Made by a program: the position numbers and the translations under genes
Shown: piece by piece, positions 1-64,000 of the stretch
Position numbering within the stretch: the stretch's first letter is position 1
Layout: every line of letters begins with the position of its first letter
NCBI GenBank assembly: GCA_028821605.1
Contig: JAPPFM010000058.1
Location: 186,280-250,279, forward strand
Direction: 5' to 3'
Source: Candidatus Poribacteria bacterium
GTDB lineage: Bacteria; Poribacteria; WGA-4E; WGA-3G
DNA: 64,000 nucleotides
The notes under the pieces: model-generated
Databases searched by the model: none
What the model saw: the letters and a program-made list of their open reading frames with translations, nothing else
Told to the model about the DNA's origin: nothing

Positions 1-262
1 TCGGTTCATCACCGAGAACGCGCACCGTATGGGGCTGATCTGCCAGAGCGACGCACATCTGTCCCGGTCCTAACTCCTCAGTTTCACCCTCAATTTCAAA
101 TTCGACGCGTCCTTCCAGAATCAGGAAAATTTCATGCCCCAAGTCGTGGCTATGAAGTTGGGCACTCTGCCCAGGTTCCATCTTTAAAAAGCGTGAGCGA
201 ATTTGCGGCGTTACCAATACATTCCGTATATCCGTGCGGTAATCGTAAACAGGAAATCCCAT
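1..262 (-). CDS. Cupin-domain protein (C-terminus missing, runs off the window)
   Basis: Reading the minus strand from the ATG at 262 gives 87 residues before the window edge. They contain a complete cupin motif 1: G, five residues, H-S-H, four residues, E, six residues, G (GQSAQLHSHDLGHEIFLILEG region, about residues 32-52). This is followed by the start of motif 2 (GPGQMCVALADQPH). The two His and the Glu of motif 1 and the His of motif 2 are the usual metal ligands. Small one-domain cupins of this kind bind a metal or small ligand in the cytoplasm; the substrate cannot be told. The gene diverges from the DUF5069 gene to its right. Confidence 0.85.
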   Translation of the reverse strand, partial: MGFPVYDYRTDIRNVLVTPQIRSRFLKMEPGQSAQLHSHDLGHEIFLILEGRVEFEIEGETEELGPGQMCVALADQPHTVRVLGDEP

Positions 263-349
263 TGCGTTCCTCCATGCGCTTTTGAGATGAATATAGCATT
301 CTCCATGAAAAATGTCAAGGCAAATTAGGAGATCGGTGTACTTTTTCGC

Positions 350-377
350 TTGACACTCTCTTTAAATATGATAAAAT
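350..377 (+). promoter_or_regulatory. Sigma70-type promoter for the triple-DUF5069 gene
   Basis: TTGACA at 350-355 is followed after 16 bases by TAAAAT at 372-377. A good ribosome-binding site (GGAAGGA) lies just before the ATG at 428. The spacing and match support a housekeeping promoter; this is by eye only. Confidence 0.6.
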
Positions 378-427
378 ACTGGTAAAAGACACGATACTTT
401 ATTTCTCGAATTGGAAGGACATAAACT

Positions 428-1711
428 ATGGATTTGACACGCCAACCACCACGTCGCCCTTCAAACCTGGGCATTGCTGGAATTGTCGGTGTAGCACGGA
501 TGACAGACAAAGCACGCGCACATAACGCCGAAACCCTCGCCGATTATATTTACGGTGAGAGCTCAGGTTTGGATCAGCGCGTCTTAACGTTTTTAGGGAT
601 TTCCGCCGATGCTTTCGCAGAAGTGGTTGATGAACATGACGATTCTGCACTCGGACACTGGATCCTTGAAACAAGCGGAAAGACAGCCGCAGAGATTGCC
701 GAGTTTAATGATGCTGCACTCACCCAACTACCAGACACGGAGGCACACAAACAACGATTGAAGGATCGACTCGCTCGCTTCGCGCCCGGTAGAACCGATA
801 TTACGACGGTGCTACAGTCCATGGAACTCGACGATTGGGGAAGTTTCTGGCAGGTCGACTTAACCGCCGGTCCACCGCGCAGTGCGCGTGCAAGAGACAT
901 CGCTGGCATCTGCGGAGTTGCTCGCATGGCTGATAAGGGACGTGCTGAACGCGCCGAAAAAATCGGTGAATACGTATACGGCGACAATTCTGGGCAAGAT
1001 ATCCGTATCCTAACATTCCTCGGTATTTCGGCAGATGATTTCCAAGAGGCAGCAGTCAACAATCCAAACGATCTTGAAATCGGTGCGTGGGTACTGGAAA
1101 ACTGCGATAAATCACAGGACGAGATTGAGACGTTCAACCAGACGCTGGTAAACTACGGACCCAATGAAACGACACAGGAACGGTTTGAAGCACGATGCCA
1201 AGAAGTAGATCCGACCCGGACAGATATTACAACCTGGGTAGAACTTCAGGACGTGGACGATCAACTGAGTTTCGATATTATCGACCTTCAACGTCGCGCA
1301 CCGCGCAGTCCGTACAACACAGATGTCTACGGGATGGTACAACTTGCCCGGTTAATTGACAAGGGAAGAGCATTTAACAGCAACACACTGGGTGCCTATT
1401 TTTACGGCGAGGATTCAGGAATTGATCGAGCAACACTCGCTTTCCTTGGTATCTCTGCTGCAGAATTCGCTGAAGCACTAAAGACATTGCCAACCGATGC
1501 TGAAGTTGAGGCATGGCTGAAAGCAGATTATTCAAAAAGCGAAGTAGATATCGAAGCCTATAACGAACGGATGACCCAAATGGGTCCCACAGATGAACGC
1601 TATAAGGCAATAATGGCAAATATGATTAACAAGATTGCGCCAGAGCGTATAGACGTTAATACATGGTTCGCGTTGATGGCTCTTGACGATGAGAAGACGT
1701 TCGCTCTGTAA
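428..1711 (+). CDS. Protein of three tandem DUF5069 domains
   Basis: The 427-residue protein consists of three copies of one domain of about 140 residues, starting near residues 1, 143 and 285. Each copy has the pattern D-L-T/Q...PR, then AR-M/L-x-DK-A/G-RA, then Y-x-YG-E/D-x-SG-x-D and FLGISA-x-x-F. These features match the DUF5069 family (family role unknown), which usually occurs as a single domain. There is no signal peptide or membrane segment, so it is probably cytosolic. The start is supported by GGAAGGA eight bases upstream and a promoter at 350-377. The beta-helix gene follows after about 100 bases. I infer domain duplication within one gene; the biochemical function is unknown. Confidence 0.8.
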   Translation: MDLTRQPPRRPSNLGIAGIVGVARMTDKARAHNAETLADYIYGESSGLDQRVLTFLGISADAFAEVVDEHDDSALGHWILETSGKTAAEIAEFNDAALTQLPDTEAHKQRLKDRLARFAPGRTDITTVLQSMELDDWGSFWQVDLTAGPPRSARARDIAGICGVARMADKGRAERAEKIGEYVYGDNSGQDIRILTFLGISADDFQEAAVNNPNDLEIGAWVLENCDKSQDEIETFNQTLVNYGPNETTQERFEARCQEVDPTRTDITTWVELQDVDDQLSFDIIDLQRRAPRSPYNTDVYGMVQLARLIDKGRAFNSNTLGAYFYGEDSGIDRATLAFLGISAAEFAEALKTLPTDAEVEAWLKADYSKSEVDIEAYNERMTQMGPTDERYKAIMANMINKIAPERIDVNTWFALMALDDEKTFAL

Positions 1712-1809
1712 ACAGGGCGCCAAGAAATGTGCAAAGCTGCCAGCATGTTTAATTCGTGACAGGCGGGCAGCTTCCTTTATTTTCCTATAGCCTCTCCATG
1801 GAGTGAAAA

Positions 1810-3075
1810 ATGAAAAACCTTGAAGCGATTGCCGATGTTCAGTCTCGGAAAAGTAGTGTTGCTAATGCAGCCTGGTGGGGATTCGATCCGGAAGATGCGA
1901 CAGAAGCACTGCAAACCGCTATCGATTCTGGCGCGAAAAAGGTAATTGTTCCCAACATGCACACCGATTGGGTAATTCGACCAATTCGGCTCGCTGGGAA
2001 TCAAGAATTGATTTTTGAGCGGGGAACCGTCGTCTCAGCAAAACGGGGTGAATATCGTGGCGGAGGCGATTCGATGTTCACGGCACAGGATGTCGAGAAT
2101 CTCACGATCCGTGGGTACGGCGCGACCTTCCGCATGTGGAAACAGGACTATATCAACGGGCTTGTGCTTGAACAATTCGGCTGGCACCGCTGGTATGGGC
2201 AGTATCCGAAAGCAGAGTGGCGAATGACGTTGGCGATTCGAGGAAGTAAAAATGTAAATGTATCCGGGCTGACGCTCAAAGATAGTGGTGGAGACGGTAT
2301 TTACGTTGACGGTGGTAAGGACCGACGCGCCTCTGAAAATGTGGAACTCCGTGACATTATCTGCGACAATCACTACCGACAGGGTATCAGCGTTATTAGT
2401 GCCGAAAATCTTAAGGTTGAGAACTGTGAGTTTTCAAATACATGGGGAACTCCACCGGCTTCAGGTGTGGACATCGAACCTGATAAAAGCGATCAACTCA
2501 TAAAAAATGTAGTGTTCTCTGGCTGCAAGTTTGTTGATAACGTCGGTGACGGCATTGAAGTGTTTTTAGCACATACCACCGGAGAAACTGAGGACGTGAC
2601 ACTCCGCTTTGAAAATTGCCACGTGAGCAGTAAGCACGGAACAGGTATCCGTGTAACGAAAATTGGAGACAACGGACCGGGAGGTAACATCGAATTTGAT
2701 AACTGCACAGTTGAGAGCACTGTCGGTTATGGCATCAAGGTTCAGGAAAAGTCCTTGAAAGGTGCACGCGTAACCTTCACCAATTGCAATGTGATTAACG
2801 CTGCCAGTGACCAACAGTTCGGCGGCGAATGGTCACCGATTTCGTTATCCTTACCACAGCCGGACATCGTTCAGACGATGGGCGGTATCGATTTCATCAA
2901 CTGCTTCGTTGAAGACAACCGCGACCGTCCCGCTGTCGAATTCACCCAACCGAAGAGCGATTTTCCACTTCACGACATCACAGGAACACTTACAGTGTTG
3001 AATCCAAACGGCATCCGCGCCGAGTTGGGTAAAGAACGTGAGAAACTTCCGCTGATTGTCCGAGAATACGCATAG
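1810..3075 (+). CDS. Right-handed parallel beta-helix protein (pectate-lyase-like fold)
   Basis: 421 residues. After an N-terminal part resembling the start of glycan-active beta-helix enzymes (DATEALQTAIDSGAKKVIVP), the chain runs through repeated short strands with N/G/D turns (for example NVNVSGLTLKDSGGDGIYV, NLKVENCEFSNTWG, NIEFDNCTVESTVGYGI), the signature of parallel beta-helix repeats. Such folds are found in polysaccharide lyases, epimerases and glycosidases, but no catalytic residues can be assigned here. No signal peptide is visible, which is unusual for an extracellular lyase, so an intracellular or non-enzymatic role is possible. The start has GGAGTG just upstream. The PhyH gene follows after 36 bases and may be co-transcribed. 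Confidence 0.75.
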   Translation: MKNLEAIADVQSRKSSVANAAWWGFDPEDATEALQTAIDSGAKKVIVPNMHTDWVIRPIRLAGNQELIFERGTVVSAKRGEYRGGGDSMFTAQDVENLTIRGYGATFRMWKQDYINGLVLEQFGWHRWYGQYPKAEWRMTLAIRGSKNVNVSGLTLKDSGGDGIYVDGGKDRRASENVELRDIICDNHYRQGISVISAENLKVENCEFSNTWGTPPASGVDIEPDKSDQLIKNVVFSGCKFVDNVGDGIEVFLAHTTGETEDVTLRFENCHVSSKHGTGIRVTKIGDNGPGGNIEFDNCTVESTVGYGIKVQEKSLKGARVTFTNCNVINAASDQQFGGEWSPISLSLPQPDIVQTMGGIDFINCFVEDNRDRPAVEFTQPKSDFPLHDITGTLTVLNPNGIRAELGKEREKLPLIVREYA

Positions 3076-3111
3076 GATATAGGGGTCATTCAACCGAACC
3101 TATACATTATC

Positions 3112-3942
3112 ATGGCAACAGAAAAACCACTCCCCGCTGAACCTTTACCTTCAGAGACCTTGAATGCTGTCTTGAAGGATTTCTATCAAAACGGTGCGAC
3201 GATTATCCGAAATGTACTCTCAAGCGAAGAGTGCGAACGTATCGTTGCGCGCGTTGATGAAATCTTCGCTGAACCTTACTTCATGGAGATGCGCAACGTT
3301 AAAGGTTCTCGACAAGACGGAAAAGCCCCTATTGTTGTGCATCGCCTTTTTGAGTGCGACCTCATGTTCCGGGACCTGCTCGTGCGGGAGCCGATTATTA
3401 GCATCGCCGAAAATGTATTAGGGGAGCACTGCCACTGTATCGCCCAAGGGTGCATCCTCAACCGGAAAGATTTAGGTATCAACCGATTTCATGTTGACGA
3501 CGGCGTGGAATTTCCGATCACACCTGAGATGGAACGGCATGATCCGAGACTACGGATGCCTGTGTTCCGTATGTCCGTGCAAATCGCCCTGACCGATCAG
3601 GACGATATTAAATATGGACCATCCCAATTTGTGCCGGGTAGCCACTACTCCGGGAGACAACCCGATGATCCAGAACATCCAACCTTTGAGGGCACAGAAC
3701 CCGTCTCACTCCTCATGAAAGCGGGCGACCTTTATCTGCTCAACGGACAAACATGGCACCGAGGCATACCAAACCAAACGGATCGCGTTCGCTATCTGTT
3801 TCACCAAGTCTATGGACAACGCTTCGTTGCGCAGCGGTTTTGGCCCTATCTAAACTACCGTATGCCCGATTACGTCTTGGAAGGTGCCGATGAACGTCTA
3901 TTGCGCGTTCTTGGGAAACATCCCGAAATGGCTTACGGTTGA
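3112..3942 (+). CDS. Phytanoyl-CoA dioxygenase family (PhyH) Fe(II)/2-oxoglutarate oxygenase
   Basis: 276 residues with the family's iron-binding facial triad visible: H127-x-D129 (FHVDDG) and H216 (WHRGIPNQTDRVRYLF). Arg 225 or 227 is placed to bind 2-oxoglutarate. The double-stranded beta-helix core therefore lies at about residues 105-235. The family hydroxylates diverse small molecules with 2-oxoglutarate and O2; the substrate here is unknown. It sits directly behind the beta-helix gene on the same strand. PhyH genes are strongly expanded in Poribacteria, which fits the suggested host. It is cytosolic, with no signal peptide. Confidence 0.88.
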   Translation: MATEKPLPAEPLPSETLNAVLKDFYQNGATIIRNVLSSEECERIVARVDEIFAEPYFMEMRNVKGSRQDGKAPIVVHRLFECDLMFRDLLVREPIISIAENVLGEHCHCIAQGCILNRKDLGINRFHVDDGVEFPITPEMERHDPRLRMPVFRMSVQIALTDQDDIKYGPSQFVPGSHYSGRQPDDPEHPTFEGTEPVSLLMKAGDLYLLNGQTWHRGIPNQTDRVRYLFHQVYGQRFVAQRFWPYLNYRMPDYVLEGADERLLRVLGKHPEMAYG

Positions 3943-4080
3943 CTACCTTATCGAATGAATTCAGATATTTTAGTGATAAATCTGATAAACCCAATCAAAC
4001 CTGCCTACAATTCCGCACATGTTACGGGATATATAAGTGGAGGTTAGCTATTTTTTATGAAAATTTAAAGGAGATTCATC

Positions 4081-4383
4081 ATGTTTATTGAAATCATCAA
4101 CCAAGATGGGAAATATAATTCTTCCTATCGAGGGATGTTGAATATTCAGTATGTACACCAGATTCAGATAATCAAAGGAAGACATCGTTCATACGAGTTG
4201 CATATTAATCTATCAAATTCACCCAGCATAGAGCTGCTCGGCACGAAAGAAGAATGTGAGCAATTCTACAATCAATTGCAAGAGGTGTTGAAAACCTATC
4301 AACAATTATCCGTAACTGACACACTTATTTTTCCACCCCGGCTGTTGTCAGAAACGTCTTTGGACAGGAACGATGCTGAATAA
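4081..4383 (+). CDS. Small conserved-looking protein of unknown function
   Basis: 100 residues, with an excellent Shine-Dalgarno (AAGGAGATTCATC) right before the ATG, so translation is likely. The sequence alternates hydrophobic and charged residues (MFIEIINQDGKYNSSYRG, then HQIQIIKGRHRSYELHINL, then a helix EECEQFYNQLQEVLKTY). This suggests a small beta-sheet plus C-terminal helix, similar in outline to small PH-like proteins. I do not recognise a family. It lies 24 bases before the carbonic anhydrase gene and could be in one transcript with it. Confidence 0.6.
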   Translation: MFIEIINQDGKYNSSYRGMLNIQYVHQIQIIKGRHRSYELHINLSNSPSIELLGTKEECEQFYNQLQEVLKTYQQLSVTDTLIFPPRLLSETSLDRNDAE

Positions 4384-4406
4384 ATTTACCAGCACGCAAT
4401 CTTGAG

Positions 4407-5249
4407 GTGCTATTTGCACTCACCTTTATCACGCACAGTCTCATCTCTTGTACACATATTCCTATGAACTATCAGAAAAAAGCAAAGCAGGTTATCCAGC
4501 ATACTGAGGCGGTATCCTGGGGCTACGAAGCGAAGAATGGACCGGACGTTTGGGCGCAGCTCAGTCCGGAATATATCCTCTGCGCTGAGGGAAGATGCCA
4601 ATCACCAATTGATCTTGTGAACCCTACGCCAACCAAACTTCCGCCTATTCCGTACGACTACCGCCCAACAAGTATGAATGTCCGCAACACTGGCCATACA
4701 ATTGAAGTTTTGTGTCCAGAAGGGAACTGGATTGAGATTGATGGCACGCGGTATCAGCTGCTCCAATTCCATTTCCATGCACCGAGCGAACATACGGTGG
4801 CAGGTAAACCCTTTGATATAGAGATGCACCTCGTTCACAAAAGTGAGGATGGCGCGTTGGCAGTCGTTGGATTGCTAATTGAGAGCGGTCGCCACAAGTA
4901 CGTATTTGACCCTATCTGGTCCCATCTACCCGCAGTCCCAGGTGAAACACAACGTATTGAGAATGTTACTGCGGACGGCAGCTTGATAATCGATCCTCGT
5001 TTTATGTTCTCACCAAATGATCAGATAACCGAGGAAGCACCCTCGCGTTTTTGGAACTACTATCGTTACGACGGTTCGTTGACGACCCCGCCTTGTTCAG
5101 CAGGTGTCAAATGGATTGTGCTGACAACCCCGATCGAGATGTCTGAAACACAAATCGCAGCGTTTAAAGCGATTATTCATGATAACAACCGGCCGGTACA
5201 ACCCTTGAATGAACGAAAACTGCTCGTGAATTCCACTGGGGACGAGTAA
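4407..5249 (+). CDS. Alpha-class carbonic anhydrase, probably exported
   Basis: 280 residues matching alpha carbonic anhydrase: WGYEAKNGPDVWAQL and CQSPIDL near the N-terminus, zinc ligands H122, H124 and H141 in QFHFHAPSEH and EMHLVHK, and the late YRYDGSLTTPPC block. The enzyme interconverts CO2 and bicarbonate. The start taken is GTG at 4407, giving a short hydrophobic leader ending LISC that could be a lipoprotein box. This fits the periplasmic location usual for bacterial alpha enzymes. The Shine-Dalgarno is weak, and an internal ATG at 4464 would remove the leader. The product is full length with all core residues intact. Confidence 0.88.
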   Translation: MLFALTFITHSLISCTHIPMNYQKKAKQVIQHTEAVSWGYEAKNGPDVWAQLSPEYILCAEGRCQSPIDLVNPTPTKLPPIPYDYRPTSMNVRNTGHTIEVLCPEGNWIEIDGTRYQLLQFHFHAPSEHTVAGKPFDIEMHLVHKSEDGALAVVGLLIESGRHKYVFDPIWSHLPAVPGETQRIENVTADGSLIIDPRFMFSPNDQITEEAPSRFWNYYRYDGSLTTPPCSAGVKWIVLTTPIEMSETQIAAFKAIIHDNNRPVQPLNERKLLVNSTGDE

Positions 5250-5395
5250 TTGCCCCCAAATGCTTCACTGAAATACTCCGAGAAAACGGGGCACTTGAAC
5301 GCGGCGATGTTACATGGATAGAACGGGAACTGCACCCACGCATAGGGGGTGCCCTTCCTGAACATAACAACCCAAGAAATAGGGAAAACTAATAA

Positions 5396-6037
5396 ATGAT
5401 CGCTACAATATTTGATATTGATGGCACCTTGGTCGAAAACTTCAGTTTCGATCATGCCTGTTACATTTCCGCAATAAGAGAAGTCCTGGGTGAAGTTTAT
5501 ATCCATAGTGATTGGAGCAAATACAAAAACGTCACCGACACAGGTAGTTTGCGACAAATCATGGAGGAGAATAACATTCAGGAAGCGGGACAAGTTGAGG
5601 AAGTTCGCACAAAATTCGGCGAATTGATTCGGCAGTACCTTCAAAACGGTGGAAAATGTCGTCCAAAAGAAGGAGCTATTCACCTGATTGACAAACTTTT
5701 CACTTCGGATGGCTATGAAGTTGGGTTTGCAACAGGCGGTTGGAGACATACCGCCAAAATGAAACTTCAGCATGCAGGATTTGATCTGAAGAATATAGTC
5801 TTAACTTCCAGTGACGATGGTGATGAGCGCGTAACGATTATGAACAAGTGCCTATCGCAGTTAGGGCATTGCTTCCAACGTGTCGTATACATAGGCGATG
5901 CTGAATGGGATATGCAGGCGACCCAAGAACTCGGATGGCACTTCATAGGGGTCGGCGCGCGCCTAAAGGGGAAATGTGAATTTTGGGTTGAAGACTTTTC
6001 GAGTTACAATACATTCATGAAAATGCTGTATGCTTAG
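5396..6037 (+). CDS. HAD-superfamily hydrolase (phosphatase-like)
   Basis: 213 residues with all HAD motifs in order: motif I DIDGT at residues 8-12 (nucleophile Asp 8), a helical cap at about 20-90, motif II in VGFATGGW, a Lys-bearing stretch near residue 121, and motif IV GDAEWDMQAT. The arrangement is that of the phosphoglycolate-phosphatase-like subfamily, which removes phosphate from small phosphorylated metabolites in the cytosol. The substrate is unknown. It stands alone between the carbonic anhydrase and the kinase-like gene, with only a weak ribosome-binding site. Confidence 0.85.
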   Translation: MIATIFDIDGTLVENFSFDHACYISAIREVLGEVYIHSDWSKYKNVTDTGSLRQIMEENNIQEAGQVEEVRTKFGELIRQYLQNGGKCRPKEGAIHLIDKLFTSDGYEVGFATGGWRHTAKMKLQHAGFDLKNIVLTSSDDGDERVTIMNKCLSQLGHCFQRVVYIGDAEWDMQATQELGWHFIGVGARLKGKCEFWVEDFSSYNTFMKMLYA

Positions 6038-6103
6038 AAAAGGAATCACATTGTTTATTAGAGTATCCCCGACAAGAAAGAAGAAAATTCCGATGAGAAT
6101 CTG

Positions 6104-7201
6104 ATGGATCCTTTAAGCATTCCCAATACACTTAATGATATTACACCTCAATGGCTCACTGAAGCACTATGCTCAACAGGGACGCTCCCGAATGTTGTTG
6201 TAACATCACTTTGTATTGAACCAATTGCGGAATTCACTTGTGCTGGACAGTTAGCACGTTTGCATCTTAGTTTCAATCAACCTCAATCCACACTACCGAG
6301 CACGTTGGTTGCTAAACTACATGCCCCAGATGAACCTCTGCGGGCAAAAACGCGTCCATTTACGCCAGATAAGTGCGAAATTCTGTTTTATCAGCACCTT
6401 GCCGATGAGATACACCTTCGCACGCCCTATTGCTATTACAGTGCTATGAACGTCACCGATGGGAAGTATGTTAGGATTTTTGAAGACCTTACACCCGCAA
6501 AAGTCGGAGATCAAATCAGAGGAAGTACAGCGGAAGAAACAGCTCTTGCTCTTCGCGCAATTGCCGGTTTTCACGCCCACTGGTGGCAAAGTGAGAAGCT
6601 TGAAGGATTTGATTGGTTGGCTGGTTTACCAACAGATTCTGATTCTATTAACCGCTGGATTCTCGACCAATATCGAAATGCATTTCCCATTTTTGTTAGC
6701 AAAGTCGGAGTTTTGTTAACTGATGTTGCTAAGGCTTTCGGAGAACAATTGCCTGAGAAATTAACGGACAAATCCCAATTCAGGAAACCACCGAGAACCT
6801 TGGTCCACGGTGATTTTCGCTTGGAGAATGTATTTTTTGGTCCTTCTCTTGGAAAGCAAAGCTTTGCTGTGATTGACTGGCAAGATATATCACGCGGAGA
6901 GGGAGTTTGGGACGTTGCATGGTTTATCGGCGGGTGCTTACAAGTTACATCAAACCGGCAGGTGGAGGAACAGCAGCTCCTAAAAATCTATCATGAAACA
7001 CTGAAGGCAAATGGCGTTAATGGATATACCTTCGAGGTATGTTGGGAAGACTATCGCCTTGCTATGTCACGTTACTTTGTCCAAGCGGTACTTATGGTAG
7101 CTTCGTTAAATTCAGAAAACGACCGAGAGCATAGACTCGCACAAGCAGTAGCCGAACGATTTATTGCGGCGATTACTGATTTGCGTTTAATCGATGGCTG
7201 A
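6104..7201 (+). CDS. Phosphotransferase of the aminoglycoside/ecdysteroid-kinase-like superfamily
   Basis: 365 residues with the kinase-fold catalytic signature: Brenner-type loop LVHGDFRLENVFF (His-Gly-Asp...Asn) followed by the DFG-equivalent VIDWQDISRGEGVWDVAWF. The N-lobe carries TLVAKLHA, with the likely ATP-binding Lys. The family (APH / CHK-like / EcKinase) phosphorylates small alcohol-containing molecules; members in environmental bacteria rarely have a known substrate and cannot be called resistance genes on this evidence. It is cytosolic and single-gene, with the GNAT gene 47 bases downstream. Confidence 0.8.
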   Translation: MDPLSIPNTLNDITPQWLTEALCSTGTLPNVVVTSLCIEPIAEFTCAGQLARLHLSFNQPQSTLPSTLVAKLHAPDEPLRAKTRPFTPDKCEILFYQHLADEIHLRTPYCYYSAMNVTDGKYVRIFEDLTPAKVGDQIRGSTAEETALALRAIAGFHAHWWQSEKLEGFDWLAGLPTDSDSINRWILDQYRNAFPIFVSKVGVLLTDVAKAFGEQLPEKLTDKSQFRKPPRTLVHGDFRLENVFFGPSLGKQSFAVIDWQDISRGEGVWDVAWFIGGCLQVTSNRQVEEQQLLKIYHETLKANGVNGYTFEVCWEDYRLAMSRYFVQAVLMVASLNSENDREHRLAQAVAERFIAAITDLRLIDG

Positions 7202-7248
7202 AGAGACAATTACCTTCTAAAAATTAAAGTTCCATCTAACCTACTTTT

Positions 7249-7836
7249 ATGAACGAAAAGGTTATACTAATGAAAGTCTCTATCGAAATCCCAACGGAAC
7301 TTAGCGATGGCACAATCACCATTCGCACCCACAAATCCAGTGACGTTCATCCATATTTTGAGGCTGTGCGAGAGTCGGTTGCAGAAGTATCACGTCATCT
7401 ACCGTGGTGCCATCAAGATTATTCAATTGAAGAAGCACAAGCATGGATTGAAAAGATGATTCCGAGATTCTGGGAACAACGAAGTGAATACCACTTTGTC
7501 ATTACCGATGCGATAACCGGTAGCATTTTAGGTGGGTGTGGTTTAGATGAGGTCAACTGGGTTAACCAAACGGCGAACCTTGGGTATTGGGTGAGAACGT
7601 CTCGAACAAGACAAGGCATTGCAACCGCTGCTTCAAGACTTCTTGCTCGTTTTGGATTTGAGCAGCTTCGACTCAAACGTATTGATGTGGTGACTTCAAT
7701 TGAAAACGTTCCGAGTGCCCGAGTCATTGAGAAACTCAATCCTTCTGAGAAAAGAGAAATAAAAGATAATTCTCCGCTCAATGAAGGTACATCGAATACT
7801 ATAGTGTTCTCACTATTCCCACAAGACATACTGTGA
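7249..7836 (+). CDS. GNAT-family N-acetyltransferase (RimJ/RimL-like)
   Basis: 195 residues resembling the RimL ribosomal-protein acetyltransferase group. Seen are the N-terminal TITIRTHKSSDVHPYFEAVRES, GGCGLDEVNW, the strand LGYWVRTSRTRQGIATAA (acetyl-CoA loop R/Q-x-x-G-x-A) and ENVPSARVIEKL before the final strands. It would transfer acetyl from acetyl-CoA to an amino group; the target is unknown. The usual KLGF block is replaced by KLNPSEKREI, a deviation near the C-terminus. An alternative start at the ATG at 7270 would drop seven residues. Confidence 0.8.
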   Translation: MNEKVILMKVSIEIPTELSDGTITIRTHKSSDVHPYFEAVRESVAEVSRHLPWCHQDYSIEEAQAWIEKMIPRFWEQRSEYHFVITDAITGSILGGCGLDEVNWVNQTANLGYWVRTSRTRQGIATAASRLLARFGFEQLRLKRIDVVTSIENVPSARVIEKLNPSEKREIKDNSPLNEGTSNTIVFSLFPQDIL

Positions 7837-7938
7837 ATCGTAGGTTTTTTGGGGATTGTACTTCTATTAGGGTTAAAAATACACATAAAGCCTTAGTCTA
7901 CTACACTGTATCCAACTTGTATAGAACGTAGTAACAAC

Positions 7939-7998
7939 GTGAGTTTGAAAATAAAAATTGAAGCGTCCCGTAAGTGTTTTTGCTTGGGTGTTTCTGCG
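7939..7998 (+). repeat. Short dispersed repeat, copy A
   Basis: The segment beginning GTGAGTTTGAAAATAAAAAT and running through AGTGTTTTTGCTTGGGTG recurs in inverted orientation at about 18002-18075 and again at 28365-28436. It abuts the left end of the repeat element at 8006. Nothing coding is seen in it. Confidence 0.6.
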
Positions 7999-8005
7999 GA
8001 TTTCC

Positions 8006-8229
8006 CTTAGGTTGAATGAAGACCTACTAAAAATCTAAAAATCGCACACAGCACAGAGTAACCGAAAAATCTGAAATCACCCAAAAACCGAGTGAAATCC
8101 AACGCATTAGATACCGAACACGATTTGGGATGTTGGGTTTCGCTGAACTACCCCAAAGGTTGATTGAAGAACGGAAGGCTGTGTATGGCGGAAATGCGCC
8201 TGTGGTTTTACCGCTCAATCCAACCTACG
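8006..8229. mobile_element. 230-bp MITE-like element, copy 1 (diverged)
   Basis: The ends are TTAGGTTGAATGA on the left and TCAATCCAACCTACG on the right, imperfect inverted repeats of the family end TGTAGGTTGGGTTGA. The centre has the same pair of inner inverted motifs (AAATCCAACGC and GTTGGGTTTCGC) as copies at 17769, 41869 and 46676. No transposase is encoded. The rest of the 7837-8377 gap holds only the flanking repeat and a hairpin. Confidence 0.7.
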
Positions 8230-8275
8230 TGCTGTGAGTTAGTATTCCGTGAAAGCTCGTAGAAAAATATGGGGA

Positions 8276-8296
8276 GGCGAGGATACAATCCTCGCC
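8276..8296. repeat. GC-rich hairpin
   Basis: GGCGAGGAT and ATCCTCGCC form a 9-bp perfect stem around ACA. Similar hairpins stand at 23459 and 46602. There is no T-run, so it is not a classical terminator. Confidence 0.7.
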
Positions 8297-8377
8297 AGCG
8301 GAGGTTAAGGCTCAACTTGCTAAACAACGTCTATATATTCCAGATTTTACTATAAGTTCTGTCTTATGGAGAGAAAA

Positions 8378-8788
8378 ATGTATTTATACCACGGAAGCAA
8401 GCAGTCGTTTTCCAAGTTGAGAAAGCACAAGGCACACGCGCCGCCAGGGAGACCCTCTGAAGAAGCTTTGGAAGCAATTTACCTTACACCTGACTTTCTC
8501 TTCGCACTATTTTGCGCGGCAGGTCCACCAGGAACCAATAACATGGGATGGTCAGAAACCGATCAGACAGAACGATTCGTCGCCTTTGAAAACCCCGACC
8601 AGTTTGAACCGGATGAGACGATTTATTTCTATTTTGTAGACCTCACAAAAATTTCAGACGACAAGAAAATTTACATTGACCCGTGGCAGATTGCCGTAAC
8701 CGAGGATGAGATAATACCAGATAAGGTGGAAACATATAAATCCGGCGACCTGTGGAAATACTACCGCCTTGTCGATAAATTCGATTAA
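8378..8788 (+). CDS. Hypothetical protein, possibly ADP-ribosyltransferase-fold
   Basis: 136 residues from the ATG at 8378, chosen because GGAGAG lies just upstream; an ATG at 8366 is in frame but has no ribosome-binding site. The opening MYLYHGSKQSFSKLR and the following AIYLTPDFLFALFCA resemble the H-G-S and Y-x-T...A-x-x-F elements seen in small ART-fold or phage-associated YHGS proteins. This similarity is weak and I do not claim activity. The C-terminus is charged with no membrane segment. No partner antitoxin is apparent next to it; the Asp-box propeller gene follows. Confidence 0.6.
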   Translation: MYLYHGSKQSFSKLRKHKAHAPPGRPSEEALEAIYLTPDFLFALFCAAGPPGTNNMGWSETDQTERFVAFENPDQFEPDETIYFYFVDLTKISDDKKIYIDPWQIAVTEDEIIPDKVETYKSGDLWKYYRLVDKFD

Positions 8789-8858
8789 CACAGTTGAAGG
8801 CAAACGGAGTTTAGTTATAATATAGGAGAACCATGAACCATCAAAAGGAGGAAACATC

Positions 8859-9863
8859 ATGTTTATTGCCACTTACAACGCTATCTATGCCGTTGGAGAT
8901 GATGGAAATAGTGAACCCACCGTAGTCTATAAAGGCACAAACCATCAAATGGCTCCCCATGGCGCAATGGTTTCACTGTCAAAAGGTCAAGCCGTGGTGT
9001 CCGCCTTGTCGGACGGAACGCTACTGGTTTTATCGGAAGATGGTGAGAAACGAATTCCAACAGGTATAGAGGATCCAATCGCTTCGTTGCTCGTTGTTCG
9101 TGAGGATCCGTTGATACTGCTCATCGGAACGGACGAGGGTGCTTACGTCTATCGCCTCGTTGGAGAAGAAGGACCCGCTGAACGGGTCGTAGCGTTTGAC
9201 GAATTAGAATGTCGGAAAGATTGGTACACGCCGTGGGGCGGTCCCCCAGCCGTACGGACGCTTGCCAAAACCCAAGACGGTTTTTGTTACGCAGATATCC
9301 ATGTCGGCAGTATCATGCGTTCCAACGATGAAGGAATTTCTTGGGAACCCGTCACGCCGGAACTTCATAAAGATGTCCATCAGGTCACTACCTGTCCTGT
9401 AGACGATAATCGAGTTTATGCAAACACGCAAAACGGTGTTTATGTCAGTACCGACCGTGGGCACTCTTGGGAGAATCGGATTGAAGGTTTACCGCGTCGC
9501 TACGGCACCGCTATCGCTGTACATCCAACAGACCCCGACCTACTGATCGCCACAGTCCAAAACGGACCGAGAGGGGGTGGGGCTTGGCTCTGTCGCTCAG
9601 AGAATGGCGGTGCGACGTGGACACAACTCAACGATCAACTCACAGAATCCACCGATCGGATTAGCACGGGCTGTATTGCTTTCACATCCGATGGAACAGC
9701 GTGGGCAGTTATTGGAAAGACACTTTACATCGGGCAGGATCAAGCCACGGATTGGCGGACTTTCTGGACAGCCCCCGAATACGATGGTGAGTACCAGCCA
9801 CCGTCCGACGAGTACTCTCTGTCTCATCTCCTTGAGTATCCGATCCAAATCCTTGCTGCTTAG
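8859..9863 (+). CDS. Asp-box (BNR) beta-propeller protein
   Basis: 334 residues with at least three Asp-box motifs of the S-x-D-x-G-x-x-W type: SNDEGISWEPV, STDRGHSWENR and SENGGATWTQL. These mark the blades of a sialidase/sortilin-like beta-propeller. The remaining blades are more divergent (GTDEGAYVYRL, DGTLLVLSEDG). Asp-boxes are structural, so no catalytic role follows. There is no signal peptide, suggesting a cytosolic product. A strong ribosome-binding site (AAAAGGAGGAAAC) precedes the ATG. The VOC-family gene follows after 36 bases and the two may be co-transcribed. Confidence 0.8.
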   Translation: MFIATYNAIYAVGDDGNSEPTVVYKGTNHQMAPHGAMVSLSKGQAVVSALSDGTLLVLSEDGEKRIPTGIEDPIASLLVVREDPLILLIGTDEGAYVYRLVGEEGPAERVVAFDELECRKDWYTPWGGPPAVRTLAKTQDGFCYADIHVGSIMRSNDEGISWEPVTPELHKDVHQVTTCPVDDNRVYANTQNGVYVSTDRGHSWENRIEGLPRRYGTAIAVHPTDPDLLIATVQNGPRGGGAWLCRSENGGATWTQLNDQLTESTDRISTGCIAFTSDGTAWAVIGKTLYIGQDQATDWRTFWTAPEYDGEYQPPSDEYSLSHLLEYPIQILAA

Positions 9864-9899
9864 CACAACATTTGGGTTGGTGTTGAGGAGATAGAAACT

Positions 9900-10265
9900 A
9901 TGAATGTATTAGGTATCGACTTTACTTTCTTTGCGGTGAGCGATATGCAAAAATCGCTCACCTTTTATCGTGACCTGCTTGGGATGCCACTGGCATGTTT
10001 AGTGCATGAAGACACATGGGCAGAATTCGAGATAAATCCGGGCACACTGGTATTAGGACAAGGTTACGATTTCACACATCCGGGTGGAGGAACGGTCGCG
10101 CTTGCTGTCAAGAACGCGAAGGCTACCTTAGAAGAATTAGAACAAGCAGGAATTCACGCCCATTCGCCTTTAGGTGAATCCGCTGTATGCTTTTGGGCGA
10201 TTATTGAAGACCCTGATGGCAATCGTGTGATCCTCCACCAGCGAAAGGATGGAACAGTCGGTTGA
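9900..10265 (+). CDS. VOC-superfamily (glyoxalase/bleomycin-resistance-like) protein
   Basis: 121 residues with the paired beta-alpha-beta-beta-beta layout of the vicinal oxygen chelate fold. The first half is IDFTFFAVSDMQKSLTFYRDLLGM and the second contains VALAVKNAKATLEELEQAGI and ends EDPDGNRVILHQ. The FYRDLLGM and DPDGN motifs are diagnostic. Members bind a metal and handle small molecules (lyases, dioxygenases, drug-binding proteins); the substrate here is unknown. GGAGATAG precedes the ATG. Confidence 0.85.
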   Translation: MNVLGIDFTFFAVSDMQKSLTFYRDLLGMPLACLVHEDTWAEFEINPGTLVLGQGYDFTHPGGGTVALAVKNAKATLEELEQAGIHAHSPLGESAVCFWAIIEDPDGNRVILHQRKDGTVG

Positions 10266-10297
10266 GATGTCGGTCAGGAACAATATAGGAGAATCCG

Positions 10298-11029
10298 TTG
10301 ATACAATACGCAAAGGAATTCTTGGTACTGCAAGTTAGATTCGCTCAGAAAATCGCCGAAGTCTCTAATCAAGCACTGGCAGACGCACTCATCGACTATA
10401 CAATATTGCGAACTTTGTTCAACTTGCGAGTCTCTCATGATATTCCGAATCCGCTCTGGGATGAATTTATCGCAGGTCTTTGCGCGTCCGATAATCCCGA
10501 AGATTGGACATGGAACTTCTATCTCCAACGCACGGGTGCGGAGCCAGATGCCTCTGATGAAAGGCGATTTTTTGGGTGTTTCTCCTATGTCTACCCGTGG
10601 CGCGGCACGAAAAAACTTCGGCTTCATTTTGAAAATCGCGAGACTTCTGAACATGGTGCATTGAGCAAGGAGAGAATGGTACTCCGAAAGTCGGAGTTGT
10701 CAGTGATGTTTGAATACATCCAAGCCAGCCATCCCGATGTAGAAACGGTGCGCGGTGGTTCGTGGCTCTATAACATCCCAGCCTACCTGAGACTCTTCCC
10801 GCCGGACTATATCAAAACAGCGAAACCGGTCGGTTATGAAACCACATTCTGGGCGTTGTGGGGACAATTTGTTGCCCGCCACGGATCCGTTCGCCAACCC
10901 GCCGCTGCACAATTTTTGGCGTGTCTCAAAGCGCAGAAAACTGTTGAAGGCTGCCTCCAATGCTTTCCGTACCAAGTGCTACGACCCGAATGTTCTATTG
11001 AGACATTCTACGATTTTTACAACTCCTAA
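10298..11029 (+). CDS. Hypothetical protein, TTG start
   Basis: 243 residues. The reading frame opens with TTG at 10298, supported by TAGGAG eight bases upstream; no ATG suits. The sequence is helical at first (FLVLQVRFAQKIAEVSNQALADALIDYTILRTLF) and then mixed, rich in W, Y and F, with a region GGSWLYNIPAYLRLFPPDYI. There is no signal peptide or membrane span. I do not recognise the family and no neighbour hints at its job: the upstream gene is a VOC protein and the next is a lipoprotein on the same strand. Confidence 0.65.
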   Translation: MIQYAKEFLVLQVRFAQKIAEVSNQALADALIDYTILRTLFNLRVSHDIPNPLWDEFIAGLCASDNPEDWTWNFYLQRTGAEPDASDERRFFGCFSYVYPWRGTKKLRLHFENRETSEHGALSKERMVLRKSELSVMFEYIQASHPDVETVRGGSWLYNIPAYLRLFPPDYIKTAKPVGYETTFWALWGQFVARHGSVRQPAAAQFLACLKAQKTVEGCLQCFPYQVLRPECSIETFYDFYNS

Positions 11030-11105
11030 GTCTTAAACAGCGATTTTTCCGCGGTCTATACAAGCATTTGATTTTCTAATCCAATTTTTTCTAAAGGAAT
11101 CCACC

Positions 11106-11618
11106 ATGAACATCAACAACAGACACATCACAAAACTCACATTCATATTGACGATTACGGCATTTGTTATTGGACTTTCCTCTTGCGAGCGTGTTCACGA
11201 AATAATAGAACCCGAGATTTCTGAAACAGATGTTCCCGTACGCGACCATGTTTGGGTCGTCGATCAGAACGGCGTTGAGGTACCTGTCCCGGGGACATGG
11301 GTGCTTGTGTCCCACACACACTTAAATTCGACCTCCACAATCGGCGAAAGTTTCACCTTACCGCCAGATGATCCGCATAGCATCCAAATATCGGATGGCA
11401 CATACACAGATGGGGAAGGCATCCTCTGGACAAAGATAAGAGTAACGACCTCCAGTGGTGACCAGTGGCAGTTCCTTGAACGCGTGGATACAAGTGCTTC
11501 TCCGCATCGACTCTATGTTGTCGTCACGGTTGATGATAATGGGTTACCGACACTTGCGTACGGCGAATATCCTTTCGATTTGCCGAGACATAACGTGCAA
11601 ATCTGGGAGAAACAATAA
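11106..11618 (+). CDS. Putative lipoprotein of unknown function
   Basis: 170 residues with a typical lipoprotein signal peptide: basic start MNINNRHITK, hydrophobic LTFILTITAFVIG and lipobox LSSC (Cys 27). The mature part contains many beta-type segments (DHVWVVDQNGVEVPVPGTW, SPHRLYVVVTVDDNGL), suggesting an immunoglobulin-like or similar beta domain anchored to a membrane facing the periplasm. AAAGGAATCCACC precedes the ATG. It is followed two bases later by the Nudix gene, so the two are very probably translated from one message. Confidence 0.7.
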   Translation: MNINNRHITKLTFILTITAFVIGLSSCERVHEIIEPEISETDVPVRDHVWVVDQNGVEVPVPGTWVLVSHTHLNSTSTIGESFTLPPDDPHSIQISDGTYTDGEGILWTKIRVTTSSGDQWQFLERVDTSASPHRLYVVVTVDDNGLPTLAYGEYPFDLPRHNVQIWEKQ

Positions 11619-11620
11619 AA

Positions 11621-12094
11621 ATGGTTCAAAAGATTGAGGAACAGGACGGACACATGTTTCTCCACTTTGGTGATCCACCAACGGATGTAGGAAAAATTGA
11701 ATTTGTCAACTGCGTCGCGCATCAACAAAACCAGATACTCTTCTGTAAATGGCGCGACAATAACTTCTGGGTAATACCCGGAGGACGTGTTGCCCCAGGG
11801 GAAACGGCAGAAGAAACCGCCCACCGTGAACTTTTGGAAGAGACAGGCGCGACGCTGGAAAATCTGGAAGTGCTATGCTACATACACTGCTTCATGTACA
11901 ACCTCGAATACTGGGGGATGGTTTACTTAGGGGCGATTAAAGAATTAGGTAGTCCAACGGATTTTAATGAAGTAAGTGAAGCGAAATTGTTCTCGGAATT
12001 CCCAGACAACCTATCCAATCCAGGACCGTTTGGAAACCAAAGCAGAGCATTATATCAAGCTGCAATGCGTAAACTATCTGAGGCAGACCGTTAA
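11621..12094 (+). CDS. Nudix hydrolase
   Basis: 157 residues with a perfect Nudix box at residues 55-77: G-x5-E61-x7-R69-E70-x2-E73-E74-x-G76 (GRVAPGETAEETAHRELLEE region). The catalytic glutamates are all present. Nudix enzymes cleave nucleoside diphosphates linked to another moiety, using Mg2+, in the cytosol; the substrate cannot be read from sequence. It follows the lipoprotein gene with a two-base gap. The gene ends before the AT-rich promoter region of the iron cluster. Confidence 0.9.
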   Translation: MVQKIEEQDGHMFLHFGDPPTDVGKIEFVNCVAHQQNQILFCKWRDNNFWVIPGGRVAPGETAEETAHRELLEETGATLENLEVLCYIHCFMYNLEYWGMVYLGAIKELGSPTDFNEVSEAKLFSEFPDNLSNPGPFGNQSRALYQAAMRKLSEADR

Positions 12095-12172
12095 AAGAAG
12101 TGGTAATTGAACTTCCAATACCTTCTTATTTTAGATTTTACTAAAAAATTTTGATGTTTTTTGCAGATTTTT

Positions 12173-12201
12173 TTGACATTCACCGAAATTGTGAGTAAAA
12201 T
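12173..12201 (+). promoter_or_regulatory. Sigma70-type promoter P1 of the iron cluster
   Basis: TTGACA at 12173-12178, a 17-base spacer, then TAAAAT at 12196-12201. The box lies in a TTTTTTTGACATTC context that is repeated 72 bases downstream at P2, suggesting promoter duplication. Confidence 0.65.
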
Positions 12202-12244
12202 TAAAACAATTCGTGCGATTATCCGCAAATTTATCGTGATTTTT

Positions 12245-12273
12245 TTGACATTCGCGAGGATGGCGGGTATAAT
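12245..12273 (+). promoter_or_regulatory. Consensus sigma70 promoter P2 of the iron cluster
   Basis: TTGACA at 12245-12250, exactly 17 bases, then TATAAT at 12268-12273: a full consensus match. The predicted transcription start falls on the Fur-box-like palindrome at 12279. Confidence 0.8.
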
Positions 12274-12278
12274 TAAAA

Positions 12279-12297
12279 GATAATGAGATTCGTTATC
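12279..12297. promoter_or_regulatory. Fur-box-like operator 1
   Basis: GATAATGAGATTCGTTATC matches the classical 19-bp Fur consensus at 16 of 19 positions and overlaps the start site predicted for P2. Binding of an iron-loaded Fur-type repressor here would shut the porin-imelysin-di-haem genes. The regulator itself is not in the window. Confidence 0.75.
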
Positions 12298-12360
12298 AAT
12301 TTTTAGAAACGCGATCTCTAACATAAAATCAAAAAAAGTAAACTGAACGCCACTAAATAT

Positions 12361-12379
12361 GATAATGAGTCTCAATATC
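12361..12379. promoter_or_regulatory. Fur-box-like operator 2
   Basis: GATAATGAGTCTCAATATC matches the Fur consensus at about 14 of 19 positions. It lies 26 bases before the porin ATG at 12406, within the untranslated leader. It is the second such site in 100 bases. Confidence 0.6.
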
Positions 12380-12405
12380 ATATTAGAAAAACAACATACA
12401 TATTA

Positions 12406-13653
12406 ATGAAGAAACAACTACTTTTCCTTGTGATTTGGGGAATGTCTATTTTATTAAGTGTCAGTGCTATTGCTGAATCAAATCCATTCTCGGTTTCTGG
12501 ATACGGCGTGATTAACTACTCCCACTTCGATTGGGAACTCGACCCAGATAGGCGCGCTGCTATTGACGTGGAACGTTTCGTCATCGCGCCAAAATATCGT
12601 ATCAACGGTACCATCCGACTCGAATCGGAACTTGAGTTCGAGCACGGTGGCACCGGCAGCACCATGGAATTCGACAAATTTGAAGAGTTCGGGGAATTTG
12701 AGACAGAAATTGAGAAAGGCGGTGAAGTGATCGTTGAAAAACTCGCCGCCGTTTTCTCCTTCCAGCCATCCTTCAACCTCCGCGTTGGACACATCATCGT
12801 TCCAGTAGGACTCGTCGCGAAACGGCACCGACCACAACACTACTTTACAACAACGCGTCCGGAAGCGGAGACACACCTCATCCCGACGATTTGGCACGAA
12901 ACCGGTGTTGAAATCTTCGGTTCACTCGGTTCACTGAACTATCAAGCACAGATTATCAACGGATTGGATTCAACCGGCTTTAGTTCCCGGCACTGGATAG
13001 TTCGTGGACACCAACTGCGATTTGAAACTGTGAATGCTGAAGCACCTGCGTTCGTTGGACGACTCGATTACACGTTTAACGAAAACGCGACCGTCGGTAT
13101 TTCCGGCTACTACGGCGACACTGCAGTGAACCGACCGAAACCTGACGTGGATTTCGATGCACACGTCGGGATCGTTAGTTTTCACGGATTCTATGAGGTG
13201 AACGCGGTGAAGGTACGCGGGTTATTCCTCTGGGGAACGCTTGAAAATGCTGATCTGCTCTCTAAAGTCAACCGGACCCTCTCCAATAACCTCAATGTGA
13301 AGCGAACACCGATAGGAAGCGCAGCCTTGGGTTGGTACGTCGAGGCAGGCTACGATATTCTATCATTTTTCAGGAGACCAAATAACAACGCGGAACATCC
13401 CGATCTGAAGGACTCCCCTTCAGATAAGGCTTTAGATGTCTTCGCGCGTTACGATTATTACGATACGATGGCGAGTGTTGAAGGTATTATTTTCGACAAT
13501 CCGCGGTGGGAAAGGCGTACGTGGACTTTCGGTATTAACTACCACATCCACCCAAAGATGGTCTTCAAGAGCCACTATTCCCTCCGACGGTTAGCGACGA
13601 AGGATAAAAATAGGGAAAATACCTTCGCGCTCGGTTTCGGTTTTCAATATTGA
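12406..13653 (+). CDS. Outer-membrane porin, probably iron-regulated
   Basis: 415 residues with a signal peptide (MKKQLLFLVIWGMSILLSVSAIA) and a mature part of alternating amphipathic beta strands. It opens with FSVSGYGVINYSHFDW and ends in aromatic FGFQY, the terminal residue pattern recognised by the outer-membrane assembly machinery. The layout resembles phosphate-selective-porin-like (OprP/OprO) 16-stranded barrels. It sits behind two sigma70-type promoters and two Fur-box-like sites and in front of imelysin and di-haem genes. I therefore infer a role in passing iron compounds or electrons-related substrates across the outer membrane; phosphate transport cannot be excluded. Confidence 0.78.
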   Translation: MKKQLLFLVIWGMSILLSVSAIAESNPFSVSGYGVINYSHFDWELDPDRRAAIDVERFVIAPKYRINGTIRLESELEFEHGGTGSTMEFDKFEEFGEFETEIEKGGEVIVEKLAAVFSFQPSFNLRVGHIIVPVGLVAKRHRPQHYFTTTRPEAETHLIPTIWHETGVEIFGSLGSLNYQAQIINGLDSTGFSSRHWIVRGHQLRFETVNAEAPAFVGRLDYTFNENATVGISGYYGDTAVNRPKPDVDFDAHVGIVSFHGFYEVNAVKVRGLFLWGTLENADLLSKVNRTLSNNLNVKRTPIGSAALGWYVEAGYDILSFFRRPNNNAEHPDLKDSPSDKALDVFARYDYYDTMASVEGIIFDNPRWERRTWTFGINYHIHPKMVFKSHYSLRRLATKDKNRENTFALGFGFQY

Positions 13654-13654
13654 T

Positions 13655-13745
13655 AATAGTTGTCAGTTTTCAGTTATCGGTTATCAGTTAAAGAGGCAGC
13701 CGACGGGCAGTCACTTCTTTTTTCACTAACTGAAGACTCATAACC
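13655..13745. repeat. CAGTTATC-type inverted-repeat element, copy 1
   Basis: The left part is a tandem run of CAGTT-containing heptads (TTGTCAGTTTTCAGTTATCG, then GTTATCAGTTAA). The right part has the inverted form (AACTGAAGACTCATAACC). Related elements occur at 19567, 22227, 24905, 49595 and 49826. It separates the porin and imelysin genes and ends just before the imelysin ribosome-binding site GGAGG. Confidence 0.65.
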
Positions 13746-13763
13746 ATACCACGGAGGTTTTTA

Positions 13764-14891
13764 ATGAAACTCTATAAAGTTTGGACACTTTTTGACGCAG
13801 CTTGCAAGTCAAAACTCGCTATAGCACTGTGTTGTTTGCTCCTCGCATCTGCTTTTGTTGTCGGGTGTGGGGGTGACGATGAAACAGATGAATCCGACGA
13901 TTCGCAAGCTGCGGCTTTTGACGCAAGTACAATGCTCAACGATTTTGCCAATACTGTTGTGTTAGCCACATACATCAATTTGGATCAAAACGCAGGTGAG
14001 TTATTAGCAGCTGTCAAAGTACTGAAAGCTGATACTTCGCAAGCAAATCTCGAAAAAGCGCAACAAGCGTGGATAGCAACGCGGAAGCCGTGGGAACAGA
14101 GCGAAGCATTCCTGTTCGGTCCTGTAGATACGCAAGGACTTGATCCAGCGTTAGACAGTTGGCCTGTTGATCATGTCAATCTACAATCCGTTTTGGACAG
14201 CGGTGATACACTAACGGTGGATTTTGTCAGTGGATTAGAAGATACACAGAAAGGTTTTCACACAATTGAATTCCTGCTGTTCCGTGATGGCAATCAACGT
14301 AAAGCATCGGATATAACCGATCGTGAATTGGCGTACCTCGTTTCAACAACAGAGAATCTCAAGGCGAGTACCGCTCAACTGCGGTTGGCGTGGGCACCTG
14401 AAGGCGAAAACTTCAGCAGCGCAGTCGCACAAGCTGGCGCGGGAAGTGCCATTTATCCTTCACAGAGTTCCGCCGTGCAAGAGATGGTCAACGGCATGAT
14501 CGTCATCGCTGATGAAGTCGCGAATGGAAAAATATCTGACCCTTACAACGAATCCGATACAACCCTTGTTGAATCTCAGTTCAGTTTCAACTCCATCTCA
14601 GATTTCCAAGACAACATCCGTGGAATTCAGAACGTCTATATGGGGAAATTTATGACGGATGGGCAAGGTCTCAACGACTTCGTGAACAGCCATGATCCTG
14701 ATTTAGATGCTCGTTTCCAGCAAGAGGTGCAGGCAGCGATTGATGCTATCGGCGCAATTCCAGATCCGTTCCGCGATTCGATTACAGCGAACCGTGGGGC
14801 TGTTCAAGCTGCGATTGATGCCGTTAGAACGGTTCAACAAACACTCGAAGCAGATATACTCACACTTGTTACGTCAAGCGAGTTTAATTAA
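13764..14891 (+). CDS. Imelysin-family lipoprotein (iron-regulated, IrpA/EfeO-like)
   Basis: 375 residues. The signal peptide has a lipobox (VVGC), then an acidic Gly/Asp-rich linker and the all-helical imelysin domain from about residue 45. Diagnostic elements are WIATRKPWEQSEAFLFGPV and the G-x-H-x-x-E motif in GFHTIEFLLF. Imelysin proteins are surface or periplasmic and are thought to bind iron or haem-type ligands during uptake. The gene follows the porin and precedes the di-haem oxidoreductase, the usual pairing for this family. GGAGG precedes the ATG. Regulation by the Fur-like sites upstream of the porin is inferred if the three genes share a transcript. Confidence 0.9.
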   Translation: MKLYKVWTLFDAACKSKLAIALCCLLLASAFVVGCGGDDETDESDDSQAAAFDASTMLNDFANTVVLATYINLDQNAGELLAAVKVLKADTSQANLEKAQQAWIATRKPWEQSEAFLFGPVDTQGLDPALDSWPVDHVNLQSVLDSGDTLTVDFVSGLEDTQKGFHTIEFLLFRDGNQRKASDITDRELAYLVSTTENLKASTAQLRLAWAPEGENFSSAVAQAGAGSAIYPSQSSAVQEMVNGMIVIADEVANGKISDPYNESDTTLVESQFSFNSISDFQDNIRGIQNVYMGKFMTDGQGLNDFVNSHDPDLDARFQQEVQAAIDAIGAIPDPFRDSITANRGAVQAAIDAVRTVQQTLEADILTLVTSSEFN

Positions 14892-15035
14892 TAGTAGTAG
14901 GCACGCTCCGTCGTACCGTAAACTCTTAATTCATGTAAACACGAAAAGGCTATTTCGTTTTCATAGGGAACAGCCATTTGTGCTGTTCCCTCACGACACA
15001 TTCATAGCCTTATTGTGATGTGAATAGCGAAAGAG

Positions 15036-16436
15036 ATGAAACATTTTTACAGTTTACTTTGCCTAACCCTCTTGGTGTCAATTGTGCTGAGCGCGTGTGA
15101 TTCCGAATCGCCGGTGGCAGTAGAATCTACACCAGTATTTTCGACAAGCGAACTCTCCGGCGGTGAGACGACTGTTTTCGATGCATCAAGCCACGCGTTC
15201 TCAATCCCTGCGCCTAATCTTTCAGCAGCAGCACTTGAGAAACATCTGGAGGGCGATGTTGAATTTGAAGCCGTTTTCGTGACAGCTCCTGCGGTGGTAA
15301 ATCCGGGGTTGGGACCCATCTATAACAACGTCTCGTGCATCAACTGTCATTCTCGTGATGGTCGAGGACGACCTCCGGATGCCGACGAAGGACTCGTGTC
15401 TCTGCTCTTCAGACTCAGTCTCCCAAAAGCGGAAGATTCGATAGACGGAAAGCCACCGACCCCGGTGCCTGGCTTTGGGACACAACTTAATAATCGTGCG
15501 ATTGTGAACGCAGATCCAGAAGGCAAAGTTAAGATTGAATATACCGAGCAGACGCTGACGACAGCGGATGGAACACGTGTGCATCTGCGTTATCCAAACT
15601 ATACTGTTACGCAAACCTATCAACCGTTGCCAGAAGATGTCGAAGTATCGCCACGTGTCGCACCAGCCGTCTTCGGACTCGGTTTGCTGGAAGCGATTCC
15701 TGAAGATGCCATTCTTGCCTACGCAGACGAAGCCGATGCTGATGGAGACGGTATATCTGGAAAGCCCAACCATGTGTGGGATGTTGTCCAACAGCGTTAC
15801 ACCCTTGGTCGTTTCGGATGGAAAGCGAATCAACCGACACTTCTTCAGCAGGTTGCAGCTGCATATAATGACGATATGGGCATAACAACCTCACTGTTTA
15901 GGGTTGAAAACTCGGCGGGGCAGTCGCAACTTACTGAACACAGCGCGACACCGGAGGTTAGCGACGAGATTTTAGAAGTCGTCACATTTTACGTTCAAAC
16001 TCTCGCAGTCCCAGCGCGACGCAACGTGGACGATCCACAGGTCAAACAAGGCGAGCAACTCTTTGCCGAAGCACAGTGTGCGAGTTGTCACATCCCCACG
16101 TTAAGAACGGGCGTTTTAGCTGGTGTTCCGTCAGTTAGCAACCAGACAATTCATCCTTACACGGATATGTTGCTACACGACATGGGACCGGAATTAGCAG
16201 ACAATCGTCCTGATTTTCACGCCAACGGTCGCGAATGGCGGACACCACCCTTGTGGGGTATCGGTTTAGTGAAAAGGGTGAACGGTCATACCAACTTCCT
16301 CCATGACGGTAGGGCGCGAGATTTGATGGAAGCGATCCTCTGGCACGGTGGGGAAGCCGAGGCATCTCGGCGAGCCGTTGAACAGATGTCAAAAACAGAA
16401 CGTGATGCACTCATTGCGTTCTTAGAGTCTCTTTGA
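15036..16436 (+). CDS. Di-haem oxidoreductase lipoprotein (DHOR/DUF1111 family)
   Basis: 466 residues. The lipobox LSAC comes after a hydrophobic leader, so the mature protein is membrane-anchored on the periplasmic side. There are two c-type haem attachment sites, CINCH in the N-terminal half and CASCH in the C-terminal half, within the di-haem cytochrome peroxidase-like fold. Other family blocks are HLRYPNYTVTQTYQPLP, GRFGWKANQPTLLQQVA and FLHDGRARDLMEAILWHGGEA. The family pairs genomically with imelysins and is taken to do redox chemistry on iron species during uptake. It ends at the promoter of the ferritin-like gene. Confidence 0.92.
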   Translation: MKHFYSLLCLTLLVSIVLSACDSESPVAVESTPVFSTSELSGGETTVFDASSHAFSIPAPNLSAAALEKHLEGDVEFEAVFVTAPAVVNPGLGPIYNNVSCINCHSRDGRGRPPDADEGLVSLLFRLSLPKAEDSIDGKPPTPVPGFGTQLNNRAIVNADPEGKVKIEYTEQTLTTADGTRVHLRYPNYTVTQTYQPLPEDVEVSPRVAPAVFGLGLLEAIPEDAILAYADEADADGDGISGKPNHVWDVVQQRYTLGRFGWKANQPTLLQQVAAAYNDDMGITTSLFRVENSAGQSQLTEHSATPEVSDEILEVVTFYVQTLAVPARRNVDDPQVKQGEQLFAEAQCASCHIPTLRTGVLAGVPSVSNQTIHPYTDMLLHDMGPELADNRPDFHANGREWRTPPLWGIGLVKRVNGHTNFLHDGRARDLMEAILWHGGEAEASRRAVEQMSKTERDALIAFLESL

Positions 16437-16461
16437 AATCTGTTCTAATCTGTGGTATACT
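16433..16461 (+). promoter_or_regulatory. Sigma70-type promoter of the ferritin-like gene
   Basis: TTGAAA at 16433-16438 overlaps the stop of the di-haem gene. After 17 bases comes TATACT at 16456-16461. It would give the ferritin-like gene its own transcript. Confidence 0.65.
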
Positions 16462-16512
16462 AATAAATGTAAAAATAAAAAATTCTAATACTTCATTATA
16501 GGAGAAATCATC

Positions 16513-16974
16513 ATGAATCAAGCAACAAACGACGCAATCATCAAAGAACTTACTCGCGCTTACTGGTTGGAGTTGGAAACAACGATTAATTACCTCGCTA
16601 TTTCTATTGATCTGGACGGCATCCGTGCTGAAGAGATCAAGAAGTCTCTGGCAACAGATATCCAAACCGAAATTACACATGCCCAGGAACTTGCCGCCCG
16701 TATCAAGGAGATAGATGGGCGAGTGCCCGGCTCGTTTGCCTTTAAACCGGAACAAGCCACGCTTCAACCACCAGAAGATTCAACGGATCTTGTGTCAGCG
16801 ATCCACGGGGTCATTGAGGCGGAAAATGTCGCGATTGAACAATACAATAAGATTATTCGCCTGTGCGACGGGTTAGACTACGTCACCCAAGACCTCTGCA
16901 TCAAACTCCTTGCTGACGAAGAAAAGCATCGTAGAGAGTTCAGAGGATTCCTCATGGAATACGAGCAGGATTAA
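16513..16974 (+). CDS. Ferritin-like diiron protein
   Basis: 153 residues, essentially four long helices. Metal-ligand motifs are in place: E-L-E near residues 18-20, E-x-T-H-A-Q-E (two Glu and one His around residues 54-60), E-A-E around residue 102, and DEEKHRREF near 139. Such proteins oxidise and store ferrous iron or protect against peroxide. It lies directly behind the iron-uptake genes but has its own promoter and a strong terminator, so it may respond differently. A good ribosome-binding site (ATAGGAGAAATCATC) fixes the start. Confidence 0.85.
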   Translation: MNQATNDAIIKELTRAYWLELETTINYLAISIDLDGIRAEEIKKSLATDIQTEITHAQELAARIKEIDGRVPGSFAFKPEQATLQPPEDSTDLVSAIHGVIEAENVAIEQYNKIIRLCDGLDYVTQDLCIKLLADEEKHRREFRGFLMEYEQD

Positions 16975-17001
16975 TTTTTCAGAATAGACTGAAAATAATA
17001 A

Positions 17002-17031
17002 ACAACGGGCAATAATGCCCGTTGTTTTTTT
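17002..17031 (+). terminator. Rho-independent terminator after the ferritin-like gene
   Basis: ACAACGGGC and GCCCGTTGT form a 9-bp stem around AATAAT, followed by seven T. Confidence 0.92.
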
Positions 17032-17077
17032 AAGGTGGAATTTATGGAAATACCAATGCCTGCACAAAAAATGAAAA

Positions 17078-17743
17078 TTACTGTTTCTCGAAAATAATCT
17101 TTTTGGCTTCAGAGACCGTCAGGGTAAGCGTATCTTCCTGCCTTGTGATAGTCGATTTGTTAATTGGAGCAAGGATCCAAAGTCTGAAACCTTCGCTGAA
17201 ACTTTCGGCAAGTCGCTGTCTCCCTTCTTCTTCCGGCACTTCTTCTGGAAGATCAGCTAAAGTTGCAAAGAAACCTGGCGGCTTAGACTTTACACTTGTA
17301 TCCGATTCCTTAAGAATAAACGAGAGGATCAAATCCGCAACCCTATAGGTCCCTGACCAGGTTCCAATCATCTCAATCGTGCCCAGAGGTATATCAGCGT
17401 CGTCCTTAAACACTATTTCTTGCCTAAAATTCCAAACCCATAAATTATCATCGGCAAAAGCACAGCGAAACTCTATAGTCTTTGTCTCTGCCTCTGCTAC
17501 TCCCTCTTCGTCTTCAGTGTATTCAAAGAACTCTTCGGGAATTTTTCCGAAGATTGATACAACATCCCAAGAACCAAGCAATTTTTCCTTTGATACCGAC
17601 GAAACAGACGGTTCACTTATCAATGTTTCAGGTCTTTCTTCTGTTAACTCTTCAGGTTCTTCCACATTGCTGCCACAACCACCCATGCCTAAAAGTATCA
17701 TACCAACAAGCAGAATTGGGATAACAAAATTTTTCCAGATCAT
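17078..17743 (-). CDS. Putative lipoprotein of unknown function
   Basis: 221 residues. The signal peptide MIWKNFVIPILLVGMILLG with lipobox GMGGC gives a lipid-anchored protein, then an acidic linker rich in Glu, and a beta-rich domain starting KLLGSWDVVSIFGK. The G-S-W-D/E-V opening and following strands recall lipocalin-like or stress-response lipoproteins, but I cannot name a family. A later segment (DLPEEVPEEEGRQRLAESF) is strongly acidic. It is encoded convergent to the ferritin-like gene, which is isolated by its terminator. Confidence 0.7.
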   Translation of the reverse strand: MIWKNFVIPILLVGMILLGMGGCGSNVEEPEELTEERPETLISEPSVSSVSKEKLLGSWDVVSIFGKIPEEFFEYTEDEEGVAEAETKTIEFRCAFADDNLWVWNFRQEIVFKDDADIPLGTIEMIGTWSGTYRVADLILSFILKESDTSVKSKPPGFFATLADLPEEVPEEEGRQRLAESFSEGFRLWILAPINKSTITRQEDTLTLTVSEAKKIIFEKQ

Positions 17744-17768
17744 TTCTCCCCCAAACTTTGGATAGTCT

Positions 17769-17998
17769 TGTAGGTTGGGTTGAACGGAGACCTACTAAAA
17801 ATCGCACACGGCACAATGTTTTCAGGAAAACAGAGAAACCCGAAATCACCAAAAACCGAGTGAAACCCAACGCATTATGATATCGACACCGTTTGGGATG
17901 CTGGGTTTCGCTACACCTATCTACCCGAAGGGTTCATTGAAGAACGGAACGCTATGTATAGCGAAAATGCGCTTGTGGTTTTACCGCTTAACCTAAGG
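17769..17998. mobile_element. 230-bp MITE-like element, copy 2
   Basis: It begins TGTAGGTTGGGTTGAACGGA and ends with a degenerate inverted end (CCGCTTAACCTAAGG). Inner motifs AAACCCAACGC and TGGGTTTCGCT are present in the same order as in the other three copies. There is no coding capacity beyond chance frames. Confidence 0.8.
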
Positions 17999-18001
17999 GA
18001 A

Positions 18002-18075
18002 CACCCAAGCAAAAACACCTACGTCCATATTTGTATTTTATTCTGCAATCCACGTTTAATTATCAAACTCACATT
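18002..18075 (-). repeat. Short dispersed repeat, copy B (inverted relative to copy A)
   Basis: Read on the minus strand it starts GTGAGTTTGATAATTAAACG and contains GTAGGTGTTTTTGCTTGGGT, matching copy A at 7939. It lies against the right end of the 230-bp element here but against the left end at 8 kb, so the two are arranged as inverted compounds. Confidence 0.6.
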
Positions 18076-18077
18076 AT

Positions 18078-18380
18078 TCACTTTACCCAATAGAAATCGC
18101 CACTGGAAGCGGGCCAATCAAGAACATACAAAATTGGGGATTTTGTTTCATATTTCTCGACCTCATCGCGGACTTTTGCCCAACGCTTTTGGACCTCAGC
18201 AGATTCAAGATGCTGAGAGGTCCCTGGATTTCCATATTCTGGAACAACTTCCTGCCAGCATGTCATTGCGAGATTTGGCAGATTTTCGATCTTTTTTTCC
18301 TGAGACGTGCGTGTATCTCTAATCACTTCGTCTATTTGGTGAATGATTTGTGAGACTAACCTCTTCTCTACAGTAATCAT
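18078..18380 (-). CDS. Hypothetical 100-residue protein downstream of the OppC-like permease
   Basis: 100 residues with a plausible Shine-Dalgarno (CGGAGTAAGTAAACG before the ATG at 18380). It begins seven bases after the permease stop, so the two are probably one message. The sequence is a charged N-terminal helix (MITVEKRLVSQIIHQIDEVI) followed by a mixed segment ending YVLDWPASSGDFYWVK. No known motif or membrane span is seen. Function unknown. Confidence 0.5.
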   Translation of the reverse strand: MITVEKRLVSQIIHQIDEVIRDTRTSQEKKIENLPNLAMTCWQEVVPEYGNPGTSQHLESAEVQKRWAKVRDEVEKYETKSPILYVLDWPASSGDFYWVK

Positions 18381-18387
18381 CGTTTAC

Positions 18388-19563
18388 TTACTCCGTCCTT
18401 AGCCTCGGATCCAAGGCATCACGAACGGCATCGCCGAAGAGATTCGCAGGTAACACGAGTCCAAACATAAACGTAAACGCTGCAGCGAGATTCCACCAAA
18501 CAATCGGGTCGCGTGCGAGTTCCAATCGCGCCGTGTTAATCATATTCCCCCAACTTCCGGTCGTCGGATCAACACCGATCTGGAGATAACTGAGCAACGC
18601 CTCTGCCAGAACCAATCCACTAAACCGTAAGATAGCAGAGATTAGCACGATATGCATCAGATTCGGAATAAGATGTTTGAGAAGAATAAGTCCACGACGC
18701 ACACCAAACGCCTCGGCGGCTTGTATGTACTCCAATTCTCGGAGTTTCAAGGTTTCGCCGCGCAAGACTCGACAGAGCCCCGTCCAACTGCTGATCCCCA
18801 TGATGAGGCACAGATTGAATAACCCCTGTCCAAAGAGGAGCATGAAGGCAACGATAAGCAAGATAGATGGGATCGAATCAAGGGTGGCGTAGATATACTG
18901 AACGGCATCATCTATCCTGCCGCCGAAGTAACCCGCGATGACACCAAAAAATATGGCAAACGGCACGGCAATCAATGTGGTAAATCCACCGATAATAAGT
19001 CCAGTCCGAATGCCTTTTAGTGCAAGGTAAAGGACATCGCTGCCCACCTTGTCGGTACCCAAGAGATGGCTTCTCGGATATTCAAGCGGCGGATAATCTC
19101 GAACCGTTCGTCCATCGGGTGTCTGGAGGGTACTTTTCGCATACAGATGCGTTGCTAAGGGGGCAGAATAGGTTTTCTCGGTCCGCTCCCGAAGTGGCGT
19201 ACAGAGCCTATCAAGGAGACTCAAGGTTTTCGGTCTATAGACAACAGCACCGCTCTCATTTCGGGTGAGTGTCTGGTCGGTTCGTCGTATCAGTGGATCA
19301 CGCCAACCGATGCTATCCAACACACCGATAAGGAGATACCCCAAAAGAATAAAGAGACAGACCATAGCAAGGCGATTTCTACGAATCTGTCTCGCGGCGT
19401 TCCGCCAATACTCTTGTTGTGAGGCATATCGGAGAAGCCATGCCGCGCCAACAAGAAGCGCGATAACGATAATGTTTTGATAGGCATCGGAACGCCATAC
19501 CCAACTCAGCCGGTCCCCGATTCCGATGTCTGGAGCATTTGTCCCAATGAGGAAAATAGGCAT
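18388..19563 (-). CDS. ABC transporter permease, OppC/DppC type
   Basis: 391 residues with several hydrophobic membrane segments: two near the N-terminus at about 30-45 and 68-86, then the permease core. The core starts at LLGTDKVGSDVLYLALKGIRTGL, the OppC landmark, and carries the EAA-loop EYIQAAEAFGVRRGLILLKHLIPN that contacts the ATPase. It would form half the inner-membrane channel for di/oligopeptide-type uptake. No OppB, ATPase or matching binding protein lies nearby, so it is an orphan here, or its partners are elsewhere. The N-terminal extension before the core is longer than usual for OppC. Confidence 0.88.
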   Translation of the reverse strand: MPIFLIGTNAPDIGIGDRLSWVWRSDAYQNIIVIALLVGAAWLLRYASQQEYWRNAARQIRRNRLAMVCLFILLGYLLIGVLDSIGWRDPLIRRTDQTLTRNESGAVVYRPKTLSLLDRLCTPLRERTEKTYSAPLATHLYAKSTLQTPDGRTVRDYPPLEYPRSHLLGTDKVGSDVLYLALKGIRTGLIIGGFTTLIAVPFAIFFGVIAGYFGGRIDDAVQYIYATLDSIPSILLIVAFMLLFGQGLFNLCLIMGISSWTGLCRVLRGETLKLRELEYIQAAEAFGVRRGLILLKHLIPNLMHIVLISAILRFSGLVLAEALLSYLQIGVDPTTGSWGNMINTARLELARDPIVWWNLAAAFTFMFGLVLPANLFGDAVRDALDPRLRTE

Positions 19564-19566
19564 TTT

Positions 19567-19698
19567 AATAGTTACCAGTTGTCAGTTTTCAGTAATCAGT
19601 CTTATTCTTGTAGCACTTACGAGAAAACACCCGCCACAAATTGTCTCTTAACTGATAACTGAGTACTGAAAGATTTTTCGCAGAAAAATCGTACTGAC
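19567..19698. repeat. CAGTTATC-type inverted-repeat element, copy 2
   Basis: The left end is GTTACCAGTTGTCAGTTTTC and the right end has AACTGATAACTGAGTACTG then ACTGACAACTATT: inverted runs of the same CAGTT heptad. It fills the gap between the permease and the sugar-binding-protein gene. Confidence 0.7.
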
Positions 19699-19700
19699 AA

Positions 19701-20801
19701 CTATTTCTGATAAACCGCTTCGTGTGTGTGAAACCCATCTTTAATAACCTCTTCGTCCAGGTTTTCCTTGTCAACTTGGATGGGTGTCAGCAGGATTGAT
19801 GGCACGTCAATTTTGCCGTTGTTAACGGTCTGCGTGGCTTCGGCGATTGTTTCACCCTTTGCGAGGGCGACAGCAGCTTGTGCCGCCTTAGTTGCGATGA
19901 GGTGAATCGGCTTGTAAACCGTCATGGTTTGTGTCCCCTTGACAATCCGTTGGCATGCCGCGAGTTCCGCATCCTGCCCAGAAACAAGGACAGTTCCCGC
20001 CAAATTCTGACCTGCAAGCGCTTGTATAACGCCACCAGCGGTGCCGTCATTGGACGCAACAACAGCATCTATTTGGTTGTTCGTCTGCGTCAAGACTTGC
20101 TCTGCCTTCTTGAGTGCGTCCCGTGGATCCCAATTAACTGCCCAATGTTCGCCTCCCGCCACCAATCGAATGTCGCCACTATCAATCGCGGGTTGCAAGG
20201 CACGGAGCTGCCCTTGCCGAAGGAGTTGCGCGTTATTGTCTGTTGGTGCACCGCCGAGCAAGAAGTAAGCCCCTTTTGGCTTCTGACGGAGGATATATTC
20301 GGCTTGCAAATATCCAACCTGCTCATTGTCAAAGGAGATATAGAGATCAGGTGAACTCTCGCGAATCAATCGGTCATACGCGATTACCTTGATGCCCTCC
20401 GCGTGCGCGGCTTGCACGATTTGGGCAGCAGCGACACTATCCTTCGGAATAACAACGAGAACATCTACACCTTGCGTAATCATATTTTCCGCTTGTTCGT
20501 TTTGTCGGCGTTCATCGCCATCAGCAGACTGGACGATAACTTCAGCACCGAGTTTCTCTGCCTCAGCCGTGAAAATATCCCTGTCCTTCTGCCATCGCTC
20601 TACACGTAAAGAGTCCATAGACAAACCGATTTTAATCTTCTTAGTAGCAGTGGCATCCGCTTCCTCGCTTTTCTTTTCTGGATCAGCACATCCGAACAGC
20701 ATTACAAGACATGCTGTCAAAATGCAGAAAAGGAGAACCGCCTTGACCCAAACCTTGCTTTCAGATAAAAAGTTGCCGTTAAAAGTTGAGAGGTGCATCA
20801 T
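19701..20801 (-). CDS. Sugar ABC transporter substrate-binding lipoprotein (XylF-like)
   Basis: 366 residues. The leader ends in a lipobox (LFGC), followed by the type I periplasmic-binding-protein fold starting KIKIGLSMDSLRVERWQKD, characteristic of the xylose-binding XylF group. Further landmarks are SADGDERRQNEQAENMI, VIAYDRLI, YISFDNEQVGYLQAEYIL and VVASNDGTAGGVIQAL. It should capture a pentose or related sugar in the periplasm. No ABC ATPase or sugar permease gene is adjacent: the neighbours are an OppC-type permease and a CsgG-like protein, so its transporter is elsewhere or lost. Confidence 0.9.
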   Translation of the reverse strand: MMHLSTFNGNFLSESKVWVKAVLLFCILTACLVMLFGCADPEKKSEEADATATKKIKIGLSMDSLRVERWQKDRDIFTAEAEKLGAEVIVQSADGDERRQNEQAENMITQGVDVLVVIPKDSVAAAQIVQAAHAEGIKVIAYDRLIRESSPDLYISFDNEQVGYLQAEYILRQKPKGAYFLLGGAPTDNNAQLLRQGQLRALQPAIDSGDIRLVAGGEHWAVNWDPRDALKKAEQVLTQTNNQIDAVVASNDGTAGGVIQALAGQNLAGTVLVSGQDAELAACQRIVKGTQTMTVYKPIHLIATKAAQAAVALAKGETIAEATQTVNNGKIDVPSILLTPIQVDKENLDEEVIKDGFHTHEAVYQK

Positions 20802-20819
20802 ATAAAACTCCTTTTGAAG

Positions 20820-22079
20820 TTACTCCTGTTCTTCAGGCGAATCCGCTTCAGACCCATTAGAATCGGGTGAGATCTCGCGCACAATATCGCCTTCTTTGAG
20901 AGGTTCCGTGGTTTCAACGACGCGAAAAATGGAAACTTTATCATTCAGGATTTCGGAAACCGCCACGCGTCCGATCTGTTTTGGCACGTATGTTAGGATT
21001 TCACCCGTGTCCAAATCGCGCACCGGCTTACCTTTCGTATAAACGTCAAACTCCTGGTTGATGGCTATATCCCAGTTGGAACCAATATTGACATAGATTT
21101 TATCAGGATGTTCACTATCCACATATTGGATCTTGCCTTTGATAGGTTCACCAGGTGCCGCTGTCGATTTTCGCTGTCCTTCTTTGGCGGTTGCAGTTTT
21201 CGGTTCCCAAGGTGTGATGAAATTGGGTCCGACACTATCTCGGAGTGCCAAAACGACTTTAATCAATGCCTCATTGGTTACGATGCCGAAAAGCGTCCTG
21301 TCGTATTCAGCACTCGCAAACTGGATTTCATTCAACTCAACCGGTTTGACAATCGGGCGTGGATTTTTTCGTTGACTTTCCGTCGTTTGCCCAAAGGTGA
21401 GGTTCGTCCCTTCCTCTGTCCTACTCGCTTCAAGAGAAGCAACTTTTGTGCCGAGGTAATTGTGGTCCCGACTGGCGGAGATTCGGGGTTCCGCTACAGC
21501 GTTACCGGACACATTGTAGAATTTCATGTTCAGTTTAATGGTGGCACGGTGTATAGAGCCCCGCAAAATAACAGGGGCAACATAACTTGCGCCGACAGGT
21601 CCCCGCTGTGCTTCGCGACCACCTTCCCGCAGTGTTCGTGAAGCGTTGGTTCTGAAACGTTCCTGATTAAATTTTTGGATATCGCCCACCACAATTACGT
21701 CCGCATTGAGATGCTTCGCAAGCGTTGCGCGTTGCTCTTGATTTAGTTTCTTTAACCCGTGCCGTGAGAGTGTCATAAGTGCCATAGCATCAAGGAGTTC
21801 ATCTTTGCTGACGGGTTCATACATATTCGTTTCGACGAGCTTCCGATTGAGCATTTTGGCAAATCCTGCTTCCAAATCCCATCGTTTTTTTGTGCTAAAA
21901 ATATTTCCGATGAAACTGGGTATGCAACCGCAGCCGGTAGGAGAATCAAAGCGGCTGTGGTCTTCAAAATAGAGGACAGCAATCCGTTTCTTTGGAGCAG
22001 CCTCACCAACAGCAACCGTGCCGATAACGAAGCACAAACTGAATCCCATCACTAACAGATATGAAAAGATGCGTTTCAC
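20820..22079 (-). CDS. CsgG-like exported protein with FlgT-like C-terminal domain
   Basis: 419 residues. The signal peptide MKRIFSYLLVMGFSLCFVIGTVAVGEAA is followed by KKRIAVLYFEDHS, the strand that opens CsgG-type domains. Then come FAKMLNRKLVETNMYEPVSKDELL and LNADVIVVGDIQKFNQERF, also CsgG-like. A C-terminal segment (EPIKGKIQYVDSEHPDKIYVNIGSNWDIAINQEFDVY) resembles FlgT C-terminal domains. Known relatives act in outer-membrane secretion or envelope assembly. There is no lipobox, unlike true CsgG, so a periplasmic role is more likely than a pore. It lies 18 bases upstream of the binding-protein gene on the same strand. Confidence 0.72.
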   Translation of the reverse strand: MKRIFSYLLVMGFSLCFVIGTVAVGEAAPKKRIAVLYFEDHSRFDSPTGCGCIPSFIGNIFSTKKRWDLEAGFAKMLNRKLVETNMYEPVSKDELLDAMALMTLSRHGLKKLNQEQRATLAKHLNADVIVVGDIQKFNQERFRTNASRTLREGGREAQRGPVGASYVAPVILRGSIHRATIKLNMKFYNVSGNAVAEPRISASRDHNYLGTKVASLEASRTEEGTNLTFGQTTESQRKNPRPIVKPVELNEIQFASAEYDRTLFGIVTNEALIKVVLALRDSVGPNFITPWEPKTATAKEGQRKSTAAPGEPIKGKIQYVDSEHPDKIYVNIGSNWDIAINQEFDVYTKGKPVRDLDTGEILTYVPKQIGRVAVSEILNDKVSIFRVVETTEPLKEGDIVREISPDSNGSEADSPEEQE

Positions 22080-22226
22080 TGTTTTTCGCCTCCTTCTCTT
22101 CCTTCGGTTACCTTCTACGCCTATAATTTAGCAGCCTTTGGAAGATTTAGCAAGAAAATTTAGGGTTCTGAGAAATTGGGTTTCTACCCAAGCCAGAAAA
22201 CCCTTGAAATACAAGAAAATATTTGG

Positions 22227-22350
22227 TATTCTTATAGTCATCAGTTATCAGCTATCGGTTAAATAAAGAGCAGCTTGTGATCATTAAGAAGATTGCAACA
22301 TCCACAGAAGTTAACTGACAACCGATAACCGAAGATCAATAACTATTCAA
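22227..22350. repeat. CAGTTATC-type inverted-repeat element, copy 3
   Basis: It opens CATCAGTTATCAGCTATCGG and closes AACTGACAACCGATAACCGA, inverted ends about 100 bases apart. With the short AT-rich stretch before it, it accounts for the gap between the divergent CsgG-like and TAXI genes. Confidence 0.7.
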
Positions 22351-22374
22351 TATACAAACGAAAAAGGAAACCTT

Positions 22375-23433
22375 ATGTTTACAAAGAACAGAGGCGTACA
22401 TCATAATTTATTATTTATATTCACAGCTTTCATACTAACTGTACTGGTTGTCCTTCACGGATGTAGCGATAAGCAGTCAAGTGAAAAAGCGAAAACAACC
22501 GATGCCTCGCGTCAGGAAAAGGAATGGCTTTCAATCTTAGGTGGTGTGATTGGTGGTAGCTTTTCACAATTCGCCGGGGGCGTTAGTCGTATCTTGACCC
22601 AACAGGAACCGCATCTTAAAATATCTGTTGGTGCTTCCGCCGGTTCAGTCGAAAACACACGGCGTGTGAATGACGATACGGAAGCACTCGGTGTCGTTTT
22701 TGCCTCTGAGAGTTATCTCGGCTACCACGGCGAAGAAATTTTCGCAGAAGAGGGACCGAAAACCAATATTCGTATGGTGACATTGCTTTTCATCGCCTAC
22801 GACCAGTTTTCAACACTGGCACATAGCGATGTTCATCAGTTCGAGGATATTGTCGGTAAAAAAATCGCTTCTGGAGCGAGCGGCTCCGGGACTGCACAAA
22901 CATTGGAACGGCTGTCAAGACTCGCTGGCATCTGGGGCAAGTTTACGCCGATCTACAAAGGCGGCAGTGCCGCCGCCGAAGCACTTCAAGACGGACAGGT
23001 CGCTGCGTTCCAATGGCTCGTCAGTGTACCGAACAGTGCCGTTATTCAGCTCACAGCAATCAAATCCATTCGGATGATCGATCTCGACGTAGTTGCGAAG
23101 AAGTACGGCTTCTACGAAAAGTACCCGTTCTATCTCTCTGGATCTCTGCCAGAAGGTGCTTATGAAGGTAAAGTTGAACCAGTGAGAACTATTCTGATGC
23201 CGACGGTCCTCATCGCGAACAAAGCGGTGAGCGAGGAAACCATCTATAAACTTCTAAAGCATGTTTACGCACCAGAAGGGCACCAGGCGATGCTCCAAAC
23301 AAATCAAGCCGCGGCAGATATGACAATAGAAAATGGACCAAAGGCGTTTGTTATTCCACTACACCGTGGCGCATACAAATTCTGGAGTGAACAGGATGTG
23401 GAAATCCCTGCACACGCCATGCCGCTGGATTAA
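22375..23433 (+). CDS. TAXI-family TRAP transporter substrate-binding lipoprotein
   Basis: 352 residues. The signal peptide with lipobox (LHGC) is followed by the TAXI fold: LSILGGVIGGSFSQFAGGVSRIL, the family's opening block, then VGASAGSVENTRRVNDDTEALGVVFA and IVGKKIASGASGSGTAQTLERL. Such proteins capture an organic acid or amino acid for a TRAP transporter in the periplasm. No TRAP membrane subunit gene follows; the next gene is thiO. A role in supplying a thiamine precursor is possible only by location and is not claimed. Confidence 0.88.
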   Translation: MFTKNRGVHHNLLFIFTAFILTVLVVLHGCSDKQSSEKAKTTDASRQEKEWLSILGGVIGGSFSQFAGGVSRILTQQEPHLKISVGASAGSVENTRRVNDDTEALGVVFASESYLGYHGEEIFAEEGPKTNIRMVTLLFIAYDQFSTLAHSDVHQFEDIVGKKIASGASGSGTAQTLERLSRLAGIWGKFTPIYKGGSAAAEALQDGQVAAFQWLVSVPNSAVIQLTAIKSIRMIDLDVVAKKYGFYEKYPFYLSGSLPEGAYEGKVEPVRTILMPTVLIANKAVSEETIYKLLKHVYAPEGHQAMLQTNQAAADMTIENGPKAFVIPLHRGAYKFWSEQDVEIPAHAMPLD

Positions 23434-23458
23434 ACAGGACTTACACAGCATCCTTTGC

Positions 23459-23481
23459 TGGCGAGGTTTGAAACCTCGCCA
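23459..23481. repeat. GC-rich perfect hairpin
   Basis: TGGCGAGGTTT and AAACCTCGCCA form an 11-bp perfect stem with a single central G. It is the same type as the hairpin at 8276 and lies after the TAXI gene, but without a T-run. Confidence 0.75.
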
Positions 23482-23596
23482 ACGGTGTGTGGACCGTAGA
23501 TTTTTATTTCAAATTGCGTAAGCCCTATTAAATCGAAAACGAAAAATTGTCGTGCTTCCAAAATTTACTTTTTTAGAACTGGAGAAATAGGGAAGA

Positions 23597-24733
23597 ATGA
23601 AAAATAAAAAGATCCTCATCATTGGTGGCGGTGTGATTGGACTTGGTATCGGGTGGCAGCTGGCGAAAGCAGGTGCTGCTGTCACCATTTATGAGCGCGG
23701 ACAAGCCGGACGTGGTGCCTCCTGGGCAGCCGCCGGTATGCTCGGTCCAATTGCTGAAGCACATATCGACGAACTCGACCTCCTTAAACTCAGCAATCAA
23801 AGTTTAGCACGCTACCCCGAATGGGTCGATGAGTTAGAGACAGAAACAGAAATGTCAATCGGTTACCGAGCAGAGGGCACGCTCATTATAGGCATTGAAC
23901 CTGATGATGCAGAGCAACTCCGGCATGCTTATACCTTACAACAAGATTTAGGGTTGAATGTCGAGTGGTTGAGCGGACAAGAAGCACGTAAGATTGAAGG
24001 GGCACTCTCACCTTATGTGACTGCAGCTGTTCGTTGTGAAACTGACCATCAAGTTGATAACCGACTGATGACTCAGGCACTCCAGCGCGCCTATCAGGGG
24101 CGCGGCGGTGTGTTGCATCAAAATAGCACTGTTGAAAGAATTGTCATAGAAAACGGAACCGCAACGGGTGTTCAAACACAAGACGGTTTTCAGGCAGCTG
24201 ATACGCTGATTCTCGCAGCAGGATGCTGGTCTGGGCAGATCAAAGGGTTACCGGATACGATTATCCCTCCCGTCCGTCCCGTGAAGGGACAGATGTTGGC
24301 GTTACGAATGCGGGAGGGTATCACAATCAAAAACGTCATCCGTACCGTCAAGGCGAGGTATCCGATGCCAGTATATTTAGTGCCGAGAACCGATGGTAGA
24401 TTGATCGTCGGTGCAACAACCGAGGAACTGGGGTTTGACACGGATCTGACCGTTGGCGGTATATATGAACTCCTCCACGGGGCGTGTGAAGCTGTACCGG
24501 GTATTTATGAACTGCCACTTATCGAAACGTGGACAGGTTTACGTCCCGGTAGCAGCGACAATGCCCCCATACTCGGTAAAACACCTGTCGAGAATCTAAT
24601 ATACGCAACAGGGCACTATCGCAACGGCATCTTACTCACACCCATCACAGCTTACGAGATCTCCAAACTGATTCTGACGGGTGAGACTTCAGAGACAATC
24701 GCCCCGTTTCACTTGGACAGGTTTTCAAAGTAG
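23597..24733 (+). CDS. thiO: Glycine oxidase ThiO, copy 1
   Basis: 378 residues of the DAO-type FAD-dependent amine oxidase family. The Rossmann dinucleotide motif is at the extreme N-terminus (ILIIGGGVIGLGIGWQLAKAG), then GASWAAAGML, and the C-terminal FAD-contact block TGLRPGSSDNAPILG...YATGHYRNGILLTP typical of ThiO. It oxidises glycine to iminoacetate for the thiazole half of thiamine in the cytosol. It is same-length, colinear and about four-fifths identical to the second copy at 26970. GGAGAAATAGGGAAG precedes the ATG. It lies before the TPP riboswitch, so it is not itself controlled by that switch. Confidence 0.9.
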   Translation: MKNKKILIIGGGVIGLGIGWQLAKAGAAVTIYERGQAGRGASWAAAGMLGPIAEAHIDELDLLKLSNQSLARYPEWVDELETETEMSIGYRAEGTLIIGIEPDDAEQLRHAYTLQQDLGLNVEWLSGQEARKIEGALSPYVTAAVRCETDHQVDNRLMTQALQRAYQGRGGVLHQNSTVERIVIENGTATGVQTQDGFQAADTLILAAGCWSGQIKGLPDTIIPPVRPVKGQMLALRMREGITIKNVIRTVKARYPMPVYLVPRTDGRLIVGATTEELGFDTDLTVGGIYELLHGACEAVPGIYELPLIETWTGLRPGSSDNAPILGKTPVENLIYATGHYRNGILLTPITAYEISKLILTGETSETIAPFHLDRFSK

Positions 24734-24817
24734 TAGGGTCTTTGTCGAAAACGAAAATCGTTGTGTCTCCAAAATTTGCTTTTTTCAAAATGGAGAATAC
24801 GCTATAATAATTAAGTG

Positions 24818-24902
24818 ACATTATGGGGTGCTCTTACCTTGCTTAAGAGCTGAGAAAACACCCTTTGAACCTGATCTGGGTCATGCCAGCGTAGGGAAAT
24901 AT
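24818..24902 (+). promoter_or_regulatory. TPP riboswitch (THI element)
   Basis: The universally conserved thi-box elements are present in order: GGGGTG at 24825, GCTGAGAAAACACCC at 24849-24863, then ACCTGATCTGGGTCATGCCA and GCGTAGGGAA. Pairing of GGGTG with CACCC closes the aptamer arm. A -10-like TATAAT lies at 24803-24808 just upstream. Thiamine pyrophosphate binding is expected to lower expression of the downstream transport and thiO-thiS genes. No clear terminator or anti-terminator follows because a repeat element occupies the space. Confidence 0.93.
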
Positions 24903-24904
24903 GA

Positions 24905-25046
24905 AAGAATAGTAGTCGGTAGTCAGTTAACAGTTTTGACCAACAACTCGCGCCTTAGCAAAAGTATCTGTAGACGAGTTGTTGGTCAAAGTTACAAGAG
25001 GTGTCTTCTAAACAAGAATTTCTTAACTGAAAACTGAAAACTATCA
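24905..25046. mobile_element. CAGTTATC-type element, copy 4, inserted after the TPP riboswitch
   Basis: The outer ends are GTAGTCAGTTAACAGTTTT and TTAACTGAAAACTGAAAACT. Inside is a perfect 15-bp inverted repeat, TTGACCAACAACTCG and CGAGTTGTTGGTCAA, with a 24-base loop. It lies exactly between the aptamer and the permease gene and would fold in the leader RNA. Confidence 0.75.
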
Positions 25047-25156
25047 AAGCCGTTTCCTTTTTGGCACTGCCAAGGCGCATAAAGCCTTTGGTAGATGGGC
25101 ATATTCCCTACACCCAGAACGGAAGACGGTTTTTTGTTGTTAAGGAGCAGATACGT

Positions 25157-25924
25157 ATGCTCAGCAAATTTGTGGTTCCTGTGGCTATCCTACTCACAGT
25201 ATTGGGAGTATGGGAAGTCGCTGTGCATCTTTTTGAGATACCGGGCTACATTCTGCCAGCCCCCTCGAAAATTGTGATGACGCTATTTTCGGAACACGCA
25301 CAATTGCTGAAACATACGCTTGTGACATTAGCAGAGATGCTCCTCGGATTTGCCCTTGCGGTTAGCATTGGTATTCCGTTAGCCGTGCTTATGTTCGAGT
25401 TCCCGGTGTTGGAGAAAGCCTTTTATCCGTACGTCATCGGTTCGCAAACGGTGCCGGTGTTTGCTATCGCGCCCTTGTTGGTGCTGTGGTTCGGTTTCGG
25501 GATTGCTTCAAAAGTAGCCATGGCAGCACTAATCGTGTTTTTCGCAATCGTTTTGAACACCTTAGACGGGTTGAAGTCCACCGATCCAGATACGGTAAAT
25601 CTATTTCGGATATTACGGGCAACCCGATGGCAGATACTTTGGAAAGTACGCATCCCGTCAGCACTGCCGTTCATCTTTTCAGGTGCGAAGATTGGTATAT
25701 CGATTTCCACGATCGGTGCGGTTATCGGTGAATGGGTGGGTGCCAAAGCGGGACTCGGCTACCTCATGCTGTATGCGAACGGAAGACTCCAAGTTTCACT
25801 CGTATTTGCAGCCATTTTCTGTTTAACACTTTTAGGCTTAGGTCTTTTTGGATTGATGACGCTGCTGGAACGGTATGCGATGCCGTGGCGGCAGCATCAG
25901 TATAACAAATCAGATGTCCGGTAG
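25157..25924 (+). CDS. ABC transporter permease, probable thiamine-precursor uptake (ThiX-like)
   Basis: 256 residues from the ATG at 25157, chosen because AAGGAG lies nine bases upstream; a longer frame from 25061 starts within the inserted leader region and is not credible. It has about six membrane spans in the SsuC/TauC-type permease family, with EAA-loop-like FRILRATRWQILWKVRIPSALPFIF. The TPP riboswitch upstream and the THI5/NMT1-like binding protein directly downstream indicate uptake of a thiamine precursor such as a hydroxymethylpyrimidine compound. The ATPase gene expected for the set is missing here. Confidence 0.87.
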   Translation: MLSKFVVPVAILLTVLGVWEVAVHLFEIPGYILPAPSKIVMTLFSEHAQLLKHTLVTLAEMLLGFALAVSIGIPLAVLMFEFPVLEKAFYPYVIGSQTVPVFAIAPLLVLWFGFGIASKVAMAALIVFFAIVLNTLDGLKSTDPDTVNLFRILRATRWQILWKVRIPSALPFIFSGAKIGISISTIGAVIGEWVGAKAGLGYLMLYANGRLQVSLVFAAIFCLTLLGLGLFGLMTLLERYAMPWRQHQYNKSDVR

Positions 25925-25959
25925 GTATGCCGGACAACTAACAATAAAGGAAAATTCTC

Positions 25960-26949
25960 ATGAAAACAGCAATTTGTTTAATGTTTCTCATCAGTTGTGG
26001 TATACTTTTGATGGGAATAGGAATTGACAGCCGTGCAGACAGCCACGAGAAAACTGAAACCGAAAAGATTACGTTGCTCCTTGATTGGGCACCTAATATA
26101 GATCATGTGCCGCTTTATGTCGCACAAGAGCACAAGATTTTTGCCAAACATGAGTTGGAAGTCGAATTGCTCTGGGGTGGCGACCCGGATGCCCCACTCA
26201 AACTGGTGGCGGCCGGGAAATATCCGTTTGCTGTGAGTTATCAACAGAGTGTGACAATTGCGCGGGCAAGTGAAGAAGTTTTGCCAGTTAAATCAATTGG
26301 CTTACTCGTCGAACATCCGCTCAACACAATCAGTTTCCTCAAGAAGACCGGCATTAAAACGCCAGCAGATTTCAAAGGGAAAAAAATCGGATACACAGTC
26401 GCACCGTTGGATGTGCTTCTGTTTAACGCGATCGCGGCGAATGCCGGTTTAGCAGAAGACGACTACGAACTCATAAACGTAGGCACGAATATTGTGGCAC
26501 CTATGCTCAGCGGTCAAATCGATGCAGTGATCGGACCCTTCCGGAATTACGAGATTAACATGCTGAAACTTGAAGGCGCGGAAGCCGATTATTTCGCACT
26601 TGAGAAGCACGGCATCCCGGACTATTATGAGTTAGTAATTATCACGAATGACGCTTATTTGGAAAACCATCCAGAAACGACTCAAAAACTGATGATGGCA
26701 ATTCAGGAAGCAATTAAATTTACGAAGGAAAAACCCGATGATGCACTTCAACTTTTCTTTCAGGCAAACCCTGATGCCACTAAAGAATTAGAAGAACTTG
26801 CTTTTCGGGATACGTTGGATCTGTTTGCCACAACGCAGGTGCAAGCCGAAGAGAAGTGGGAGGCCTTCGCAAAATTCGCCTACGAAAAAGGATTGATCTC
26901 CAAAACAGTCAAAGCAAAAGATTGTTTCATTAACGTATTGGAAGAATAG
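25960..26949 (+). CDS. ABC transporter substrate-binding protein, THI5/NMT1-like (ThiY-like)
   Basis: 329 residues with a signal peptide (MKTAICLMFLISCGILLMGIGIDSRADS). The THI5/NMT1 fold starts with KITLLLDWAPNIDHVPLYVAQEHKIF, the hallmark block for pyrimidine-precursor binding proteins. It continues with WGGDPDAPLKLVAAGKYPFAVSY and KKIGYTVAPLDVLL. It should deliver a pyrimidine precursor of thiamine, for example a formyl-aminopyrimidine, to the permease encoded 35 bases upstream. It lacks the CCCFC-type motif of eukaryotic THI5 enzymes, consistent with a transport role. Confidence 0.9.
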   Translation: MKTAICLMFLISCGILLMGIGIDSRADSHEKTETEKITLLLDWAPNIDHVPLYVAQEHKIFAKHELEVELLWGGDPDAPLKLVAAGKYPFAVSYQQSVTIARASEEVLPVKSIGLLVEHPLNTISFLKKTGIKTPADFKGKKIGYTVAPLDVLLFNAIAANAGLAEDDYELINVGTNIVAPMLSGQIDAVIGPFRNYEINMLKLEGAEADYFALEKHGIPDYYELVIITNDAYLENHPETTQKLMMAIQEAIKFTKEKPDDALQLFFQANPDATKELEELAFRDTLDLFATTQVQAEEKWEAFAKFAYEKGLISKTVKAKDCFINVLEE

Positions 26950-26969
26950 TCGCTTTACCTACTGAATTA

Positions 26970-28106
26970 ATGGGAAATAAAAAAATTCTCATCATCGGTG
27001 GCGGTGTAATCGGACTCGGTATCGGGTGGCAGCTTGCGAAATCGGGGATCTCCGTCACCATTTACGACCGTGCTGAAGCTGGACGCGCTGCCTCTTGGGC
27101 AGCCGCTGGGATGCTCGCGCCTCTTGCTGAAGCACATAACGAAGAACCGGAACTGCTTAAACTCGGCTGTCAAAGTTTGGAACGCTATCCGCAATGGGTT
27201 CGTGAATTAGAAGCGGATGCTGAGATGTCCGTCGGTTATCGGGTGGAAGGCACGCTTATCGTCGGATTAGAACCTGATGATACACATCAACTGCGGCATC
27301 TCCACGTTTCACAACAAGACTTAGGATTAGATGTCGAGTGGTTGACGGGACGCGCAGCGCGTGAAATCGAACCCGCACTTTCACCTCGCGTGACCGCAGC
27401 CCTCCATTGCGCCACCGATCATCAAGTTGATAACCGACGCATGGTAAAAGCACTCCAGCGTTCATTTCAGGCTTGTGGAGGCATGCTGCATGAAAATAGT
27501 ACCATTGAGAGCATCGTTATAGAAAACGGAGTCGCAACGGGTGTTCAAACACAAGAGGGCTTTCAGGCAGCAGATACCCTGATTCTCGCAGCAGGATGCT
27601 GGTCCGCACAGATTGAAGGATTGCCAGATACCCTCCGTCCGCCGGTGCGTCCTGTGAAAGGACAGATGTTGGCATTACAGATGGAAGCCGGTATTACGGT
27701 TAAAAATGTCATCCGCACTGTCAGGGCAAGGTATCCGACATCAGTATATTTGGTGCCGAGAACCGATGGTAGACTTATCGTCGGTGCAACAAGTGAGGAG
27801 ATGGGGTTTGACACACGCTTAACGGCTGGTGGCACATTTGAGCTGCTCCGCGGCGCGTGGGAAGTAGTGCCGGGCATCTATGAACTACCCCTTCTGGAGA
27901 CATGGACAGGCTTACGTCCCGGCAGTAGAGACAATGCCCCCATACTCGGCGAAACGCCTATTGAGAATCTGATATACGCAACAGGACACTATCGCAACGG
28001 CATCTTACTCACACCCATTACGGCTTATGAAATAGCCAAACTGATTCTGACGGGTAAGACCTCAGAGATAATTGCCCCGTTCCAGTTAGACCGATTTTTA
28101 AAGTAA
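26970..28106 (+). CDS. thiO: Glycine oxidase ThiO, copy 2
   Basis: 378 residues, colinear with copy 1 without any insertion or deletion. It keeps the N-terminal GGGVIGLGIGWQLAK FAD motif, the AASWAAAGML block and the C-terminal GHYRNGILLTP block. Same reaction: glycine to iminoacetate for thiazole synthesis. This copy lies downstream of the TPP riboswitch and binding-protein gene and 38 bases before thiS, so it is the one probably under thiamine control. Substitutions relative to copy 1 are scattered rather than clustered, suggesting an older duplication with both copies still under selection. Confidence 0.9.
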   Translation: MGNKKILIIGGGVIGLGIGWQLAKSGISVTIYDRAEAGRAASWAAAGMLAPLAEAHNEEPELLKLGCQSLERYPQWVRELEADAEMSVGYRVEGTLIVGLEPDDTHQLRHLHVSQQDLGLDVEWLTGRAAREIEPALSPRVTAALHCATDHQVDNRRMVKALQRSFQACGGMLHENSTIESIVIENGVATGVQTQEGFQAADTLILAAGCWSAQIEGLPDTLRPPVRPVKGQMLALQMEAGITVKNVIRTVRARYPTSVYLVPRTDGRLIVGATSEEMGFDTRLTAGGTFELLRGAWEVVPGIYELPLLETWTGLRPGSRDNAPILGETPIENLIYATGHYRNGILLTPITAYEIAKLILTGKTSEIIAPFQLDRFLK

Positions 28107-28108
28107 TA

Positions 28109-28125
28109 GGCACACGTCGTGTGCC
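28109..28125. repeat. Short perfect hairpin between thiO and thiS
   Basis: GGCACACG and CGTGTGCC pair around one T. It lies three bases after the thiO stop and 20 bases before thiS, without a T-run, so it is probably an intergenic palindromic repeat rather than a terminator. Confidence 0.6.
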
Positions 28126-28144
28126 GTAACCACACTCGAAAAAC

Positions 28145-28351
28145 ATGAAAATAAGCATTAACGGCGAAGACAAAGAGGTTCGTTCAAATCTAAACATTCA
28201 CGACTTGCTCATCGCCTTGGAGTTGAATCCGATCCAAGCCGGTATTGCTGTCGCTGTGGACCGGGAAGTCATCCCGAAAACGAAGTGGCAGGCGACGGAA
28301 CTTCGCGAGAACAGTGAAGTCGAGATCATCCGCGCTGTGCAGGGCGGCTAA
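28145..28351 (+). CDS. thiS: Sulfur carrier protein ThiS
   Basis: 68 residues of beta-grasp (ubiquitin-like) fold ending in the essential Gly-Gly (RAVQGG), which is adenylated and thiocarboxylated to donate sulfur to ThiG. The start MKISINGEDKEV and the block GIAVAVDREVIPKTKW are typical. It directly follows thiO copy 2. In most genomes thiG follows thiS; here thiG lies at 50950, across the CRISPR-Cas island. Confidence 0.93.
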   Translation: MKISINGEDKEVRSNLNIHDLLIALELNPIQAGIAVAVDREVIPKTKWQATELRENSEVEIIRAVQGG

Positions 28352-28364
28352 GTTGAGGCAGTTT

Positions 28365-28436
28365 GAAAATAAAAGTTGAAGCCTCCGTAGGTGTTTTTTA
28401 TTCCCCCACCCACGTTTAATTATCAAACTCCCGTAA
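28365..28436. repeat. Short dispersed repeat, copy C
   Basis: It begins TTTGAAAATAAAAGTTGAAG and ends ACGTTTAATTATCAAACTC, imperfect inverted ends. It matches copy A at 7939 and the end of copy B at 18002. The rest of the 28352-28800 gap holds the promoter and palindromes listed next. Confidence 0.55.
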
Positions 28437-28451
28437 TTTTCATTAAATCTA

Positions 28452-28480
28452 TTGCTTTTTTTCTAAGAATACCATATAAT
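28452..28480 (+). promoter_or_regulatory. Putative promoter of the CRISPR effector operon
   Basis: TTGCTT at 28452-28457, 17 bases, then TATAAT at 28475-28480. The leader RNA would be about 310 bases before the first cas gene and would include the palindromes at 28629 and 28663. Confidence 0.5.
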
Positions 28481-28628
28481 ATCAGTTAGATATAGGCTTT
28501 ATAATTTGACAATCTAACGAATACAAAATTGACGTGATACAACCCAAGTTGCTGGTTGTACGTCTAAGCGGAACCCAACATCTCACTTTTATCAAACTCA
28601 CGTTTTATGAAAACAAAATTATAGGCCG

Positions 28629-28651
28629 TAATAACACGACTCGCGTTATTA
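28629..28651. promoter_or_regulatory. 23-bp near-perfect palindrome upstream of the cas operon
   Basis: Arms TAATAACACGA and TCGCGTTATTA pair with one mismatch around a single central base. The symmetry and size suit a dimeric transcription-factor operator. No regulator gene is adjacent. A looser inverted pair, GGTATAA at 28663-28669 and TTATACC at 28688-28694, follows. Confidence 0.5.
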
Positions 28652-28800
28652 AAGCGAATTATGGTATAACCGCTCATGTTTATGGATTTATACCGATACG
28701 GTTTTACTGATTCACTGTTTTTCCTTAGGTGGTAATTTAGGTCAGACTAAGTTATAACGTATCAACCTCTTAAAATAATAAATGGAAGTAAGGTAATTAA

Positions 28801-31521
28801 ATGGCAATAGGCAGAATAAAAACATGGAACGATGAAAGGGGCACAGGCTGGATTGAGAATAATGCAGGAGGAGACAATGTTTTCTTGCACCATTCGGAGG
28901 TTTCTCCAGCGGATAGAAAGCTCCTCGCTAATGGAACACTTGTTGAATTTGACATACAAAATTCAAAACATGCCCCCGGAAGACTTGATGCACATAATTT
29001 TCGTTTGTCCGAATCGCCGGATGAAGAGAACTCCAACACTCCTATAGCACAAAAAGTCCTAGAGTCCGAACCGGCAACTCACTTCCACAATCCATACACC
29101 TTTGTTTCTACACCTCCGCGTGAAAAGGCAATAAAACACGGTGGGTTTGCCGGTGATTACGATCCACTGAAAAATGACCTTGACCATGCATCCCTCAAAT
29201 CAAATCTGTGGACTGGACACATTCCAATCAAGCTGACTACAGTTACTCCCTTAGTTTTGCTTAAAGGTGATGGCGAGGATTGTCCAACAGACATACACCA
29301 AATCTACGATGTCCTCGACTATTTGCCAGAAACCTCCTTGCGTGGTATGCTCCGCAGCGCGTATGAGGTGGTGACGAACTCGCGCTATAATTGTTTCGGT
29401 AACGAGCATCAAGAAAGACTTGCATATCGCATGGACTCGCGGGATGCGCCGCAGCTTATTCCAGCAACTATTAAAAATGGCGATGAATCCGGGCAATTAG
29501 TCGCACAGTTGTGCACAGGCACTAGTGTTCCCACAGAGGGCGGCCCCAAAAAAGATGGAACCGATGAAGAGGGTGCAATGTATGCTGCTATGTTTGATCC
29601 CTATGATACAAAACTTTATACAGTATACGATTCAAAATACACGCCCCGAACAGGTCATGAGGTGTGGGCACAAATCATTCTTTGTCAACATAGATACAAA
29701 AATTACCGGTACTGGAAAGCACTTAAGGTTTGGTGGACAGATCAACATCCTGATAAACCTACCGAGCAAGAATTAATAGAAATACCTGAATCAGAAGAAT
29801 GGACCTCTCTATATACAGACATCAATAATCCGATTGAGCGAGTTGTCAAAGGGCATGTTTTGATTACGAATAAAAATATAAAAGGCAAACATGATGAGCG
29901 TATTTTCTTCTATGACAATCCTGATTTGAATCTATCTGACAAAGATGTAACCCATCTCAAAACGGATTGGGAAAAACTCATCAAGAACTATCGCGATGCA
30001 CATTCCGAAAAGGAATTATTCAAGCGTCAAAATGCAAATAACCAACCTTGGAAATGGACAGGGAACGATCCTGGTAAAACGGCTTGGTCACCGCACTTGT
30101 ATCAAGACAGTAAACACCGGTCTATTTGGCATAATAATGATCCACATGGGCGTGTCACTGATCATGACGCAATTGAATTGAAGCATGGTGATTTGGTATA
30201 TGCCCGTTGCGAGTTCAAGAATGGAAAGATTTCAAAGATTACGCACCTTTTACCTGTCTCTATCTCCCGCGTGTTATACGATCTAAGTCCACGAGATCGT
30301 CTGCCCTATTCTCTGAGACCCGCGAAACGAAGATCCGAATTATCTCCCGCGGACCGCTTGTTCGGATGGGTTGCCCAACCTGATGGCGAAGATTCAGGCC
30401 AAGACAATCAAGCAAAAGCGCAGGGTCAAGAGCGTGATCCTTACAAGGGGCGTATACGAGTCATCTGTGACGATGGCCCACGTCCTAATATCATCAAACG
30501 TTTTGAGGATGACCAGACCCTACCTTTGACGATTCTCGGACAACCGAAACCTGAACAATCAAGATTCTACGTTGCCAAAGATGACATAGGCACACCTGAA
30601 AAAGATAATATTAGGAAGAAGGATGCTGGCTATAGCAAAGGCAAGGGTTTACGAGGGCGCAAGCAATACTGGCACCATAAAGGATTGGAAGCTCATAAGC
30701 AGGCAGTCAAACCTGCGCGAGATTATTGGAAAGCGACCGTTGAGGATCGAACACAGGTCAAGCGTGATGGTCGGTACCAGGAATACCGCCGTCCGGATGT
30801 ACGTCCGGATAAAGATAATCAAAGTGGTTGGCAGCAAAAGGATTCGCAAAACCGTTCAATCACAGGTTGGATCAAACCTGGCACCGAATTTAAGGTATTC
30901 GTGTATGTGCAGAATCTACAAGACGCGGAAATCGGTGCGTTGCTTTGGTTATTGTCTCGCCCTGAAGGTCATTACTTTAGGATCGGATACGGCAAACCTT
31001 TAGGATTTGGTAGTATGAGAATGGAAATTGATTGTCCTGACAAACAACCCTTACCAATCGGCACCCATGAGGATTGGAAAAAATATTACACTACTTTTGA
31101 CACCTCTCCGCTTGAAAAACTGACGTTGAATAATGAACAGCAGGCCAACTGTCTCCAAAAATTTCAAGAGAGTATGTTGAAAGCATACGGTGAGGATTCA
31201 GATAATGATACTACAGAAGAGAATGGTGGCGAAGGTAAAACATCTGATTTGACATCTTTTAATCAACTTGCAAGCGTCCAATCCAGTTTCGTGAATACAC
31301 CTGAAGATCTGGAACAAAGTTTTGAAAACTTGTCCTTTATCAAAGAATTTCTACAAATACTAAAAGGACCAGAAACAGACTTACCCATTCACTATCCACG
31401 GACAGATCAGAAACAAGATCCGGAAGGCAAGAATTTTGAGTGGTTTAGAGATAACGAAAGTAGAGGTAAACTTGCACTTCCAGCGGCTACGGATGATAAA
31501 GGGATCCCTTACAAGCCATAA
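28801..31521 (+). CDS. Type III-D Cas7 with insertion (TIGR03986 family), fused to an N-terminal cold-shock domain
   Basis: 906 residues. Residues 1-68 read as a cold-shock domain: GRIKTWNDERGTGWIE (RNP1-like G-T-G-W-I at 14-18) and NVFLHHSEV (RNP2-like at 27-31). After a linker, residue 97 on matches the TIGR03986 RAMP opening NPYTFVSTPPREKAI, then SLRGMLRSAYE, the later SPADRLFGWVAQ, and a glycine-rich loop GYGKPLGFGSMRM near residue 733. In III-Dv-type complexes this protein is the Cas7 subunit with a large insertion in the crRNA-bound backbone. Weak Shine-Dalgarno AAGG before the ATG. It heads the operon, 36 bases before the CARF gene. The added cold-shock domain could bind crRNA, target RNA or transcripts. 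Confidence 0.85.
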   Translation: MAIGRIKTWNDERGTGWIENNAGGDNVFLHHSEVSPADRKLLANGTLVEFDIQNSKHAPGRLDAHNFRLSESPDEENSNTPIAQKVLESEPATHFHNPYTFVSTPPREKAIKHGGFAGDYDPLKNDLDHASLKSNLWTGHIPIKLTTVTPLVLLKGDGEDCPTDIHQIYDVLDYLPETSLRGMLRSAYEVVTNSRYNCFGNEHQERLAYRMDSRDAPQLIPATIKNGDESGQLVAQLCTGTSVPTEGGPKKDGTDEEGAMYAAMFDPYDTKLYTVYDSKYTPRTGHEVWAQIILCQHRYKNYRYWKALKVWWTDQHPDKPTEQELIEIPESEEWTSLYTDINNPIERVVKGHVLITNKNIKGKHDERIFFYDNPDLNLSDKDVTHLKTDWEKLIKNYRDAHSEKELFKRQNANNQPWKWTGNDPGKTAWSPHLYQDSKHRSIWHNNDPHGRVTDHDAIELKHGDLVYARCEFKNGKISKITHLLPVSISRVLYDLSPRDRLPYSLRPAKRRSELSPADRLFGWVAQPDGEDSGQDNQAKAQGQERDPYKGRIRVICDDGPRPNIIKRFEDDQTLPLTILGQPKPEQSRFYVAKDDIGTPEKDNIRKKDAGYSKGKGLRGRKQYWHHKGLEAHKQAVKPARDYWKATVEDRTQVKRDGRYQEYRRPDVRPDKDNQSGWQQKDSQNRSITGWIKPGTEFKVFVYVQNLQDAEIGALLWLLSRPEGHYFRIGYGKPLGFGSMRMEIDCPDKQPLPIGTHEDWKKYYTTFDTSPLEKLTLNNEQQANCLQKFQESMLKAYGEDSDNDTTEENGGEGKTSDLTSFNQLASVQSSFVNTPEDLEQSFENLSFIKEFLQILKGPETDLPIHYPRTDQKQDPEGKNFEWFRDNESRGKLALPAATDDKGIPYKP

Positions 31522-31557
31522 GACGTGGTGTTCATCATTTACATATAAGGAGGAGTT

Positions 31558-32991
31558 ATGGCCAGAAAAATACATCTCGTTTTGACAGTCGGAAAGAACC
31601 CCCTACCTGTTTGGGTGGCTTGGGATCGTTTAACAAATCATTGGACAAATGAAGGACACGAAGTTGCTGTCCAATTCGTGCACACGCCAGGGTCAGAAGA
31701 CGAAAAGGAGCGTCTGAAGGAATATTGTACAACACATGGAGTAACTGTCCGTGATGACATTGAAGTGGACGCTCGTAGTCCCGATAGGGCAGATATTGAA
31801 AATCAAATTCGTAAAGCCTTGCCCCCAGATTTTACTGATCTTCACATTCACTACACCGGCGGTACCCAGGCGATGGGCGTTGCAACGGTTTATGCCATGA
31901 TGGTAGTTCAACATAATTTACTCGGACAGCAGACAATTGCGGTAGATGCGTCGTACTTAGATCCGGGACGCGGCATTCTGCCAGCAACCAGTTCTTCACC
32001 AGCAATTGTCAGTTGGAACGACGACTTATTAATAGCCGATACCCGTGTGAACATTACTCCTAATCTCAAGGAAATTGCCACACTCAACGGATTCCGAGTA
32101 GGACCTTTTGATTACTATAAAATTGACGGAACGGCTGACAAGCGTTTGGCCCCTCAAATCCCCACGGATGAAAGATTGCAAGCTGGTGCAGTGGTGCTTG
32201 ATAATTATCGTGGGATAGTTGAGCAGGAATTTAGAGACAACTTTCCTAAAGGTAAACCCTGGTCGGACACTTTCCATAAGAATCCTGACGAGCCTGAGAG
32301 TGATGATTTTTTTCACCCTAATGATGGTGGGTGTTTCGTACTTCAGGCTTCTGATTCCAAATGGGAAAATAACATACTACCGGCTGTCAATGAAGCATAT
32401 CCATCTTGTCCATGGAATTGCTCAAAAAAGGAGTTGCCTTACCCTGCTGCGGGAGGTGCTGCGGATCAGCAAAGAGACCTTGAAGAGATGGATAAGTTTT
32501 TCACCAGTCACTGGCTTGAGTACGCTGCGTATGCTGCCTTTAAGAATGTCCTTAGAAGTATCGAAGCTAGGAGCCCGGAACGCGCAAACTTTGAACTCTA
32601 CCATAATGTTTACGTGACACCATATTTGAACGGTGTCGCATCTCGAGACTTTGAACTTGATGTCGTAGCAGTGTTGGGTTACCAAGTAGTTGTTGTCTCG
32701 TGTAGCATAACGTCCAATAAATCGGATATTAAACAGAAAGCTATGGAAGTATATCATCGAGCGAAGCAGCTCGGTGGTGATGCAGCACGCGCTGTGGTCC
32801 TGTGTGTTGCATCCTCTCAAGATGCTAGACTAGTCGAAGATGAATTGAAGGACGAAACTGGAATCGAGCGGCCTTTACAAGTTTGGGGAAGACAACAAGC
32901 AAGAGGCGGCGGATGGGGACCTGTTCCTAATATGGATAACCTATGTGCCAAGTTCCAGAGTCTTTGCCAGGATGACCTACATTGGGCTTGA
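31558..32991 (+). CDS. CARF-domain CRISPR ancillary protein, Card1/Can2-like, with altered nuclease motif
   Basis: 477 residues. The N-terminal CARF Rossmann-like half carries HIHYTGGTQAMGVATV at residues 96-111, the ligand-loop motif of Card1/DUF1887-type proteins that bind cyclic tetra-adenylate. The C-terminal half follows the PD-(D/E)XK plan: HWLEYAAYAAF near 318, ELDV with Asp 368, then the next strand VVVVSCSI at 377-384, where the expected E-x-K reads S381-C382-S383. A Lys-rich stretch follows at 388-394. Strong GGAGG precedes the ATG. Lying between two effector genes, it is probably switched on by Cas10 cyclic oligoadenylate, but its cleavage chemistry may be lost or altered. Confidence 0.85.
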   Translation: MARKIHLVLTVGKNPLPVWVAWDRLTNHWTNEGHEVAVQFVHTPGSEDEKERLKEYCTTHGVTVRDDIEVDARSPDRADIENQIRKALPPDFTDLHIHYTGGTQAMGVATVYAMMVVQHNLLGQQTIAVDASYLDPGRGILPATSSSPAIVSWNDDLLIADTRVNITPNLKEIATLNGFRVGPFDYYKIDGTADKRLAPQIPTDERLQAGAVVLDNYRGIVEQEFRDNFPKGKPWSDTFHKNPDEPESDDFFHPNDGGCFVLQASDSKWENNILPAVNEAYPSCPWNCSKKELPYPAAGGAADQQRDLEEMDKFFTSHWLEYAAYAAFKNVLRSIEARSPERANFELYHNVYVTPYLNGVASRDFELDVVAVLGYQVVVVSCSITSNKSDIKQKAMEVYHRAKQLGGDAARAVVLCVASSQDARLVEDELKDETGIERPLQVWGRQQARGGGWGPVPNMDNLCAKFQSLCQDDLHWA

Positions 32992-33009
32992 ATAACTAAG
33001 GAGATACTC

Positions 33010-34662
33010 ATGTCAACGTCTTGCTATACAGGTCAGTGCGTTGTGGTCTTCGGCACCGCGAGTCTTCAGCAATACATTTTTCAGAGTAACCGCCTCAAAG
33101 AGAATATTGGTGCGTCCTATCTTGCCAAACACTGGCTCGGTGAGGCACTGGTTACAGTTACAGGAGCTGATGCAACCAAGTGGAAAAAGTACGAGAAAAA
33201 TCCTTGGAGAGACCAACCTGAAAATTCTATGGCCAAAGACAAACCTATCAATGTTATTTACATTGGTGGTGGGAACGCTGCGTTGCTATGCGAAAATAAG
33301 TGTATTGCCAAAAAAGCAGTCAAAAAGTGGAGCCGCAAAGTGCTTAAGAATGCCCCCGGACTCCGGGTAGTTGTCGGTTATGGTGAAGTTTGCGAAGACA
33401 AATCGCTGGCGGAGGCTTATCGTGCTGGATTAGATGCGTTAAATCATTGTGAAGAAGCACTCCCATTTGGCAGCACGTTGCATAGTTTACCCGTCGTTCG
33501 CCCATGCATTAGTACCGGACTTCCAGCGAGTGAGTCTCGGACTGAACCAGATGAGGGAAATCAATGGATATCACAATCAGCAGCGAGTAAACGCGATCAA
33601 GTGAGTTTCCGGGGAGAGCCCGGAGCCGCCCAAGAGCACATTAAGGATAAATTTCCATCGGTTTTGGAACAAACAGAGCGTTTGCCAAAACTAAATCGTT
33701 TTGCCATAAAACTTGATGAGGAATTGGGAGGTCGTAAAGGAGAATCGCACATTGCTGTCGTTCATGCCGACGGTAACGGGATGGGTGATCTACTCAATCA
33801 AGTGATAGATAAAGAAGATCAGAGAGACAATGAATTTTTACATAACCTTCGGGCATTTTCAGCCTCTACGTCATATCTCTCCCATAAAGCCTTAGAGGAT
33901 ACTTTATTATACTTCAAGGATTTTCTACCATTGAAGAAATCGCTAAATAATCCTGACTATATATTTCCGCTTCGACCAATCGTGTTCGGCGGTGACGACT
34001 TGACTTTTGTCTGTGATGGCCGCGTGGGATTACATCTGACTGCTTATTATCTGCAGCAATTTGCCAACGGTAAAATCAACTTCTGCGGTGATAAAATATC
34101 TGTTGATGCCTGTGCGGGGGTTGCTATTGTGCATACAAAGTTTCCGTTTGCGCGGGCTTACAGTTTTGCGGACGATCTTTGTGGAAAGGCTAAGTTACAC
34201 CGCCGTTATGAAGCCAATTTAAAAGGAAGTTGGCTGGAATTTCAGATTATTCAAGAAGGTGCTACGCGATCCATTACCGATCTCAGAGAAACACAATACC
34301 ACACTGGTAAAGGACAAATACTGCCTCAGCGTCCCTATGAAGTGCCGACAGCATGGGAAGATTTCGTCAAGCTCTTGCAAAAGTTTAAGACAGAATGGCC
34401 CCGCAGTCGAGCCAAAGGACTTTTGCAAGTACTCACGCAAGGACCTACCGCGACCAAACATTTCGTTAGTGGTGCAAAGTGGAATGAGGACGGAATTCCA
34501 AGTGTTGAAAATACCCCTGACATTGTCTGTACTACCGGTTGGACCAGTGAAACCCCCGGAGCCACTACACCCTATTTCGACCCCCTTGAAGCACTTGACT
34601 TTTATCTGGAAGAGCTATTTCCAAAGGAGAAGGACAATAATAAAAAGGAGAACGGAGAATGA
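33010..34662 (+). CDS. cas10: Cas10, HD-less, with intact GGDD cyclase motif
   Basis: 550 residues. The chain opens directly with the first palm-like segment (VVVFGTASLQQYIFQSNRLKENIGASYLA); there is no N-terminal HD nuclease domain, so ssDNA cleavage is not expected. The first palm has a degenerate GGGNA at 87-91. The second palm has HADGNGMGD at 252-260 and the catalytic GGDD at 327-330, the metal-binding site that makes cyclic oligoadenylate from ATP on target binding. The C-terminal part is helical. It lies 18 bases after the CARF gene, its likely receiver, and its stop overlaps the start of the next gene (ATGA). Confidence 0.92.
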   Translation: MSTSCYTGQCVVVFGTASLQQYIFQSNRLKENIGASYLAKHWLGEALVTVTGADATKWKKYEKNPWRDQPENSMAKDKPINVIYIGGGNAALLCENKCIAKKAVKKWSRKVLKNAPGLRVVVGYGEVCEDKSLAEAYRAGLDALNHCEEALPFGSTLHSLPVVRPCISTGLPASESRTEPDEGNQWISQSAASKRDQVSFRGEPGAAQEHIKDKFPSVLEQTERLPKLNRFAIKLDEELGGRKGESHIAVVHADGNGMGDLLNQVIDKEDQRDNEFLHNLRAFSASTSYLSHKALEDTLLYFKDFLPLKKSLNNPDYIFPLRPIVFGGDDLTFVCDGRVGLHLTAYYLQQFANGKINFCGDKISVDACAGVAIVHTKFPFARAYSFADDLCGKAKLHRRYEANLKGSWLEFQIIQEGATRSITDLRETQYHTGKGQILPQRPYEVPTAWEDFVKLLQKFKTEWPRSRAKGLLQVLTQGPTATKHFVSGAKWNEDGIPSVENTPDIVCTTGWTSETPGATTPYFDPLEALDFYLEELFPKEKDNNKKENGE

Positions 34663-37154
34663 CAGATTATTTTTTGGAAATTACGCTGCAATCCCCACTA
34701 ACGTCCTCAGCTGGTGAAGGACGCGTTGGGTGGGTTGACCGAGATATTGCTTTTGACGATCTGGGGTTACCTATTCTTCCCGGAAGACGACTCAAAGGAT
34801 TATGGCGCGAAGCCTATCAAGACGTTGTCGATGCGTGGAAACAGTGTGATGAAGAATTAATACCAATACCAGCGGAAGACATTTTTGGTAAAGCAGGCGA
34901 AAAGCCTGATGATAGTAAATCCGGAATCCATCTCGGAAATGCTGAACTACACGAACCCAAAGCATCATCTTTGAAAGAATGGTTAAAATATTTACAGCAA
35001 CCGGGTGTTCAATCAAATCTTCATCCAGACGACGTTGTTCAACACTTTGCCGATGTACGATCACAAACGGCAATGGATCGGGAAACAGGGTCTGCCCTTG
35101 AAAATACCTTCCGTCTTACCCGGACCCTAAAAGCAGGTTGGGTATTTTGGGCACCGGTGCACTTTGTTGTACCGCCTGATGACGCGCTGCTCGCTGCGTT
35201 GGTTTTAGGAGCGGCTGCATTACAATACATGGGAACAGCGCGAACCCGTGGGCTCGGAAAGGTCCGTTGTCGTTTCATCTGTGGTTTGACGGAAAAAGTT
35301 TTGCATAGCGACACCCTCCCATCAATAGACAATGCAAGTACATCTCAATTGCCTCAAACATCAGAAACCGAAGATGTTGGAGTTGTAAATGAAGTAGAAG
35401 ATGTGAGACACATCCGTGAACAGACCCAATCATCAGAAAATCAAACAACTGATGCTCACTGTTCCTGTTGTTCAACATTTTCTCATTTACTACGCTATCG
35501 GTTGACTTTGAAAGAACCTGTGGTAATACCAGTGGTAGATGGCGACCCAAATACCATCGTAACCCGGCAAGACATCCCCGGAAGCCATATATGGGGAGTT
35601 GCTGCTTGGCACTACTTGCGTCAACCAAACCACAAACCGGCAGATGATGCATTTCGTCGTATCTTTCTTGATGGACATTTGCGTTTCTTGACAGCTTATC
35701 CAGAAGCAATTGATCCTGAGCAAAACCAAGAACTTACACGTACAATTCCTATACCTCACTCCATACGTAAATTCAAGGAAGATGCAAATAGCCTTGAGGA
35801 AGAGAAACTCGTAGATTTAGTAGAATCACCATCAACTGAGGAAGAAAAGAAAAAACCAAAAAAGCGATTGGAACGCCGCTACGGAATGATTTTGCAAGGG
35901 GACTTGAAGACGCGATTCGTCAAAACAGAACGTAATTACCACCATGCCCGCGCTGGTGACCGCCGCAAAGGACGCGCCCTTGAAAATGACGGTAACCTCT
36001 TTAGGTATGAAGCCATTCAAGCCAACCAGCCGTTTCAAGGTGCTGTTCTGGGTTCAAAAGATAATTTGGTGAAACTAAAAGAATGGTTATCAGGAGAATA
36101 CCCAATAAAAATTGGTAGATCGCGCAGTGCACAGTATGGAGAAACAGAATTTGAATGGATTGATGAGATACCCAAGGCGTTGAGTGATGTCTTTGCTGAA
36201 TGGAATGCATTCGTTGATCGAGAAGATTACGAGCCGGAGGACGAGCCACCGGTCCTTTCTGATGATCGTTTAATCCTTACAACCCTATCTCCACTACTGG
36301 CTGTCAACGATAACGGGCATCCGGATGCGCGTTTTCCCCTACGCGAATTAGCCAAAATGCTGGGAATAAAGGCATGTGAACTTAAACTATCATGCAGTTA
36401 CACCCGGACAGAGTTGATTAGTGGGTACCACAGCCACCTACGTTTACCGCACCACCAGTGGCAGGCCATCGCTGCTGGCAGCGTTTTTGTGTTTTGTGTA
36501 AAATCCTCATTCGACACAAAACGACTTTTGAAATTAGAACATAATGGCTTGGGATTGCGTAAGAACGAAGGTTTTGGACGGCTTGCAGTCAATCGTCAAG
36601 ATACGCTTGAGTTACAAAAAGAAACCCAACTTAACGACCCTAAATGTGACGTGCCAAATGGACAGATACCGCATGAAATTGAAAATATTCTCAAAGGTGT
36701 CGTGTTAAGATGTTGTTTAGCTGAGATACAGTCCCTTGCCATGCGTGCAGCCAGTACAATAATTGATCAGGCACGAGAGAATAGGCGGTTACCAAGCAAC
36801 GCACTCCTCGGACGATTCCGTTTGTTTCTCCAATGGGAAAACCTTAAGGAAAGTTCACCGGAATTGCTTAAATTAGGAAAGGAAAAACTACCAAATCATC
36901 AGATTGATATGCTTAATCACGGTATACCAGGATTACAAAACAGACTCACACTATTTGATTTATTTAAGCATATTTGGACTGAACGTGAGACTATAACTCG
37001 CCAATTGGCAAATAATCACGTTAAAGACTTTGTTGAATCTCGCTACAGCGACACTCAGGAAACCATAGTAAAGAAGTTGGTGGAAGCCAAAAGTGATGAA
37101 ATGTACAAAGTATTCTTCAATCATCTATTGACAGCATTACACCGTGCGTCATAA
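34659..37154 (+). CDS. Cas7-Cas5(Csx10)-Cas11-like fusion subunit of a type III-D effector
   Basis: 831 residues in three parts. Residues 1-210 are a Cas7-type RAMP: LQSPLTSSAGEGRV, PILPGRRLKGLWREA, and glycine-rich GTARTRGLGKV at 192-201, with D27/D29 at the place of the Csm3 catalytic Asp. After an acidic linker, residues 278 to about 640 are Csx10/Cas5-like: YRLTLKEPVVIPVV, DIPGSHIWGVAAW, and GLRKNEGFGRLAV. The remaining 170 or so residues are all-helical (EIENILKGVVLRCCLAEIQS onward), as expected for a Cas11-like small subunit. This order matches the Cas7-5-11 protein of III-Dv systems. It overlaps cas10 by four bases, implying translational coupling. Confidence 0.85.
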   Translation: MTDYFLEITLQSPLTSSAGEGRVGWVDRDIAFDDLGLPILPGRRLKGLWREAYQDVVDAWKQCDEELIPIPAEDIFGKAGEKPDDSKSGIHLGNAELHEPKASSLKEWLKYLQQPGVQSNLHPDDVVQHFADVRSQTAMDRETGSALENTFRLTRTLKAGWVFWAPVHFVVPPDDALLAALVLGAAALQYMGTARTRGLGKVRCRFICGLTEKVLHSDTLPSIDNASTSQLPQTSETEDVGVVNEVEDVRHIREQTQSSENQTTDAHCSCCSTFSHLLRYRLTLKEPVVIPVVDGDPNTIVTRQDIPGSHIWGVAAWHYLRQPNHKPADDAFRRIFLDGHLRFLTAYPEAIDPEQNQELTRTIPIPHSIRKFKEDANSLEEEKLVDLVESPSTEEEKKKPKKRLERRYGMILQGDLKTRFVKTERNYHHARAGDRRKGRALENDGNLFRYEAIQANQPFQGAVLGSKDNLVKLKEWLSGEYPIKIGRSRSAQYGETEFEWIDEIPKALSDVFAEWNAFVDREDYEPEDEPPVLSDDRLILTTLSPLLAVNDNGHPDARFPLRELAKMLGIKACELKLSCSYTRTELISGYHSHLRLPHHQWQAIAAGSVFVFCVKSSFDTKRLLKLEHNGLGLRKNEGFGRLAVNRQDTLELQKETQLNDPKCDVPNGQIPHEIENILKGVVLRCCLAEIQSLAMRAASTIIDQARENRRLPSNALLGRFRLFLQWENLKESSPELLKLGKEKLPNHQIDMLNHGIPGLQNRLTLFDLFKHIWTERETITRQLANNHVKDFVESRYSDTQETIVKKLVEAKSDEMYKVFFNHLLTALHRAS

Positions 37155-37190
37155 CGCAAGCCAACATCCACAGAATAAGGAGGCAACCCT

Positions 37191-38714
37191 ATGGAAAACA
37201 CGACTACCACCTCCACATCTACAGATAATGATGTTGTTGTGCGTCGGTTATATGCACGTGGCAAATGGAAACTTGATAGCGTAGCACACTTCGGTAGCCA
37301 TGAAACCGGTGTTGCGGACATGTGTCTCCTACAAGATGCTAATGGAAAACCCTTTATCCCAGGGGCATCCGTCGCCGGTGCCGCGCGAAGTTTCCTCGCT
37401 CGGAAGTGTTTAATTTGGACACAATATAAAGAAGGACTTGCAACAGAACCACGAGAACTTAAAGATTTCTTTGGTGGCGCGGATAAAGAGGATACCATGA
37501 GTCCCTTAATCGTTTCGGATGCCGCATGTGTATCGGAGAAAGTGAACAGAACAATCCGCGATGGTGTTAGCATAAATATAAAGTCGGGCACTGCAAAAAC
37601 AGGAGCGAAATATGATGTGGAGGTCGCTGAACGTGGAACTGAGTTTGAATTGTGTTTGGTATGTATTATACGTAGTGGAGATGACATAGACGGTATCAAA
37701 GACGGAGCAACAAAACCCAATTTAGAGGACATGTTTAGCGCACTGCTAAGAGCGTTTCAAGATGGCGATATCCGCCTGGGCGCGCGCACTCGGCGCGGTT
37801 ACGGGCGCGGCAAAGTAGAATCTTGGGAGATACGCGATTTGCAGATGGACAATCAAGAGGATGTCATGGCGTGGCTACGCGATGATCCGTGGTCCCAACC
37901 TAATAGCGACTTAGAACCAGAACCATTACAAACCGACCAGAGATGCTACTTCCGCATTGAGGCGGACTTTGAACTCCGCTCATCACTGTTAATCCGGAGT
38001 GTATCTGGAGAACCAGAAGACCCTGATATGGTCCATTTACAGTCTGATGGCAAACCTGTTATCCCCGGCACCTCATTTGCGGGTGCGTTCCGACAGCGCG
38101 CGACGCTAATCGCAAACACAATTGGCTTCCCTGAAAAAGCAGTGGAAAAGATGTTTGGGTTTGTCCATAAAAAAAATAGCAACAACTCACAGGAACCCAC
38201 TTCGCAGGCAAGCCGAGTATTAATTGAGGAACGTCTGGTAAAGAATGTAGAAATGCGATGGCAGCATCGCGTTGCGATTGATCGTTTTACCGGTGGCAGT
38301 TTACAAAGTGCCTTGTTTGATGAGAAACCGGTTTATCCCCTCTCACTCAAAGAACCCGAGCCGAATATACGATTGAGACTTGCATTAGAAGAATCAGAAA
38401 AGGCAGAGATAGGTTTGCTACTCCTCACATTACGTGACTTCTGGTATGGGCACACCGCCATCGGTGGAGAGACAAGCAACGGACGCGGTACACTCCAAGG
38501 CATCAAAGCGCAATTGAAATATAAATATTCAGACTCCCCTGTTCCTAAAGTTTGGAGATTGTCGCACGACAACGATAACAAACGTATGACAATTGAAAGT
38601 GATGATGACGGATTCCTCCAATCCTGCGTTACAGATGCACAAAACTACTCTAATCGCCCTTCAGGATCGCGGCGACCTAAGAAGAATGGCGGGGAGGATT
38701 CCGATGCCGAATAG
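37191..38714 (+). CDS. Double Cas7 (Cas7-2x) subunit of a type III-D effector
   Basis: 507 residues holding two Csm3-like RAMP domains, about 18-215 and 252-450. Each has a catalytic-type Asp (D43 in TGVADMCLL; D279 or D277 in EDPDMVHL), an IPG-A/T-S-x-AGA-x-R block, a matching thumb segment (RDGVSINIKSGTA and HRVAIDRFTGGS) and a glycine-rich end (TRRGYGRGKVE; GGETSNGRGTL). In a type III backbone each Cas7 cleaves target RNA at six-base steps. The tandem fusion is the arrangement of III-Dv Cas7-2x. AAGGAGG lies just upstream of the ATG. It overlaps csx19 by 11 bases. Confidence 0.88.
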   Translation: MENTTTTSTSTDNDVVVRRLYARGKWKLDSVAHFGSHETGVADMCLLQDANGKPFIPGASVAGAARSFLARKCLIWTQYKEGLATEPRELKDFFGGADKEDTMSPLIVSDAACVSEKVNRTIRDGVSINIKSGTAKTGAKYDVEVAERGTEFELCLVCIIRSGDDIDGIKDGATKPNLEDMFSALLRAFQDGDIRLGARTRRGYGRGKVESWEIRDLQMDNQEDVMAWLRDDPWSQPNSDLEPEPLQTDQRCYFRIEADFELRSSLLIRSVSGEPEDPDMVHLQSDGKPVIPGTSFAGAFRQRATLIANTIGFPEKAVEKMFGFVHKKNSNNSQEPTSQASRVLIEERLVKNVEMRWQHRVAIDRFTGGSLQSALFDEKPVYPLSLKEPEPNIRLRLALEESEKAEIGLLLLTLRDFWYGHTAIGGETSNGRGTLQGIKAQLKYKYSDSPVPKVWRLSHDNDNKRMTIESDDDGFLQSCVTDAQNYSNRPSGSRRPKKNGGEDSDAE

Positions 38715-39279
38715 AACGTCTATAGAACTCAATAAGTCGTGGATTTGTGAACGCTTATGTCATGTAACCAACATAGAAACTAAAAAAGTTGCGTGGGTTT
38801 TGGTGCAGGAACCAGGGTTTATCGGATTTGGTGTAGCGTCTCCAAATGAAATCTGCTGGCCCCCATATCTTAAAAAATTGGACTGGGAATTGGTGAGCGA
38901 TCTACGACTGTTCGGTGAAAAAGGGGAATGGCACATTTGGCGCGATTGGGATGGAAAGCATTATGCCCGGTTGCTGGAAGTGAAAAATATCAACGACGCA
39001 CTCACAGAATACCACGTCCTGTGGGGCACCGACGTTAAATGCACTCAGACACACTGGGTAAAATTGCGAGAAGAGCGAGGGGCAGAAATCTGGATACCAC
39101 CGTTGAAGGATGTAAAATTGACAGAAAAGGACTTGCCCCTACGGCTAGAACTCAAACAAATAGTAGACTATGATCCTAAATACCATTTGGCAGGGATTGT
39201 TGATGCCGCCTTTGTAAGTCTTGTTCGCAAGTCCTGCAAAGAACCATTGTTACCAGATCTTTCCCTACTCTGCTCATAG
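38704..39279 (+). CDS. csx19: Csx19 (TIGR03984 family), type III-D subunit
   Basis: 191 residues from the ATG at 38704, chosen because GGGGAGG lies seven bases upstream; the frame is open further back only within the preceding gene. The block LRLFGEKGEWHIWRDWDGKHYARLLEV, the YHVLWGTDV strand and the late LRLELKQIVDYDP fit TIGR03984/Csx19, a type III-D-specific protein that packs against Cas10. Its presence, with Csx10-like Cas5, places the locus in subtype III-D. Stop and the start of cas6 are two bases apart. Confidence 0.82.
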   Translation: MPNRTSIELNKSWICERLCHVTNIETKKVAWVLVQEPGFIGFGVASPNEICWPPYLKKLDWELVSDLRLFGEKGEWHIWRDWDGKHYARLLEVKNINDALTEYHVLWGTDVKCTQTHWVKLREERGAEIWIPPLKDVKLTEKDLPLRLELKQIVDYDPKYHLAGIVDAAFVSLVRKSCKEPLLPDLSLLCS

Positions 39280-39281
39280 CC

Positions 39282-40250
39282 ATGCTCCAAAACTTCCGCT
39301 TCGCACGCTACCGATTCACCTACACCGTCCAAGAACCGCTGAAGATGCCACAACACAAAGGCAACGTCTTCCGCAGCCGATTCGGATACATCCTGCGCCA
39401 TATCGCTTGCAGCGGCGATGAAAACCGATGCGAGACGAGTTGTCAGTCTCCAGAACGGTGTGTGTATTCCAAATGCTTTGAAACACCAGTACCAGACAAT
39501 AGTCCAATGTTACGCGGTCAGCCGTATGCCCCGCATCCCTTCGTCCTTGAACCACCGCGTACCGGGAAATTGGACTATGCACCGGGTGACACGTTCGCTT
39601 GCAACATGGTACTTATCGGCGAGGCAATCAACCTATTGCCGTGGATTGTGCTAACCTTTCAGGAGATGGGTAAGCGACGCATCGGGCTACAAGGCAAACG
39701 CGGGCAGTGTCAACTTGATAAAGTCGAAAGCTTGTCCGCACACGGTCACGACCAAGCACAGACAATCTTCACCGCAGAAACCGAGATGTTGACAGATGAT
39801 GGACTGATTCTCCGGTTTGACGATGTGATGCCCGCTGCGCCCCACGTCATGGACGAGATTGAACTGGCGTTTCTCACACCCACGAGTATCAAGGTCAACG
39901 GGAAGTGGACGAGCAATTTGACGTTTGAACACCTCATCCGTAATCTGCTCCGCCGCATCCGTTTCCTGAGTTATTTCCACTGCGGCAAAGACCTGGACGT
40001 GGATGCCCACGGTTTAATTGCGGCATCTACCTCGGTCGCGCATACCTCTCGCCTGGATTGGCTCAGAAAGGATCGGTATTCTTACCGTGCGGAGAAATCC
40101 GTGCCTATGGGTGGGTTTATCGGGAAAATCCGTTTTTCAGGAAAATTAGAGCCGTTTTTGCCGTTCATCTATCTTGGCGAGTATCTGCACATCGGGCATC
40201 ATACGGCGTTTGGACATGGACAGTATCGTATAAATTGCAATAAATCATAG
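39282..40250 (+). CDS. cas6: Cas6 pre-crRNA endoribonuclease
   Basis: 322 residues with two RAMP-type ferredoxin folds. Landmarks are FRFARYRFTYTVQEPL at the start, KGNVFRSRFGYILRHIACSG, a cysteine-rich stretch C-x-T-x-C...C-V-Y-S-K-C at about 47-62 usual in this Cas6 branch, and the C-terminal glycine-rich LHIGHHTAFGHGQYRI. Cas6 cuts the repeat RNA at the base of its hairpin, leaving an 8-base ATTGAAAC-type 5' handle. The His-rich glycine loop and upstream His residues are candidate catalytic groups. It ends the effector operon. Confidence 0.9.
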   Translation: MLQNFRFARYRFTYTVQEPLKMPQHKGNVFRSRFGYILRHIACSGDENRCETSCQSPERCVYSKCFETPVPDNSPMLRGQPYAPHPFVLEPPRTGKLDYAPGDTFACNMVLIGEAINLLPWIVLTFQEMGKRRIGLQGKRGQCQLDKVESLSAHGHDQAQTIFTAETEMLTDDGLILRFDDVMPAAPHVMDEIELAFLTPTSIKVNGKWTSNLTFEHLIRNLLRRIRFLSYFHCGKDLDVDAHGLIAASTSVAHTSRLDWLRKDRYSYRAEKSVPMGGFIGKIRFSGKLEPFLPFIYLGEYLHIGHHTAFGHGQYRINCNKS

Positions 40251-40370
40251 GACAGAATAAACACCGAACGCTCGTATAACATTCGATGTCGATTCCTCGC
40301 ACAGTAGCAGACTTCAATCAAGAAGACCCGATAATCCGCGAAATCCGTGTCATCCGCGACAATCCGTGAT

Positions 40371-40589
40371 TCAGACAAACTTCTCAAACCAATTGAGAAT
40401 TTCGGCATGTTTCACAATACCGAAACAGATAAGAATCACAAAAATGATGGCGATCCAGATGACCAAGCGGAACGCCCGTTTGATGATCCCTATTATGAGA
40501 AATATAGCGAATACGGCGGCAATTGTCAAAAATAGTGGAGAACTGATAAATTCAGGCATAACACACCCAGTTCGTAGTAGGGAAACCAT
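40371..40589 (-). CDS. Possible small two-span membrane protein antisense to the cas genes
   Basis: 72 residues (62 from the internal ATG at 40559). Two hydrophobic stretches, FLTIAAVFAIFLIIGII and LVIWIAIIFVILICFGIV, are separated by KRAFR, giving a clear helical-hairpin membrane protein. It is read against the flow of the operon, in the 370-base gap between cas6 and cas2. No convincing ribosome-binding site precedes either start, so it may be chance. If real it could be a membrane ancillary protein of the type III system. Confidence 0.35.
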   Translation of the reverse strand: MVSLLRTGCVMPEFISSPLFLTIAAVFAIFLIIGIIKRAFRLVIWIAIIFVILICFGIVKHAEILNWFEKFV

Positions 40590-40619
40590 TCATTGCCCGT
40601 TCACGTAGAGGTTCATTTC

Positions 40620-40895
40620 ATGTTCTATGTTATCTCTTACGATATTCCAGACGACAAGCGACGCAACCAACTTGCCAAAGTGCTCAAAGGGTTCGGCACC
40701 CGCGTCCAATACAGCGTATTTGAAGCGCATCTGAGTCGGACACAGTACGCGGAGCTCAAGCGCGCGGTTACCCATGTTATCAATCTTTCCGAAGACTCGG
40801 TTCGATACTACGTGTTGTGTGGTGCCTGTACTGGACGCATTGAAGTACCCGCCATCGGTGAAATAACATCGGAGCCCAAGACAATTGTTGTTTAA
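40620..40895 (+). CDS. cas2: Cas2
   Basis: 91 residues from the ATG at 40620, chosen because the family start MFYVISYDIPDDKRRNQLAK falls there and AGAGG lies upstream. The ferredoxin-like fold is complete: first strand with the conserved Asp (YDIPDD), KVLKGFGTRVQYSVFEAHL, then the strand SVRYYVLCGACT. Cas2 dimers bridge Cas1 dimers in the spacer-integration complex. It is separated from cas1 by 4.7 kb of other sequence, which is unusual. Confidence 0.93.
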   Translation: MFYVISYDIPDDKRRNQLAKVLKGFGTRVQYSVFEAHLSRTQYAELKRAVTHVINLSEDSVRYYVLCGACTGRIEVPAIGEITSEPKTIVV

Positions 40896-41007
40896 CACTA
40901 AAGAGTATGGTGAGATTTTAGTTCGTCTCACTCTGAATTAAGAACTTATTACGGTTCCTACTACAATTATGGCAAATTAGGCCACAAAGACAATTAGGAG
41001 AAAGAAT

Positions 41008-41481
41008 ATGAGAAAACTTTCTGAAGTCGGCATCCGAACAGAAGCTTCAAAACTCGTAAGTTTACTTCAGGCTTCTGAGGATCCCGATGAATGGGCACAT
41101 ATATCAACAGAACTTATTCCAATACTAATAGCATATTGGGATGAACATCCACATAGTGCGATGGAGATGTTAGAGATAACTGTAAACAACCTGTCTATAG
41201 AGTTAGCAAAACCACTCGTCCGTGAAGTTATATTGGCTTGGAGGAACAAACCTGACTACAATCCCGATGCAGGAGGCAATGCGGACCATTGCTATTTATC
41301 AGCACTTATTCTATCGGATAACTTTGACCTTGCAGAGTACCCATGGGTAGAAAGAGTGCTACCTAAGACTTTGAACAAGGAGCTAAACTACAAAAGGGAG
41401 ATGCGAGATTATGATCGTAAATTCGCTCTGCTTAAAACTGTTCAATATGCATCTCGGGAATCCTCAAGACTTCCAGAGTAA
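41008..41481 (+). CDS. Hypothetical helical protein downstream of cas2
   Basis: 157 residues, predicted mostly helical with several Trp/Asp/Glu-rich turns (SLLQASEDPDEWAHISTEL, PILIAYWDEHPHSAMEML, ILAWRNKPDYNPDAGGN). There is no signal peptide, membrane span or known catalytic motif. A ribosome-binding site (TTAGGAGAAAGAAT) precedes the ATG. I do not recognise it. Its position inside the CRISPR island, on the same strand, makes it a candidate accessory gene but proves nothing. Confidence 0.6.
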   Translation: MRKLSEVGIRTEASKLVSLLQASEDPDEWAHISTELIPILIAYWDEHPHSAMEMLEITVNNLSIELAKPLVREVILAWRNKPDYNPDAGGNADHCYLSALILSDNFDLAEYPWVERVLPKTLNKELNYKREMRDYDRKFALLKTVQYASRESSRLPE

Positions 41482-41868
41482 TCATGCAGCTTCGCCAAGT
41501 TTATGTGATGAACTTCCGAAAACGCCACGCCCGCAAAAGGTTGTTGCTACAAATTATCTATGAGCAAAACCTCATCTCGTAAAGGGGATTATGCTCAGGG
41601 ACCACTCCTATGCACAATCTAATACCATTTCTAATTGAATACCTTTCAATGGGAAATTTGTAGCATAAACTTTTAGTTTGTGCAACCGTGTGCCTTTCAG
41701 AAAAGTTGTTCATGCGATATTTATTTTCAGAAATGGTATAACAGATTATGCTACAGCTGTCTATAGTTTGGACAATTCATATCCGATTGAGGTAGAGTTT
41801 CCAAGGAGCCGTAGATTTTTCTACGAGTCACACATCTCTATGGAACTCACTGAAAAACGCTGCACACT
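41482..41868. other. Non-coding stretch with an 11-bp inverted pair
   Basis: No gene is supported here. ATACCATTTCT at 41622-41632 and AGAAATGGTAT at 41729-41739 are perfect inverted repeats about 96 bases apart, with a second palindrome-like run GCATAAACTTTTAGTTTGTGC-type between them. It resembles the ends of another small element. Confidence 0.4.
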
Positions 41869-42096
41869 GTAGGTTGGGTTGAACGGAGCCCTCCAAAACA
41901 CCAGACATAGACAATCCGCTTTGGCATATAGGAGATCCGTGAACATCCCAAGCTCCCAGTGAAACCCAACGATGTTTCTGAAAGCGGTGTGTTTGTTAGG
42001 TTTCGCTCTCTCTATTTATAGGAAGAGCGTATTAGCCAGCTGCGGTTTGGGTAGAACAGAAGGGGACCGAAGTTTTACCGCTCAACTCAACCTACG
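41869..42096. mobile_element. 230-bp MITE-like element, copy 3
   Basis: It starts TGTAGGTTGGGTTGAACGGA and ends CTCAACTCAACCTACG. The inner inverted motifs GTGAAACCCAACG and GTTAGGTTTCGCT are present. About 45 bases to its right (TACAAGAAATTGCCCAAATT) are shared with the flank of copy 4, so these two copies are closest relatives. Both lie within the CRISPR island. Confidence 0.82.
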
Positions 42097-42150
42097 GGTA
42101 CCTTGAGGGTTAATTACTACAAGAAATTGCCCAAATTATAGTACAGCTGT

Positions 42151-43782
42151 TCATCCAACCTTCTCCCTCGCCTCCAAGACCTTATCAACAACAGTTTTGA
42201 CATCGGCTTCATCGACAAACGGAGATAGGATATATGATTTCAAAGCGACGATCGGTTCTTGGTATGTTGTCTGTCGATAGCATTCGGTTGTGGAAATGAC
42301 CACACCTCTACCCTCCATCGCCTCCGAATGCACGTAGTCAAAGATTTTGCGGTTGTATTCGTTATGCGCCCGCAAACTCTCGCGATACGCGGCATCCTCA
42401 AATTCTTGGCGTTTGATTGAGAAGGTGTCCACCGCCTCCGGATAAGCACGGAAAAGGGTGACGGTTCCAAAGTTGTCTCGGTTCAGCACGGTGGTACCCG
42501 CATGTCCTTCCAGATGTTCCCGCAGGAGTTGTGTCATTTCAACGATGTGTCCGATGATGACTCGTAAGCCTTGTTCCCCGAACAATCGGAGATTCGCAAG
42601 GGCTGCAAGGGGCCCCGTCCCCGCTCTGGAGGTTTCAAGGGTATACATGCCAGGGCGATGTTCCCCGAAGTGATAAAGATACGGCATCTGTTCCGGATGA
42701 CGCTTCACCAAATTGAGATCCTCTCGATTTTTGACGAGGACGAGACTGGAGATATAAGGCGTAAAGCCCGTCTTATGAAAGTCGATCCCGATGGAATCCG
42801 CGAGGGATAGGTGCTGTATACGTCGGCACGCGCCCGCCAAAGCTCGAACGGTACGCGGGCGGAAGTCTAAGGGGTTCCCCTCAAGATCATAGTCGTTAAA
42901 TACCGACCATGCCCATCCGATAACCGCATCGGCGTGAACGTGCGGTCGGTAGTCGAGTTGGAACTCATCAACGAGTGTATCACGTAACGCCACAATGCTC
43001 TCTAAATCGTCCAATCCGAAGGCATCCGTGGTTCCCAATGTCGCAATGATCGCAGCGATCTTTTTCCCGTTTGTGAGTGCTTCCCGAACCGCTTGTTCCA
43101 ATTGGGCGAGGTCGATTTCGTTGTCATCAGTTGTTGGTATTGTAACCAGATTGTTCGTTCCCATGCCGAGCCAACCGACAATGTTCGTTGCACAATAGTG
43201 GCCGGCATCTGATACAAACACAACTGCCTCTTCAGGTGTCCCGTTTTGCATCGTTCCCGGGCACGCCTTTTCTAAACCGAGTTTCACCCCGTAGAGTGTC
43301 GTTCCAGTACCGCCAAAGGTAAACACACCACTTGCCTTTTCCGCGTCATATCCGACCATTTTCGCCGTCATCCCAACGACTTCAACTTCAGCCAATGCCA
43401 CCAAATGACTATATTCATCCCAAGCGATATTAGGGTTGTATAGCGAAGCAATCAGTACACCAATCACACTTGGAATTGTCGTCGGTGGGATAACGTTCTG
43501 TTGTGTCCGAGGATGCCCGAAGATCGTCATCCCTCGGAGGTAACCGATGAGCTCAGCCGTGACATCCTCAACCGAGGACATAGCGTCCGGTAAAGTCGTG
43601 TGCTGTGCCGCATCAAAATCAGCGGAGACAATACTATCGAGCATCGGCAGATGTGTTTTGAGCGCGTCAACCTGGTCCAACGCACGCATGATGGAATGCA
43701 CGAAATAGGAATCATGTATCGGGTCAGATGTAGGTTGAGGGAAGGCAAGTCTAATGTTCTGTAAAATATCGCGGTAGTTCAC
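42151..43782 (-). CDS. PLP-dependent group II decarboxylase (glutamate/aromatic amino acid decarboxylase-like)
   Basis: 543 residues from the GTG at 43782, which has GGAGA ten bases upstream and lies 45 bases inside the likely transcript start. An upstream GTG at 43827 falls on the predicted start itself. Family landmarks are FTFGGTGTTLYGVKLGLEKA, VFVSDAGHYCATNIVGWLG, HADAVIGWAW (PLP-contacting Asp) and the Schiff-base Lys in SIGIDFHKTGFTPY. It should decarboxylate an amino acid in the cytosol; substrate unknown. It is read against the cas genes, between the effector and RT-Cas1 parts, and has its own promoter, so it is probably a passenger. Confidence 0.88.
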   Translation of the reverse strand: MNYRDILQNIRLAFPQPTSDPIHDSYFVHSIMRALDQVDALKTHLPMLDSIVSADFDAAQHTTLPDAMSSVEDVTAELIGYLRGMTIFGHPRTQQNVIPPTTIPSVIGVLIASLYNPNIAWDEYSHLVALAEVEVVGMTAKMVGYDAEKASGVFTFGGTGTTLYGVKLGLEKACPGTMQNGTPEEAVVFVSDAGHYCATNIVGWLGMGTNNLVTIPTTDDNEIDLAQLEQAVREALTNGKKIAAIIATLGTTDAFGLDDLESIVALRDTLVDEFQLDYRPHVHADAVIGWAWSVFNDYDLEGNPLDFRPRTVRALAGACRRIQHLSLADSIGIDFHKTGFTPYISSLVLVKNREDLNLVKRHPEQMPYLYHFGEHRPGMYTLETSRAGTGPLAALANLRLFGEQGLRVIIGHIVEMTQLLREHLEGHAGTTVLNRDNFGTVTLFRAYPEAVDTFSIKRQEFEDAAYRESLRAHNEYNRKIFDYVHSEAMEGRGVVISTTECYRQTTYQEPIVALKSYILSPFVDEADVKTVVDKVLEAREKVG

Positions 43783-43833
43783 GTTTTTTCTGTCTCCATT
43801 ATTAGCATTTAAGTATTGGCTCGGCACGATTGA

Positions 43834-43862
43834 ATTATACGCTACTTCCCCAGAGAAATCAA
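43834..43862 (-). promoter_or_regulatory. Promoter of the PLP decarboxylase
   Basis: On the minus strand TTGATT (43862-43857), 17 bases, then TATAAT (43839-43834). This supports the downstream GTG at 43782 as the start of translation. Confidence 0.65.
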
Positions 43863-44016
43863 GTTTATAAATTTTTTACTATCCTTTTTATCGGCTGCAG
43901 ACTCTATACAATCGTCTGCTCAATATCTTATCGTTTTCCCAATTAACCCGATACCATTTCCTATCCCTCAACAAGGTGCGTTATCACCACGCGCATCAAT
44001 AAGCGGAGGATTCCGA

Positions 44017-45405
44017 ATGCTTGATTACACACCGAGCACGTCTCTCACAACGCAACTCTATCAACCTGAAACATTACATGCCGCCTGGCGAAAAGTCCGC
44101 GCTAACAAAGGCGGACCCGGCAGCGATGGCATTACCATCCAACAGTTTGAGGCAAACCTTACCAAACATCTCCGTCACCTCTCGCGTGAACTCGCGGAAG
44201 AACGCTACTATCCGCTCCCGATTCAAAAGTTCACCATGAAAAAATCAAACGGCAGCACAAGAGAACTCTCTGTGCTGACGCTAAAAGATCGGATTGTTCA
44301 ACGCGCCGTTTGCGATCTCATCTCGCCGATCTATGAAGCCAAATTTCTTGAGTGCAGCTTCGCCTACCGTCCCAATCGCGGGGTGCCACATGCTATAGCA
44401 CAGGTCGCCGCTATCCGGGCAGAAGGGCACGAATGGGTTGTTCATGCGGATATTGAGAAATTCTTTGACAGAATGGATACGCACATTCTGATGCGCTTTC
44501 TCCGAGCATCCCTGAAAGAACCAGCGATCATCCGGCTGATTCAGATGTGGTTAGATATGGGTGGTATTTTGCAACCGCCCAAACTTCCGACGTGGAGCAT
44601 CCATATCGAAAACACAGTCCACCAGATCGGTGGAGGCGTTGAGGACGTGATTAATCAACTCCTGCATCGCACGCCAAATTTTGGGCATTACAACGAACAT
44701 CAAAACGCACTGACAGCAGACGAATGGGAACTTGACGAGTCTGAAATTACGACAAGAACTGGCACCTTGACACAAACCGGAAAGGAGATATTGACGAACT
44801 TAGGGCGAGACGGACTTCTTCTGCTCCTTGCGAATGCCAAACGGTTATGGAAACCTCTCGCCACCAAGCAGCTGCTTATCGTTGCCCCTCTGGTTGTGGC
44901 AGCACTCGCTGCACCGACCGTAGGCAGTCTTGTGAAGGAGCGGATGAGCCGCCCACGGAAAATCGGTATTATACAGGGGTCCCCCCTCTCACCGGTGTTA
45001 GCGAACATCTATCTTCATCCATTTGACAAAGCGATGACGCGAGCAGGCATACGGCTCGTGCGATACGCGGACGACCTGCTCCTCCTCTGCCGAAGCGAAA
45101 GCAGAGCACACCACGCACTTGAATATGCACAAAAACGACTCGCAACACTCAAATTAGAATTGAATCCAAAAAAGACGCAAATCGCACGTTTCAATACAGG
45201 GATTGAATTCCTTGGACACATCTTTGACGCGGATGGGTGTTACCAACCCATCCCCGATTCGCGGACAAGAATCTTGCAGGACCAGATACAGCACGTCCTC
45301 AAGAAAGGAACAACCCAAGTTGCACGCTCTGGACGACATGTAACGCAACACGGCAAAAACATCGCCACCCAGTTCGGTGAACGTTTGAAAAAACGCGATA
45401 AATAA
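44017..45405 (+). CDS. CRISPR-associated reverse transcriptase, unfused, with a long palm insertion
   Basis: 462 residues of the group-II-intron-like RT class. Motifs in order: AWRKVRANKGGPGSDGIT (RT1, about 23-40), YYPLPIQKFTMKKSNG and LTLKDRIVQRAV (RT2), CSFAYRPNRG (RT3), catalytic Asp 145 in HADIEKFFDRMD, GIIQGSPLSPVLANIYL (RT4, 317-333), catalytic YADD at 350-353, and LNPKKTQIARF plus IEFLGHIF at the end. Between Asp 145 and QGSP there are 175 residues instead of roughly 70. The extra 105-125 residues (about 185-310) include a hydrophobic run at 285-304. No maturase or endonuclease domain follows. GCGGAGG precedes the ATG. cas1 is the next gene, implying RNA-templated spacer acquisition. 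Confidence 0.88.
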   Translation: MLDYTPSTSLTTQLYQPETLHAAWRKVRANKGGPGSDGITIQQFEANLTKHLRHLSRELAEERYYPLPIQKFTMKKSNGSTRELSVLTLKDRIVQRAVCDLISPIYEAKFLECSFAYRPNRGVPHAIAQVAAIRAEGHEWVVHADIEKFFDRMDTHILMRFLRASLKEPAIIRLIQMWLDMGGILQPPKLPTWSIHIENTVHQIGGGVEDVINQLLHRTPNFGHYNEHQNALTADEWELDESEITTRTGTLTQTGKEILTNLGRDGLLLLLANAKRLWKPLATKQLLIVAPLVVAALAAPTVGSLVKERMSRPRKIGIIQGSPLSPVLANIYLHPFDKAMTRAGIRLVRYADDLLLLCRSESRAHHALEYAQKRLATLKLELNPKKTQIARFNTGIEFLGHIFDADGCYQPIPDSRTRILQDQIQHVLKKGTTQVARSGRHVTQHGKNIATQFGERLKKRDK

Positions 45406-45446
45406 AAGAAAAAACGGAACTTCTGTTTCGGTGGGAAGCAGTGTTT

Positions 45447-45545
45447 TTGTTTGGAAGGTTGGAAGATTGGAAGCGTGGTTCTTCCATCCTTCCAATCTTC
45501 CACTCATCCACTCTTCCAATTCTATCTTCTGTCCTTCCGTTCCAT
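45447..45545. repeat. TTGGAAG-heptad inverted repeat, copy 1
   Basis: The left side has GGAAGGTTGGAAGATTGGAA. The right side has runs of CTTCCA (ATCCTTCCAATCTTCCACTC), the inverted form. It fills most of the gap between the RT gene and cas1. A second copy stands at 58186. Confidence 0.65.
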
Positions 45546-45600
45546 TGACTTCGCTTTAGAAAATAAATTTTCGTATGAAATTTGCTTAGGAGGTATTTAG

Positions 45601-46593
45601 ATGGCAATTCTCTACATCACCCAACAAGGCGCAATGCTCCATAAATCTGGAAACCAGATCATCGTAAAAAAAGAGCGTGAGGTACTCCAAGAAATCCCGA
45701 TTGTCCAACTCGACGAAGTCGTCATCTTCGGCAATGGACACATCACAACCCCAACGATGGGATACTTGCTGAGTAAAAATATCCCGGTCTCCTTCCTCTC
45801 TTCACGCGGAAAATACAAGGGAAAACTTCAACCGCCCTACGCCAAGGACACGCTGATTCGCCAGCAGCAATATGCCGTTGCGTCGGATCCGCCACAGTGC
45901 CTGGAATTAGCGAAATGTTTTGTCCGAGGCAAACTCACAAACGCTATGCGGTTCTGCCAACGGCAACGCACCCAAAATGACGAGGTGAAATCCGCAATAC
46001 TTTCCACGCGTCAAACTTTGGAAAAACTCGAAGGTGCTAAGAATTTGGAATCGCTTCTCGGATACGAAGGCGCAGGTGCCGCCGCGTATTATCAGGCGTT
46101 TCGACAATTTCTGGCACGCGACTGGGGGTTTACCACTCGCCAATTTCGACCGCCACCGGATCCAATTAACGCCATGCTCTCACTCGGCTACACGCTCCTA
46201 CACAACCATGTTTACGCCTTCACCAATGTCGTCGGTTTAGACCCATACTGCGGATATTTCCATCAACCCAAGCATGGACATGCCGCATTGGCATCGGATC
46301 TAATGGAGGAGTTCCGTCAGATTATTGTTGATGGATACGTGCTTTCACTTGTCAACAACAACCGGATTAAACCCAAAGACTTTGAAAAGACCAATAACGG
46401 TATCCGTTTCACCAAAGAAGCGTTGGATCGATTCCTCACTGGCTATTATGGGCGGATGCAGCGGACGTTTCAACACCCCACGCGTAACGAGAAAACCACC
46501 CATCTGCGTTGTATTGAACTTCAGGTGAGGCATCTGGCTCGTGTGATTAGAGGCAAAGAAGCGGTCTATAAACCCTTTCTTGTTCGCGCTTAG
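45601..46593 (+). CDS. cas1: Cas1 integrase
   Basis: 330 residues. The N-terminal beta domain (MAILYITQQGAMLHKSGNQI, then VQLDEVVIFGNGHITTPTM) is followed by the helical catalytic domain. Metal ligands are in place: Glu in LLGYEGAGAAAYYQ (about 160), His in GYFHQPKHGHAALASDLMEEFR (about 225) and the Asp/Glu of ASDLMEEFR. Cas1 with Cas2 inserts spacers at the leader end of the array. A very strong AGGAGGT lies upstream of the ATG. Unlike many type III RT systems, the RT is a separate gene rather than a fusion with Cas1. Confidence 0.95.
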   Translation: MAILYITQQGAMLHKSGNQIIVKKEREVLQEIPIVQLDEVVIFGNGHITTPTMGYLLSKNIPVSFLSSRGKYKGKLQPPYAKDTLIRQQQYAVASDPPQCLELAKCFVRGKLTNAMRFCQRQRTQNDEVKSAILSTRQTLEKLEGAKNLESLLGYEGAGAAAYYQAFRQFLARDWGFTTRQFRPPPDPINAMLSLGYTLLHNHVYAFTNVVGLDPYCGYFHQPKHGHAALASDLMEEFRQIIVDGYVLSLVNNNRIKPKDFEKTNNGIRFTKEALDRFLTGYYGRMQRTFQHPTRNEKTTHLRCIELQVRHLARVIRGKEAVYKPFLVRA

Positions 46594-46601
46594 CAAGTGT
46601 A

Positions 46602-46621
46602 GGCGGGGCTTCGGCCCCGCC
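46602..46621. repeat. GC-rich hairpin with TTCG loop after cas1
   Basis: GGCGGGGC and GCCCCGCC form an 8-bp stem closed by a TTCG loop, nine bases after the cas1 stop. There is no T-run, so termination is uncertain. Confidence 0.7.
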
Positions 46622-46675
46622 TTACAAATTAGACATTATAATGATTTAATCGAGACGTGATTTTGATAATAAACT

Positions 46676-46912
46676 TGTAGGTTGGGTTGAACGGATAAAC
46701 ACCGTAAAAACACGATACTTGGGCAGCGTTTCGCACTATCCACACACCTTGAAAACACCAGAAAACGAGTGAACCCAACGCTTTACCGCACGCGTCCCTA
46801 TAGCGTGTGTTGGGTTTCGCGGGTGTTGTGTCCTATCAAGACTGCCTTAGGAAGCAGCTGGAATCATCAAAACAGAAAGTGGATTGTGTTTTCCTGCTCA
46901 ACCCAACCTACA
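46676..46912. mobile_element. 237-bp MITE-like element, copy 4, beside the CRISPR leader
   Basis: This copy has the clearest ends: TGTAGGTTGGGTTGA at the left and TCAACCCAACCTACA at the right, a perfect 15-bp inverted repeat. The inner motifs TGAACCCAACGC and TGTTGGGTTTCGC are present. It lies between cas1 and the leader promoter. Confidence 0.9.
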
Positions 46913-46986
46913 GGCTCCCTGATGGTTGATTGCTACAAGAAATTGTCCAAATTTTAGTAAATTGCATAGAAAGATCGCGAAAAAGT

Positions 46987-47015
46987 TTGACACTTTTGCA
47001 AATTGAGTATATACT
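46987..47015 (+). promoter_or_regulatory. CRISPR leader promoter
   Basis: TTGACA at 46987-46992, exactly 17 bases, then TATACT at 47010-47015, about 235 bases before the first repeat. The stretch 46913-47251 holds no gene and is read as the leader, on the cas1 side of the array. Confidence 0.75.
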
Positions 47016-47251
47016 TATGTAAATACAAACACGATTCGCCGATCAGGTATGGACACGGCTTAAATTGCGTAGGAACCCAGATGGTGCCTTGCTTTCAAGC
47101 CTCTTTTGCTGAAAAATCGCGTTTGGGTCAGTGTTTACAAGGGTTTGTGGGATTTTTGGGTCGAATTTTTAAGAAAAAAATGCCCCGTGCAGTTCGTGTT
47201 TGGTTTTGGGGTGTACGGAGCCACGTCCTGACTAGGTCGAAAATGGGGTCT

Positions 47252-49588
47252 GTTCACACGTGCTTTCCCGTTTGAAGGGAATTGAAACGTTTCCCTTCCT
47301 TTTTACCAAGATGGTCTTCGCTGAGGTTCACACGTGCTTTCCCGTTTGAAGGGAATTGAAACTTAAGAGTTTGATGAGCCGTTGTTGTTCGGTTCGGTGT
47401 TCACACGTGCTTTCCCGTTTGAAGGGAATTGAAACTTAACGACCGGTGGCGTGTAAGTGTCGAGATTATTAGTTCACACGTGCTTTCCCGTTTGAAGGGA
47501 ATTGAAACATAAAGAAAACGGAGGCGATTGCCATCCCTGCTCCTCCGACGTTCACACGTGCTTTCCCGTTTGAAGGGAATTGAAACAGGAAACTCCTTTT
47601 ATTAATTTACAATCGTTTTTAGGTTCACACGTGCTTTCCCGTTTGAAGGGAATTGAAACGCTGTCGGTCCGTCGTTATTCGGTCGGTCGGTTATGTGTTC
47701 ACACGTGCTTTCCCGTTTGAAGGGAATTGAAACTCCACGTCTGTCTTTCGATCACATCCGATTGTTGGTTCACACGTGCTTTCCCGTTTGAAGGGAATTG
47801 AAACGGTCAGTGCGCCGCCAGAGGCGACATACGCGGTATCATAGCGAGTTCACACGTGCTTTCCCGTTTGAAGGGAATTGAAACGCACTACGCACAGAAA
47901 CACGACGATTGGGATCGTGTTCACACGTGCTTTCCCGTTTGAAGGGAATTGAAACTATCAACCGTTGCGGATTCTTCAGCGTCCATGATTTGTTCACACG
48001 TGCTTTCCCGTTTGAAGGGAATTGAAACAGTGGCATTGTGTGTTGGAAAAGGCTTTTACTTGTGTTCACACGTGCTTTCCCGTTTGAAGGGAATTGAAAC
48101 TTTGTGAGATGTGGTATTGATCTTCTAATTTTGGATGACATACGTTCACACGTGCTTTCCCGTTTGAAGGGAATTGAAACGTGGTTGCTGATAGGTATTG
48201 CGAGCAGCCTCTTCCTTGGTTCACACGTGCTTTCCCGTTTGAAGGGAATTGAAACTTATCTCTGCCAACATCGCTGTTCGCTCTAATTCTGGTTCACACG
48301 TGCTTTCCCGTTTGAAGGGAATTGAAACTTTACTATACTTAAAATAACAATAACTTAACTTCGCGAAAAGTTCACACGTGCTTTCCCGTTTGAAGGGAAT
48401 TGAAACAACGTGCCATAATGTTTAAAACCTCCATTATGGTTGATTGGTGTTCACACGTGCTTTCCCGTTTGAAGGGAATTGAAACCTTGTTAACGATTAT
48501 GCTCGGTTCCCCGGTTTTTTCGTTCACACGTGCTTTCCCGTTTGAAGGGAATTGAAACCCATGACGGCCAATCTTTTTCAAATCTTTAGATTTGAAGTTC
48601 ACACGTGCTTTCCCGTTTGAAGGGAATTGAAACTAATATTTTATGACTGACAAGAGGCGCACTGCGTCCGTTCACACGTGCTTTCCCGTTTGAAGGGAAT
48701 TGAAACAGTTCTACCGCATACCTCCCGCACACGCTTGAGGTGTTCACACGTGCTTTCCCGTTTGAAGGGAATTGAAACCCGCCTTATCAATCGCCTTCTG
48801 CGCCTCCTGAAACTGTTCACACGTGCTTTCCCGTTTGAAGGGAATTGAAACCTGTTTGCGCCTGGGGGCTCTGCCATTGCCGAAAATGGTTCACACGTGC
48901 TTTCCCGTTTGAAGGGAATTGAAACGTTCTTCCTACTTGGCGCTTGTAGTGATACGGTGGTTCACACGTGCTTTCCCGTTTGAAGGGAATTGAAACCGTC
49001 GTCGTTGTTTTTGGTTTCGCTTGACTCTTTGTTTTTTGGTTCACACGTGCTTTCCCGTTTGAAGGGAATTGAAACCACTACAGTTCAAACATACCCGCCT
49101 TTTGCCAAGGTATGTTCACACGTGCTTTCCCGTTTGAAGGGAATTGAAACAGGATATGGAACGATCCGTTCCCAGCAGATTCAGCGTTCACACGTGCTTT
49201 CCCGTTTGAAGGGAATTGAAACACAGCAACCCCGGCAACGCCTATCGGTCCGATTAAAACAGTTCACACGTGCTTTCCCGTTTGAAGGGAATTGAAACGT
49301 GTTAGCCATATGAGTTTGTCACTGTTATTATAATAGTTCACACGTGCTTTCCCGTTTGAAGGGAATTGAAACTGATATCTGCCATGAGATCTGCCATGGA
49401 CGGGTCGGTTCACACGTGCTTTCCCGTTTGAAGGGAATTGAAACCTCGATCGATTTTTTGTGGATACTGCAGCAAGATTGTTCACACGTGCTTTCCCGTT
49501 TGAAGGGAATTGAAACACTTCAACATTGATAACAACAAAAACAACATTCGCGTTCACACGTGCTTTCCCGTTTGAAGGGAATTGGGGA
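47252..49588 (+). CRISPR. CRISPR array, 32 repeats of 37 bp and 31 spacers
   Basis: Repeats begin GTTCACACGTGCTTTCCCGT and end AAGGGAATTGAAAC. By position I count 32, at 47252, 47326, 47399, 47472, 47550 and so on to 49552. All appear identical except the last, which keeps 33 bases and then reads GGGG in place of AAAC. Spacers are 34-43 bases. TTCCC and GGGAA in the repeat can form a 5-bp stem with a 7-base loop, the likely Cas6 site, leaving an ATTGAAAC handle. The degenerate last repeat and the leader upstream fix the direction as plus strand. No spacer target is identified here. Confidence 0.98.
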
Positions 49589-49594
49589 AGGGTT

Positions 49595-49680
49595 GTCAGT
49601 TGTCGGTTTGCCTCGCAGTGAGAGTTGTCGGTTAAAGAGGTTTAGCCCTAAAATACCTCTACTGAAACTGATAACTCATC
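49595..49680. repeat. CAGTTATC-type element, copy 5, abutting the array end
   Basis: The left end is GTTGTCAGTTGTCGGTTT and the right end is ACTGAAACTGATAACTCATC. It begins a few bases after the truncated last repeat, so insertion may have damaged the array end. Confidence 0.6.
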
Positions 49681-49682
49681 GG

Positions 49683-49714
49683 CACCTACCTACCCCTTTG
49701 ATAGGAATTGCATA
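49683..49714 (+). repeat. Degenerate CRISPR repeat relic 1
   Basis: CACCTACCTACCCCTTTGAT followed by AGGAATTGCATAA aligns with the CACACGTGCTTTCCCGTTTGA...GGGAATTGAAAC portion of the array repeat, with several substitutions. A partial GTTCACAC also occurs at 49761-49768. Confidence 0.5.
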
Positions 49715-49825
49715 ATGGCTCTCAGTTCACAGATAATATCAATCAGTCTCAATCACTTTTGTTCACACCTAATCGCTGGTGGCTAACATCACATTTGTTT
49801 GCCAAGCGCAACGCAATCCAAACAA

Positions 49826-49863
49826 AAGCAACTGATAACTGACAACTGATAACTGATAACTAT
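49826..49863. repeat. Run of CTGATAACTGA heptads (CAGTTATC family)
   Basis: ACTGATAACTGACAACTGAT followed by two further copies of the heptad, directly before the second repeat relic. It may be half of an element. Confidence 0.55.
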
Positions 49864-49866
49864 TCC

Positions 49867-49902
49867 TCACACGTGCCTTTCTGTTTGATAGAAATTGGAG
49901 AA
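49867..49902 (+). repeat. Degenerate CRISPR repeat relic 2
   Basis: TCACACGTGCCTTTCTGTTT then GATAGAAATTGGAGAAT matches the array repeat closely in its first 20 bases and less in its 3' part. With relic 1 it shows that the array once reached at least 300 bases further. The rest of the 49589-50185 gap shows no gene. Confidence 0.65.
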
Positions 49903-50185
49903 TGACTATCAGCAATTAGGCAAAGCAGTGTAATCACTCTTTATTTCATAACTGAACACTGTCCACTGACCCCTGCTCCGTAAACCAAATCCACTTTTTC
50001 ATTAAGGTCATTCCGCTTTTGGCATTTTCACCACTATGTAGGAAGTCGCGATCGGTATGTAACCACGCCTTCTCACAATGTCCAAGTCATTGTAAATCCC
50101 ACGATAAAAAACGACTTGATAAAGACACCTTGACGCTGCTATACTAATTGAAAATGCAAGGGGATAGACTTGTCAGTAAAGCACT

Positions 50186-50611
50186 ATGAAAAACCAAGAG
50201 GTTCGTTGGATTCAACGCGCAAATAGTTTTGGAAGGGCTTTTAACCGATTAAAGGCAGCAGTAACACTCGCGGAACAACGGAAACTCTCAGATTTAGAAG
50301 CACAAGGATTAATACAAGGTTTTGAATACACACACGAACTGGCTTGGAAAACTCTGAAGGACTTCCTTGAGGCGCAAGGGACAATGAATTTGTACGGTTC
50401 ACGCGACACAACTCGTGCCGCTTTTAGGAACGGACTGATCGAAAATGGAGAAGTCTGGATGGATATGGTTGACAAACGCAATTTAACCTCGCATACCTAT
50501 GATGAGGAAACCGCAGCCCAAGTTGTCGCCGCTATCTGCACTACCTATTTTGCTGAATTTGAGGGATTGCTCGCCCGGTTGCAGCAACTGAAAGCGGAAC
50601 GGAGCTCTTGA
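50186..50611 (+). CDS. HEPN-type partner of a nucleotidyltransferase (HepT/HI0074-like)
   Basis: 141 residues, an all-helical bundle of the nucleotidyltransferase-substrate-binding family: EAQGLIQGFEYTHELAWKTLKDFLEAQG, then the R-x4-H motif in KRNLTSHTYDEE at about 97-106. That motif is the catalytic site of HEPN ribonuclease toxins. The MNT gene starts one base after the stop, the classic HEPN-MNT (HepT-MntA, type VII) toxin-antitoxin order. It stands just outside the array, so it may protect or stabilise the island. Confidence 0.88.
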   Translation: MKNQEVRWIQRANSFGRAFNRLKAAVTLAEQRKLSDLEAQGLIQGFEYTHELAWKTLKDFLEAQGTMNLYGSRDTTRAAFRNGLIENGEVWMDMVDKRNLTSHTYDEETAAQVVAAICTTYFAEFEGLLARLQQLKAERSS

Positions 50612-50612
50612 A

Positions 50613-50918
50613 ATGCAACACGGTTTGTCCGATCAGACGCTCCAGAAAATTCGTGATGTCTTTGTCCGATATCCACAAGTAGAGGAAGCCGTGTTGTACG
50701 GGTCCCGCGCCAGAGGCGACTACAAAAACGGATCCGACATTGACCTGACCCTTCGCGGTAGTGCTGAACTGACACACACGATACTCTCACAAATTGCAAA
50801 CGATCTGGACGACCAGTTGTTGCCTTATACCATTGATCTGTCTATCTTCAAGAATATCCGTAACCCTGAAATGATCGAGCAGATTGAACGAGTCGGCGTA
50901 GCACTGTATAAAAAATAG
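50613..50918 (+). CDS. Minimal nucleotidyltransferase (MntA/HI0073-like antitoxin)
   Basis: 101 residues with the nucleotidyltransferase signature GSRARGDYKNGSDIDLTL at about 27-44: Gly-Ser, then the two metal-binding Asp of D-I-D. The third acidic residue is the Asp of TIDLSIF near 84. Family members add AMP to a tyrosine of the partner HEPN toxin and so silence it. It is translated right after the HEPN gene and is full length for a minimal MNT protein. Confidence 0.9.
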   Translation: MQHGLSDQTLQKIRDVFVRYPQVEEAVLYGSRARGDYKNGSDIDLTLRGSAELTHTILSQIANDLDDQLLPYTIDLSIFKNIRNPEMIEQIERVGVALYKK

Positions 50919-50949
50919 AATTTTTAAGTGAAATCCTACAGTTAAAAAA

Positions 50950-51720
50950 ATGCAAGAATTCAAAATCGCAGACCAAATTTATGCATCACGGCTGCTTATC
51001 GGAACCGCAGGGTATCCGAACTTCCATATAATGACGGAAGCCATTACCGCGAGCGGTGCCGAAATCGCGACGGTGTCGATGCGCCGCGTGAAATTTACGG
51101 ATTCATCCGGTGAGAACCTGTTCGCACTCCTCCGTGAACGCGGTATGACGATCCTCCCAAATACCGCGGGGTGTTTCACAGCAAAGGACGCAATTCTGAC
51201 AGCGAACCTCGCGCGAGAAGCACTTGAGACATCCCTCATCAAAGTTGAAGTTATCGGAGACGAAGAGACCTTATTCCCAGATGTTGAGCAGCTCCTCAGC
51301 GCGGCGGAAACACTCGTGAAAGACGGCTTCACGGTGCTCCCGTATTGTAACGATGATCCGATTACATGTAAGAAATTAGAAGACATCGGATGCGCCGCTG
51401 TGATGCCGTTAGGTGCACCCATCGGCTCAGGGATGGGGATTCGGAATCCGTATAATATTCAGATTATCCGAGATCTTGTACAGGTGCCGCTCATCGTGGA
51501 TGCTGGTGTCGGCACTGCCTCAGATGCAGCGATTGCGATGGAGTTAGGGTGCGATGGTGTTCTCCTCAACACAGCAGTCGCGAAAGCGCACCGTCCCGTC
51601 CTGATGGCGGAAGCGATGAAAAAAGCGGTCGAAGCAGGGAGAGCAGCATTTTTAGCCGGGCGGATACCCCGGAAACTCTACGCGACCGCCTCAAGCCCAC
51701 AAGCCGGAATGATTGAATAA
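50950..51720 (+). CDS. thiG: Thiazole synthase ThiG
   Basis: 256 residues of TIM-barrel Thi[21 protein letters not shown] near the start, then the Schiff-base Lys in [17 protein letters not shown] (about 97), [17 protein letters not shown] and [35 protein letters not shown], all diagnostic. It joins 1-deoxyxylulose 5-phosphate, ThiS thiocarboxylate and iminoacetate into the thiazole ring. Its partners thiO and thiS lie 22 kb upstream, before the CRISPR island. Confidence 0.95.
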
Positions 51721-51743
51721 AGACAGAAGATCAGAGTAACTGA

Positions 51744-52208
51744 GTGAAAACCCCTTTTTACAACTGGAAAATTTATCTTGATACGTGTTGTTTAAGTCGT
51801 CCGTTTAATGATCAGACGCAGACTCGGATTCGCCGCGAGAACGAGGCTATTGAGAAAATCCTCAAAAATTTCAGTACAGGCGATTGGTCTTGGATTGTTA
51901 GCGGAGCTCTAACGCTTGAAGTTGACAACAACCGAGATGTGCGTCAACGCGATGAAATGAAATCTCAGATAACTAATGCTTATGTAAACGTCTTGATCAG
52001 TGAGATAGAAATAGCAAGGGGTAGAGATATTGAAAAGTTAGGGTTCAAGCGATTAGATGCTTTGCACCTTGCGTGTGCCGAAAGCGGCAATGCGGATGTT
52101 TTCCTCACAACAGATGACAGGCTCCTCAGAAGGGCAAAAAGACTCAGTTCCAAATTGTATGTTCGAGTCGAAAACCCTTATGAATGGCTACAGACAGGAG
52201 ATAATTGA
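51744..52208 (+). CDS. PIN-domain protein, VapC-like toxin candidate
   Basis: 154 residues read from a GTG at 51744. PIN landmarks: IYLDTCCLSRPFND with the first acidic residue, a Glu in TLEVDNN near 60, and LDALHLACAESGNADVFLTTDDRLLRRA with the last two acidic residues (about 106 and 123-124). PIN toxins cut RNA with Mg2+. The stop region overlaps the next small gene by a few bases or abuts it, a typical pair layout, though the partner follows rather than precedes. Confidence 0.82.
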   Translation: MKTPFYNWKIYLDTCCLSRPFNDQTQTRIRRENEAIEKILKNFSTGDWSWIVSGALTLEVDNNRDVRQRDEMKSQITNAYVNVLISEIEIARGRDIEKLGFKRLDALHLACAESGNADVFLTTDDRLLRRAKRLSSKLYVRVENPYEWLQTGDN

Positions 52209-52210
52209 AA

Positions 52211-52699
52211 ATGGATGTACTAACAATGACAGATGATGAGGTTTACCAACTTGGAACCGAGGCACTCGCGAATAAACTCGGCATCGCGGGCGTGCCACGG
52301 TTTCTTAAGCAGATTCAACCGCTCACTGGTGATTACTCGATCGAACGGCATGAATGGCAGGATAATTTGCCAGATATAGACACTCTCGTCGAGCAAATTC
52401 GCCAAGCAAGTAAGGAAGAAGAAATCGAACGAAAACGCATATCCAAGCTGAAAACTTATATTTCTAAGAACGGAAAACCACTGGCAACACGTATCCAGCA
52501 AATCTCAGATGAAGACCTTTACAAACTCGGTCTTGAAGCACTTGTAGATAGGTTGAGTATTGCTGGAATGCCGCGGTTCATCCGGCTCTGTGCACCAGGG
52601 ACGGGTCCCTACGCTGTCGACAAGCACAAATCGTCCGAACGGAATATAGGACCGACTGTTCAAGAGGTCAAAAATGAACACTCGAGAAATGAAAAATGA
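52211..52699 (+). CDS. Partner of the PIN protein with an internal duplication
   Basis: 162 residues from the ATG at 52211, with AGGAG ten bases upstream; a TTG at 52205 is also possible. Two copies of one motif are visible: MTDDEVYQLGTEALANKLGI-type with AGVPRFL, and ISDEDLYKLGLEALVDRLSI-type with AGMPRFI, about 105 residues apart. Each is followed by a P-x-TG-x-Y segment. A charged helix joins them. I do not know the family; position suggests an antitoxin for the PIN protein. Its end overlaps the next gene's ATG. Confidence 0.65.
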   Translation: MDVLTMTDDEVYQLGTEALANKLGIAGVPRFLKQIQPLTGDYSIERHEWQDNLPDIDTLVEQIRQASKEEEIERKRISKLKTYISKNGKPLATRIQQISDEDLYKLGLEALVDRLSIAGMPRFIRLCAPGTGPYAVDKHKSSERNIGPTVQEVKNEHSRNEK

Positions 52700-53901
52700 G
52701 AAAAGTAACCCTCTCTTTGGTGACATGCCTCTTCATCTTTATAGAACTGAGCGTAAGCAGCGTGTCCGCGCAGTTTCAACCCGAATTCGGACAAGACCTC
52801 TTGGAAAAAAAATTTGAAAACTCTAAAACAGAATCTGCAAAACTCACACTCAATGCCCATTTTTCCAATACGTTTAACAATCACATCGAACTCGGCTTGA
52901 GTGTAGATCCTTACACGAGCAGCCTTGCCGGAGAAGAAGATCCGCAACTTGCAGGCTTGATTAACCGCCTCGGTGTTAACTTAGGCGGAGATTTGCCGAT
53001 AGCCGATAAACTCCGACTCAAATTACAATATACACCGCAAGTTGAAAACTATACTGGTGCTGAAGGAAAACTTAACGAATTTGACGCGTTCAGTAACATA
53101 TTCTTAACCGAACTTAGTTTCAAACCCCTTACAAGTTTACCACCATTCATTACCTCGTATCAGTTGCAACGTTTCGTGCGAACCTCTAACGTTTACAACA
53201 ACATAGAACAGCAGCTTGGTCTACGTTTTGGACGTGTGCTGGAATATAATCTACGTCTACACCGGTTCGATGATGAAGAAGCACGCAGAGAGGATTTCCT
53301 ACTTGTCGGTTCCACCAACCATAAGATGACATCGCGCATGGAATTTGGGCTTCTCAAACAGGTACTCAGCAAACTGGAATACGGGATAGAGCATGGCAGC
53401 TACCAAACCAATTTGAACAACCTTATTTTAGGTGTGACAGGACTGGACGACAATGAACGTCGAAAAGACTGGCGACATATCGGCTCCGCGAAACTCATAC
53501 AAGTAGCAACGGAAGGACTCATGTTTCAGGAAGAGGTTAACCTATTCCTGAATCGTTCCAACGTCGATTTCTTCAACTTCGTTAGCACCGAGATCGCAGC
53601 GAGTTCCTTTTATCGGTTTGATACCGGACGCTGGATACGACTCCGTCTCTCCAGACTGTGGGTGCAGTTTGAAGGCAGACAGATTCTTGACGAAACGGGA
53701 AACATTCCAGAAAATCCAATAAACCGTCGGGATACACAGATAGGCGGAAATGTGCAGGTGAACTGGCAATTTAATTCACATCTAACACTCAGCGCTGACT
53801 ATCAGATAACCCAAAACCAAACCAATGAAGCGGATCCGTTGCTTGACTTTCTCAACTATACACACACCATTACGACGCTCACGGTACGTGGAGAGTATTG
53901 A
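52696..53901 (+). CDS. Outer-membrane beta-barrel protein of unknown function
   Basis: 401 residues. The signal peptide MRKVTLSLVTCLFIFIELSVSSVSA is followed by regular amphipathic strands (LRLKLQYTPQVENYTG, FGRVLEYNLRLHRF, QVNWQFNSHLTLSADYQIT) and a C-terminal strand ending VRGEY. This pattern is that of an outer-membrane barrel. No specific family was recognised. The ATG overlaps the preceding stop by four bases (ATGA), so translation is coupled to the PIN-partner gene although a functional tie is unlikely. Confidence 0.75.
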   Translation: MRKVTLSLVTCLFIFIELSVSSVSAQFQPEFGQDLLEKKFENSKTESAKLTLNAHFSNTFNNHIELGLSVDPYTSSLAGEEDPQLAGLINRLGVNLGGDLPIADKLRLKLQYTPQVENYTGAEGKLNEFDAFSNIFLTELSFKPLTSLPPFITSYQLQRFVRTSNVYNNIEQQLGLRFGRVLEYNLRLHRFDDEEARREDFLLVGSTNHKMTSRMEFGLLKQVLSKLEYGIEHGSYQTNLNNLILGVTGLDDNERRKDWRHIGSAKLIQVATEGLMFQEEVNLFLNRSNVDFFNFVSTEIAASSFYRFDTGRWIRLRLSRLWVQFEGRQILDETGNIPENPINRRDTQIGGNVQVNWQFNSHLTLSADYQITQNQTNEADPLLDFLNYTHTITTLTVRGEY

Positions 53902-53945
53902 AGCAATCTGTGTATTTCCGAACCTCTGCTCGCTTCAGTGTGGTG

Positions 53946-55475
53946 TTATCGCTTGCCCTTAAAAAGTTTCAACTTCCCTTCCGATGCAATCAGTGTATAA
54001 CACCTCTCAATCGCATCAGCAACGATAGGTTCATCGGGAGTATCCCATAACAACAGATAATCCACATTGTCAGCGTAATCGCAGAGATCAATCCGCTCCG
54101 GTTGCCAGTGCACAACTTGCACCCATTCCTTCTCTTCTAACGGCGTTTCAAAATCTGCGTTGAATCGGATCGGAAAATAGTCAAACTGTATCTCATAGTT
54201 ACCGAGGTTGATGCATCCATTGTCAAGACAGTAGTAATTCGCCGCATTGACAAAGATGCCCACGCGCTCGGAGCTGCCCCTCGGATCAAAGTGAAGCGGG
54301 AGGATGACCTTATTCTTCTCAACCCGCTGCACAAACGCGTTAAACTCGCTTATCTCAACGTTGAGATTTCTGAAGAGAACGCTAACATAAACGATGTTAA
54401 CGAGTGCGAAAAACGTGACGACCGCTGTGAATACACGTTGCCACTGTTGCTTATCAAATCCACGGAACCACGCCAATATGACAAGGGTGGCTAAAATGGC
54501 AATCCTGTCGTTGACCCAACCGCCCGGACCGATAGAGTTTGGTAGGATAAAGTAGAGTCCGAAAAGCACACCAGCAAGACACAAGAACGCTTTCTGTCCA
54601 GTATGCGCTGCCGCCATCTCCGTCCTATTTCGCCAGATTGTTACAACACAGAGAAAGATTAAAAAAGCAGACACAGCAGCGGAGAGCCAACTCGGAGCCT
54701 CGGTGTAAGAGACCAGTACATGCATACCGATCAAGTTGGCGAAGAGTTCTCCGACCCTTCCGAGTCCAAACTCAGGCGGTTCGCCTGCCAATAGGTCAGA
54801 AGTAGGAAGGTAGGCAATAAGAAGTAGGGCTGCCGGTAGGAGATAGCATCCTGTAATGAGAATCCGTTTGAAGTCTCTCCTGAAATGGAACAGTGCCAGC
54901 AAAGCAATAGAGAACAAGATGAAAACATAAGAGATGAGGTGTGCGAAATAGGTGATAACGATGAGCAAGTTGAGTAGAACGATCCGTTTTCTGTTCATCT
55001 CGTCCTTGTGTTTCCACCAATAGCCGAGTGCAAGTAAAAAGAGAGGGACACTGACAGCGAAATTGTAGAACCCCATAAGAAAAAGGTAATTGTAGATAAA
55101 CGTAAAACTAAGTATGACGAGCGCATATCGTCCGCGCTGGACAGCGTTAAGGAAATAGTAGATTGCGAGCGGGAACAGGATAACATAGAGACTCAGAAAG
55201 ATTTTCTCGGCGATAAGCGGTGGAAAGACGAACATTAACATCGCCAACGAAAAGTGCGAAAGCCAGTTGGGAAAAGGATACCAGTTAATCTCGTAATAAT
55301 CACGAAATTCATATTCAGGGTTGCTGTATTCTGTTAGGATTTGGGAGTTATAGACGTGACTCACACCGTCTTGCGTCGGAAAATAAGGGAACAACCATAT
55401 CGGTAACAGATAGATAACAATTAACACACCGATCAAAAGCGAACACTTTGTATAGAAGCGAGAGAAGAACTCCAT
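53946..55475 (-). CDS. Polytopic membrane protein, glycosyltransferase-39-like layout
   Basis: 509 residues from the ATG at 55475, which has AAAGGA eight bases upstream; an ATG 15 bases earlier is in frame. About ten membrane spans begin with SLLIGVLIVIYLLPIWLFP. A periplasmic loop after span 1 (FPTQDGVSHVYNSQIL, with D in the place of the GT-C catalytic Asp) and the C-terminal soluble part (about 380-509) resemble GT-C-type glycosyltransferases of the Arn/PMT kind. I infer lipid-linked sugar transfer at the periplasmic face, with low certainty on substrate. It converges with the barrel gene. Confidence 0.7.
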   Translation of the reverse strand: MEFFSRFYTKCSLLIGVLIVIYLLPIWLFPYFPTQDGVSHVYNSQILTEYSNPEYEFRDYYEINWYPFPNWLSHFSLAMLMFVFPPLIAEKIFLSLYVILFPLAIYYFLNAVQRGRYALVILSFTFIYNYLFLMGFYNFAVSVPLFLLALGYWWKHKDEMNRKRIVLLNLLIVITYFAHLISYVFILFSIALLALFHFRRDFKRILITGCYLLPAALLLIAYLPTSDLLAGEPPEFGLGRVGELFANLIGMHVLVSYTEAPSWLSAAVSAFLIFLCVVTIWRNRTEMAAAHTGQKAFLCLAGVLFGLYFILPNSIGPGGWVNDRIAILATLVILAWFRGFDKQQWQRVFTAVVTFFALVNIVYVSVLFRNLNVEISEFNAFVQRVEKNKVILPLHFDPRGSSERVGIFVNAANYYCLDNGCINLGNYEIQFDYFPIRFNADFETPLEEKEWVQVVHWQPERIDLCDYADNVDYLLLWDTPDEPIVADAIERCYTLIASEGKLKLFKGKR

Positions 55476-55585
55476 TGTTTTTCCTTTCATCCCAAACTTA
55501 GGCGTTGAAATTTTCAGGACTTCAGTTATAATGTTATCATGTCTTTGTATTTTGGCGTTAGCATTTTTAGATTGGAGAACATTTC

Positions 55586-56920
55586 ATGACCATAGACCAA
55601 GTTGAACGTTTCGTCGAAGAGAACGGGATTGAATTTTTTCTCTGCTCTTTTGTAGAAATGAGCGGGACCCCGAAAGGAAAGGTTATCCCATCCACACATC
55701 TTGAGGACATGGCAGAAGAGGGCGCAGGTTTCGGCGGCTTTGCCGCAGGCGAGATAGGGCAATACCCACACGATCCGGAGATGGCGAGCATCCCCGATTT
55801 TAATTCGTTGACAATCGTCCCCTGGCGGAAAAATTTAGCGTGGGTAGCAGGGGATATGTTCGTCGAAGGTAAGTCGTGGCACTACTGTCCGAGGACTATC
55901 CTGCGACAGCAATTAGAAAAAACAAGAGAAATGGGTTACGTCTTCAATGTCGGTATTGAGGCGGAATTTATGCTTTTGAAGCAGGACGAGACAGGGCAAT
56001 ACACGCCATGGGATAAACTCGATACTTTAGATAAACCGTGTTACGATCTAAGAGCGTTGCACCGCAATCTTGATATGATGACAACGCTTATTAAATATAT
56101 GCAAGAATTGGAGTGGGAACCCTACGCAAACGACCACGAAGATGGAACGTGCCAGTTTGAGACGAACTGGACCTATTCGGATGCCCTTACAACAGCTGAT
56201 CGGCATACCTTTTTCAAGTGGATGGTTAAAACGATCGCTGAGGAACGAGGATTATTGGCAACATTTATGCCGAAGCCGTTCACCAACCTGACGGGTAACG
56301 GCGCACATTTCCACATGAGTCTCTGGGATACGGCAAATCAGACGAACCTATTCCTTGATGAGAACGATAAAAACGGCTTGTCCCAACTTGCCTACTGGTT
56401 CACAGGTGGTGTTCTGAAACATGCGAAAGCGGTCACGGCGGTCACAAATCCGCTTGTGAATAGCTACAAACGTTTGGTTCGTAGACCACCGCGTTCCGGT
56501 TCATCATGGGCACCCGTTTACGTCACCTACGGTGCTAACAATCGGACGCAGATGGTCCGGATCCCGGCACCGGGGCGCATCGAAAATCGATTAAGTGATG
56601 GTGCCGCAAATCCTTATCTGGCAGCGACGGTACTGCTTGCAGCCGGATTAGACGGTATTGAGAATCAGATAGATCCCGGCGTGCAAAACGAGGACAACCT
56701 TTACGAGGTCCCGGAAGATGAATTGCAGCGACGGGGTATTGGTGCCTTGCCAACGACACTCAGCGAAGCCGTAGACGCGCTTGAAGAAGACGAAGTCATC
56801 AAAAACGCGCTTGGGAACGAATATGCTGACTACTACATTCAGGTCAAACGTGAGGAATGGCGAAACTACCATTGGAGCATCAGCCAGTGGGAAACGGCCA
56901 ACTATTTGGAGGTTTATTGA
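55586..56920 (+). CDS. Glutamine synthetase family ligase, type III-like (GlnT group)
   Basis: 444 residues of glutamine synthetase fold: N-terminal beta-grasp domain (FFLCSFVEMSGTPKGK), then the catalytic domain with VGIEAEFMLL (metal Glu), GNGAHFHMSLWD (His and metal site), NSYKRLVRRPPRSGSSWAPVYV and the late NRTQMVRIPAPGRIENRLSDGAANPYLA. The spacing fits the shorter glutamine-synthetase-like ligases such as glutamate-methylamine ligase rather than the housekeeping type I enzyme. It would join glutamate and ammonia or an amine using ATP in the cytosol. The substrate cannot be settled from sequence. Confidence 0.85.
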   Translation: MTIDQVERFVEENGIEFFLCSFVEMSGTPKGKVIPSTHLEDMAEEGAGFGGFAAGEIGQYPHDPEMASIPDFNSLTIVPWRKNLAWVAGDMFVEGKSWHYCPRTILRQQLEKTREMGYVFNVGIEAEFMLLKQDETGQYTPWDKLDTLDKPCYDLRALHRNLDMMTTLIKYMQELEWEPYANDHEDGTCQFETNWTYSDALTTADRHTFFKWMVKTIAEERGLLATFMPKPFTNLTGNGAHFHMSLWDTANQTNLFLDENDKNGLSQLAYWFTGGVLKHAKAVTAVTNPLVNSYKRLVRRPPRSGSSWAPVYVTYGANNRTQMVRIPAPGRIENRLSDGAANPYLAATVLLAAGLDGIENQIDPGVQNEDNLYEVPEDELQRRGIGALPTTLSEAVDALEEDEVIKNALGNEYADYYIQVKREEWRNYHWSISQWETANYLEVY

Positions 56921-56957
56921 TGTTGGGAACAACTGGCTTGTCTCTACGTAAAGAATC

Positions 56958-56972
56958 GCGAGCACAGCTCGC
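56958..56972. repeat. Short hairpin GCGAGC/GCTCGC
   Basis: GCGAGC and GCTCGC pair around ACA, followed by TCCTACAG. It is of the same general type as the other small intergenic palindromes. Confidence 0.5.
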
Positions 56973-57012
56973 TCCTACAGAAAGAGGATCCGTTGGTACA
57001 AAGGAATAATTG

Positions 57013-58170
57013 ATGAGAATTTTATTCAGACTGTTCGGTCTCGTACTTGTATGTTTGTCCATTATTTACATGGTGAGTTGCGGACAGCGTGAAGAAGATA
57101 ATGAGGTTGACGCAATCGCATTGGTGAGTGCGGAACCACCAGTTGGAAGTACTGTCAAGACAAACGGAACTATCACTGTTACTTTTGACGGTGTTCCAAG
57201 CAACCTATCAGTAAATGTAGGTGTCGTAAAACAATTAGGTACAACGGTTACAATCTCCGGTCCCTTCACCCCGGGTCCACTCTCGCTATCAATTACGTGG
57301 TCGGATGGGGCTCAAACACTCACCTATACCGTCGCAACATCTACCTCTTCAACGACTGATTTGTCCCCCGAACCTGAACCGGAAATTATCCCTGAACCCG
57401 AACCGATTATTCCAGAGGGAATGGTCCTGATTCCAGAAGGTGAATTCCAAATGGGCAGCAACGACGGGAACGCTGATAACGATGAACAGCCGGTGCACAA
57501 AGTTCACCTCGACGCGTTTTACATAGACGTAAACGAGGTAACCAACGGAGAATTTAAGGATTTTCTCCTTGCGAACCCCGCGTGGCAAAAAGACCGCATC
57601 GATGCAAAATTTCGCGACGCTAATTACCTACAAGACTGGAATGGGAATAACTTTCCGCTTGGGGAACGGGACCATCCCGTACGCTATGTAAGCTGGTACG
57701 CGGCAATGGCTTACGCAGTTTGGGTAGATAAGCGTTTACCGACAGAAGCAGAATGGGAGAAAGCGGCACGCGGTGGATTAGAAAGGAAACAGTATCCGTG
57801 GGGCAACGGCATTAATCTTAACAGGGCAAACTACGGTAAGCATCTTGGCGAGACGACCCCTATCGGCGAATATCCTCCGAACGACTACGGTGTGCATGAC
57901 ATCGCAGGGAACGTATGGGAGTGGTGCCTTGACGAATATCAAGCCGACTTCTACGCCAACTCTCCCCGTCGAAACCCCACCGCAGGTGCGAAGAATGTCG
58001 AAGAAATTGTCAACAATTTTGAAAACATTGTAGATTTCCGCGTCCTGCGCGGTGGTGGATGGAACAGCAATCCTGAGTGGTTGCGTGCCTCAAATCGCCA
58101 CGGGACAAGTCCGGCTTATGCTGGTATCGGTGCCCTCGGGTTTCGTTGTGCGAAAAGCGTATCCCCCTAA
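57013..58170 (+). CDS. Lipoprotein with formylglycine-generating-enzyme-like (SUMF1) domain
   Basis: 385 residues from the ATG at 57013, with AAGGAA upstream. The hydrophobic leader ends in a lipobox (MVSC), then an Ig-like domain (about 28-105), a proline/glutamate linker of EPEPEP repeats, and the SUMF1/FGE domain from PEGMVLIPEGEFQMGSNDGN to the C-terminus. Family blocks seen include FYIDVNEVTNGEFKDFL, RLPTEAEWEKAARGG, YGVHDIAGNVWEWCLDEY and RVLRGGGWNS. The paired Cys of true FGE are not evident except the late C in FRCAKS, so this may be a binding or structural relative on the cell surface. Confidence 0.85.
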   Translation: MRILFRLFGLVLVCLSIIYMVSCGQREEDNEVDAIALVSAEPPVGSTVKTNGTITVTFDGVPSNLSVNVGVVKQLGTTVTISGPFTPGPLSLSITWSDGAQTLTYTVATSTSSTTDLSPEPEPEIIPEPEPIIPEGMVLIPEGEFQMGSNDGNADNDEQPVHKVHLDAFYIDVNEVTNGEFKDFLLANPAWQKDRIDAKFRDANYLQDWNGNNFPLGERDHPVRYVSWYAAMAYAVWVDKRLPTEAEWEKAARGGLERKQYPWGNGINLNRANYGKHLGETTPIGEYPPNDYGVHDIAGNVWEWCLDEYQADFYANSPRRNPTAGAKNVEEIVNNFENIVDFRVLRGGGWNSNPEWLRASNRHGTSPAYAGIGALGFRCAKSVSP

Positions 58171-58185
58171 CACACAAGAAAATAA

Positions 58186-58245
58186 GGGAAGAATGGAAGG
58201 AACACTCTCTTCCACTCTTCCAATTCTTCCATCCTTCTTCCTCTT
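58186..58245. repeat. TTGGAAG-heptad inverted repeat, copy 2
   Basis: GGGAAGAATGGAAGGAACAC on the left and CTTCCACTCTTCCAATTCTT followed by CCATCCTTC on the right: the same heptad units as at 45447. It lies between the convergent SUMF1-like and subtilase genes. Confidence 0.6.
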
Positions 58246-58253
58246 TAGGAGGT

Positions 58254-61200
58254 TCACTTCCGTATCAACATTTTCCGCGTCGCCGTGAAATCACCGGCAG
58301 TGAATGTGTAAAAATAGAGACCGCTTGCCACGGGTTCACCGAACGCATTTCTACCCTCCCAATACGCCGCACGACTTTTGCTTTGGTAGATACCCGCAGC
58401 CTGATGCCCCAATGCCAACGTCCGAACCAACTTCCCATCCACTGAATAGATCGACACGGTGACATCTGCAGGCTCTGACAACTGATACGGGATCCATGTC
58501 TCTGGGTTGAACGGATTCGGGTAGTTTGGCAGGAGTGCGGTTTCTGGCGGAATCACGCGTGCGAGAAGTTGTTCCAGTATTGCAAGGCCTCGAAGGAAGT
58601 TGGGATCCGTGTGCCCCATCCGCTTGGCTCCCGATAGCCACTGTTGAACTGTCTCCAGCGTGGCACCGGAAAAGTTCGGAGCTGCCGGAGCACCGGGTGC
58701 ATCCTTTAATTCTACGGCGATGAGTGCCATATCGTCAAGGTCAACATCTCCATCGCCGTCAACATCTTGTACGTATACGCCAGTTGCATTCAACATCTTG
58801 GCAACATCCAAAAGATCGACAACGTTGATAACACCGTCGCAACTAACATCTAACGCTTCAATGTCTACAGTACTCAGTGAACCTGGGTCGGTCAAAGACC
58901 TGATTGGATGTATCGATGCCCCTGTAAAGGTGACAGAACTTTCTGACTTATTGATAACATCAAGATAAAATGGGCCCTCTTGAACAACAGGAGAAAGAAG
59001 TCTCATAATTTTTTCGTAATCCAACCCAGTCTCCTTCACTGCCCCGGCAGGGCTTCCATTTGCGTGTGAGAGAGCCAAATCTAAATCATGGGCACTGTTC
59101 TCCCATGAAATAGCAACGGTGAGAGAAACACGGTTTGCATTCGGATAAGCGTTTTCAGCATTTAAGAATAGACCGCGAAACCAAGATCCGACCAGGCGCG
59201 GGGTAATTTTAAAGCGCACTGTCTTCCCAGAAGCCACTATGCCACCGAAGATGATATTATCCGCTTTGACGAGCCCCGCCCCGTAAGCGTGATTCGGAGT
59301 CGTCGGAGTCGTTGGAATGCTACCAATACCTCTTTCAGCACCGCGGACGATCGCGGATTTAACCTCGTCTGGGCTAAAATTCCATTTGCCCTCGCGATTT
59401 TTCCCAACAGCATCGAGAATTAATGCCGCAACGCCTGCCACATGAGGAGCAGCCATGCTAGTGCCTGTGCCATGTCGATAGGGGGCATCTACCTGTTCAG
59501 TGAGTCCTGTTGAACAAATAGCTGTCCCTGGTGCTACCACATCTGGCTTAATAATCTCTACGCTGCGACTGCTGCGACTCTGGATAGAATGACCTTGACT
59601 CGAAGTATGCCACAACGTATTACTATAGTCCACGTTACCAACCGTGATCGCTTTCCTGCTGTAAGGGAAGCTAGCAATCGTTCCCCTTGAATCAGGCGTT
59701 TTAAATTCATGTTCCTCGTCCACCCACACCTCATAAGACTGCGGCTGCCCGCCTTGACCGCTATATCCCTCTACTTGAACGGTAAATGATAAGGAGTGAG
59801 GATTATTTTCAGGTTGATACGAGCACTTCACCTGTTCATAAAAATTTCCGGCGTATTTTGTCTTACGCTTCAAAAATCCACGATGACTACGCGATGCACA
59901 GACTTCTTGACCATTATTATCCAGAATTGCTAAATCTAAATCATTCGCCTCGTTATTCCATATCAGGGTAACCTTAAAGTTATATTCACCACCAATATCC
60001 CAATCAACTTCAAGATCGTGATGTGCGATAGGGATAGGGTTTGGGTTTGGGGAAAGTGTAAAACGCCCACTATCGCGTAACTGCCCTTCGTTACCGGCAG
60101 CTATAACAACGACGGTACCGTTACTGACAACCCTATCAACGAGTCGAGAGACTGGATCTCTCCCATCCCAACCGTAAGTCCAAGAGTCACCACTTCCTAT
60201 ACTCATGTTGATAACGTCAGCCTTATGCTTGGCACGAGGAATGCGAGTGCGAACACTCCACCTAATTGCATCGTCAACAACGGAAAGATTAGCAGTAAGT
60301 ACTAAATCTGCTATTATCTCTCCATACGATAAATCCAGCACTTTAGCATCAAGGAAATTAACTTCTGGGGCAACCCCAGTCATCCCAATGCCATCGGCTG
60401 CCGCGCCAATAATACCCGCGACATGAGTGCCGTGGTCACTATCTTTCTTACCCAGGTCCTTACCGTCTCTAACATCTCCAAGTTTGTATCTCGCATCCTT
60501 AACCCGATTTTCAAACTCGGGGTGCCCACCATCTATACCGTCGTCAATAACAGCAACATAAACGCCTTTCCCCGTAACGCCAAGGCCCGTCGGACGGGGT
60601 TTATGAATCCTATCCGCCCCGATCTGCTGTAGTCTGCTCCATTGTAATTTCGCTTTACTATCCGGCCATATCTCCGAGACGAAGGGTTGCCTAATTAGAG
60701 CAGCGAGATTTTTAACTGGAATTACAATGCATGCCCCCTTAATAATGTCGTAAGTAGAACGGACCTCACCTCCTAAACCGAGAACCGCAGAAATTTCACC
60801 GATGCCCAAAGGGGCATCCGACATAATAATGACAGAGATATGCTTTTGCGCGATAAAATCCTGGATAATCTCCGAAGCGGTTTCGTGGAGAGTAGGCGGC
60901 TTATCGCCAGCAATTATTGAGGAACTTTGACTCGGCGAACCAAAGTCCGACGAGTCACCAAAATCAATAGTGTGCACAATTTTCCCGAATCGCTCTCGGA
61001 GTTGGGAATGAATCGCCGTTTGGATTTCTAATAGCACGGGGCCCCGTAGTTTCCGGTAGTCCTGTTCAGTGAGGGTGCCGAGGTTCAAACCGTGTGCGAT
61101 TTCTTCTTCAACGACTCCAAACGCCGCTTTGCTCCGTAAGATCTCATCTGTGATATGGAGGGTACCAACGCGATCCGGGTTCGCCTCTCCTAAACTCGCA

Positions 61201-61259
61201 GTAAGAAGCATTAGAAGGGTGATACTCAAAACGATTGTGAAGACGGATGTTTTTTTCAA
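58254..61259 (-). CDS. Secreted subtilisin-like serine protease with dockerin and FlgD-like C-terminus
   Basis: 1001 residues from a TTG at 61259 with a strong AAGGAGGA upstream. Signal peptide (MKKTSVFTIVLSITLLMLLTASLGEA), a prodomain-like region to about 220, then peptidase S8: Asp 239 in VAVIDDGIDGGHP, His 276 in DHGTHVAG, Asn 390 in AAGNEG and Ser 601 in GTSMAAPHVAG. The catalytic triad is complete. A beta-rich domain is inserted between the His and Ser blocks (about 400-520). Beyond the protease lies a beta domain, dockerin-like calcium repeats (DGVINVVDLLDVAK, DGDGDVDLDDMAL) and the FlgD-like tail with LLPNYPNPFNPETWIPYQLS. It should be exported and displayed or secreted. Confidence 0.93.
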   Translation of the reverse strand: MKKTSVFTIVLSITLLMLLTASLGEANPDRVGTLHITDEILRSKAAFGVVEEEIAHGLNLGTLTEQDYRKLRGPVLLEIQTAIHSQLRERFGKIVHTIDFGDSSDFGSPSQSSSIIAGDKPPTLHETASEIIQDFIAQKHISVIIMSDAPLGIGEISAVLGLGGEVRSTYDIIKGACIVIPVKNLAALIRQPFVSEIWPDSKAKLQWSRLQQIGADRIHKPRPTGLGVTGKGVYVAVIDDGIDGGHPEFENRVKDARYKLGDVRDGKDLGKKDSDHGTHVAGIIGAAADGIGMTGVAPEVNFLDAKVLDLSYGEIIADLVLTANLSVVDDAIRWSVRTRIPRAKHKADVINMSIGSGDSWTYGWDGRDPVSRLVDRVVSNGTVVVIAAGNEGQLRDSGRFTLSPNPNPIPIAHHDLEVDWDIGGEYNFKVTLIWNNEANDLDLAILDNNGQEVCASRSHRGFLKRKTKYAGNFYEQVKCSYQPENNPHSLSFTVQVEGYSGQGGQPQSYEVWVDEEHEFKTPDSRGTIASFPYSRKAITVGNVDYSNTLWHTSSQGHSIQSRSSRSVEIIKPDVVAPGTAICSTGLTEQVDAPYRHGTGTSMAAPHVAGVAALILDAVGKNREGKWNFSPDEVKSAIVRGAERGIGSIPTTPTTPNHAYGAGLVKADNIIFGGIVASGKTVRFKITPRLVGSWFRGLFLNAENAYPNANRVSLTVAISWENSAHDLDLALSHANGSPAGAVKETGLDYEKIMRLLSPVVQEGPFYLDVINKSESSVTFTGASIHPIRSLTDPGSLSTVDIEALDVSCDGVINVVDLLDVAKMLNATGVYVQDVDGDGDVDLDDMALIAVELKDAPGAPAAPNFSGATLETVQQWLSGAKRMGHTDPNFLRGLAILEQLLARVIPPETALLPNYPNPFNPETWIPYQLSEPADVTVSIYSVDGKLVRTLALGHQAAGIYQSKSRAAYWEGRNAFGEPVASGLYFYTFTAGDFTATRKMLIRK

Positions 61260-61343
61260 GATTTATTCCTCCTTAGTTCTATAGAGCGATGGCTCGGAAG
61301 CCAATAAACATTAGCATCCCAACTATCATAAGGTCTTATGATA

Positions 61344-63101
61344 CTATTTACGAATTAGCATCTTCCGCGTGGCGGTGAAGTCTCCAGCAGATAGTGTATA
61401 GAAATAGACACCACTTGCGACAGACTCACCCTGTGTATTTCTGCCATCCCAATACGCAGCGTGATTCCGGTTCTGATAGGTACCTGCACGCTGCTCCCCT
61501 AAGTCCAAGGTGTGCACGATGTCCCCCTTGATGTCGTGGATTGTCAGTGTAACCGCTGCCGATGTAGCGAGTTGATACGGGATCCATGTCTCTGGATTGA
61601 ATGGGTTCGGATAGTTCGGCAGGAGTGTTGTTGCTATAGGAGTTAAGTCAACGAGGTATGGTTTTTGTGCCGCAACGCCGCGGAGTAGGTTAGGATCGAT
61701 AACCCCTATCTGCGCGGCTTCCGCAAGCCACTGTTGGACTGGGTCTGGTGTGAGATGGGGGAGGTGCGGTGCAGTAAGTACACCGTCAACTTGTAATCTC
61801 GCCACGATTAACTTGATATCCTCAAAGTTAACAATGCCATCGTCGTTAAGATCTGCATGTGTCGTGAGTACAAAGACCGTAGTGCTGATAGTGCCATCGT
61901 TGTTAAAATCAGCGTTGAATCTGGCCTCGGCGTGCCGAAACTCGGACGACGGCAACTCGTCAAAAGCATCACTAGTGGGTCCGGATGGAACATCATCAAT
62001 ATCAATATAGCCATCACCGTTAGCATCCGTTGTTGCAGGGGCACTCCGCAGCCCAAACTGCGCGACAACCACATAGAAATCATCTATATCTACCACACCG
62101 TCGCCGGTGACATCAAATGATAGATTCGGAGTGGTACGTGTGAGCTCCCATAGCAACACGCTGCCATCGGCACTCCCGCTTGCAAGTACACTTCCATCAG
62201 GGCTGAACGCGAGGCTTTCAACACTTCCTGTGTGTGCAGTGAGGGTGTGTTGGAGGTTTCCGGTGTCTGCATCCCATAGGTAGATCGTTTTGTCGAAACT
62301 CCCACTTGCAAGAGTTGCAGGACCGAACGCAACGCTGTTGACCCAATCCGTATGTTCAGTGAGGGTCTTCCGGGGCAGCCCGGTGCTTGTGTTCCAGAGC
62401 CGCAGGGTACCATCGGCACCTCCACTCGCAAGTCTGCTGCCATCAGCACTAAAAGCGAGGCTGAGGACGAGGTCCGTATGGCCACGGAGGGTGTACTGGA
62501 GTTTGCCCGTACTTAGGTTCCATAACCGGATTGCGGTGTCGGAACGCCCGGTGGCAAGCACTTTTCCTGTAGGACTGAAAGCGAGGCTAAGGACAGGCAC
62601 CGCATACCCGGTGAGGGCGTTTTGCTGCTGTCCCGTGTCTGGATTCCACAGCCGGATGGTCCCATCTACACTGCCACTGGCGAGCACGCCGCCATCGGTA
62701 CTGAAAGCGAGACTGGTAACAAAATCCGTGTGTTTCGTGAGCGTCCGCCGGAGGCGTCCTGTGCTGGCATCCCAGAGCCGCACGGTGTTATCGGCACTCC
62801 CACTCGCAAGCGTGCTGCCATTAGGACTAAACGTGAGACTGAGGATCGAATCCGTATGGTCATCAAGGGTGTACTGGAGTGTGCGCGTGCTCGTGTCCCA
62901 CACCTGGATTGTACCATCGGACCGCCCAATAGCAAGTCTGTTACTATTGTGAGGGTTAAAAGCGAGGCTTAAAACACTGTGCCTTTGATTCGTGAGGACT
63001 GAATAAGAAACATCATCGGTCCCCGTGTGCCCTACACTTGGAACCAGCAGCATGAGAATGATGATGCCAAAACTGGGTATCAACCGAGAGATATTCTTCA
63101 A
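61344..63101 (-). CDS. Secreted WD40 beta-propeller with dockerin and FlgD-like C-terminus
   Basis: 585 residues from a TTG at 63101 with GGGGGA upstream. The signal peptide MKNISRLIPSFGIIILMLLVPSVGHT is followed by seven WD40 repeats at about 40-330, each with a LAFSPDG-type strand, ASGSADGT and a LWD/LWN ending, closing a seven-blade propeller. Three dockerin-like calcium repeats follow (DVTGDGVVDIDDFYVV, DANGDGYIDIDDV, DLNDDGIVNFEDIKLI). The tail is the same LLPNYPNPFNPETWIPYQLA FlgD-like domain ending in KMLIRK. It is probably an extracellular scaffold or binding protein. Confidence 0.9.
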   Translation of the reverse strand: MKNISRLIPSFGIIILMLLVPSVGHTGTDDVSYSVLTNQRHSVLSLAFNPHNSNRLAIGRSDGTIQVWDTSTRTLQYTLDDHTDSILSLTFSPNGSTLASGSADNTVRLWDASTGRLRRTLTKHTDFVTSLAFSTDGGVLASGSVDGTIRLWNPDTGQQQNALTGYAVPVLSLAFSPTGKVLATGRSDTAIRLWNLSTGKLQYTLRGHTDLVLSLAFSADGSRLASGGADGTLRLWNTSTGLPRKTLTEHTDWVNSVAFGPATLASGSFDKTIYLWDADTGNLQHTLTAHTGSVESLAFSPDGSVLASGSADGSVLLWELTRTTPNLSFDVTGDGVVDIDDFYVVVAQFGLRSAPATTDANGDGYIDIDDVPSGPTSDAFDELPSSEFRHAEARFNADFNNDGTISTTVFVLTTHADLNDDGIVNFEDIKLIVARLQVDGVLTAPHLPHLTPDPVQQWLAEAAQIGVIDPNLLRGVAAQKPYLVDLTPIATTLLPNYPNPFNPETWIPYQLATSAAVTLTIHDIKGDIVHTLDLGEQRAGTYQNRNHAAYWDGRNTQGESVASGVYFYTLSAGDFTATRKMLIRK

Positions 63102-63151
63102 AATTTCCCCCTTAATTCATTGCCGAACATTCCGTTGTTCTGTGTTTTTAC

Positions 63152-63196
63152 AAAACGCCCCGAACCCCGTAAAACGGTGAATCATCGGGGCGTTTT
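63152..63196 (-). terminator. Terminator-like hairpin after the partial right-hand gene
   Basis: AAAACGCCCCGA and TCGGGGCGTTTT pair perfectly over 12 bp around a 21-base loop, ending in a T-run on both strands. It lies just past the stop of the gene at 63217. Confidence 0.8.
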
Positions 63197-63216
63197 TGTA
63201 GGATAAAATCGGTATG

Positions 63217-64000
63217 TTACTTCCGTATCAGCAATTTCCGAGTTGCCGTAAAATCGCCAGCGGACAGCGTATAGAAATAGACACCACTTGCAACAGACTC
63301 ACCCTGTGCGTTCCTGCCATCCCAATACGCCGCACGGCTCCGACTCTCATAGAAACCTGCCGTCTGATGCCCTAATGCCAAGGTCCGCACCACCTGCCCG
63401 TTGACCGCATAGATGGTCAGCGTGACTTCCGCAGGCTTCGCTAAGCGATACGGTATCCACGTTTCCGGATTGAATGGATTCGGGTAATTCGCCAACAGCA
63501 AGGTCTCTTGCGGTGTCAAGAGTGCCAATATCTGCGCAAGCACAGCAATCCCTCGCAAATAGGCAGGTGAGGTATTTCTTGATAATCGGGCTTCTGCTAA
63601 CCACTCTTGCACCTCTTCAGCAGTGAATAGACGTAGAACTTGTGTCTGGAAAGAAGGTGCTCCGCCAGCAGCAGCCTCTATCGCCGCCAAAACCAGCACG
63701 AGATCATCTACATCGACAACGCCATCTCCGTTGACATCCGCGTCATTCTGTCCTGTCTGTCCCAAGTTTGCCCGAACCACAGTTGTGTCTTTGAGATCCA
63801 CGACACCATCGCTGTTCACATCCTCCGGGACTACCCGCGGCGTACCCGATACCCCAGCGAAGGAAAAATTATCGATGTAAAGGTCTCCGCCACTGCCAGC
63901 ATCGTTATACACCTCCGCTCTTAAGTGGATCCGATGAACATCCACCATATTTAGACGCGGAACTGCAGTTGCAGTATCAAGCGTCACCCGCTCCCAATCG
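63217..64000 (-). CDS. Secreted protein with dockerin and FlgD-like C-terminus (N-terminus beyond the window)
   Basis: The minus-strand frame is open to the window edge, so the start is missing; about 260 residues are seen. They begin in a beta-sandwich segment (RIHLRAEVYNDAGSGGDLYIDNFSFAG, jelly-roll-like), continue with two dockerin-like repeats (DVNSDGVVDLKDTTVV, DVNGDGVVDVDDLVLV), a helical spacer EVQEWLAEARLS and the FlgD-like tail with LLANYPNPFNPETWIPYRLA ending KLLIRK. The same tail occurs in the two genes to its left. The upstream, unseen part would carry the specific function. Confidence 0.88.
   Translation of the reverse strand, partial: DWERVTLDTATAVPRLNMVDVHRIHLRAEVYNDAGSGGDLYIDNFSFAGVSGTPRVVPEDVNSDGVVDLKDTTVVRANLGQTGQNDADVNGDGVVDVDDLVLVLAAIEAAAGGAPSFQTQVLRLFTAEEVQEWLAEARLSRNTSPAYLRGIAVLAQILALLTPQETLLLANYPNPFNPETWIPYRLAKPAEVTLTIYAVNGQVVRTLALGHQTAGFYESRSRAAYWDGRNAQGESVASGVYFYTLSAGDFTATRKLLIRK

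What the first reader, a model, noticed from the sequence alone, without database searches (positions are those of the whole stretch)
28801..29004. Cold-shock domain fused to the N-terminus of a CRISPR Cas7 subunit
Seen: residues 1-68 match the cold-shock fold with RNP1-like and RNP2-like motifs, followed by a linker and the TIGR03986 opening. Known: cold-shock domains bind single-stranded RNA or DNA and act as chaperones. Inferred: it may hold the crRNA end, melt structured target RNA, or tether the complex to nascent transcripts. I am not certain this fusion is undescribed, but it is not part of the standard subtype definition.
Basis: partly seen in the sequence, partly recalled or inferred. 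Interest (0 to 1): 0.8.

Follow-up and report, generated by a model that had tools for sequence, protein, structure and literature searches.

The report
RNA-binding plug-ins on a CRISPR subunit
One protein of an RNA-targeting CRISPR immune complex in a sponge-associated bacterium carries an extra cold-shock (RNA-binding) domain, and close relatives carry a completely different RNA-binding domain (an RRM borrowed from the cell's own genes) in exactly the same place, which suggests that the complex needs a flexible hand for single-stranded RNA there.

Summary
Residues 1-71 of the 906-aa ORF at 28801-31521 are a genuine cold-shock domain (CSD), joined by a disordered linker to a TIGR03986 Cas7-insertion subunit. 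The subunit heads a III-D2 (III-Dv) operon in a Candidatus Poribacteria genome.

The fusion is one case of a wider pattern. I read the N-termini of 73 related proteins. Most carry a conserved ~70-aa domain without a Pfam name; it corresponds to the 'uncharacterized', unresolved N-terminus of the Synechocystis III-Dv structure and is predicted to be a small OB-like barrel. Only one clade differs (support 100/100): the window, other Poribacteria and two Latescibacterota. Among its members the slot holds a CSD (3) or an unrelated RRM (4) on cores about 46-62% identical, and the subunit has moved to the head of the operon. The fused RRM is up to 95% identical to the same genome's stand-alone RRM protein and is under strong purifying selection. 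A more distant homologue acquired a CSD independently at its C-terminus (90% identical to its host's Csp).

Best reading: a tethered single-stranded-RNA-binding module near the crRNA 3'/seed end that captures or opens target RNA. Binding and mechanism are inferred, not shown.

The parts
28801..29013 (+). cold-shock domain, residues 1-71 of the Cas7-insertion protein
   Evidence: PF00313 E=2.9e-9; AF2 five-stranded barrel, pLDDT 81-91; CspC TM 0.88
29014..29082 (+). disordered linker, residues 72-94 (low confidence continues to about residue 130)
   Evidence: pLDDT below 50 over residues 72-130
29083..31518 (+). Cas7-insertion core (TIGR03986), starts at the conserved (F)HNPYxF motif
   Evidence: TIGR03986 E=3.7e-77; 8s9t_E E=9.5e-103 by sequence
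31558..32991 (+). CARF-PDDEXK (Can2/Card1-like, Csx1) signalling effector
   Evidence: PADLOC Csx1 E=4e-47, CARF4-PDDEXK 1e-38; Pfam Card1 below cut-off
33010..34662 (+). Cas10 of type III-D with GGDD motif
   Evidence: PADLOC Cas10d E=8e-113; palm domain PF22335
34659..37154 (+). Cas7-Cas5-Cas11 fusion (Csx10 family)
   Evidence: PADLOC Cas5_IIId E=1e-97; TIGR02674 below cut-off
37191..38714 (+). Cas7-2x (double Cas7)
   Evidence: PADLOC Cas7_IIId E=2e-115; two RAMP stretches
38593..39279 (+). Csx19 (true start probably further downstream in this ORF)
   Evidence: TIGR03984 E=8.5e-18
39282..40250 (+). Cas6
   Evidence: PF10040 E=2e-19
44017..45405 (+). reverse transcriptase next to cas1
   Evidence: PF00078 E=2e-34
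45601..46593 (+). Cas1
   Evidence: PF01867 E=1e-95
47247..49463 (+). CRISPR array: 32 copies (30 shown, 2 more not listed), repeat GTTCACACGTGCTTTCCCGTTTGAAGGGAATTGAAAC (37 nt), spacing 71-80

Best explanation
It is a type III-D2 (III-Dv) CRISPR effector subunit, Cas7-insertion, that carries a cold-shock domain where most relatives carry another small N-terminal domain. The N-terminus of this subunit is a slot for a small, flexibly tethered domain. In most phyla it is a conserved OB-like domain without a name; in one Poribacteria/Latescibacterota clade it is a CSD or an RRM, the latter recruited from a host RNA-binding protein. Mechanism proposed: Cas7-insertion sits at the distal end of the complex and presents the crRNA 3' seed (published for Synechocystis). 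There, a flexible single-stranded-RNA-binding domain would catch and hold the unpaired target transcript 5' of the protospacer and keep it open, which raises the rate of seed pairing. Shown here: the CSD, its position, the exchange with RRM, host origin of the RRM, and selection on the RRM. Inferred: that these domains bind RNA in the complex, that the bound RNA is the target, and that this helps seed pairing.
For: CSD by profile, structure model and fold search. Same slot, unrelated folds: window and L036 cores 53% identical over 828 aa, N-termini no match; Pfam scan of 73 N-termini finds only two families, RRM (4) and CSD (3). CSD and RRM rows form one clade, 100/100. Fused RRM of L038 is 95% identical to the same genome's stand-alone RRM protein, with DNA homology starting about 8 nt before the ATG and dN/dS 0.03; fused-fused pairs 0.07-0.14. 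A more distant homologue, L124, carries a CSD at its C-terminus, 90% identical to its own Csp. The usual N-terminal domain is conserved in 50 rows, matches residues 1-89 of 8s9t_E and is predicted as a five-stranded barrel with a helix. PMC11026444: Cas7-insertion holds the exposed 3' seed; its first 112 residues are 'uncharacterized' and unresolved.
Against: No binding data. The window's CSD has lost part of the usual aromatic surface (W8 to T, F15 to T, F30 to H in Csp numbering, read by eye), and the fused CSDs evolve faster than the fused RRMs (dN/dS 0.30-0.46 against 0.07-0.14), so its binding may be weak or altered. About a dozen relatives have no domain at all, so it is not essential to every such complex. 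Two members of the clade (L041, L084) lack the ~200-aa insertion that holds the seed, yet keep the CSD or RRM. The OB-like nature of the usual domain is not secured: no Foldseek hit under E 0.001, HHalign to CSD only 30% probability.
Confidence: 0.55

Rival explanations
1. The domain acts on the guide, not the target: it binds the crRNA 3' end or repeat remnants, so that it loads, protects or measures the crRNA.
For: The subunit holds the crRNA 3' end (PMC11026444). Members that lost the insertion domain keep the CSD or RRM, as if the domain could stand in for it.
Against: crRNA in the Synechocystis complex is held without the N-terminal domain being ordered. Nothing in the sequence points to repeat-specific recognition; CSD and RRM differ in preference.
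Confidence: 0.18
2. Expression by-product: when the gene moved to the head of the operon, fusion to a host RNA-binding gene supplied a ribosome-binding site and start codon; the domain itself has no job in the complex.
For: Cas7-insertion is first in the operon in the clade (with L067 and L103) but last in 62 other loci. Host-gene homology begins about 8 nt upstream of the ATG.
Against: Strong purifying selection on the fused RRM protein sequence (dN/dS 0.03-0.14). Two different RNA-binding folds and nothing else. The C-terminal CSD of L124 cannot be explained by a start codon.
Confidence: 0.12
3. Autoregulation or tethering to cellular RNA machinery: the CSD or RRM binds the operon's own mRNA or bulk transcripts, and so controls expression or places the complex on nascent RNA.
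For: Free Csps and bacterial RRM proteins act on mRNAs (established knowledge); the fused gene is the first of the operon.
Against: In most relatives the subunit is the last gene and still has an N-terminal domain. No test here.
Confidence: 0.15

Closest known systems
Synechocystis III-Dv Cas7-insertion (8s9t_E; PMC11026444)
   Same: Same subunit and subunit set; core about 34% identical; flexible N-terminal domain of similar size on a linker
   Different: Its N-terminal domain belongs to the unnamed conserved family, without RNP motifs; gene is behind cas10, cas7-5-11, cas7-2x and csx19 there, ahead of them here
RRM-Cas7-insertion of other Poribacteria (L036, L037, L038, L084)
   Same: Orthologous cores, same operon order Cas7-insertion, card1-like, cas10, cas7-5-11, cas7-2x
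   Different: An RRM in place of the CSD, in L038 and L036 traceable to the Poribacteria's own RRM protein
Cold-shock proteins CspA/CspB/CspC/CspE
   Same: Same fold (TM 0.79-0.88) and RNP-like motifs
   Different: Part of a large effector subunit; several aromatic contact positions changed
CoCoNuT type IV restriction systems (PMC11090510)
   Same: CSD-like OB folds, with other RNA-binding domains such as YTH, at the N-terminus of an immune protein predicted to target RNA
   Different: McrBC GTPase systems without guides; no relation of the effector
Cas7-11 (III-E gRAMP)
   Same: Core resembles its last Cas7 with insertion
   Different: Single-protein effector; no CSD or RRM seen in the matches here

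Membership tests
Cold-shock domain (PF00313) | profile score above the curated cut-off | tested here: met
   37.1 bits against 27
Cold-shock domain (PF00313) | five-stranded OB barrel superposable on Csps | tested here: met
   predicted model
Cold-shock domain (PF00313) | RNP1 (KGFGFI) and RNP2 (VFVHF) with aromatic binding surface | tested here: inconclusive
   RGTGWIEN and VFLHHSEV: partly kept
Cold-shock domain (PF00313) | binds single-stranded RNA or DNA | not testable with these tools
   needs an assay
TIGR03986 / Cas7-insertion | equivalog score above cut-off | tested here: met
   261 bits against 161
TIGR03986 / Cas7-insertion | insertion within the Cas7 fold | tested here: met
   aligned over the full length with the Synechocystis protein, including the inserted region
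Subtype III-D2 (III-Dv) effector | Cas10, Cas7-5-11, Cas7-2x, Csx19, Cas7-insertion encoded together | tested here: met
Subtype III-D2 (III-Dv) effector | usual gene order with Cas7-insertion last | tested here: not met
   first in the window's operon and in its clade; last in 62 of 71 readable loci; I do not treat order as defining, since it varies
Conserved N-terminal domain of Cas7-insertion | sequence similarity to the 50-row family | tested here: not met
   the CSD is a separate Pfam family; the HHalign link is weak
CoCoNuT | McrB-type GTPase with coiled coil | not tested
   considered only as a functional parallel

The most novel reading that the evidence does not exclude
The N-terminus of III-D2 Cas7-insertion is a general RNA-capture slot, filled with interchangeable single-stranded-RNA-binding domains that are repeatedly taken from the host's own RNA chaperones (Csp, RRM protein). 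This gives type III complexes a search or unwinding module that no solved structure has shown because it is flexible.
Probability: 0.45. Interest if true: 0.75.

Novelty: new variant of a known kind. Interest (0 to 1): 0.6.

Why it matters
Type III complexes must find structured, ribosome-covered transcripts. A tethered RNA-binding module beside the seed would be a new part of how they do so, and it would give a role to the unresolved N-terminal domain of the Synechocystis complex. Exchange of a CSD for an RRM on orthologous cores is a natural experiment: it says what the slot must do (bind single-stranded RNA) without saying how. The fusions also show a CRISPR effector acquiring parts from housekeeping genes, and offer ready-made variants (CSD, RRM, none) for testing whether such a module improves RNA-guided RNA targeting.

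Tried and rejected
Viral contigs hold no relative of the core. The idea that all TIGR03986 proteins share the domain was tested and rejected. The idea that the usual N-terminal domain is simply a decayed CSD is left open: OB-like model, but no significant fold hit and only weak HHalign support (the RRM control is far weaker). More than one origin of the CSD or of the RRM inside the clade cannot be shown: one clade each is not rejected (p 0.31 and 0.067). The fused RRMs do not form one group in a short DNA tree, but 240 nt are too few. The whole-protein model is poor for much of the core (mean pLDDT 63.8), so nothing is concluded from it about where the linker leaves the complex. An artefact of assembly is unlikely: seven clade members from different assemblies carry open frames through the junction (one, L037, is cut inside the RRM by its contig start).

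Full report
Observation. The ORF 28801-31521 encodes 906 aa. Residues 4-57 match the Pfam cold-shock domain at E=2.9e-9, above the curated cut-off, and residues 98-799 match TIGR03986 at E=3.7e-77. AlphaFold2 gives five strands over residues 2-69 at pLDDT 81-91, then a stretch of very low confidence (72-130) that I read as a flexible linker. Foldseek places the N-terminal domain on CspC (TM 0.88, 1.7 A), CspE, CspA and CspB.

The system. The gene heads an operon with a CARF-PDDEXK effector, Cas10d, Cas7-5-11, Cas7-2x, Csx19 and Cas6. A reverse transcriptase, Cas1 and a 32-repeat array follow. This is the subunit set of the III-D2 (III-Dv) complex of Synechocystis, whose Cas7-insertion is the closest solved relative (8s9t_E, E=9.5e-103). 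The window lies in a 6.0-Mb genome; orthologues in congeneric genomes have the same sequences as contigs titled Candidatus Poribacteria.

What sits in the slot elsewhere. A scan of genome contigs of 84,980 species with the core alignment gave 79 loci from many phyla (166 relatives were found, the best 80 are kept), and I read every N-terminus ahead of the (F)HNPYxF motif. An iterated profile found one conserved ~70-aa domain in 50 rows (43 in the first round from 9 seeds). It has no consistent Pfam match and equals residues 1-89 of the Synechocystis protein (E=2.4e-12). The cryo-EM paper states that the first 112 residues of that subunit are an uncharacterized domain absent from the map (PMC11026444). 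AlphaFold2 on 41 rows gives strand-strand-strand-helix-strand-strand at pLDDT 86.8. Foldseek finds no significant match, but its weak list is rich in OB folds (RuvA domain I, S1, EF-P, a Csp). I call it OB-like, not proven.

The exchange. Pfam on 73 N-termini returns two families only: CSD in 3 (window, L040, L041) and RRM in 4 (L036, L037, L038, L084). All seven, with a truncated eighth row (L039), form one clade with 100/100 support; the order inside is unresolved, and neither CSD nor RRM is rejected as one clade. Window and L036 share 53% identity over 828 core residues while their N-termini do not match at all. CSD and RRM are unrelated folds whose common property is binding of single-stranded nucleic acid (established knowledge). 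In the 85 genomes searched in the phylum, six carry this subunit: one with CSD, four with RRM, one cut by its contig end.

Where the domains came from. In G013 the fused RRM is 95% identical to the same genome's own 117-aa RRM protein. DNA identity is 84% and starts about 8 nt before the ATG. Between the two, 28 synonymous but only 5 non-synonymous differences are counted (dN/dS 0.03; fused-fused pairs 0.07-0.14; simple Nei-Gojobori counts, short sequences). The fused copies sit on longer branches than the host genes in a DNA tree, so at least part of this constraint acted after fusion (inference). L124, a relative outside the clade (31% to the window, 38-40% to others), has no N-terminal domain but a canonical CSD at its C-terminus (E=1.1e-27), 90% identical to its own genome's Csp: an independent, recent fusion at the other end. 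The window's CSD is older or faster: 52% to L041, 45% to L040, 48% at best to a free Csp, 35% to the only other CSD of its genome, with dN/dS 0.30-0.46 among the fused CSDs and some aromatic positions lost.

Operon order. Cas7-insertion is last among the readable effector genes in 62 loci and first in nine: seven clade loci, L067 and L103; it is first in the window too. In the first tree L067 (Hydrogenedentota; no domain, only a Gly/Arg-rich tail) is sister to the clade, though on a long branch. A plausible course is move to the operon head, loss of the old domain, then fusion with a host RNA-binding gene (inference).

How it most likely works. In Synechocystis, Cas7-insertion holds the crRNA 3' end as an exposed six-base seed, and pairing starts there (PMC11026444). 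The target strand is antiparallel, so its unpaired 5' flank should leave the complex at this subunit (inference). A single-stranded-RNA-binding domain on a flexible linker at this place would raise the local concentration of open target RNA and keep it unfolded. I put 0.55 on this. Rivals are handling of the crRNA 3' end (0.18), regulation or tethering to cellular RNA (0.15) and an expression by-product without a role in the complex (0.12). Against the last stand the selection on the RRM and the C-terminal CSD of L124. The clade members that lost the insertion but keep the CSD or RRM (L041, L084) fit both the target-capture and the crRNA reading.

Comparison with the known. No paper in the searched open-access library links a CSD or RRM to Cas7 or TIGR03986; neither the 2025 classification, the 2024 type III survey nor the rare-system survey mentions cold-shock domains. 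Subscription journals and most preprints are not held, so this is not proof of novelty. The nearest parallel is CoCoNuT, a predicted RNA-targeting immune system with N-terminal CSD-like folds and YTH domains (PMC11090510). In the phylum of the window, a GmrSD-type restriction protein also ends in Hfq-like and CSD domains, so adding CSDs to defence proteins may be a habit of these genomes.

Verdict. Real, apparently undescribed, a new variant of a known kind. The interest lies less in the single fusion than in the exchange of unrelated RNA-binding domains in one slot. Function is not shown.

Noticed in passing
L124 (G133), 1486-3963; CSD at protein residues 760-822: Cas7-insertion with a canonical cold-shock domain fused at the C-terminus, 90% identical to the same genome's own Csp; independent of the N-terminal fusions.
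   Followed up: yes
L084 7493-9046 (G018): The CARF-nuclease gene directly behind the RRM-Cas7 gene also carries an N-terminal RRM (PF00076 E=5.5e-7), about 37% identical to the host RRM protein: a second type III component with the same kind of add-on.
   Followed up: partly
L041 4369-6180 and L084 5722-7530: Two Cas7-insertion proteins of this clade lack the ~200-aa insertion region but keep the CSD or RRM and an intact frame.
   Followed up: partly
L031 (Synechocystis pSYSA) 7665-10052, residues 1-89; alignment A2: The unresolved N-terminal domain of the III-Dv Cas7-insertion is a family conserved across many phyla with no Pfam entry; predicted OB-like.
   Followed up: yes
L130 747-1722 (G000 C59); CSD ORFs of 310-355 aa in most genomes of the family: A 325-aa protein with an N-terminal CSD and a C-terminal Hfq-like domain (below Pfam cut-off) is the only other CSD protein in the window's genome; no short free Csp was found there.
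   Followed up: partly
L206 4224-6887 (G031), L207: GmrSD-type restriction protein with C-terminal Hfq-like and cold-shock domains in L206 (Pfam); L207 looks alike by sequence only.
   Followed up: partly
window 44017-45405: The RT beside cas1 has an insertion of about 120 aa with a hydrophobic stretch (LLIVAPLVVAALAAPTVGSL) between two reverse-transcriptase blocks.
   Followed up: no
window 24814-24915: TPP riboswitch (RF00059, E=1.2e-11) upstream of genes that end in thiO (26970-28106); ordinary.
   Followed up: no
L067 5824-6000: Sister Cas7-insertion (Hydrogenedentota) without a folded N-terminal domain but with a Gly/Arg-rich tail that could also bind RNA.
   Followed up: no

Follow-up and report, generated by a model that had tools for sequence, protein, structure and literature searches.

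The CRISPR-associated reverse transcriptase (RT) encoded in the window (the whole 64,000-nucleotide stretch of DNA from a Candidatus Poribacteria bacterium analyzed here) carries a real and conserved insertion of ~122 residues in its palm, between motifs A and B, and in all collections searched this lineage-specific module is restricted to the Poribacterial family of the enzyme. A preliminary description of the locus had claimed an extra palm segment between the catalytic Asp 145 and QGSPLSP, and the distance from D145 to Q320, where the latter motif starts, is indeed 175 residues. The baseline of about 70 residues assumed there is too high: of the 66 non-Poribacterial sequences in a 79-RT alignment, 52 have a spacing of 53 (overall range 51–62), which is why the excess amounts to ~122 residues (near residues 187–308). 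The sequence finding is solid; as for function, we infer docking and/or gating from the position of the insertion, by analogy with the RT3a plug of G2L4 RT and the telomerase IFD.

A lineage-restricted insertion between motifs A and B

The insertion is flanked by the helix that follows motif A (..RLIQMWLDMGG) and the strand entering motif B (RKIGIIQGSPLSP), where insertion-less relatives have a loop of ~10 residues. This motif A–B region is named RT3a in the nomenclature of non-LTR RTs, group II enzymes included (PMC12337344, PMC11014452). Both segments quoted in the preliminary description, RTGTLTQTGKEILTNLG and LLIVAPLVVAALAAP, are present in the RT. A genome scan recovered 12 full-length Poribacterial relatives with 68–87% identity, and the spacing in these and the window RT, re-read by reference to the DNA, is 175 (eight sequences), 176 (four) or 185 (one). 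In a whole-phylum search, the RT was full-length in 15 of 84 Poribacterial genomes, including assemblies of only one or three contigs, with no internal stop codon among the full-length matches, and the insertion sits at the identical point in all 15 aligned homologues. Because it is common to every full-length homologue and no stops interrupt it, chance, frameshift and misassembly are excluded as its source. Its GC content is similar to that of the rest of the RT gene and of the neighboring genes.

Comparison with other enzymes shows a separate inserted module that is absent from the other CRISPR RTs and the group II RTs tested; ten other CRISPR-associated RTs, from cyanobacterial and proteobacterial plasmids, have a spacing of 53 or 46. 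An insertion-only profile run against the whole phylum returned the same 15 genomes and one borderline match (G046, E 0.009, 17.6 bits) that we judged to be noise. The insertion had no Pfam match up to E 5, only chance-level sequence matches in the PDB (best E 1.1), a single chance-level match in the rest of its own genome (E 0.39), and none in phage and plasmid records or in viral contigs. The genome-wide scan used short query peptides and could therefore miss distant carriers in other phyla. We found no description of the insertion in the open-access literature, where absence is no proof. The RTs with the insertion are monophyletic (100/100) in a tree of 52 sequences, and their clade, within limited sampling, joins Poribacterial and cyanobacterial RT-Cas1 fusions (94/84), away from group II intron RTs. 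Since the carriers form a single clade, a single gain of the insertion on the stem of this particular Poribacterial lineage is probable.

Table 1. Features of the RT gene, its insertion and the surrounding CRISPR locus, in window coordinates
Feature	Position	Strand	Basis
Type III-D effector genes: Cas7 with N-terminal cold-shock domain, Csx1/CARF4 nuclease, Cas10d, Csx10, Cas7, Csx19, Cas6	28801..40250	+	profiles
cas2	40593..40895	+	CRISPR_Cas2 E 2e-24
CRISPR-associated RT, 462 aa, not Cas1-fused, without canonical thumb	44017..45405	+	ORF; RVT_1; PADLOC profile; tree
Catalytic Asp145, motif A, VHADIEKFFD	44449..44451	+	invariant in 79/79 aligned RTs
RT3a insertion, residues ~187-312, ~122 residues beyond relatives	44575..44952	+	alignment to insertion-less CRISPR RTs; spacing 175 vs 53
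Insertion part A, residues 192-217; predicted helices 192-203, 208-216	44590..44667	+	AF2, low confidence; entropy; dN/dS 0.15
Acidic fast-evolving linker, residues 218-249, length varies	44668..44763	+	alignment; charge; dN/dS
Insertion part B helix, residues 250-277 (..LTNLGRDGLLLLLANAKRL)	44764..44847	+	entropy; dN/dS
Hydrophobic run, residues ~285-303 (QLLIVAPLVVAALAAPTVG)	44869..44925	+	KD19 2.15; biological-scale cost +3.1
Basic distal end, residues 304-317 (SLVKERMSRPRKIG), running into motif B	44926..44967	+	alignment; entropy
Motif B / RT4, QGSPLSP, residues 320-326	44974..44994	+	ORF translation; alignment
YADD catalytic motif, residues 350-353	45064..45075	+	ORF translation; alignment
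C-terminal helices 414-437 and 444-458, basic, replacing thumb	45256..45390	+	AF2 pLDDT ~70-80; net charge
cas1	45601..46593	+	Cas_Cas1 E 1e-95; directly 3' of RT in 11/12 loci
CRISPR array, 37-nt repeat, ~31 copies	47252..~49560	.	repeat detection

The two structured parts of the insertion are under purifying selection, with dN/dS of ~0.15 pooled and 0.05–0.11 in close pairs, against 0.08–0.09 and 0.06–0.10 for the core; residues 253–312 give 0.05 in close pairs and 0.15 pooled. The only loose stretch lies in the linker (dN/dS 0.38 over residues 226–252), which has a net charge of -6 across residues 220–249, while the insertion as a whole has a net charge of -1. Invariant residues among the 15 homologues include W193, H196, E198, G205, G207, E209 and L216 in part A; N261, G263, R264, G266 and LLLAN 269–273 in part B; prolines P291 and P300 in the hydrophobic run; and V306, K307 and P313–I316 (with P313-R314-K315) in the basic distal end. 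With 13 close homologues as input, AF2 reached a pLDDT of 35; addition of 66 diverse RTs resolved the core (mostly >90) and a C-terminus of two helices, and left the insertion, which departs from the core at the RT3a loop, as a mostly helical prediction of low confidence (29–47). A test for a conserved face on the predicted insertion helices (entropy moment) gave nothing significant (p 0.23–0.99), and therefore speaks for neither burial nor lipid exposure of a helix.

The amphipathic pattern of the insertion had also been said to recur at the C-terminus of the RT. By eye, QTGKEILTNLG in the insertion region does resemble QHGKNIATQFG in the C-terminal region, but the likeness is visual only; the family profiles align no better than chance (hhalign probability 0.2%, E 0.28), and homology between the two as an internal repeat was rejected.

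The enzyme and its CRISPR locus

The RT reading frame is uninterrupted, with complete catalytic motifs (D145, QGSPLSP and YADD) and matches to RVT_1 in Pfam (E 2e-34) and to the PADLOC profile PDLC01136 'RT' (E 6e-98), ahead of the RT-Cas1 profile Cas1_IIIb in second place. Its catalytic aspartates, its neighborhood of cas1 and array, and its position in the tree all place it among the CRISPR-associated group-II-like RTs. Membership in the group II intron RTs themselves was ruled out by the 52-sequence tree. Among the structural matches listed for the AF2 model, those closest to the core are group II intron RTs: 6ar1, the GsI-IIC RT (Z 31.9, rmsd 6.3 over 331 residues), and 5hhk (Z 29.2, rmsd 2.2 over 269 residues). 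Judged from its sequence, the RT is an active-looking enzyme, and it probably serves sponge-associated Poribacteria in recording past infections.

Profiles for Csx10, Csx19, Cas10d and III-D Cas7, together with a CARF4/Csx1 nuclease, identify the locus in the window as type III-D. In 11 of the 12 related loci, the RT lies immediately upstream of cas1 in the same orientation, and in the twelfth the contig ends; the CRISPR array is found downstream of cas1 in nine of those 11 and upstream in one. Cas1 proteins of the same clade, with 83–86% identity, also occur in some genomes without the RT. Two of these loci (L048 and L051) have non-RT sequence upstream of cas1, and a third (L061) retains a degraded piece of the 5' end of the RT gene at 668–787, ahead of an intact cas1, an apparent loss of the RT with retention of Cas1. 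The RT-minus calls are unsure for L053, which starts near a contig end, and for L050, which contains a run of N. In the Cas1 tree, RT-minus and RT-plus sequences are interspersed, with limited support. The intact Cas1 found without an RT indicates that Cas1 does not need it, and the RT appears dispensable, an accessory whose loss leaves Cas1 in place.

Several other genes of the window were recorded along the way. The III-D Cas7-like RAMP protein at 28801–31521 (+; 906 aa) has an N-terminal cold-shock domain (CSD, E 3e-9), a fusion that is unusual to our knowledge. A CARF4/Csx1-type PDDEXK protein of the type III locus is encoded at 31558–32991 (+), and is likely a cyclic-oligoadenylate-activated nuclease. 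A 157-aa reading frame at 41008–41481 (+) has a ~90% identical counterpart in locus L009, and no Pfam, NCBIfam or PADLOC match. At 42151–43827 (-) lies a PLP-dependent decarboxylase, which is found near RT/cas1 in seven of the 12 related loci in varying orientation with 77–93% identity, and could be a linked gene or a mere chromosomal neighbor.

Possible roles of the insertion

We tentatively propose, as a possibility that falls somewhat short of an even chance, that RT3a has grown into a mainly helical, Poribacteria-specific module that would dock the RT on Cas1-Cas2 and gate the active site with its distal end. On this proposal, the RT3a loop between the two palm motifs would have enlarged into a helical module that would attach the unfused RT to Cas1-Cas2, its partners in adaptation, and so replace the covalent tether of RT-Cas1 fusions; the conserved basic distal end (VKER..RPRKIG), continuous with motif B, would control access to the active site, such that captured nucleic acid might be copied or tailed only in the docked state. 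The hydrophobic helix would then form the buried core or an interface of the module and not a membrane span. We counted in favor the spacing of 175–185 in the 13 Poribacterial RTs, the conservation of the insertion, the linkage of RT and cas1, and the RT-Cas1 fusions as nearest neighbors in the tree; crosstalk between RT and Cas1 active sites has been demonstrated for Cas6-RT-Cas1 (PMC8102632). Against it we counted the low pLDDT of the insertion, and the intact same-clade Cas1 without an RT in some genomes, in one of them beside the decayed RT remnant. The main weakness of a docking role is that unfused cyanobacterial CRISPR RTs manage without the insertion, and docking thus does not require it. 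A stronger form, in which a new recruitment-and-gating domain at the position of the telomerase IFD would keep the RT shut until docked on the Cas1-Cas2 integrase and so couple reverse transcription to spacer integration without covalent fusion, we regard as rather doubtful.

The enzyme has no thumb or X domain, and its two basic C-terminal helices (net charge +8 over residues 411–462) raise the alternative that these and the helical insertion together grip the template-primer as a thumb substitute. Cas6-RT-Cas1 is likewise known to be thumb-less (PMC8102632), and the telomerase IFD-TRAP also traps primer-template (PMC10055720). Taken whole, however, the insertion is not basic, and other thumb-less CRISPR RTs do without one, which leaves such a grip doubtful, slightly more so than the strong form of docking above. 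Somewhat less likely again is that the insertion acts solely as an autoinhibitory plug, occupying the active site of the unbound RT until substrate expels it, as in G2L4 RT, with no docking involved. The site directly before RT4, the basic distal end and the hydrophobic helix would all suit a plug, and AlphaFold likewise did not predict the one in G2L4 RT (PMC12337344), but the insertion is more than 10 times longer than the 9-aa insertion there and we saw no sequence similarity between the two.

The preliminary description had suggested membrane anchoring, and the hydrophobic helix, perhaps with amphipathic ones, might keep the RT at the membrane, for example at a site of phage nucleic-acid entry. 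The run is hydrophobic in all homologues, and its best 19-residue Kyte-Doolittle window of 2.15 exceeds those of six soluble proteins of the window (0.91–1.61), though a transporter transmembrane helix and three secreted-protein signal sequences reach 2.52–2.69. On the biological scale, applied without position dependence and thus giving rough values, the summed cost is +3.1 for the RT (+1.6 to +3.1 across homologues), between the -2.0 to -3.5 of the transmembrane and signal segments and the +5 to +8 of the soluble proteins, mainly because of the two invariant prolines. With an odd number of spans between motifs A and B, the catalytic aspartates would end up on opposite sides of the membrane, and a single span would split the palm, so that only a surface or re-entrant mode would be possible. 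A true transmembrane anchor is therefore unlikely, and membrane association of any kind is improbable; a docking or on/off module is the more likely explanation. That the insertion is functionless or misannotated (a selfish element, intein or assembly error) is highly improbable, for although it is confined to one lineage and its linker evolves fast, every full-length orthologue retains it, its structured parts are under strong purifying selection, no intein-like junction residues were seen by eye, its GC content resembles that of the neighboring genes, and it has no stops.

Comparison with known systems

Among the CRISPR-associated RTs, whose clades include RT-Cas1 fusions and unfused cyanobacterial enzymes (Toro et al. 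2018, PMC6013744), the Poribacterial RT shares the thumb-less group-II-like core, the adjacent or fused cas1 and the tree grouping, but it is unfused and has its ~122 extra residues, found in none of the 10 sampled. The Thiomicrospira Cas6-RT-Cas1-Cas2 complex (7KFT/7KFU; PMC8102632) also contains a thumb-less CRISPR RT domain, a helix of which is in communication with the active site of Cas1, and the Poribacterial RT aligns with it in two stretches flanking the insertion; that RT, however, is fused to Cas6 and Cas1 and has ~10 residues at this point. 7KFT is not among the structural matches listed for the AF2 model, which carries no weight as to the fold. As a conserved orphan palm module in one RT lineage, with natural RT-minus sister loci, the insertion offers a clean handle on unfused CRISPR RTs.

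The telomerase IFD lies between motifs A and B', the same two motifs as the Poribacterial insertion. IFD-TRAP is likewise a large insertion within the RT domain, with roles in recruitment of TERT through TPP1 and in holding the primer-template (PMC10055720), but it is eukaryotic and its TRAP is largely beta, and we take the likeness as an analogy of position with no claim of homology. G2L4 RT has a short helical RT3a plug of 21 aa, with a 9-aa insertion just before RT4, that shuts the active site until substrate binds (PMC12337344). In both enzymes RT3a is extended at its distal end, ahead of the QG motif of RT4, the helices here being low-confidence predictions; G2L4 RT differs in the size of its plug, in working in DNA repair and in having YIDD, a mark of its family, where the Poribacterial RT has YADD. 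If the docking and gating proposed here hold, the Poribacterial module would be a further case, after G2L4 RT and telomerase, for RT3a as a hot spot of regulatory insertions.
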